A stretch of DNA of 24,967 nucleotides from the IMG/VR virus record IMGVR_UViG_3300017708_000562, positions 1 through 24,967 of that record. One strand, written 5' to 3'. The notes below the pieces were generated by a model. That model did no database searches and was not told the DNA's origin. It saw only the letters and a program-made list of their open reading frames with translations. The position numbers and the translations under genes were made by a program. Numbering within the stretch: the first letter of the stretch is position 1; every line of letters begins with the position of its first letter. The DNA comes from a virus. Shown here one piece after another: positions 1-24,967 of this stretch.

Positions 1-1
1 A

Positions 2-373
2 GTTGACCCAGTATTCATGGAAATATTATCAGACGAGGATTCTCGATTCTTGAATGCTGATTATGGTGAATCAGGTGCACTACGTAATGGTCTAGTACTG
101 AACAACATGCATGGCTTCAGAATGTACGTTTCATCAAACCTTCCTGCAGTAGGCACAGGTTCTGGAACTACAGGGTCAGCTAACCAAAACAGTAATTTTG
201 GTGTGATCGTTGCAGGTCATGACTCAGCAGTAGCAACTGCAGAGCAGATCAGTAAGACTGAAACCTATCGTGATCCAGATAGCTTTGCTGACATTGTAAG
301 AGGAATGCACCTATATGGTCGCAAGATTCTACGTCCAGAAGCAATCGTCACTGCTAAATATAACGCAGCTTAA
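2..373 (+). CDS. Major capsid protein, C-terminal part (5' end outside window)
   Basis: The frame is open from base 2, so the start lies upstream and about 124 C-terminal residues are visible. An internal ATG at 17 falls inside conserved-looking sequence and is not believed to be the true start. The segment includes DEDSRFLNADYG, LRNGLVLN and, near the end, YRDPDSFADIVRGMHLYG followed by KILRPEA. From memory this matches the C-terminus of the coat protein of short-tailed phages abundant in marine viromes; I cannot run a search to confirm it. The protein would form the icosahedral shell. The next gene follows after 14 bases and begins the run of head and tail genes, which supports the call. 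The subfamily cannot be assigned without the N-terminal part. Confidence 0.75.
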   Translation, partial: VDPVFMEILSDEDSRFLNADYGESGALRNGLVLNNMHGFRMYVSSNLPAVGTGSGTTGSANQNSNFGVIVAGHDSAVATAEQISKTETYRDPDSFADIVRGMHLYGRKILRPEAIVTAKYNAA

Positions 374-380
374 GGGAGGA
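374..380 (+). promoter_or_regulatory. Strong ribosome binding site
   Basis: GGGAGGA lies directly after the capsid stop codon and 7 bases before the ATG at 388. It is the strongest Shine-Dalgarno match I noticed in the window. It fits high-level translation of an abundant head protein from the capsid transcript. Confidence 0.6.
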
Positions 381-387
381 TTGAATT

Positions 388-918
388 ATGGCTACTTATG
401 ATATGACAGCAAAAGCAACTACTGGCGTTAACTCTGACAGTATTGCTGAAGCTAAATCACGATTCCAATCAAATGGCATGTACATGCGTGAGGCTGTACT
501 TGACTTTGATAAGATGACTGCTGCAGGTTGGTCTGCTGCTAATGGTGACATCTTTCAACTACTAGAGATTCCTGCTGACACTATGGTAATGTTTGCAGGT
601 GCTTATGTTGAAGCTGCTGTCAATGGCTCATCTCCAACTGTTGACATTGACTTTGCTGAAGGCGATGACATTGTTGATGGTGGTGACGTTTCATCTACTG
701 GTTGGTTAGCACAAGGTACTAATGGTACTGCTATGACTACTGCAGGTACTCTTGCATTTACACAGCACGTAACAGCTACAGACACAATTGACGTTAAGTT
801 GGTTGCTGCTTCTGCAGACGTTACATCTGGACGCATTCGTGTTGTCGCAGGTTGTGTAGACACAGGTATCTCTGGTCGAGTACGTCCAGTTGATGTAGAT
901 CGTGATCTACTAGCATAA
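388..918 (+). CDS. Putative head decoration or minor structural protein
   Basis: A 176-residue acidic protein starting at an ATG with an excellent ribosome binding site. It directly follows the major capsid gene. It is rich in Ala, Thr, Asp, Gly and Val, with alternating hydrophobic and small residues (for example TMVMFAGAYVEAAV at about residues 65-78), which suggests mostly beta structure. There is no signal peptide and no catalytic motif. It has one cysteine, near the C-terminus (RVVAGCVD). The position behind the capsid gene and the small size suit a head decoration, head fibre or stabilising protein. The role is inferred from position and composition, because I do not recognise the family with certainty. 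A hairpin follows the stop codon. Confidence 0.5.
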   Translation: MATYDMTAKATTGVNSDSIAEAKSRFQSNGMYMREAVLDFDKMTAAGWSAANGDIFQLLEIPADTMVMFAGAYVEAAVNGSSPTVDIDFAEGDDIVDGGDVSSTGWLAQGTNGTAMTTAGTLAFTQHVTATDTIDVKLVAASADVTSGRIRVVAGCVDTGISGRVRPVDVDRDLLA

Positions 919-928
919 CTAAAACTTT

Positions 929-950
929 AGGGGCAGGGAGACTTGCCCCT
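929..950 (+). terminator. Hairpin after the head protein gene, possible weak terminator
   Basis: AGGGGCA (929-935) pairs perfectly with TGCCCCT (944-950) around an 8-base loop, giving a 7-bp GC-rich stem. Only a short broken T stretch (TTAGTAT) follows, so it may act as an attenuator or an mRNA 3'-end protector rather than a full terminator. It sits in the 57-base gap before the next gene, one of the wider gaps in the window, and would separate the abundant capsid transcript from the tail genes. Confidence 0.45.
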
Positions 951-975
951 TTAGTATACCTGAAGGATTTTTGTA

Positions 976-1704
976 ATGGCTACATTTGTTGCGCTCACTA
1001 ACGAGTTGCTTGTAAGACTTAATGAAGTAACCCTACCTGAAGGTGGAGATGGGTTTGCTACAGTACGAAACGTACAAGCTCTTGCCAAGCAAGCAATAAA
1101 CAACTCCATTAGAAATATCCTACAGACAGGCCAGGAGTGGCCTTTTCTTAAAACAACACAAACACAAACATTAATAGCAGGAACGAGACAGTATTCTTTT
1201 CCTACTGATTACTCTAAGGCTGACTGGCAAACATTCTACATTAAAAAGCTTACTTCTGTAGATAACACACCAATGCACTTACCTTCTATTAGTTATGAAG
1301 AGTATATTCAAAGGTTTAGGCATTTTGATGACACAGGAGATCAAACAGGTATTTCTTCTCCTACTCTTGTTTATCAAACAAACGAAGAAAAGTTTGGTGT
1401 TACTCCCATCCCTGACAACACTTATCAAGTAGAATACATATACTACTTTTTTCCTGCAGACCTTTCAAACTTTGATGACTTAGCTGTTATCCCTGATAGG
1501 TTTAAGCATGTTCTTATTGATGGTGCTATGATGTACATGATGAGATTTAGGTCTAATGAACAGAGTGCTTCAATGCACCAAAACAATTTTGATGATGGTA
1601 TAAAGACAATGAGGCGAGTTCTTGTTGATGAACCCCTCAGAGTAAGGTCAACAGTAGTTGATAGAATTAACTCCTCTAACCAAGTTTTAGGTAGAGTAAT
1701 GTAG
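976..1704 (+). CDS. Head-tail adaptor / tail tubular protein A-like
   Basis: A 242-residue protein beginning MATFVALTNELLVRLNEV, with AAGGA about 10 bases upstream. The N-terminal part looks helical (about residues 1-55). The motif QEWPFL (about residue 52) is followed by beta-rich sequence with a TRQYSFP turn, and the C-terminal half is helical with RFKHVLIDGAMMYMMRF (about residues 175-191). This pattern is typical of adaptor or gatekeeper proteins placed between the portal ring and the tail nozzle in short-tailed phages, analogous to T7 gp11 or P22 gp4. The place in the gene order, after capsid and before a large beta-rich protein, is the expected one. The stop codon is one base before the next start, so translation is probably coupled. 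The assignment rests on sequence feel and order, not on a database hit. Confidence 0.6.
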   Translation: MATFVALTNELLVRLNEVTLPEGGDGFATVRNVQALAKQAINNSIRNILQTGQEWPFLKTTQTQTLIAGTRQYSFPTDYSKADWQTFYIKKLTSVDNTPMHLPSISYEEYIQRFRHFDDTGDQTGISSPTLVYQTNEEKFGVTPIPDNTYQVEYIYYFFPADLSNFDDLAVIPDRFKHVLIDGAMMYMMRFRSNEQSASMHQNNFDDGIKTMRRVLVDEPLRVRSTVVDRINSSNQVLGRVM

Positions 1705-1705
1705 T

Positions 1706-3247
1706 ATGGCAGACAATCTAGGCTCATTTAAAGTTTTTGCTCAAGGTGGGCTGAACCTCAATCGTGATGTTCTTTCACAAGGGGAAACTCAACCTGGATC
1801 AGCAACAACTCTTATAAACTACGAAACTGCTGTTACTGGTGGTTACAGACGTGTAAGTGGTTTTACCAATGCGTATGGTACAGTTACAGGAACAGGAAGT
1901 GTTCTTGGGGTAGCAGTAGCAAATGGTATTAACGATGGTATTCTAGCTGCTCGTAAACCTTCTAGTGGATTTAATTACCTACACAAATGGAACGACTCTA
2001 GCTCATCCTGGGATGCAGTAACAACTTCTGGTTCTCCTACAATGGTAGGTGTAACTAAGGTTAGATTTACAAGGTATAACTTTGGTAGTCCAAAGGTTAT
2101 TCTTACAGATGGTATAAATCCTGCAGCTACCTATGATGGTACAACCTACACTCAGATTACTCACTCTGATGCCCCTACAGATCCTAAGTTTGCAGAAGTA
2201 TTTCACAACCATATGTTTTTAGCAGGTGATCCTGCAGAAAATACTAACCTGTACTTTAGTGCTCCTAACGCAGAAACAGATTATGCGACAGGCAATGGTG
2301 CAGGGGTTATAAACGTAGGGTTTCCTATTGTAGCTATCAAACCTTTTCGTGATGCCTTATTTATTTTTGGTATCAATAACATAAAAAGATTAGTAGGTAG
2401 GAACTCAACCAACTTTGTACTAGAGCATGTAACAAATGACCTTGGTTGCCTAGCTTCAGACAGCGTAGTTGAAATTGGTGGTGATCTACTCTTCTTATCT
2501 CAGGATGGTATCAGACCTATCTCAGGTACGAACAAAATTGGTGACGTTCAGCTTGAGTCTCTCTCTAAAAACATTCAGTCTTTGTTTACTGATGTTATTC
2601 TTGAAGAAGACCTAGATGCGTTATCATCTGTTGTTGTACGAAACAAATCTCAGTTCAGAATATTCTATGATGTAGATAATGCTAATGGTCTTATTGGTGG
2701 GCTACGTCTAGGTCAACAGGGTGGAATTAATTTTGAGTTTGGTCAACTACTAGGCATTGAAGTGACTTGTGCAGACAGTGCATACATAGGTCAGTTTGAG
2801 TTTGTAATACATGGGGATAAAAGTGGTAAAGTCCACAGACAGGAACAAGGGAATAATTTTGGTGGAAACAATATTGTAAGTGTCTACCAAACACCATTCT
2901 TGCACATGCAAGATCCAGAGCAACGTAAGATTATACATACTGTTGCTACTTACCTTAGATCAGAAGGTGATAACGAGATCATAATGTCAGTCATATATGA
3001 CTATGATGATAACACCATTCTTAATCCAACTAACTTTGCTTTGACTACTGAGGGTGCTGCTGCATTCTACAACGAAGCCATCTTTAATACGACAGCTATA
3101 TTTGATGGTAATCCTTCACCAGTGCAAAGGGTGAATGTTTCAGGGTCAGGCAAATCAGTTTCTTTTAGATATGTAACTAACGACACAAAGGCTGCACACA
3201 GTATTCAAGGTATTGTTGTAACGTTTGGAGTGGGGGATAGATTATAA
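1706..3247 (+). CDS. Tail nozzle / tail hub protein (gp12 or gp10-like)
   Basis: A 513-residue, mostly beta protein. It carries short repeated strand-turn segments of the kind seen in beta-propeller tail nozzles: GGYRRVSGF (about 46-54), KVILTDGINPAATYDG (about 129-144), EVFHNHMFLAGDP, FRDALFIFGINNIKRL and GDLLFLSQDGIRPI. In P22 gp10 and T7 gp12 this fold forms the tube below the adaptor. It has only two cysteines (GCLAS and VTCADS), which contrasts with the fibres downstream. The ATG is one base after the adaptor stop, and its own stop abuts the fibre start with no gap. The podovirus-like tail proposed for this genome rests largely on the adaptor-nozzle pair. Confidence 0.65.
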   Translation: MADNLGSFKVFAQGGLNLNRDVLSQGETQPGSATTLINYETAVTGGYRRVSGFTNAYGTVTGTGSVLGVAVANGINDGILAARKPSSGFNYLHKWNDSSSSWDAVTTSGSPTMVGVTKVRFTRYNFGSPKVILTDGINPAATYDGTTYTQITHSDAPTDPKFAEVFHNHMFLAGDPAENTNLYFSAPNAETDYATGNGAGVINVGFPIVAIKPFRDALFIFGINNIKRLVGRNSTNFVLEHVTNDLGCLASDSVVEIGGDLLFLSQDGIRPISGTNKIGDVQLESLSKNIQSLFTDVILEEDLDALSSVVVRNKSQFRIFYDVDNANGLIGGLRLGQQGGINFEFGQLLGIEVTCADSAYIGQFEFVIHGDKSGKVHRQEQGNNFGGNNIVSVYQTPFLHMQDPEQRKIIHTVATYLRSEGDNEIIMSVIYDYDDNTILNPTNFALTTEGAAAFYNEAIFNTTAIFDGNPSPVQRVNVSGSGKSVSFRYVTNDTKAAHSIQGIVVTFGVGDRL

Positions 3248-6200
3248 ATGGCAGGTTATACAAGACAGAGTGCTGCTGATATTGTTGCAAGTGCAGTTAT
3301 TAAAGCTGCTCCAATAGACGCAGAATTTCAACAAGTACTCGCAGCATTCAATGCAAGTTCAGGACACAAGCATGATGGCACTACAGCAGAGGGTGCTTTC
3401 ATTCCTATCATTTCTGATACAGATCAGTACAACAAAGTTTGTATAGATACTTCTAATAATCATATTAGATTTTTTACTGAGGTGTCTTCTGCTGCTGCAG
3501 AGCAAGTACGTATTCAAGATGGTGGGATTGTACCTACCACAACGAATGACGTAGACTTAGGAACTTCAAGTTTAAAATTCAAAGATATTCACCTGGCAGG
3601 AAATGGAACTGTTGGAGGTACGTTTGCTGTTACTGGTAATACTACCCTTGGTGGTACTCTTGGTATAACTGGTGTTACAACATTTTCTGATACTGTCTGT
3701 GCTCCTGCTTTTACAGCTACAGGAACTTCAACACTAGCCACAGTAGACATAAACGCAGGTGCAATTGATAACACAGTCATTGGTGCAAGCACTGCTGCTG
3801 CAGGTTCATTTACAACTGTTTCTACTACAGGTCAGGGTACGTTTGCTTCAGTAGACATAAATGGTGGTACTATCGATGGAACTACTGTTGGTGCGTCTAC
3901 AGCTTGTCCTGGAACTTTTTCAAGTCTTACTGCAACAACTGCAAACATTGATGGTGGTACAGTTGATGGTGCAGTTATAGGTGGTTCTTCTAGTGCTGCA
4001 GGTACGTTTACTGCTCTTACTACTACAGGTACATCTACTCATGCAACTGTAGATATTAATGGAGGAGCTATTGATGGGGCCACTATAGGTGGGTCTACTG
4101 CTGCAGCAATAACTGGTACAACAGTTACAGCAGACACATGTTTTGTAGGTGCTTTAGTTGGCAATGTAACTGGAAATGTAACTGGGAATGTCACAGGAGA
4201 TGCTTCAGGTTGTCATTCAGGACACTTTGATGGAATTGTTGGTTCTTCTTCCCCTACTACTGTAACAGGTTCAACTATTACTGCCAATACTTGCTTTGCA
4301 GGAAATCTAACAGGAAATGTAACAGGAAATATTACAGGTAACGTAACTTCAACAGGAACGTCTACCTTTTGTACTCTTCAACTAAATGGAGATATGACAG
4401 CTAACAGTAATAAGATTACTAACTTGGCTGCACCCACTGCTGATTCTGATGCTGTAAACAAATTGTATGTTGATAATGCTGTTGAAGGATTAGATGTAAA
4501 AGGTTCTGTTAAAGGAGCTACTACTGCAAATATTACACTGTCTGGTGCTCAAACTATTGATGGTGTATCTATCACAGCAGGAGATAGAGTTCTTGTAAAA
4601 GATCAGTCTAGTACTGAAGAGAATGGTGTTTACGTTGCTTCTGGTGGTTCATGGGCAAGAGCAGATGACGCAGATACTTGGGATAAACATGTTGGGGCTT
4701 TCTTTTTTGTAGAACAGGGTACAGCAAATGCTGATAATGGTTTTGTTGGTACTGTGGATGCAGGTGGCACTCTCAATACTACAGCTATCACTTTCGTACA
4801 GTTTTCAGGTGCAGGGCAGATTACAGCAGGTACTGGTCTTACTAAGTCTGGTAATACTATTAACGTTGTTACTGCAAACTCTGGTAGGATTGTAACTAAC
4901 GCAGACAACATTGACCTAGCAACTACAGGTGTAAGTGCAGGAACATTTAAGTCTGTTACTGTAGATGCTTATGGACGTGTTACTGGTGGTACAAATCCCA
5001 CTACTTTAGATGGGTATGGTATTACAGATGCGTATACTAAGACGTGCTCTAACACATTACTTGATGCTAAATTAAATCTAGCAGGTGGTACGATGACAGG
5101 GGATATTACCCTTGGATCTAACAAGATTACATCTACAGCTACACCTGCTACTGCAGATACACTGACTCGTAAGGGTTACGTAGATACTATGCTTCCTCTT
5201 GCAGGTGGTACAGTGACTGGTACTATAGATCTAGGATCTAACAAGATCACTACAACCTATACACCCACAAATGGTGTTGATCTCACTACAAAAACATATG
5301 TTGATAGTATACTTAGCTCAAGCACTGCTGCAGCCACGAGTGCTACTGCTGCTGCTACCTCTGCGACTTGTGCTGCATCTTCTGAAACTGCAGCCTGTTC
5401 CTCAAAGGATGCTGCTGCTGCGTCAGCAACCTCTGCAGCAAGTTCACTTGATCAATTTGATGACAGATACTTGGGAGACAAAAGCTCAAATCCATCTGTT
5501 GACAACGATGGGGATGCCCTTCTGACAGGAGCACTCTACTGGAATACAACAGACAATGCACTAAAAATTTATACAGGATCTTCTTGGAGTGCTGCTGCCT
5601 TTACCCTTGGTGATGCTCTTACTTGTATTCAACAGGATACTTCTCCAACTCTAGGTGGAAACCTAGCAGGTAATTCTAAATGTATTACTGGTGTAGCCAA
5701 TCTTTGTGCTACTAATCTTTGTGGTGCAGTCACAGGTAATGTCACAGGTAATCTTACAGGAAATGTTACAGGTAATGTAACGTCTTCTGGTACAAGTTGT
5801 TTTGCTACAGTTTGTACAACTGGTAACAGTACTCTTGTAGGAAATCTTACTGTTAATGGAAACACTACTTTAGGTAATGCAGCCAGTGATACTGTAACTC
5901 TTACAGCAGACGTTGCCTCTAATATTGTTCCAAGTGCTGATAGTACTCACAGTCTAGGTGATAGTTCTAATTACTGGTCACATGGATACATAGATGCTAT
6001 TACAACAACAGGAGCAGTTGTCATTGGGGGTAACTTAACTGTTAATGGTACTACCACTACTATCAACTCAACCAACAAAGTTCTTACTGATGCAATCATA
6101 GAATTAGCAAATGGGGTTACAGGTACACCTACAAATGATGCAGGTATCATTATTGAACGTGGTGACAGTGCTAACGCATTCATAGGTTTTGATGAATCAG

Positions 6201-7216
6201 CAGACAAGTTTATTGTAGGTACAGGATCATTTACTGGTGCATCTACAGGAAACCTTTCTATCACGACAGGCACACTTGTAGCTAACGTAGAAGGTGCTGT
6301 AACAGGTAATGCTACAACAGCTACTTGTTTACAGAATGCTCGAACCATTGGTGGTGTATCCTTTAATGGTTCAGCAAACATAAACTTACCAGGTGTTAAC
6401 ACTGCAGGAAACCAGAACACCTCTGGTAACGCAGCTACAGCAAGTACTTGGGCTACAGCTAGAACACTTTGTATCTGTGGAGATGCTACAGGTTCTGCTT
6501 CTATTAATGGGTCTGGTAATGTAAACTTGACAGTTGCAGTAGCAGATGATAGTCACAATCACACAGTAGCTAACGTTGATGGACTAGCAACATGTTTGTC
6601 AGGTAAAGCTGCAACGAATGGTTCTACCTCTAACAACTTTAATGGTTCTACTATTTGTGCTGCAAACTGTTTCAAATCACCAACTGTTTGTGGAACAGGA
6701 CTTGGATCATTTACATGTGCATGTGGTGCTGTTTGTGTGAAGTCTCCTCTAGTTTGTTCAACAGGTATGGTCTGTGCAGGTTCTTGTTTAAAAGGTCCAT
6801 TCATTGAATCAAACTGTGGATGTGCAGTAAATTGTTATAAATCACCAATAATTTGTGGTAGTACTTGTGTCAAAGGAGAAGTAGTTTGTGGCCCAACTAC
6901 AAGAGGTACGACAGCTTGCTTCACTGACTTCAACTCTACTTCTGATTGCAGATGCAAGGACAACATTACTACAGTAGAGAATGCTTACTGTAAGATTGGT
7001 CAGATCAGGGGTGTCAACTATAACTGGAAAGACTCTGGTAAGTACACACTTGGTGTTGTTGCTCAAGAGGTAGAGCAGACATTTCCAGAACTTGTCACAG
7101 AAGATGATGAGGGTTTCAAGTCAGTCAACTATAATGGTTTGGTTGGTGCTCTTATTGAAACTGTAAAATGTTTACAAGAAAAAGTAGAGGATCTAGAGAA
7201 TGGCTCTAAAGGTTAG
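3248..7216 (+). CDS. Tail fibre with C-terminal S74 intramolecular chaperone
   Basis: A 1322-residue fibre. The N-terminal ~90 residues (MAGYTRQSAADIV...) probably attach to the tail. Glycine/threonine-rich beta-repeats follow (TVDINGGTIDG-type units, about residues 160-290) with three GNVT arrays. Next come blocks common in phage fibres: NKITNLAAPTADSDAVN, ITAGDRVLVKDQSS, AGTGLTKSGNTINV and a second KIT/YVD series. An Ala/Ser coiled-coil-like stretch lies at about 690-735. The last ~90 residues match the S74 family: Ser1232 and Lys1237 of the SDxRxK motif, then GVVAQEVEQTFPELV. Known S74 domains drive trimerisation and are then cut off at the conserved Ser. About 40 cysteines are present, 18 of them in residues 1137-1236. 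They stand at normally Arg/Leu/Glu sites in the S74 domain (DCRCKDN, VKCLQEK). Receptor binding is inferred. Confidence 0.85.
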   Translation: MAGYTRQSAADIVASAVIKAAPIDAEFQQVLAAFNASSGHKHDGTTAEGAFIPIISDTDQYNKVCIDTSNNHIRFFTEVSSAAAEQVRIQDGGIVPTTTNDVDLGTSSLKFKDIHLAGNGTVGGTFAVTGNTTLGGTLGITGVTTFSDTVCAPAFTATGTSTLATVDINAGAIDNTVIGASTAAAGSFTTVSTTGQGTFASVDINGGTIDGTTVGASTACPGTFSSLTATTANIDGGTVDGAVIGGSSSAAGTFTALTTTGTSTHATVDINGGAIDGATIGGSTAAAITGTTVTADTCFVGALVGNVTGNVTGNVTGDASGCHSGHFDGIVGSSSPTTVTGSTITANTCFAGNLTGNVTGNITGNVTSTGTSTFCTLQLNGDMTANSNKITNLAAPTADSDAVNKLYVDNAVEGLDVKGSVKGATTANITLSGAQTIDGVSITAGDRVLVKDQSSTEENGVYVASGGSWARADDADTWDKHVGAFFFVEQGTANADNGFVGTVDAGGTLNTTAITFVQFSGAGQITAGTGLTKSGNTINVVTANSGRIVTNADNIDLATTGVSAGTFKSVTVDAYGRVTGGTNPTTLDGYGITDAYTKTCSNTLLDAKLNLAGGTMTGDITLGSNKITSTATPATADTLTRKGYVDTMLPLAGGTVTGTIDLGSNKITTTYTPTNGVDLTTKTYVDSILSSSTAAATSATAAATSATCAASSETAACSSKDAAAASATSAASSLDQFDDRYLGDKSSNPSVDNDGDALLTGALYWNTTDNALKIYTGSSWSAAAFTLGDALTCIQQDTSPTLGGNLAGNSKCITGVANLCATNLCGAVTGNVTGNLTGNVTGNVTSSGTSCFATVCTTGNSTLVGNLTVNGNTTLGNAASDTVTLTADVASNIVPSADSTHSLGDSSNYWSHGYIDAITTTGAVVIGGNLTVNGTTTTINSTNKVLTDAIIELANGVTGTPTNDAGIIIERGDSANAFIGFDESADKFIVGTGSFTGASTGNLSITTGTLVANVEGAVTGNATTATCLQNARTIGGVSFNGSANINLPGVNTAGNQNTSGNAATASTWATARTLCICGDATGSASINGSGNVNLTVAVADDSHNHTVANVDGLATCLSGKAATNGSTSNNFNGSTICAANCFKSPTVCGTGLGSFTCACGAVCVKSPLVCSTGMVCAGSCLKGPFIESNCGCAVNCYKSPIICGSTCVKGEVVCGPTTRGTTACFTDFNSTSDCRCKDNITTVENAYCKIGQIRGVNYNWKDSGKYTLGVVAQEVEQTFPELVTEDDEGFKSVNYNGLVGALIETVKCLQEKVEDLENGSKG
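4160..4198 (+). repeat. 12-bp coding tandem repeat, GNVT array 1
   Basis: Three imperfect 12-base in-frame units encode GNVTGNVTGNVT plus the following Gly. Third positions vary between units, so the peptide is conserved more than the DNA. Confidence 0.75.
4301..4348 (+). repeat. 12-bp coding tandem repeat, GNVT array 2
   Basis: Four in-frame units encode GNLTGNVTGNITGNVT. The array is of the same type as the one about 140 bases upstream and lies in the same fibre gene. Confidence 0.75.
5735..5782 (+). repeat. 12-bp coding tandem repeat, GNVT array 3
   Basis: Four in-frame units encode GNVTGNLTGNVTGNVT in the second half of the fibre. The three dispersed arrays are candidate recombination points for fibre length change. 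Confidence 0.75.
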
Positions 7217-7415
7217 TGGTACAACTGTAATAGATGACAGCAAGAACATTCCTTCAGGAACACCTTCAGTGCAAGGAACAATAGTTACAGCTACAGTTCT
7301 TACTGCTCCCACTGGCAGCACAGCACAAAGACCAGGCTCACCTGCAACAGGTCAACTTTTTTTTGATACTGATGAGGGAACAGTTGTAACTTACAATGGA
7401 ACAGAATGGGTTTAG
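7200..7415 (+). CDS. Small fibre-associated protein, paralogue of the next gene's N-terminus
   Basis: A 71-residue protein starting at an ATG inside the last codons of the fibre gene (17-base overlap, different frame), so it is probably translated by coupling. Its sequence MALKVSGTTVIDDSKNI ... RPGSPATGQLFFDTDEGTV ... YNGTEW lines up along its whole length with residues 1-70 of the following cysteine-rich protein (MAYKINGTTVVDNSRNV ... RPGSPATGSLYFDTDEGSL ... WDGSEW). This is a short domain often seen at the start of phage fibre proteins, where it probably mediates attachment. The copy here has no cysteine, while the aligned segment of the neighbour has five. It could be a stand-alone collar or fibre-tip protein, or a remnant of a fibre whose distal part was lost. 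The role is inferred. Confidence 0.6.
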   Translation: MALKVSGTTVIDDSKNIPSGTPSVQGTIVTATVLTAPTGSTAQRPGSPATGQLFFDTDEGTVVTYNGTEWV

Positions 7416-7454
7416 TATTCACGATAGTCTTCAGACTGAGAATAGGAAAGCAGA

Positions 7455-10400
7455 ATGGCATATAAGATTAATGGAACCACAGTTGTTGACAACAGCAGAA
7501 ACGTTTGTGCCTGTTGTGTTACCTCTTGTTGTATAACTGCAAGTACACGACTTGATGCTCCATCAGGTGATACAGCCAGTAGACCAGGATCTCCTGCTAC
7601 TGGCTCTTTGTATTTTGATACTGATGAGGGATCTCTTATTTCTTGGGATGGCAGTGAGTGGTCTGCAGTAGGAGGAGGTACATCAGGAATAGAAGTAACA
7701 AACATAGTAAGTAGTGCCTGTGATGCTTGGGGAGTTATGACAATTGGTGCTTGCTGCTGCTCAAGAGAAGACCTGAGTGGTGGGACTGGATGTGTATGTA
7801 CTTGGTGTTGTTCTCCTTCTTTTAGACCCACTGTTTTCTATAACAGTGAACAAGCCATTGAGGAATGTTGCCATAGATCCTGCCATGTTACCAATGGAGG
7901 GTACAATTACCACGTTTTTGCATACTGGCATGGACATGCTCCATGTCACTGTGCACGAATAACTGCTGCAGATGGTACAGATCTTGGAAGTGAGAACTCA
8001 CAGATAGGTCACTATGGTTGTTGGATTGGTTTGACAAACCAGGCTTATGGGGCAAGTTTTATTTCTCCTTTAAACAGTTCGAATGGATCTAGAAGCCAGT
8101 ACATAGGTGGACAAACTTATGTTAATTGTCTGTCTACTAAAGGTAAAACAGTTAAACCTTCTATACACATATATAGTGGCAGGGGTGAAGTATCTTTCTT
8201 TGGTGCGAATGAGAATGTGAGTACTAAATTTTGTGGATCTGGTGGAGAAACCAGTCATACTGTTGAAGAGTTTATAAACACAAAAGGAGGTGTCTCTCGT
8301 AGAAAAGGACAAGCTTTAGCAAATAATTGCAATCTTTGTACTAACTGTAAATGTATGTCCTTAGAAGAAGCCTATGGTCCACATTATGTTGATGCCTCTG
8401 CTTGGGGGGCATCTCCTATAATCCCAGGTGCTTTGTGTTGTCTTGGGGGTAATGCTCTACAACATGCTATCTACACAGTTACAGAAGATACTTATGGAAA
8501 TTCAGCAAAAGAATTGTGTGATTTTGCTTACGTAGCTTGTCATAATTTTTTAACAGGAATGTGCTGCTGCCACGCAGGGGCTAATAGAGCTACTATACAT
8601 AATCACAAATGGAATCTTGGGTCTAAATTTTTAGGCAGTAACAACATTAGAATGAACTTTTCAAATCTTAATAGTACTTGTGGATACTGTGAAAAAACTA
8701 ACTGTTTTAATTGTCCTACAAATAAGTTTGTATTAATTTCTAAAAAAGTAGGTTTTGACACAAATGACCCAACTTACTACCCATGTTGTATAGCTAATGC
8801 TAGATGTAATGAAATTGACACTTATAGAACAAACCATGCAGGATGCTGTGCCTGGATGGTGTCGTTTAAAGCTAACCCCCACTGTGGTACTCAAAGTTGT
8901 TATTGTTCTGCACCTCAAGGCACACATGGAGTAGGATGTCTTAGAATACTTTCAAAAGATAAGTGCTACTTAACTTACATTATGAACAACAGAATGACCT
9001 GTTGTTCCTGTTTAAAATGTCAGCCTTACTTTGATTATTGTGCCTGTTCTGGGTCAACTATGTGTTGCTACTGTTTAATGTGTATTGCAAATGAAATTGT
9101 TGAAATAAATTTAGTTACTGGTGCTACGACTAATCATGGGTATATGAAGGGTGCTTGTAATATCTGGATGTTCCCACATTGCTGTGGTGGTAATGAACTA
9201 TGTACTCTTGCGATAGCAGGTGGTAATGCAGGTCCTGCCTGTCATTTCCAAGCATATGCTTTAAGTACTAGTTCACTAACATGTACCACAGCTATTTTAC
9301 CACAGGCTTTAGGTACATATGTTTTAGGTTCAGATGGTATTTGGTCTTGTAACCATTGTTACCTTTACATTCCATATACCACACATAACGAGATGGGTGT
9401 GACATGGGCTACTTGGGATCAAGCAAACAAAAGATACCTGTGTGCTTATAATTTACTACAAGGAATATGTGTGGAATTGCAGAACAATCTGGCAGTCAAA
9501 AGAACATATGCGTATAACTGTGCAAATGCTGCAGATGCGTGTTTTAAAGCTTTTGTCGCAACATTAGGAAGTACGTACCCTTATCAGTGTACTAACTGTT
9601 GTAATATGCTTGCCACTTTAGGTCTGAGTGCATACCCAACAAATTCTCAAGTAGCTTGCTGTAATATGGAAGCAACAATAGGCAACTGGTCAGACAATCG
9701 TTGCTGTTTCTATAAATTTGGGAATGGCTTTCAGTCTTCTAATTCCTATGTAAATCCAACAAATGATCACTTAGTTGCTTATATACAACTTAGTCAATGT
9801 CAAAATAGTACTCGTTATAGATACTTTGATGGTTTTGTTTGTTATGATCTACAAAATAAATGTATTACGTCTTTTCATACATTATCCCCTGATATAGAAG
9901 CCAGAAAAGATGGGTCTTACAACTTTCATGCTACTAGAGACAACATGACAGGGGAAAATCAGAGTTCACCCTTCTGTAGCAGAGCAGATATGTCTGGTAG
10001 ACTTTGGGCAACACCAGACTGCTCTTGTATGGGGTACACTTTTATAAAATGGAAGTCAGGGTGTAGGTGTGATATAGCTACTGGAAATACTTCATATTAT
10101 GGAAGTTCTTTTAAAACCTTTAAAAATGCTACGTGTTGTCAAAGTATTTTAGGATGTTGTTGCCTAGGTAAATGTGTCTGTGCAGACACTGCCTATCATG
10201 CTCGTATGAGTGTTCACAGAATACCTATGAACAAACCTTTTGAATGTGCAGGGCTTGGTTGTGACTGTGATGCTACAAAATACTTACAGGCTGTCCTGGG
10301 TCATGGGCCTTGGGCTTGTTGTGTAAACACTTGCTGTACTACCTTTTGTACAGATTGTTATTGTACATCACGTTATAGAATGTTTCAAAATGCTACAGGT

Positions 10401-10817
10401 GGTGCAGGAGGAACAACAGGAACTACTGATCCAACTTGTTGTCATAAGTGGTGTCCTTGCCATACTGTTATAGTTCTTCCTGCGTTAACAACTTGCCTGT
10501 GCTTTTGTGCCAATGCTTGTATTGGAGGTTCCACTTCAGGTGTGGGAAGGGTCTGTGATGAGTGTTGTTTTGGTGATGACTTACTAACTGAAAGTTGTAT
10601 CTACAAAAATATTAAAGGTTCATATCTTCCTGGAGGAAGTGCTGTGGCAAACATGGTTGACCCTGCTTCTAGTTATTCAGCTAGTCCTTTAGATCAGACA
10701 GATTTGTATACTTCCTCTGGAGCAGCCACAGTTTATCCAATGGTTTATTCCTCTGGAGACACAACTGTTTACAATAGGATTTGTAGATACTTTAAAGAAA
10801 AGGCTGCTTGTATCTGA
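7455..10817 (+). CDS. Extremely cysteine-rich putative tail fibre / adhesin
   Basis: A 1120-residue protein starting at an ATG 5 bases after AGGAAAG. The first 70 residues repeat the fibre-associated domain of the preceding small gene, which marks it as a virion fibre or adhesin. The remainder is not a family I recognise. It is rich in Gly, Asn, Thr and aromatic residues, with likely beta structure and no clear membrane segment or signal peptide. I count about 114 cysteines (roughly 10 %), spread over the whole length and often as CC, CCC, CxC or CxxC. Dense patches lie at about residues 18-26, 100-120, 515-550, 895-920 and 955-1045. Histidine/cysteine clusters also occur, such as HGHAPCHC at about 158-165. 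Candidate roles are receptor-binding fibre, disulfide-hardened shaft, metal-loaded adhesin, or acceptor for sugars made by the adjacent cassette. The last three are speculative. Confidence 0.65.
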   Translation: MAYKINGTTVVDNSRNVCACCVTSCCITASTRLDAPSGDTASRPGSPATGSLYFDTDEGSLISWDGSEWSAVGGGTSGIEVTNIVSSACDAWGVMTIGACCCSREDLSGGTGCVCTWCCSPSFRPTVFYNSEQAIEECCHRSCHVTNGGYNYHVFAYWHGHAPCHCARITAADGTDLGSENSQIGHYGCWIGLTNQAYGASFISPLNSSNGSRSQYIGGQTYVNCLSTKGKTVKPSIHIYSGRGEVSFFGANENVSTKFCGSGGETSHTVEEFINTKGGVSRRKGQALANNCNLCTNCKCMSLEEAYGPHYVDASAWGASPIIPGALCCLGGNALQHAIYTVTEDTYGNSAKELCDFAYVACHNFLTGMCCCHAGANRATIHNHKWNLGSKFLGSNNIRMNFSNLNSTCGYCEKTNCFNCPTNKFVLISKKVGFDTNDPTYYPCCIANARCNEIDTYRTNHAGCCAWMVSFKANPHCGTQSCYCSAPQGTHGVGCLRILSKDKCYLTYIMNNRMTCCSCLKCQPYFDYCACSGSTMCCYCLMCIANEIVEINLVTGATTNHGYMKGACNIWMFPHCCGGNELCTLAIAGGNAGPACHFQAYALSTSSLTCTTAILPQALGTYVLGSDGIWSCNHCYLYIPYTTHNEMGVTWATWDQANKRYLCAYNLLQGICVELQNNLAVKRTYAYNCANAADACFKAFVATLGSTYPYQCTNCCNMLATLGLSAYPTNSQVACCNMEATIGNWSDNRCCFYKFGNGFQSSNSYVNPTNDHLVAYIQLSQCQNSTRYRYFDGFVCYDLQNKCITSFHTLSPDIEARKDGSYNFHATRDNMTGENQSSPFCSRADMSGRLWATPDCSCMGYTFIKWKSGCRCDIATGNTSYYGSSFKTFKNATCCQSILGCCCLGKCVCADTAYHARMSVHRIPMNKPFECAGLGCDCDATKYLQAVLGHGPWACCVNTCCTTFCTDCYCTSRYRMFQNATGGAGGTTGTTDPTCCHKWCPCHTVIVLPALTTCLCFCANACIGGSTSGVGRVCDECCFGDDLLTESCIYKNIKGSYLPGGSAVANMVDPASSYSASPLDQTDLYTSSGAATVYPMVYSSGDTTVYNRICRYFKEKAACI

Positions 10818-10840
10818 TAGGGGTCTATGATAAAATTCAC

Positions 10841-10859
10841 CAGGGCTGTCATGGCCCTG
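10841..10859 (+). terminator. Hairpin between the fibre gene and the sugar cassette
   Basis: CAGGGC (10841-10846) pairs with GCCCTG (10854-10859) around a 7-base loop. An A-rich stretch follows instead of a T run, so intrinsic termination would be weak on the + strand. It lies in the 70-base gap between the cysteine-rich gene and the glycosyltransferase, one of the widest gaps in the window. It could reduce read-through or protect the upstream mRNA end. I see no convincing promoter in the remainder of the gap. Confidence 0.4.
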
Positions 10860-10887
10860 TAAAGATAATAATAAAAAGAAGAAGACT

Positions 10888-11814
10888 ATGAAAACTGTTT
10901 TTATGATTGATGGTGGGGCAGGACGTGCTATTGCAGCAATACCTGCTCTAATCAAACACTCAAAAAAGAACCAAGACTTTAGGGTTATGGTTCATGGATG
11001 GGACTCTCTTTACTGGGGCATACCAGAGCTACACGACAAAGTATTTAACCCAGATCAAAAGGGAGCCTTTGAACAATTCTTTTTAGATTCTAATAAAGTT
11101 CTTTCTCCTGAACCATACAGAGTTCCTGGATATTACAGACAAGAAAAGTCTCTTGCAGAAGCATTTGATTATTTAATTAACGAAACTGATGATCACTCTG
11201 ATCTAGGTCTTCCTATCCTAGTTACAAATAGGAATGAGGAACTACAGGCTGCTACCTTTATGCAGCAAACTAAACAACAACAACAAAAACAAAAGACTAT
11301 TGTTATTCAACCTTTTGGTAGGTCTATAGAAAAACCACAAGAGAATGCAATACTCGATCAATCTTCTCGTTCTATTAATCCAGACACGTACCTCAAGCTC
11401 GTTAAGAAATTAGCAACAAAGTACAATCTTATTTTGTTTACTGAGAAAAACTTTTGGATGCCTGAAGACACATACACTATGAAGCCAGAGTCTGACTTAC
11501 GTATGTGGACTGCTTTTATCGATGCAGCAGACTATTTTATAGGCTGTGACTCTGTAGGTCAGCACATGGCGAGAGCAGTAAATACTCCTGGTACTGTTAT
11601 TATTGGATCTACTTTTCCAGTAAATACAACATACCCTAATTATTTTAATATTATAGAAAAGGATGTTCATAAAAAGTATTCACCTATTCGTATATCAGGT
11701 CTTGAAAGTCACTTAGCAGATCGTATAAATGAATCGACTGTTGAGTTTACAGATGAAGAAATAAATGGTATATATGCAACCATCGTAAAAGACATCGAAA
11801 AGAAGGTGAAATAA
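10888..11814 (+). CDS. GT9-like glycosyltransferase (putative heptosyltransferase)
   Basis: A 308-residue protein with a GT-B-like layout. The N-terminal half opens with a short strand and a glycine loop (MIDGGAGRAIAAIPAL, residues 6-21), matching the acceptor-side loop of ADP-heptose:LPS heptosyltransferases. The C-terminal half starts with TIVIQPFGRS (about 138-147). It contains YFIGCDSVGQHMARAV (about 215-230) and then PGTVIIGSTFP, which corresponds to the GT9 donor-site pattern with a DSG-x-H-like core (here DSVGQH). A glutamine-rich linker lies at about 126-136. GT9 enzymes usually move heptose from ADP-heptose, and bacterial autotransporter heptosyltransferases share a related catalytic core. 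Neighbouring genes encode ADP-heptose synthesis enzymes, so heptose transfer is a reasonable inference. The acceptor is unknown; the adjacent fibre proteins and host LPS are the two main options. Confidence 0.65.
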   Translation: MKTVFMIDGGAGRAIAAIPALIKHSKKNQDFRVMVHGWDSLYWGIPELHDKVFNPDQKGAFEQFFLDSNKVLSPEPYRVPGYYRQEKSLAEAFDYLINETDDHSDLGLPILVTNRNEELQAATFMQQTKQQQQKQKTIVIQPFGRSIEKPQENAILDQSSRSINPDTYLKLVKKLATKYNLILFTEKNFWMPEDTYTMKPESDLRMWTAFIDAADYFIGCDSVGQHMARAVNTPGTVIIGSTFPVNTTYPNYFNIIEKDVHKKYSPIRISGLESHLADRINESTVEFTDEEINGIYATIVKDIEKKVK

Positions 11815-11815
11815 C

Positions 11816-13561
11816 ATGAATATTCTTGCAATTAATCCAGGTCATAATGGATCTGCAGCTTATCTAGTAAATGGTGAAATAGATTTTTATATAGAAGAGG
11901 AACGTTTATCTCGTAGTAAGTATGATGGCAATCCTTTTAGAGGTATTCTCTTAGCCATACATAAAGGGATAGATGCGTTAGTTATAGGAGGAACAAGTAA
12001 AGTTTCTGGTTTACCTTGGACTGGGGAAGATCCTTACACAGCTTTAGTAAGAAAATTTTTACCTGATATAATGGTTATTGACCTGTCTCACGAACATCAT
12101 TTAGGTCACGTAGCTTCTGCATTTTATAACTCAGGTTTTAAGGAAGCAGCAGCAGTAATTGTAGATGGTGCAGGAAGTCGAGTAGAAATTAACTATCAAG
12201 AGGGTAGCCCTCCTAACGTTGGCTTTGAAACTGAATCAATATACGACTGTAGCACTAAGAAAAAAGAAGAAGAGCTTCCTTACTTACAACGTGTTTATAA
12301 ACGATTTGCTGACAACAATACTTTAAGTATGGGTAGTGATGATCTAACAATGGATTCCTCTGTAACTATTGTAAAAGCTTATGAGGCTGTCTCTGAATAT
12401 CTTGGGTTTGGTTTTATTGAAGCAGGTAAAACTATGGGTCTTGCACCTTATGGTGAAAAATCAAAAGAAATACCAAATCTTTTTGAGGGTGGTCTTGGAA
12501 ATAAAAATGTTCTTATACCTCACTATCCTGCAGGGGCATTTATTGATCACTCAAGGTATCCTAGTTTATCTATTTCAAATGATAAAAAAACTCTTTGGCA
12601 TACAGACTCATCTCAGCTAACAGACGCAGCTAAAAATCTAGCTTGGGCAGTGCAGGATGAAACTCAAACTCTTGTAGGTGACTTAATTGAAAAAGCTGTA
12701 AAGATAACTGGTAAAAAGAACATCGTTATTGCAGGAGGATATGGTCTTAATTGTGTAGCAAACTATTACTATCAGAAACGTTTTCCTGATCTTAATATTT
12801 TTGTTGATCCTGTTTCGCATGATGGAGGTACAGCTATTGGGTTAGCAAAATTAGTTTACCATCAGAATACCAAAAATGTTCCTGCGAAATTATCTAGTCT
12901 TTACTTAGGTCCAGAAATTAACCCTGATCTTGACCTTATAAATATAGAGGAATTAGTAAATCTTGGTTGTGAGTCTACTGAAAATGTTAAACCTTCTGAT
13001 GTAGCAAAGCTTATCTCTGAGAAGAATACTGTAGCTATTTTCCAGGGACGTTCTGAGGCAGGACCAAGAGCACTAGGTAATCGTTCTATTCTGTATGATC
13101 CTACAGATCCACAAGGAAAAGATTATGTCAATAAAGTAAAAGGACGTGAGTGGTTTAGGCCTTTTGCAGGATCAATACTACAAGAAGACTTTGAGGAGTG
13201 GTTTGATACCTATGGTCTGAAAGAGTCTCCATATATGATGTATGCAATGGACTTCAAACTAGAAAAGCATGGTGAGTGTCCTGCAATTACACATGTTGAT
13301 GGTACTTGTCGTATTCAGACTGTTACTAAAAAACAAAATCCAGTGTACTACTCTTTGATAAAGGAGTTTAAAAAGATAACTGGAGTTCCTATTGTTTTTA
13401 ATACAAGCTTTAACCTAGCAGGAGAACCTCTCGTAGAATCATTACAAGATGCTATAGAAACTTTTGGTAAATCACAAATAGATTATCTTTACTTACCAGA
13501 CTATAAGTTATTATTTAAGGCAACTTCTCAACAAACTGAAGAAGATTCTCAAACACCTTAG
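11816..13561 (+). CDS. O-carbamoyltransferase, NodU/CmcH/TobZ family
   Basis: A 581-residue, full-length two-domain carbamoyltransferase. The N-terminal Kae1-like domain shows NILAINPGHNGSAAYLVNGE (residues 2-21), EEERLSR (about 27-33), HEHHLGHVASAFY (92-104) with its metal/catalytic histidines, VDGAG (116-120), and later GKTMGLAPYG and IAGGYGLNCVANYYY. The C-terminal domain shows FQGRSEAGPRALGNRSIL (about 407-424) and REWFRPFAGSIL. These are the family's hallmark motifs, and no key residue looks missing. The family makes carbamoyl-adenylate from carbamoyl phosphate and ATP and places the carbamoyl group on a hydroxyl, often of a sugar. Pseudomonas aeruginosa LPS core contains 7-O-carbamoyl heptose, so pairing with heptose genes is meaningful. 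AAGGTGA lies upstream of the start. The 3' end overlaps the minus-strand phosphatase by 47 bases. Confidence 0.88.
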   Translation: MNILAINPGHNGSAAYLVNGEIDFYIEEERLSRSKYDGNPFRGILLAIHKGIDALVIGGTSKVSGLPWTGEDPYTALVRKFLPDIMVIDLSHEHHLGHVASAFYNSGFKEAAAVIVDGAGSRVEINYQEGSPPNVGFETESIYDCSTKKKEEELPYLQRVYKRFADNNTLSMGSDDLTMDSSVTIVKAYEAVSEYLGFGFIEAGKTMGLAPYGEKSKEIPNLFEGGLGNKNVLIPHYPAGAFIDHSRYPSLSISNDKKTLWHTDSSQLTDAAKNLAWAVQDETQTLVGDLIEKAVKITGKKNIVIAGGYGLNCVANYYYQKRFPDLNIFVDPVSHDGGTAIGLAKLVYHQNTKNVPAKLSSLYLGPEINPDLDLINIEELVNLGCESTENVKPSDVAKLISEKNTVAIFQGRSEAGPRALGNRSILYDPTDPQGKDYVNKVKGREWFRPFAGSILQEDFEEWFDTYGLKESPYMMYAMDFKLEKHGECPAITHVDGTCRIQTVTKKQNPVYYSLIKEFKKITGVPIVFNTSFNLAGEPLVESLQDAIETFGKSQIDYLYLPDYKLLFKATSQQTEEDSQTP

Positions 13562-14162
13562 TCTTCTTCCTTAACTTCTCTCTTGAAAATTTTTGTAATT
13601 CTTTTTCAGTAGCTACCCCATGACCAGTACGTACTAGGATTGGGGTAGCACCAATTCTTTCAGCAGCTTTAAGGTCAGACATTTTATCACCCACATAAAA
13701 CCCTTTGTCTTTAAACCTAACCTTACCTTCAAACAATTCTTTTTCTGTTCTATGAAACATACCAATATTAGGTTTGGCATAACAGTCCTCTTTTAAAGAA
13801 GACTCAGAGTAGTACAAACCATCAACACTATAGATACCTGCCTTACCAAAGATCTCAAACATACGTTGATGTACTGCCTCTACTTGTTCATGGGTCTGTA
13901 GTCCTTTTATAACACCACCCTGGTTAGTCAGTATAACAACTTTATATCCTTTGATACGTAACTTATGAATAGCTGCTAGGGACTCAGGGTACACTTCAAA
14001 GTCATCAGGATCTGTAATGTAATGATCTCTGTTAACGTTGATAACACCATCTCTATCTAAGCCTACAATAGACTTAGGGAAGACTGTAGGCCAGTCAGGA
14101 GGTAGTTCTTGTTGAGGTTGTTGACTTGGTTCTTGATCAATAATATGTTTAAATCTGGACAT
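13515..14162 (-). CDS. gmhB: HAD-family D,D-heptose 1,7-bisphosphate phosphatase (GmhB-like)
   Basis: A 215-residue HAD phosphatase of the histidinol-phosphatase/GmhB branch. It has a Gln/Pro-rich extension (residues 1-32), then GLDRDGVINVNRDHYI with catalytic Asp36 and Asp38, LTNQGGV with Thr79 (motif 2), AKPNIGMF with Lys130 (motif 3) and YVGDKMSDLKAAERIGA with Asp159 (motif 4). These match GmhB, which removes the 7-phosphate from heptose 1,7-bisphosphate before adenylylation. The usual GmhB zinc-binding loop, with several Cys and a His before the RKP motif, is reduced to one cysteine (Cys127), so the structural zinc site is probably lost. It is the only minus-strand gene in the window. It overlaps the carbamoyltransferase end and starts 16 bases from the divergent nucleotidyltransferase start, leaving almost no room for a promoter. 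Neighbours support the heptose role over histidine synthesis. Confidence 0.75.
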   Translation of the reverse strand: MSRFKHIIDQEPSQQPQQELPPDWPTVFPKSIVGLDRDGVINVNRDHYITDPDDFEVYPESLAAIHKLRIKGYKVVILTNQGGVIKGLQTHEQVEAVHQRMFEIFGKAGIYSVDGLYYSESSLKEDCYAKPNIGMFHRTEKELFEGKVRFKDKGFYVGDKMSDLKAAERIGATPILVRTGHGVATEKELQKFSREKLRKKTKVFENLLQFVEKLP

Positions 14163-14178
14163 ATTGGACTACTGCCTT

Positions 14179-14589
14179 ATGAAAAAAGTTTTTGTTAATG
14201 GTGCATTCGATGTGCTGCACTCTGGACACTTAGATCTCCTTGATTTTGCTAGTATACTAGGGGGCAGATTGCTTGTAGCTATTGACACAGATAGACGTAT
14301 TGAGTATAACAAGGGGAAAGGAAGACCCTTTAACAATCTGTCAACACGTAAATATATAATGTCTATGTTAAAGCCTGTCAATAGTGTAGCAGTCTTTGAT
14401 ACAGACGAAGAGTTACTCAGTATTATACGAAACTATAAACCAGACGTTATGGTAAAAGGATCAGACTGGAAGGGTAAAAAAGTAATTGGGGAGGAGTACT
14501 GTAAGGAAGTAGTATTCTATGAGAGAACCAATGGACAGTCTACAACAAATACCATCGAAGATTTTATTAATAGGAGACAGTTGTTATGA
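14179..14589 (+). CDS. hldE2: Heptose 1-phosphate adenylyltransferase (HldE C-domain / RfaE2-like)
   Basis: A 136-residue cytidylyltransferase-fold protein. It has VNGAFDVLHSGHLDLL with the HxGH nucleotide-binding motif (His14, His17), an ST-x-R-like element near Arg57, VMVKGSDWKGKKVIG (residues 91-104) and the closing GQSTTNTI (119-126). These match the nucleotidyltransferase half of HldE, which converts heptose 1-phosphate and ATP to ADP-D-glycero-D-manno-heptose. In E. coli this domain is fused behind a kinase. Here it is a separate gene placed in front of the kinase. An upstream TTG at 14164 is in frame, but the ATG at 14179 places the conserved KKVFVNGAFD strand right at the N-terminus, as is usual for stand-alone versions. 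The 3' end overlaps the kinase frame by about 71 bases. A related glycerol-phosphate or ethanolamine-phosphate enzyme is possible, but the neighbours argue for heptose. Confidence 0.78.
   Translation: MKKVFVNGAFDVLHSGHLDLLDFASILGGRLLVAIDTDRRIEYNKGKGRPFNNLSTRKYIMSMLKPVNSVAVFDTDEELLSIIRNYKPDVMVKGSDWKGKKVIGEEYCKEVVFYERTNGQSTTNTIEDFINRRQLL
14503..14508 (+). promoter_or_regulatory. Ribosome binding site supporting the 14519 start
   Basis: AAGGAA lies 10 bases before the ATG at 14519, inside the nucleotidyltransferase gene. The alternative kinase start at 14531 has only a weak GAGAG upstream, so 14519 is preferred. The conserved kinase domain begins after both starts, so function does not decide between them. 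Confidence 0.35.
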
Positions 14590-15286
14590 TGAGTATCATA
14601 CAGGAACTGTCACTCGAATAAGCCCTGAAGCTCCTGTCCCTGTCTTTGACCTTGAGTCAACTTTAATTAAAAGGGGTATGGCTTATAATGTTTACAATAA
14701 CTTGGTCAATCTAGGGGCTAGAGTAGATATCATCACAGAGTTTAGAGAACGTAAACACAGATACGTAGATGATAAGACTGGTCAACAGTTAATTAGAATA
14801 GATGAAAAGAGAAAGACTGAGCAGGTAGACACATCAGAGGAAAACTTAAATAATTATGATGTTGTTGTTGTCTCAGACTACAATAAAGGTTTTATTGAAG
14901 AAGGTGATATAAAAGAACTAAGACAAAAGTTTGATGGCCCTATCTTTGTAGACACAAAGAAAAAAGATTTATCTCAGTTTGATGGTTGCTTTGTAAAGAT
15001 TAATCAATACGAGTATGAACAGGCTGAGAAACTTACTGACGAATTAATAGTAACCTATGGCTCAAAGAAAGTCGAATATAAAAATAGGACTTACCTACCT
15101 CCAAGTGTAGAAACTCATGATGTGTGTGGTGCAGGGGATACTTTCCTGGCAGGTCTTGTATTAAGGTATTTGGATACTTATAGTATAGACCAGGCTATAA
15201 AGTTTGCAATGCAAGCAGCAGCCATAACTGTACAACACAGGGGAGTATATGCCCCCACAATCAAAGAGGTAGCTCATGAGACTTGA
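14519..15286 (+). CDS. hldE1: Compact heptose 7-phosphate kinase (HldE N-domain / RfaE1-like)
   Basis: A 255-residue PfkB/ribokinase-family protein. It has KILLIGDSCYDEYHTGTVTR (residues 14-33) and then ISPEAPVPVFD, both very close to the opening of HldE kinases. Later come VVVVSDYNKGFI (about 115-126), FVDTKKKDLSQFDG and ETHDVCGAGDTFLAGL with the catalytic GAGD (204-207). The pathway role is phosphorylation of D-glycero-D-manno-heptose 7-phosphate to the 1,7-bisphosphate. The domain is shorter than the ~315-residue bacterial version: most of the segment between LGARVDIIT and QQLIRIDEK is gone, and the usual GGAANVA is RGMAYNVY. These changes could alter substrate binding. The start lies within the nucleotidyltransferase gene, and the 3' end overlaps the cupin start by 11 bases, so expression is tightly coupled. 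Confidence 0.75.
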   Translation: MREPMDSLQQIPSKILLIGDSCYDEYHTGTVTRISPEAPVPVFDLESTLIKRGMAYNVYNNLVNLGARVDIITEFRERKHRYVDDKTGQQLIRIDEKRKTEQVDTSEENLNNYDVVVVSDYNKGFIEEGDIKELRQKFDGPIFVDTKKKDLSQFDGCFVKINQYEYEQAEKLTDELIVTYGSKKVEYKNRTYLPPSVETHDVCGAGDTFLAGLVLRYLDTYSIDQAIKFAMQAAAITVQHRGVYAPTIKEVAHET

Positions 15287-15632
15287 AGGTTTTGTAAAAA
15301 AAGGTTGGGGATCTGAGCTAATATGGGTAACTAATGACAAGTATTGTAGTAAGTTTTTATCTTTTAATTCTGGTTCTAAATTCTCTATGCACTTCCACAA
15401 GGATAAGGAAGAGAGTTGGTACGTTTTATCAGGCAAGTTTAAAGTGCATTGGATTGACACAGAAGATGCCACTATTAACATTGAGTCCTTGGGAGAGGGC
15501 GATGCCTGGACGAACAAGACTCTTGTACCTCATCAAATCATTTGCGTAGAAGAGGGTACAATCCTAGAGGTTTCTACTCCTGACTCTGTAGAAGACAACT
15601 ATCGTGTTGGCAAAGGTGACAGCCAAGAATGA
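15276..15632 (+). CDS. Single-domain cupin, sugar isomerase/epimerase-like
   Basis: A 118-residue cupin beginning MRLEGFVKKGWGSELIW, which resembles the opening of cupin-type phosphomannose isomerases. Cupin motif 1 is FSMHFHKDKEESWYVLSG, with metal ligands His39, His41 and Glu45 or Glu46. Motif 2 includes VPHQ with His86, and the shape EGDAWTNKTLVPHQI is typical. Such proteins bind a divalent metal and include sugar-phosphate isomerases, RmlC-like epimerases and non-enzymatic sensors. It lies within the heptose gene set, 11 bases overlapping the kinase and sharing ATGA with the epimerase, with AGAGGT upstream. No GmhA-type sedoheptulose 7-phosphate isomerase is seen in the window, so this protein might supply an isomerase step. 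That is a hypothesis only; a second epimerisation of the nucleotide sugar is equally possible. Confidence 0.65.
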   Translation: MRLEGFVKKGWGSELIWVTNDKYCSKFLSFNSGSKFSMHFHKDKEESWYVLSGKFKVHWIDTEDATINIESLGEGDAWTNKTLVPHQIICVEEGTILEVSTPDSVEDNYRVGKGDSQE

Positions 15633-16402
15633 AGATCTTAGTCACTGGTAGCAATGGGTTCATTGGTCAGAACATGGTCAATGCACTAAAGAAAAAGCAC
15701 AAAGTTTCTACTTACGAATGGGGTCAGCAGTATCCACTGATAGATGGGTTAGACTGGGTAGTTCACTTAGGGGCAATAAGCTCCACAACAGAAAAAGATG
15801 TAAGACTAATAGTAAGACAGAATATAGAATCTTCTATTTATTTATATGAAGACTGTATTGAAAAGGGAGTCAACTTTCAGTTTGCTAGTAGCGCCTCAGT
15901 GTATGGCAAAGATCCTAGTAGTTTTAGAGAAGACGCAGATCTTGACCCACAAAGCCACTACTCTAGGAGCAAGGCTTTATTTGAGTACTACATTCAAAGT
16001 AGAAAGGCTCCCATAATAACTCAAGTATTTAGATACTTTAACGTACATGGTCCTAATGAAGACCACAAAGGAGATCAGGCAAGTCCTCACACTAAGTTTT
16101 TAATTCAAGCAAAAGAAACTGGAAAGGTCAAGCTATTCAAGAACTCAGAATATTTCTACAGAGATTTTATTCACGTAGACAAGATTATAGATTATCATCA
16201 AAGATTTTTCTCTATAAAAAAGTCAGGTGTTTGGAACGTAGGTACAGGGTTTGAGAAAAGTTTTTACGAGGTTGCTTTAAATGTATGTAAGGAAACAGGG
16301 GCATCTATTGAATGGGTAGATATGCCAGAGAAATTAAAAGAAAGTTATCAGGATTTTACCAGAGCAGACACTGTAAAACTTTGGAAGACTTTATCACTAT
16401 AG
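15629..16402 (+). CDS. hldD: ADP-L-glycero-D-manno-heptose 6-epimerase-like (HldD family)
   Basis: A 257-residue extended short-chain dehydrogenase. It has an NAD(P)-binding GSNGFIG loop (residues 7-13), HLGAISSTTEKD (46-57), FASSASVYG with the catalytic-region serine (85-93), YSRSK with Tyr111 and Lys115, FRYFNVHGPNEDHKGDQAS (134-152), RDFIHV (178-183), SGVWNVGTG (199-207) and a C-terminal PEKLKESYQDFTRAD. The GAISSTTE, RYFNVxGPxExHKG and YQxFTxAD segments are characteristic of HldD rather than of GalE or general epimerases. HldD inverts C6 of ADP-D-glycero-D-manno-heptose, the last step before transfer. The bacterial enzyme is about 310 residues, so this version is compact. It starts in an ATGA overlap with the cupin stop and closes the cassette, 11 bases before virion genes resume. 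Confidence 0.85.
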   Translation: MKILVTGSNGFIGQNMVNALKKKHKVSTYEWGQQYPLIDGLDWVVHLGAISSTTEKDVRLIVRQNIESSIYLYEDCIEKGVNFQFASSASVYGKDPSSFREDADLDPQSHYSRSKALFEYYIQSRKAPIITQVFRYFNVHGPNEDHKGDQASPHTKFLIQAKETGKVKLFKNSEYFYRDFIHVDKIIDYHQRFFSIKKSGVWNVGTGFEKSFYEVALNVCKETGASIEWVDMPEKLKESYQDFTRADTVKLWKTLSL

Positions 16403-16413
16403 GGTAATATATA

Positions 16414-19400
16414 ATGGCGAACATAGACACAAGTAATATTCAGTCAGACTACCTTGGTCAGAAGGGTCTGTATAATATTGATGCTTTAAAGATAACTGAC
16501 CTTGATGCAGCTAATCAACAAGCAATTCAAGAAAGTGATCGCCATCAAGTGCTAGATGATGGTATTATAGTTTTTGAGGACAACGATGGATCTACTCAAA
16601 TTGTACCTCAAAGTGGTAGTGAATCTAACATTGATATCTCTGGGCTTGATGCTAACGTTGTTAAAGAATTGGCAGATCTTAAGTACTTAGCACAAAACAC
16701 TAGTGTTAAATCTTCAGACCTTAATGCTGTTTATGAAAAGTTAGGTATCGCAGGATCTACTTATAGTGGGTCTGATATAGACAATACTAATGTAGTGGGT
16801 GAAGATATTTTAAAAGCTTTTGGGTATAACCCAGGTGAACAGGGTTCAAACTTTTTCAATGGCAAGACTTCAGACGATTTATCTGTTAATATTTTAAAAG
16901 ATCGTTGGGATAATAAACCTACTGATCAAGATCTTATTGACGCAGGTATAGACCCAAATGAAGTTTCACTTACGAATGATCATGAAGCAAACAGAGCATA
17001 CTTAGCAGAGCAATTAACTAACCAAGGGGCTTCACTTAATGAAAGTAAAGCATATGGTTTAGCTGCAGCAAGTAGAGAATCTTCACGTAGGGAAGACATA
17101 AGGATTGAGAATCTTATTAAGGATAAAGCTTCTGGTAGTTACTGGGATAAAAAAATGTCAGAAACTGGAAAGTCTTTTGGTGACTTGAATCTGAACATGC
17201 TTGAGTGGGATCTTATAAAAAAGAAGAAAGAAGAGACAAGCACTGATACTGGTTCTAGTGGAGGACCTGGTGGAACAGGTACAGTAAATCTTGTTGGGGG
17301 TACTACTACTACTGGTGGAGACATAACAGGTGGTTCGACAGGTGATGGAACTTACACTGGTCCTAACTTTGTTAGCACCCCTAACATTGGTGTTGTTACT
17401 CCTATTTATGGTGATGGTCAGACAGGTCTTACTGAAAAAACTATTCCTACTTACGAAGCAGGGTTAAAATTACAAGAAACACAGTTTGATAATAGAGCTA
17501 TTGAACAAGCAAAATTATATCAACCACAAACACTAGCAGAACAACAGGATGCAGGTACTGCTCCTGCATTTGAGAGTGTTCTTTACAGAAATAGATTTGG
17601 AATGACTCAGTATATACAACACATCAATGGTGTTCCTAGTCAACCTATTCCCCCTGGTTACTTTAGAGTTCAAGGTTTTGGGGCTGAAGACCAGACCCAG
17701 GGTGGTTCTGCTGCTGTAGCTGCTAATAAAGGTGGTGTCATACAAGGTTTTAATCCAGGGGGTACAGTAAACCCTGCCATGAACTTTAAGCCTGGTGGTG
17801 CTGTTGTAGAAGATGATGGAATCTATAAAATTAAGTACCCTGATGGAACCTATTCTCAGGGCTATGACACAGCCCTGAATGCTAATTCTGCTCTTGAAAT
17901 GGGTACTTCTAACCTTGGTCTTCCTAACTATTCCACATACTTGCAGGGTCAGGGGGTTGATATAAATCTCCCAGGGTATGACCAAGACGCATACTATAAT
18001 GCTTATCAGTCTTATCTTTCTGATCCTAGCACCCTACAAAATATTCAAGATCAAGCTGCTGCTGCAGAAAAAGAAAATCAACCTGACGAAACAGGTGGTA
18101 TAAATCAGGATCAACCTACAGATACAATAGATGTTTCTAAAGAGGGTGTTGCTCAAGCACAAAGGGATCTTATAGCTCAAGCTACTGTAGCTCCTGGAGG
18201 TGCTGTCGCTGCTGCTCCTGTTTCTTATATTGACCCTAACGCTACTGGTACTGTCGTTGAGTCTACTGCAGGTCAGGCTCTTCCTACAGCGCCAATGGTA
18301 GGGGAGAACCAAGTAGCACAGATTGAAACTGCTACAACTGCTGATGTTCCTACAAAGATAGGGGCGTCAACAATAACACCTAATAAAGCTTACAGTGATG
18401 TAAAGTCTGCTACTGATAGCATGACTGCTGCACAGTTAGATGGTCCTACCAAAACGATAGATGCTGCTGCTGCAACAGGTACTTCTGTTTCTGGTCTTGA
18501 TGCTGCTACTAGTAAATCAATAGATGTTGTTGCGCCAGATGAAAGAAAATTAAAAATTGGGGAAACAGTTGGTAAAGGTAATCAAGGTCTTAGCTCTGTA
18601 GATCAAAGTAAAGTAGGTGAAGCATTTGGTACTGGTGAAGTGCAAGCTGCATCTGTACAGGATGAACTAGCAGGTCTTATGTCTCAGTTTGAAGGTGGTG
18701 AAACACCTGCTTGGGCTGCAGGGTCTATGAGAAAAGCTTCACAGATGCTTGCTGAAAGAGGTCTGGGTGCGTCTAGTATGGCAGGTCAGGCTGTGATTCA
18801 GGCTGCTATGGAAGCTGCTCTTCCTATTGCTCAGATTGATACAGCAAACAAACAGCAGGTGGCTTTGTTTAAAGCAGAACAAAGAGCTAAGTTTTTGCAG
18901 ATGGACTTTGATCAAGACTTCCAAGCCAAGGTTATAAATGCTGCTAAAGTGTCTGATATAGCAAACCTAAACTTTACTGCTGAACAACAGATTGCTTTGG
19001 AAAACTCTAAGGCTGCAAATACAATGGCACTACAGAATCTGACTAATAAGCAAGCCTTAGTAATGGCAGAGGCTGCTGCGCTATCTCAGTTAGATACACA
19101 GAACCTAAACAATAGACAACAGGCTGCAGTTCAGAATGCTCAGAACTTCTTGCAGGTTGACATGGCAAACTTGTCAAACGAACAGCAGACAGCACTTTTT
19201 AAACAACAGTCTATTATAAGTACTATACTATCTGATCAGGCTGCTGCCAACGCTGCTCTTCAATTTAATGCTACATCAGAGAATCAGACTAATCAATTCT
19301 TTGCGAACCTTGGTGCATCAGTCAATCAGTTCAATGCAGCACAGATGAATGCAATGAAACAGTTTAATGCTGACGAAGTAAATAGTCTGCTAGAGTTTAA

Positions 19401-19776
19401 CGCAAATATTCAAAATCAAAGAGAGATGTTTAATGCTCAGAACTACCTTGTAGTTGCACAGGCTAATGCTCAGTGGAGACAGAACCTAGCAACTATTAAT
19501 ACTGCTGCAGCTAACGAGTCAAACATGGAGTACGCACAGACAGTTAACGCTCTTACTATAAAAACTCTAGATGAAATCTGGCAGAGAGAACGTGACATAA
19601 TGGATTACTCCTTTACTCAATCAGAAAATTCTGCTGATCGTGCACTAAGTATTTTACTTGGCGATAAAAAGTTAGAAGCAATTAGGGAAGAAATTAATTC
19701 ACAGGAACAACAAGCTCTTGGTTCTCTTCTAACTAAGGTTTTCTTTTCTTCAGATACTAAAGCTCTCTTTTCATAG
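16414..19776 (+). CDS. Large internal virion / tail-associated structural protein
   Basis: A 1120-residue protein with no recognised enzyme motif and no cysteine. The N-terminal third is mixed and acidic. A low-complexity Gly/Thr linker (about residues 278-315) follows, then segments such as KGGVIQGFNPGGTVNP with MNFKPGG shortly after (about 440-465), of a kind I associate with phage virion proteins. The middle is Ala/Thr/Val-rich. The last ~380 residues are strongly helical and rich in Ala, Asn and Gln, with the conserved-looking WAAGSMRKASQMLAERGLG (about 769-787) followed by repeated NxxQQxAL-type segments suggesting long coiled helices. It comes just before a transglycosylase and an ejection-type protein, which suggests a component of the internal core or ejected channel. 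It could instead be another tail component. The function is inferred from position. Confidence 0.5.
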   Translation: MANIDTSNIQSDYLGQKGLYNIDALKITDLDAANQQAIQESDRHQVLDDGIIVFEDNDGSTQIVPQSGSESNIDISGLDANVVKELADLKYLAQNTSVKSSDLNAVYEKLGIAGSTYSGSDIDNTNVVGEDILKAFGYNPGEQGSNFFNGKTSDDLSVNILKDRWDNKPTDQDLIDAGIDPNEVSLTNDHEANRAYLAEQLTNQGASLNESKAYGLAAASRESSRREDIRIENLIKDKASGSYWDKKMSETGKSFGDLNLNMLEWDLIKKKKEETSTDTGSSGGPGGTGTVNLVGGTTTTGGDITGGSTGDGTYTGPNFVSTPNIGVVTPIYGDGQTGLTEKTIPTYEAGLKLQETQFDNRAIEQAKLYQPQTLAEQQDAGTAPAFESVLYRNRFGMTQYIQHINGVPSQPIPPGYFRVQGFGAEDQTQGGSAAVAANKGGVIQGFNPGGTVNPAMNFKPGGAVVEDDGIYKIKYPDGTYSQGYDTALNANSALEMGTSNLGLPNYSTYLQGQGVDINLPGYDQDAYYNAYQSYLSDPSTLQNIQDQAAAAEKENQPDETGGINQDQPTDTIDVSKEGVAQAQRDLIAQATVAPGGAVAAAPVSYIDPNATGTVVESTAGQALPTAPMVGENQVAQIETATTADVPTKIGASTITPNKAYSDVKSATDSMTAAQLDGPTKTIDAAAATGTSVSGLDAATSKSIDVVAPDERKLKIGETVGKGNQGLSSVDQSKVGEAFGTGEVQAASVQDELAGLMSQFEGGETPAWAAGSMRKASQMLAERGLGASSMAGQAVIQAAMEAALPIAQIDTANKQQVALFKAEQRAKFLQMDFDQDFQAKVINAAKVSDIANLNFTAEQQIALENSKAANTMALQNLTNKQALVMAEAAALSQLDTQNLNNRQQAAVQNAQNFLQVDMANLSNEQQTALFKQQSIISTILSDQAAANAALQFNATSENQTNQFFANLGASVNQFNAAQMNAMKQFNADEVNSLLEFNANIQNQREMFNAQNYLVVAQANAQWRQNLATINTAAANESNMEYAQTVNALTIKTLDEIWQRERDIMDYSFTQSENSADRALSILLGDKKLEAIREEINSQEQQALGSLLTKVFFSSDTKALFS

Positions 19777-19788
19777 TAGGAATAAATA

Positions 19789-20556
19789 ATGTACCAAGAT
19801 CCTAGACAAACAAGACCAAAGCCTAAACCCTCTGAAAGAGTGAAGAGTAAACGAACTAAGTACAAGACTTCCTCTGCAAAAGAGTTGGGGCAGAGTGCGC
19901 TCATGGATATTCCTGACAGGATAAAGCCAAAGCCCAAACCTAGTACTCCTCTAGATGCTGTGAATGGTTATCGAATGTCCCTTGCAGAAATGTCAGAGGC
20001 AAGTCCTCGTTCTGCGTCTGAGGGTTCTATTGTAGAAGAAGATGGGACAGAGTATTCTTATCCTGCAAAGGCAAAGGGTATGCTTAGTGATGAAGCTATT
20101 GCTAAAGTAAACAGCATGGCAGAGAAGTATGGTATAAGTGCAAATGATTTTTATAGGATCTTTCAGGGCGAGAGTGCAATGGACACAACAGCCCAGAGTA
20201 AAAGCACTAATGCAGTAGGTCTTCCACAGTTTATGCCACTCCAGTTTGAAAAGGATGGTGTGTTTGATAAGCTAAACAAAGATATTACAAAAGAAGATGT
20301 ATTGAAAATGTCTGATGTAGATCAGCTTGGACTTTACGAGGATTACTTAGACTACTGGAATTATGATGGCAGTGTACCTCTAGCAATCCTCCAGGCAGCA
20401 CCAGATCTAATAGATGAGATAAAACAAAACCCTGACACTGTACTCTATAAAAAGAACTCTGCAGCCTGGGATAAGAACCCTGGGTGGAGATCAGGTGGAG
20501 ATGGTGATATCACAGGCAGATCTGTTATGGAATATTTTGAGAAAGTTAATAGGTAA
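19789..20556 (+). CDS. Virion-associated lytic transglycosylase (SLT-like)
   Basis: A 255-residue protein with a basic Lys/Pro N-terminus (RPKPKP at residues 9-14 and KPKPKP at 46-51) of unknown role. A lysozyme-like SLT domain covers about residues 98-200. AEKYGISANDFYRIFQGESA places the catalytic Glu at 128, and NAVGLPQFMP (141-150) is the second SLT signature. In the family the glutamate cleaves the beta-1,4 bond between MurNAc and GlcNAc and leaves an anhydro end. In short-tailed phages such enzymes travel in the particle and open the cell wall for DNA entry. The gene sits among internal-protein genes with no holin nearby, favouring an entry role over end-of-cycle lysis. TAGGAA precedes the ATG. 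The domain is short for an SLT enzyme, but both signatures look intact. Confidence 0.72.
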   Translation: MYQDPRQTRPKPKPSERVKSKRTKYKTSSAKELGQSALMDIPDRIKPKPKPSTPLDAVNGYRMSLAEMSEASPRSASEGSIVEEDGTEYSYPAKAKGMLSDEAIAKVNSMAEKYGISANDFYRIFQGESAMDTTAQSKSTNAVGLPQFMPLQFEKDGVFDKLNKDITKEDVLKMSDVDQLGLYEDYLDYWNYDGSVPLAILQAAPDLIDEIKQNPDTVLYKKNSAAWDKNPGWRSGGDGDITGRSVMEYFEKVNR

Positions 20557-20561
20557 TAAAC

Positions 20562-21227
20562 ATGGCACTACCAACGATGAATCCCCAAGCTGCAAAAGTA
20601 TTTAAGCAACCAGTCATGGGTGATACCAGACCCACACCAAAACCTAAACCACAGCCACAGCTAAAGCCTAGCCCTAAGAGCACAGGCAGCAGACCAAAGC
20701 CTAGCCCTAAGAGCACAGGCAAACCAAACCCAAAGATTTTTGAAAGACCTGTTCCTGGTCAGTCTCTTACTGCTGAACCAAAGAGTAGGCCATACGAAAG
20801 ACCACCAGAGATTAACGATCCTGAAGAGGCTCTACGTTATCACTTAACTAGGCTCAATGATGTAGAATCCCTGGACACTGTGATGCTTCTTTTACAGAAG
20901 GGTGTTGACGTAAAGAGTTTGACTGAGGGGATCATGAGGGGTGCTGTGTCTGAGGGCATACACAACATTGATATAAGTCTCACCATTGCTCCTACTGTCC
21001 ATGAGTTTATTGAGACTGTAGCTGATGAAGTTGGTGTGTCGTATAAGACAGGCTTTGAGAAGGGTGAGCAGGAAGAGGATGATAAAGAGATGGCACTTGT
21101 TAAGAGTATGCTTGCCAAGTCTAAAGGTAAACCCAAGGCTGCTCCAAGAGAAGAGCCTAAACAACAAATGGAAATGGATCTTGGTGAGCCAGAGGCTGCA
21201 CCTAAAGGTCTGATGGCGAGGGTATAA
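20562..21227 (+). CDS. Protein of unknown function with Lys/Pro repeat N-terminus
   Basis: A 221-residue protein that I do not recognise. Residues 20-50 form a basic, proline-rich tract built from KPKP and an 11-residue unit (KPSPKSTG plus three residues) present twice. The corresponding DNA holds a 26-bp exact repeat. The middle, about residues 85-165, looks alpha-helical (EEALRYHLTRLNDVESLDTVMLLLQKGVD), and the end is charged (EEPKQQMEMDLGEPEAA). There are no cysteines and no membrane segment. It shares the KPKP tracts with the preceding transglycosylase. The start is 5 bases after that gene's stop, and the next gene starts two bases after its own stop, so the set is co-translated. An internal virion or assembly role is likely from position only. 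Confidence 0.55.
   Translation: MALPTMNPQAAKVFKQPVMGDTRPTPKPKPQPQLKPSPKSTGSRPKPSPKSTGKPNPKIFERPVPGQSLTAEPKSRPYERPPEINDPEEALRYHLTRLNDVESLDTVMLLLQKGVDVKSLTEGIMRGAVSEGIHNIDISLTIAPTVHEFIETVADEVGVSYKTGFEKGEQEEDDKEMALVKSMLAKSKGKPKAAPREEPKQQMEMDLGEPEAAPKGLMARV
20663..20721 (+). repeat. 26-bp exact direct repeat with 33-bp period
   Basis: Two identical 26-base copies lie at 20663-20688 and 20696-20721, exactly 33 bases (11 codons) apart. They duplicate the KPSPKSTG peptide in frame. Perfect identity, including third positions, indicates a recent duplication by slippage or recombination. Confidence 0.9.
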
Positions 21228-21229
21228 GT

Positions 21230-22123
21230 ATGGGATTTTTAGCAGGTGTACTAGCAGAGGTTAATCGTCAGGAGGACGCAGCGACTAGGGCTGATGAATT
21301 CATGATGTCTTTACTAGAGAAACGTAAGGATCAAATTCTTCCTGAGTTAATGCAGCGTATAGCAGATAGAACAAAAGTTGCTGCAGAACGAACTGCTAGA
21401 GTTGATGAAGCTATTGTAAAGAAATTTAGTAAACGTGCTGCGACAGCCCTAGAGTTGACTGGTCAATTAGAGTTTATACTAGAAAGTATATCTAATTTAA
21501 AGACAGATTTAGATCCTAGCTATATTAGTAATCTAACTGCAGGTCTAGAGTCCAGGATTGATAATGATGAGGAGTTAGCTAAAGCTGTAGCTGCAGGTTT
21601 GACTGGACCACTTGAGTCTGTAGAAGATCAAGAGAACGCCTTTCTTAGAGCCTATCAAGCTACAGACCAAGCTAGTTTTGATACAGAACTTGCCAACCTA
21701 ATTAATTATATGGGGGGCAGTAACTCTACAAGTATTGATGACAAGTTCGATATTACAGTAGGTAAAGGTTCAGTTATTACAGAACCAGAATTTAGAAATA
21801 TAAATAACATTCTAGGTGACGCACTTTCTCCCATATATAATCAAGCATTTAAACGAGATAGTGAGGGTGACTGGTATGTAAATACTGAGACTCCTGGTGG
21901 TAGAAAAGTTCAAAATTTATTTAATACTTTAAGCTTTAAAGTAAAAGACCTAGCTCTAGATCCTTTTAACAAGCTTGGTACAGTAGATGCTGCCCAACTT
22001 ATAGTTGAAAAAATTACACCCTCTTATGGAATAGATGCAACAACAGTAACAGAAAATTTAGAACAAGCTTTTCAAAGTGATGATCCAACTGCTTACTGGA
22101 ATACATTTAGGACTACTCAATAA
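21230..22123 (+). CDS. Helical protein of unknown function, probable internal virion protein
   Basis: A 297-residue protein with no recognised domain. The first ~110 residues are strongly helical and charged (for example RADEFMMSLLEKRKDQILPE, residues 20-39), with several likely coiled-coil segments. The later part is mixed, including NINNILGDALSPIYNQAF and a DGxW-like EGDWYVNTE stretch. It has no cysteine and no signal or membrane segment. The ATG comes two bases after the previous stop, with a GAGGG-type sequence upstream. The stop overlaps the next start as TAATG, which indicates translational coupling to the large ejection-type protein. It may be a partner of that protein in the internal core, but this is inferred from arrangement only. 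Confidence 0.5.
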   Translation: MGFLAGVLAEVNRQEDAATRADEFMMSLLEKRKDQILPELMQRIADRTKVAAERTARVDEAIVKKFSKRAATALELTGQLEFILESISNLKTDLDPSYISNLTAGLESRIDNDEELAKAVAAGLTGPLESVEDQENAFLRAYQATDQASFDTELANLINYMGGSNSTSIDDKFDITVGKGSVITEPEFRNINNILGDALSPIYNQAFKRDSEGDWYVNTETPGGRKVQNLFNTLSFKVKDLALDPFNKLGTVDAAQLIVEKITPSYGIDATTVTENLEQAFQSDDPTAYWNTFRTTQ

Positions 22124-24967
22124 TGGCGACTTACCTAGAAGAAATTGAAGAAAAAGATTTCATGGATCTCCTTGGCAATGAAGAATTTGAAGCAGACTTA
22201 AAGTCTTTCTTTCAGGGTGGACGATACACATACTCTGATAAAAAAATAGAAGACACTGAACAGTTAGCAAATGACTTTGTTCAACACATGCGTTGGCAAG
22301 ACATGAATGAGAGCACTGCAATCTTTGACTTGAACTACGTTAAGAGAGGTGTTGGTTATGATGCAGACAACACTACTGAAGAGGGTCTTATTGCTTTTGG
22401 AAAGCTCATGAATGCTTATGATAAGTCAGATGGTGGAGGTACTGGTCCTCTTGAAGGAGCCTGGGATTATTTTTCTGCCCTTGCTGCTGCTCCTTCTACT
22501 GCTGCCACTGTAGCAACGTTTGGGTTTGGTGTTGGATCAAAGATCCTAGCAAGGGCTGCGTCTAAAGCAACACAGATGAGTATTAGAAAGTACGCTCAGA
22601 AAATGTTGGAGTCAGGAATTGCAAAGCAAACAATTAAAGATGGTGTTAAGAAACAAAGTGTGAAGGGTGCTGCTCTAAAAGCAGGAGGTGTTTCTTTTGT
22701 ACAAGAGGGTACTCTTGGTGGCGTTGGTTCTTATGGTAGGGGTGAAACAAAAGAAGAAGTTATAGAAGGTTATGAGTATGGGGTAGGTGACCTTGCTTTA
22801 GATGCAACAATAGATGGAACCATTGGGACTGTTCTTGGTAGCTTTGGGGGAGCATGGACTCAGAGTACAAAAAATAAAGCTATGGATATGATCGTTGATC
22901 AGGCTGAGAAAGCAAACATTAAATCTGAAGAAGTTGCAAAGGTAGCTCTAGAAAGAATTAAACAAGCACAGAAGTCTGGTACAAATACCATTGAGATAAA
23001 TGAAACGATGACCTCTATGGCAGATCTTGCTGCTGTTCTCAGGGCAAAAAATCAGAATGTAAAATTAGATAAGTTACCAGAAGATCAAGTAGCTCTTGGA
23101 AGAGAAATCTTTGATAGAATGTTGAATGCTACAGACAATACTGAGATTGCACCTGGACTCGACATGAATGCCATACGAGGTATTGCAGCAGCAAGTATTG
23201 AGATGAGAGAAATCTTAAAAGTAAAACCTGGTCAAAGAATAACAGAGGCTGTTTCAGATGGTCTTGCGAATGGAACAATCTCAAATAAACAAATATCTGA
23301 AATAAGAAAAAGGTATAACCTAACTGCACAGGAGTTATCCTATACGTGGATGGCAGAGCTATCTAGGGCAGGTTCTATTCTTGCTGAAGGATCAAAGATT
23401 AAGAGAGCAATTGTACAGGACATTGATATTCTTTCTAGTAATGGTGCTTCAGTATTTACTGGCAATCAAATACTTGACACAATTAACGAGGCTAAAGGAA
23501 AAGGTTTTGTAAGAAAAGGCTATGAGGGTCTACAAAATCTTGATGGTATGCGTATTGCATTTATGACTTCTCAGCTTGGTACAACTGTTGCCAACGTAGC
23601 TACAGGTGTAGGCAATACTTTCATTGATATGTCAGATGCTTTCTGGAAAGATGTAATGAATGTTACTCTTGGTTCACGAGGAGCAGATGGTCAGGTTAAA
23701 AGAAGATGGACAGGAAACACTCTGTCTATTCTCAAAGGATTTACAGTAAACAAAAAAGAGTCTGAAGTTCTTTCTGCTATGTTAATGGAGGATGCACCTG
23801 CTGAGTTTACACAATTATTTTATGAGTCACAGAGAATAGGTGATCTTGTTGATTCTAACAGTCTTATGTCAAGGGCAGGTAGATTCTTTAACACCCTGAA
23901 CATGGCAACAGACTCAGTGTTTAAACAGGGTTCATTCTATGGCGCTGTTGATCGAAGACTACGAGAACTAAATAACCCTGCTCTTGGTAGAAACTTTAAG
24001 GAATATTTAGAGATACATACAGACTTAGAGGCACTAAGATCCTCTGGCATTTTGTCTGAGGCTACAGACTACGCAAAACGATTTACTTTTCAGAGAGACT
24101 TTAAGGGTGACAACTCTCTTTTTGGTCAGGGTGCACAGGCTATTCAGAGATTTCATAAGCAAGCTCCTTTTATAGTATCTTCAGGTTTGGATATGCCATT
24201 TCCTAGGTACTTAGCAAACCACTTAGAATACATCAATGACTACACACCAATTGGTATTGTTACTGGTGGTATGGATCAGCTAGAAAAACTCCTCTACAAA
24301 ACTGATAGTAAAAGTAAAAGTCTTGTTGGTGACATGTATAAGACTGGCAGGGATAGAACTGCACGTCAGATGACTGGTACTATGCTTACGATGGGTGGTG
24401 TCTGGGCTGCTGTAGAAAAGGGTGGTGAAATAGATTACTCAAGGTTTGACATCACTGGGACAGGAGATGAAACAAACGTAGGACGTGTGGCAGGACCATG
24501 GGCTGCTAACCTTTTGATTGGTGACTGGCTATACAGGTCTGGTGTTGTTGGTGATGCAATGGTTGCTGCAGGATATGACTTACCTGAAGGTATGCCTACC
24601 ACAGAGAATCCTATGCAGTGGGGATCAAAAGGAACAAAGAATGTAGCAGATGTTCTTGGTGGAATGACTGATCTCAATTTTGATCTAGACCTTTTACGTG
24701 TAATGGGGCAATCTATTTTAGATGGTAACTGGACTGAAGAAGCCCAGAAAAAAGCAGGAAATATATTTGCTACCTTTACCTATCCTGGAACTATTGCCAG
24801 GGATGTAGCAGGTCAGCTAAACCCTGATGTTGCAGGTAGTCCTTTTACTAGGGACGTAAGGGGTGGTAGGCAAGACAGTGAAGAAGTTTCTCTATTTGGT
24901 GAAAGAAACTTTCTTCTGGATATTGTCTCTAGTCAGACAACCATCATGCAAGCCACTAGGTTTTTGA
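22123..24967 (+). CDS. Large internal virion / DNA ejection protein, N-terminal 948 residues (3' end outside window)
   Basis: The frame opens with the ATG of a TAATG overlap and stays open to the last base, giving 948 codons plus one base. The final TGA in the window is out of frame, so the gene continues. The protein begins MATYLEEIEEKDFMDLLGNE. It has a hydrophobic Ala/Gly-rich stretch at about residues 115-142 (YFSALAAAPSTAATVATFGF) that could insert into a membrane. A long helical region follows, then a segment around residues 480-640 (LQNLDGMRIAFMTSQLGTTV, later FKQGSFYGAVDRRLREL). The size, low cysteine content (none seen) and place after a transglycosylase fit the ejected internal proteins of short-tailed phages, analogous in role to T7 gp15/gp16. 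No enzymatic motif was recognised. Homology to a named family is not established here. Confidence 0.6.
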   Translation, partial: MATYLEEIEEKDFMDLLGNEEFEADLKSFFQGGRYTYSDKKIEDTEQLANDFVQHMRWQDMNESTAIFDLNYVKRGVGYDADNTTEEGLIAFGKLMNAYDKSDGGGTGPLEGAWDYFSALAAAPSTAATVATFGFGVGSKILARAASKATQMSIRKYAQKMLESGIAKQTIKDGVKKQSVKGAALKAGGVSFVQEGTLGGVGSYGRGETKEEVIEGYEYGVGDLALDATIDGTIGTVLGSFGGAWTQSTKNKAMDMIVDQAEKANIKSEEVAKVALERIKQAQKSGTNTIEINETMTSMADLAAVLRAKNQNVKLDKLPEDQVALGREIFDRMLNATDNTEIAPGLDMNAIRGIAAASIEMREILKVKPGQRITEAVSDGLANGTISNKQISEIRKRYNLTAQELSYTWMAELSRAGSILAEGSKIKRAIVQDIDILSSNGASVFTGNQILDTINEAKGKGFVRKGYEGLQNLDGMRIAFMTSQLGTTVANVATGVGNTFIDMSDAFWKDVMNVTLGSRGADGQVKRRWTGNTLSILKGFTVNKKESEVLSAMLMEDAPAEFTQLFYESQRIGDLVDSNSLMSRAGRFFNTLNMATDSVFKQGSFYGAVDRRLRELNNPALGRNFKEYLEIHTDLEALRSSGILSEATDYAKRFTFQRDFKGDNSLFGQGAQAIQRFHKQAPFIVSSGLDMPFPRYLANHLEYINDYTPIGIVTGGMDQLEKLLYKTDSKSKSLVGDMYKTGRDRTARQMTGTMLTMGGVWAAVEKGGEIDYSRFDITGTGDETNVGRVAGPWAANLLIGDWLYRSGVVGDAMVAAGYDLPEGMPTTENPMQWGSKGTKNVADVLGGMTDLNFDLDLLRVMGQSILDGNWTEEAQKKAGNIFATFTYPGTIARDVAGQLNPDVAGSPFTRDVRGGRQDSEEVSLFGERNFLLDIVSSQTTIMQATRFL

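Follow-up and report, generated by a model that had tools for sequence, protein, structure and literature searches.

Cysteines massed in phage tail proteins probably serve as acceptors for large numbers of S-linked heptose residues, themselves probably carbamoylated, with the chemistry deduced from the accompanying genes. The case starts from a 24,967-nt stretch of viral DNA (IMG/VR record IMGVR_UViG_3300017708_000562; hereafter the window), in which a 1120-aa fibre/receptor-binding-type protein with 114 Cys (7455..10817, + strand) lies directly upstream of a cassette encoding a glycosyltransferase (GT), a NodU-type carbamoyltransferase and ADP-heptose synthesis enzymes. The association of this GT with Cys-rich proteins is strong, holding near-perfectly in unrelated proteins and from one phage family to another; this gene linkage suggests a sugar coating of tail-protein cysteines.

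How unusual is the Cys-rich protein? Its frame runs from an ATG to a TGA, and the exact composition (114 Cys, or 10.2%, from 93 TGT and 21 TGC codons) bears out the roughly 114 of 1120 residues claimed in an initial annotation of the stretch. The approximately 20 CC or CCC runs reported there are 18 CC and 3 CCC, and adjacent CC pairs number 24 vs. 11.6 ± 3.0 in same-composition shuffles. That annotation also described many CxC and CxxC pairs: CxC is in excess (19 vs. 11.4 ± 2.9), whereas CxxC, at 14 vs. 11.3 ± 3.0, is therefore not enriched. Cys richness is restricted to tail/fibre proteins; the window's enzymes contain 0.3–1.7% Cys and its other virion-type ORFs 0–0.6%—the exception being a fibre (3248..7216) at 3.0%—which agrees with the view that this composition is unusual for phage tail proteins. 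A recoding of TGT/TGC was rejected, as the cassette enzymes use Cys codons normally and other virion genes hardly contain any. A sequon search around Cys found mild enrichment of C, H, R, and N and depletion of P and E; a clear consensus was not found.

The N-terminal 75 residues of the protein are conserved (MAYKINGTTVVDNSRNVCACCVTSCCITAS...), while the body diverges fast. A whole-protein query had no match in the phage collection or the close-relative scan, because the body has diverged to ~25%; homologues were reached instead via the S74 motif of the fibre next to it. Nine full-length members, including that of the window, span 1120–1156 aa, the others being 23–26% identical to the window's protein. 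Checking homologues for retention of Cys, as had been proposed, gave a positive answer: the frame stays open in all nine members (homologues 9–13% Cys; 10–13% in the nine members of similar length). To judge from these sequences, open and Cys-rich across nine members, the frame is real. Cys conservation within this family is 0.52 and falls to 0.30, below Gly, once Cys is masked in the alignment, so its apparently high value is partly an alignment effect. AlphaFold2, run on the alignment of nine sequences, gave a mean pLDDT of only 26.

The N-terminal domain of the Cys-rich protein is common to virion-protein families, and a Cys-free relative of it (71 aa, 48% identity) is encoded just upstream (7200..7415, + strand). 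The Cys-rich protein also sits beside the tail fibre (3248..7216, + strand; 1322 aa, 40 Cys), which ends in a Peptidase_S74, endosialidase-type chaperone domain (PF13884, 47.7 bits vs. a cut-off of 22). The same position in other phages holds receptor-binding-type proteins, and the earlier reading of an exposed, fibre-associated protein is thus well founded. Homologous fibres of GT-less sister phages have 0–3 Cys vs. 40 in the window fibre; Ser and Thr are still abundant in them. Even the S74 catalytic-region motif differs, reading TSDCRCKDNI in the window vs. TSDRRLKDNI in the GT-less sister CRP-235, with Ser and Lys kept.

The cassette opens with its marker gene, a GT9/heptosyltransferase-like GT (10888..11814, + strand; 308 aa, 1 Cys) that is 68–91% identical in 39 viral loci. 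Family matches identify the NodU-type carbamoyltransferase (11816..13561, + strand), a GmhB-like heptose-bisphosphate phosphatase of the HAD type (13515..14162, − strand), an HldE C-domain-like heptose-1-phosphate adenylyltransferase (14164..14589, + strand), an HldE N-domain-like heptose-7-phosphate kinase (14519..15286, + strand) and an HldD-like ADP-glyceromanno-heptose 6-epimerase (15629..16402, + strand); a small cupin protein resembling mannose-phosphate isomerase (15276..15632, + strand) is conserved in the cassette. The names of the GT and heptose genes rest mostly on sub-threshold family scores: each of the four heptose enzymes has its namesake as best NCBIfam match (E about 1e-30 to 1e-65) below equivalog cut-offs, and the GT scores lie far under such cut-offs. 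GmhA was not found in the window by NCBIfam profile search. Against PF01075 (GT9), the window GT scores 21.1 bits vs. a gathering cut-off of 22; that of Vibrio phage SBP1 passes (25.4), those of P-SSM2, HJ05, and L045 fall below, and that of S-SSM7 has no match. GT9 families are the best match of all GT members tested except S-SSM7; the matching segment is C-terminal and contains G-x-D-S-x-G-x-H-x-A. No autotransporter-heptosyltransferase model of NCBIfam was matched by the window GT at E <= 0.1, no match to a glycocin S-glycosyltransferase (SunS type) was found in Pfam or NCBIfam, and neither GT nor adhesin profiles matched a solved structure by sequence.

How widespread is the linkage between this GT and Cys-rich proteins? 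Among loci selected by the GT, a Cys-rich ORF lies beside it in 47 of 49—within 6 kb upstream in 37 of 39 viral loci (one of the others is cut off and one is a real exception) and in 10 of 10 genome contigs. Selection from the opposite side, by the Cys-rich adhesin motif, gave 118 loci, five of them out-of-frame chance matches; the GT is present in the locus or record of 103 of the 113 real ones, eight being contigs of ~4–5 kb and two being records that end at the Cys-rich genes. Every true Cys-motif record that reaches past the adhesins therefore contains the GT. The 127 control loci without the GT, which total 1.24 Mb and contain 846 ORFs of 200 aa or more, yielded two formal matches, both antisense to ORFs with 0–0.6% Cys. 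Likewise, no Cys-rich coding ORF lies within 20 kb in cyanophages that have ADP-heptose genes and lack this particular GT (S-T4, P-TIM68, S-SM2, and Sf-CH8).

The GT serves as a marker of Cys-rich tail proteins with several architectures unrelated to one another. Its carriers are the window's marine group, Prochlorococcus/Synechococcus myophages, N4-like Vibrio phages, Aeromonas phage HJ05, and one woesearchaeal contig, and three divergent GT queries recovered nearly the same phage set. The myophages P-SSM2, S-SSM7, S-CAM3, S-CAM1, and Sf-FS3 encode two to three Cys-rich proteins (7.9–11.6%) just upstream of the GT, and distant GTs adjoin Cys-rich tail proteins in Vibrio phages SBP1 (41 Cys) and K479 (39 Cys) and in HJ05 (23 Cys, most of them within the final 150 aa). 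No heptose kinase was found in the phages of Vibrio and Aeromonas, hosts that make ADP-heptose. The woesearchaeal pairing is a lone case among 371 genomes of the phylum, and in locus L324 the protein beside the GT is a Gly-rich exported-type protein, as opposed to the phage tail proteins of other loci.

In the related gp38-like adhesins of cyanophages (the L138 protein matches Gly_rich_2/gp38-like PF21722 at 26.4 bits vs. a cut-off of 24.3), some 21 Cys are nearly invariant, with a retention of 0.87 even in Cys-blind alignments, and the CxC, CCC, and GRCCGQGG motifs are kept. Pairwise comparisons of Cys-rich proteins show Cys gained or lost one site at a time, and the residues opposite variable Cys sites are more often polar, Gly, or Pro (73% vs. 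59% background, P = 0.001) and charged, N, Q, or H (40% vs. 24%, P = 0.0001). The variable sites are thus surface-like in nature. Cys counts are odd in 42 and even in 22 of 64 adhesins, although as a test for disulfides this is tempered by inter-chain pairs, which could also give odd counts. An AlphaFold2 model of the adhesin (pLDDT 78) retrieved the fibre of cyanophage Pam3 with Foldseek (7ypx, E 2.6e-7).

Under the proposed mechanism, the phage would make ADP-heptose with the HldE kinase, GmhB, the HldE adenylyltransferase, and HldD; while particles assemble, the dedicated GT9-type transferase would attach heptose to thiols of the neighbouring receptor-binding proteins, and carbamoylation of the sugar would fall to the NodU-type enzyme. 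Cys codons would then act as "place a sugar here" codons, and the particle surface would end up densely coated in thioglycosides that resist hydrolysis. We infer that the transferase acts on the Cys-rich proteins, that sulfur is the acceptor atom, and that the sugar is heptose or carbamoyl-heptose; adsorption specificity, solubility, or protection would be the coat's purpose. Marine Synechococcus LPS is without heptose (PMC4515613), and the cyanophage heptose genes therefore need another target. We also lean, by a little, towards a wider reading: a mobile residue-expansion system in which Cys codons of surface proteins (virion proteins and one archaeal protein) form a dedicated code for S-(carbamoyl)heptosyl-cysteine, with up to ~145 sites per protein and a co-inherited GT9-type S-glycosyltransferase in several phage families, which would explain the "LPS" heptose genes found travelling with the GT in cyanophages.

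What else could account for so many cysteines? Of the three purposes offered in the initial annotation, the one backed by genomic context is that thiols take up a modification, given the dedicated GT9-type transferase that accompanies the Cys-rich proteins; neither the transferase cassette nor the second Cys-rich protein, the fibre, figures in that annotation. The other two purposes, dense disulfides and metal binding, fare worse, having no need for a sugar transferase. It is unlikely that the fibres are armoured by intra- and inter-chain disulfides formed after lysis in oxic seawater, with a cassette that modifies host LPS and lies nearby only through a common hypervariable tail region. Disulfides are common in extracellular proteins, CC pairs are enriched in the window protein, and the ~21 near-invariant adhesin Cys behave as structural Cys would, which counts against acceptors, as do the CCC-type runs, awkward for that role. 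Phage GTs in hypervariable regions have previously been read as LPS-modifying (PMC7029224), and such a shared region could explain why GT and fibre genes lie together. The prevailing odd counts, the single-site turnover at polar positions, and the lack of CxxC excess speak against disulfides, however, as does the linkage of one specific GT to unrelated folds and phage families, including a contig from an archaeon, an organism without LPS, and the lack of Cys-rich proteins in heptose-cassette phages without the GT.

That the GT instead targets Ser, Thr, or Asn, with Cys serving folding or enzyme recognition, is improbable: the best-characterised protein heptosyltransferases, TibC and AAH, do act on Ser, not Cys (PMC4358343), and Ser and Thr are plentiful in the Cys-rich proteins, but it is Cys content that tracks the GT, GT-less sister fibres keeping Ser/Thr and lacking Cys. 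The window GT also differs from those enzymes in profile and, having 1 Cys, lacks TibC's four-Cys iron finger. Clusters holding Zn, Fe, or Cu, which might let the phage take advantage of host metal uptake, would suit the conserved adhesin motifs; with Cys spread over the whole body, turning over site by site without CxxC excess, and the linked GT left without a reason, we consider this very improbable. Least credible are free thiols that react at adsorption, by covalent bonds to thiols of the host surface or by thiol-disulfide exchange, since these, despite the exposed character of the Cys sites, would oxidise in seawater and leave the GT linkage unexplained. Two further observations weigh against S-linked heptose itself: several Cys fall within the S74 chaperone, a domain that fibres normally lose by cleavage, and the exception among viral loci, G044, has the GT, NodU, and most heptose genes (gmhB is missing) and no Cys-rich ORF in 47.7 kb.

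We know of no massed cysteine glycosylation described before and, to our knowledge, sugar decoration of protein cysteines is not known in viruses; in the open-access literature that we searched, neither Cys-rich phage fibres nor glycosylation of such fibres is described. If true, S-linked heptose would be the first case of massed glycosylation on cysteine and would reveal a new means by which viruses construct the surface that meets the host. It would also give a function to some cyanophage sugar genes, so far read as LPS-modifying or possible stuffer DNA, and glycoprotein engineering would gain a natural family of S-glycosyltransferases with many substrates. Isolated model phages—P-SSM2, S-SSM7, S-CAM1, S-CAM3, and Vibrio SBP1—already carry the GT with its Cys-rich neighbours.

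Among the nearest known systems are the bacterial autotransporter heptosyltransferases TibC and AAH with their substrates TibA/AIDA-I (PMC4358343), with which the phages would share a dedicated heptosyltransferase, ADP-heptose, and multiple sites on a large, exposed, beta-rich adhesin. There, however, the acceptor is Ser and the substrates are autotransporters, whereas here Cys is the candidate acceptor and virion proteins the candidate substrates, the GT-adjacent proteins being phage tail proteins or, in L324, the exported-type protein; TibC moreover has an N-terminal beta-barrel and builds its iron finger from Cys-339/342/358/370. LPS heptosyltransferases of GT9 (RfaQ, WaaC/F; PF01075) are the best family matches, but the genes described here lie alongside Cys-rich tail proteins, even where the phage's host has heptose-free LPS, and occur in one archaeal contig. 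Glycocins (sublancin, glycocin F, and pallidocin; PMC6405829, PMC9877059) likewise pair a same-cluster transferase with sugar on Cys sulfur, which is only predicted for the phages; glycocins, however, are small secreted peptides in which particular Cys bear glucose or GlcNAc, whereas the phage proteins reach 145 Cys each and come with a GT9-like enzyme and ADP-heptose genes. Mycobacteriophage virion proteins bear glycans, as predicted here, but, as far as Freeman 2023 is cited in PMC12619734, at the C-termini of capsid and tail tube subunits rather than on Cys-rich receptor-binding-type proteins whose Cys content is tied to a GT. Finally, the cyanophage "LPS gene clusters" of P-SSM2, S-SSM7, and S-SM2 contain the same genes (T4-GC 304, 305, 307, and 308, carbamoyltransferase 303, and the GT as T4-GC 302; Sullivan 2010, PMC3037559); whether they are functional or "stuffer DNA" was left open there, whereas here their GT-bearing subset is tied to Cys-rich proteins just upstream.

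How unusual is the Cys content of the protein encoded at 7455-10817 (+)? An exact count gives 114 Cys in 1120 aa (10.2%; 93 TGT and 21 TGC codons), the figure that the initial annotation had estimated by hand. Its view that this load is foreign to tail proteins also holds, as the other virion-type ORFs of the window have only 0–0.6% Cys, except the S74 fiber encoded directly upstream (3248-7216 (+); 1322 aa, 40 Cys, Peptidase_S74 C terminus). CC pairs are about twice as frequent as in shuffled sequences (24 vs. 11.6), CxC is moderately enriched, and CxxC is not enriched over shuffles. Near residue 1230 of the fiber, the chaperone reads TSDCRCKDNI where CRP-235, a sister phage lacking the glycosyltransferase (GT) described below, has TSDRRLKDNI, placing Cys at conserved positions. 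Just upstream of the Cys-rich gene, 7200-7415 encodes a 71-aa Cys-free relative of its N-terminal domain. A second 1120-aa ORF (16414-19776) has zero Cys and no match in PHROGs or Pfam; the shared length is probably a coincidence.

Whole-protein searches with the Cys-rich protein found no relatives. Searching instead with a pattern built on SDCRCKDNI, the unusual S74 motif, recovered 12 viral contigs; among the matches listed, long-enough contigs encode, after the fiber, a protein that begins with MAYKINGTTVVDNSRNVCACCVTSCCITAS. The first 75 residues are nearly invariant across nine full-length members. The body evolves fast, as the eight others are just 23–26% identical to the window protein overall, yet Cys-richness is kept. 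On the question of conserved Cys raised in the initial annotation, relatives have 9–13% Cys, and pairwise retention of Cys, in alignments without any Cys score, is 0.30, like that of Pro and Asp and lower than that of Gly.

Directly downstream of the Cys-rich gene lies the GT gene (10888-11814 (+); 308 aa), whose product resembles GT9/LPS heptosyltransferases weakly but consistently (21.1 bits against the Pfam GT9 model, cut-off 22; 7e-8 against NCBIfam RfaQ). Next come a NodU-type carbamoyltransferase and genes with top NCBIfam matches to GmhB, the HldE C- and N-domains, and HldD, all under equivalog cut-offs. This GT is encoded in 9/12 of the S74-motif contigs (85–91% identity to that of the window), the three without it being fragments of 5–7 kb.

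How general is this pairing? A scan of viral contigs for the GT yielded 39 loci (68–91% identity). In 37 of these, an ORF of ≥6% Cys lies no more than 6 kb upstream; the other two are truncated (L043) or a true exception (L057). The many groups formed by these Cys-rich ORFs show no detected sequence similarity to one another. In genome contigs, all 10 true GT loci, two of them from one MAG, have adjacent Cys-rich ORFs; an eleventh match, a weak GT9 relative, has none. We also selected loci by Cys content, blind to the GT, using two peptide patterns from P-SSM2 and S-SSM7 adhesins. The GT lies within 86 of the 118 viral loci matched, and a record-wide search found it for 17 more (16 records, L130 and L175 sharing one). 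The remaining 15 include eight contigs of ~4–5 kb and two records ending at the Cys-rich genes; five matches, out-of-frame or antisense, were rejected as chance. Among 127 GT-less control loci (1.24 Mb with 846 ORFs ≥200 aa), just two Cys-rich matches appeared, both antisense artefacts; since most of these loci were drawn by a pattern whose target, cyanophage gp13, is presumed, they serve as a general control, not a matched one.

Isolated phages show the same arrangement. P-SSM2, S-SSM7, S-CAM3, S-CAM1, and Sf-FS3 each encode two or three Cys-rich proteins (7.9–11.6%), with the GT, carbamoyltransferase, and heptose genes immediately downstream. These proteins are glycine-rich adhesins, with no sequence similarity detected to the window protein; an S-SSM7-type relative matches Pfam Gly_rich_2, and its predicted model resembles the cyanophage Pam3 fiber. 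Such adhesins often stand in tandem sets of two or three upstream of the GT (L067, L068, L314, L315, and many of L118-L186). Tryptophan halogenase, second carbamoyltransferase-like, and prolyl-hydroxylase-like 2OG dioxygenase genes are interspersed in the cassette of some of these phages (among S-SSM7 (L067), L332, and Sf-FS3 (L314)), possibly for additional modification steps. S-T4, P-TIM68, S-SM2, and Sf-CH8, with a heptose kinase and no such GT, lack any Cys-rich coding ORF within 20 kb. Distant GTs (~27–28% identity to that of the window) are also encoded next to Cys-rich proteins. In Aeromonas phage HJ05, the GT gene comes right after that of a tail-region protein whose final 160 residues include 16 Cys; in the N4-like Vibrio phages K479 and SBP1, it comes right before that of a tail-tip protein, with 39 and 41 Cys, respectively. 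Searches of these three detected no heptose kinase, and their hosts can be expected to produce ADP-heptose. Used as queries, the GTs of the window, SBP1, and HJ05 recovered nearly identical phage sets.

Given that Cys content follows the GT from one unrelated protein to another, the simplest account has it modifying the adjacent protein, with Cys as the acceptor. ADP-heptose would serve as donor: in the marine and cyanophage cases the phage's own genes would provide it, and elsewhere the host would. NodU would add a carbamoyl group to the sugar, and the coat might serve adsorption, solubility, or protection. LPS is a poor target in marine Synechococcus, as its LPS holds no heptose (PMC4515613). 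Are the Cys independent exposed sites or obligatory pairs? The former fits the sequences better, because partner residues tend to be polar, sites turn over singly, and counts are mostly odd. Opposite one-sided Cys sites, which come from related pairs and are not fully independent, residues are polar, Gly, or Pro in 73% (background 59%, P = 0.001) and charged or N/Q/H in 40% (background 24%, P = 0.0001). K479 and SBP1 share 11 Cys with 3 + 3 private, and 42/64 adhesins have an odd number. The ~21 nearly invariant Cys of the adhesin family, however, count against independent sites. Sister fibers without the GT have 0–3 Cys in 705–1419 aa. Several Cys sit in the S74 chaperone, which is self-cleaving and normally cut off the fiber, and these count against the account.

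The 47,729-bp record containing L057 (G044) encodes the GT, NodU, both HldE parts, cupin, and HldD, with no Cys-rich ORF across 47.7 kb, the sole long GT-bearing record of this kind. GmhB is missing from it alone among 26 cassettes compared, which is compatible with a cassette decaying after substrate loss; it is still a counter-example to the link. The module complete with a Cys-rich protein occurs on contig JAHFPP010000006.1 (L324:4049-9314), assigned to a Candidatus Woesearchaeota MAG, and LPS is absent from Archaea. There, an exported-type 590-aa protein (hydrophobic N-terminal segment, Gly-rich body, 52 Cys) precedes the GT (56% identity), NodU, and a GmhB-like gene. Archaeal housekeeping genes lie on both sides of this set, encoding enolase, a Cbf5/TruB-type pseudouridine synthase, an HhH-GPD protein, and an MCM-type ATPase. 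As the sole match among 371 genomes of its phylum, on a low-coverage contig, it is possibly a recent transfer or chimera.

How does this compare with known systems? Sullivan 2010 did not settle what the cyanophage "LPS" clusters do (PMC3037559). Among the open-access papers searched, we found no prior account of phage fibers rich in Cys or of their glycosylation. BAHT enzymes transfer heptose onto Ser of autotransporters (PMC4358343), glycocin enzymes transfer glucose or GlcNAc onto specific Cys of short peptides, and mycobacteriophage virions are glycosylated, according to work cited in PMC12619734; in none of these systems does a GT9-type enzyme accompany virion adhesins packed with Cys.
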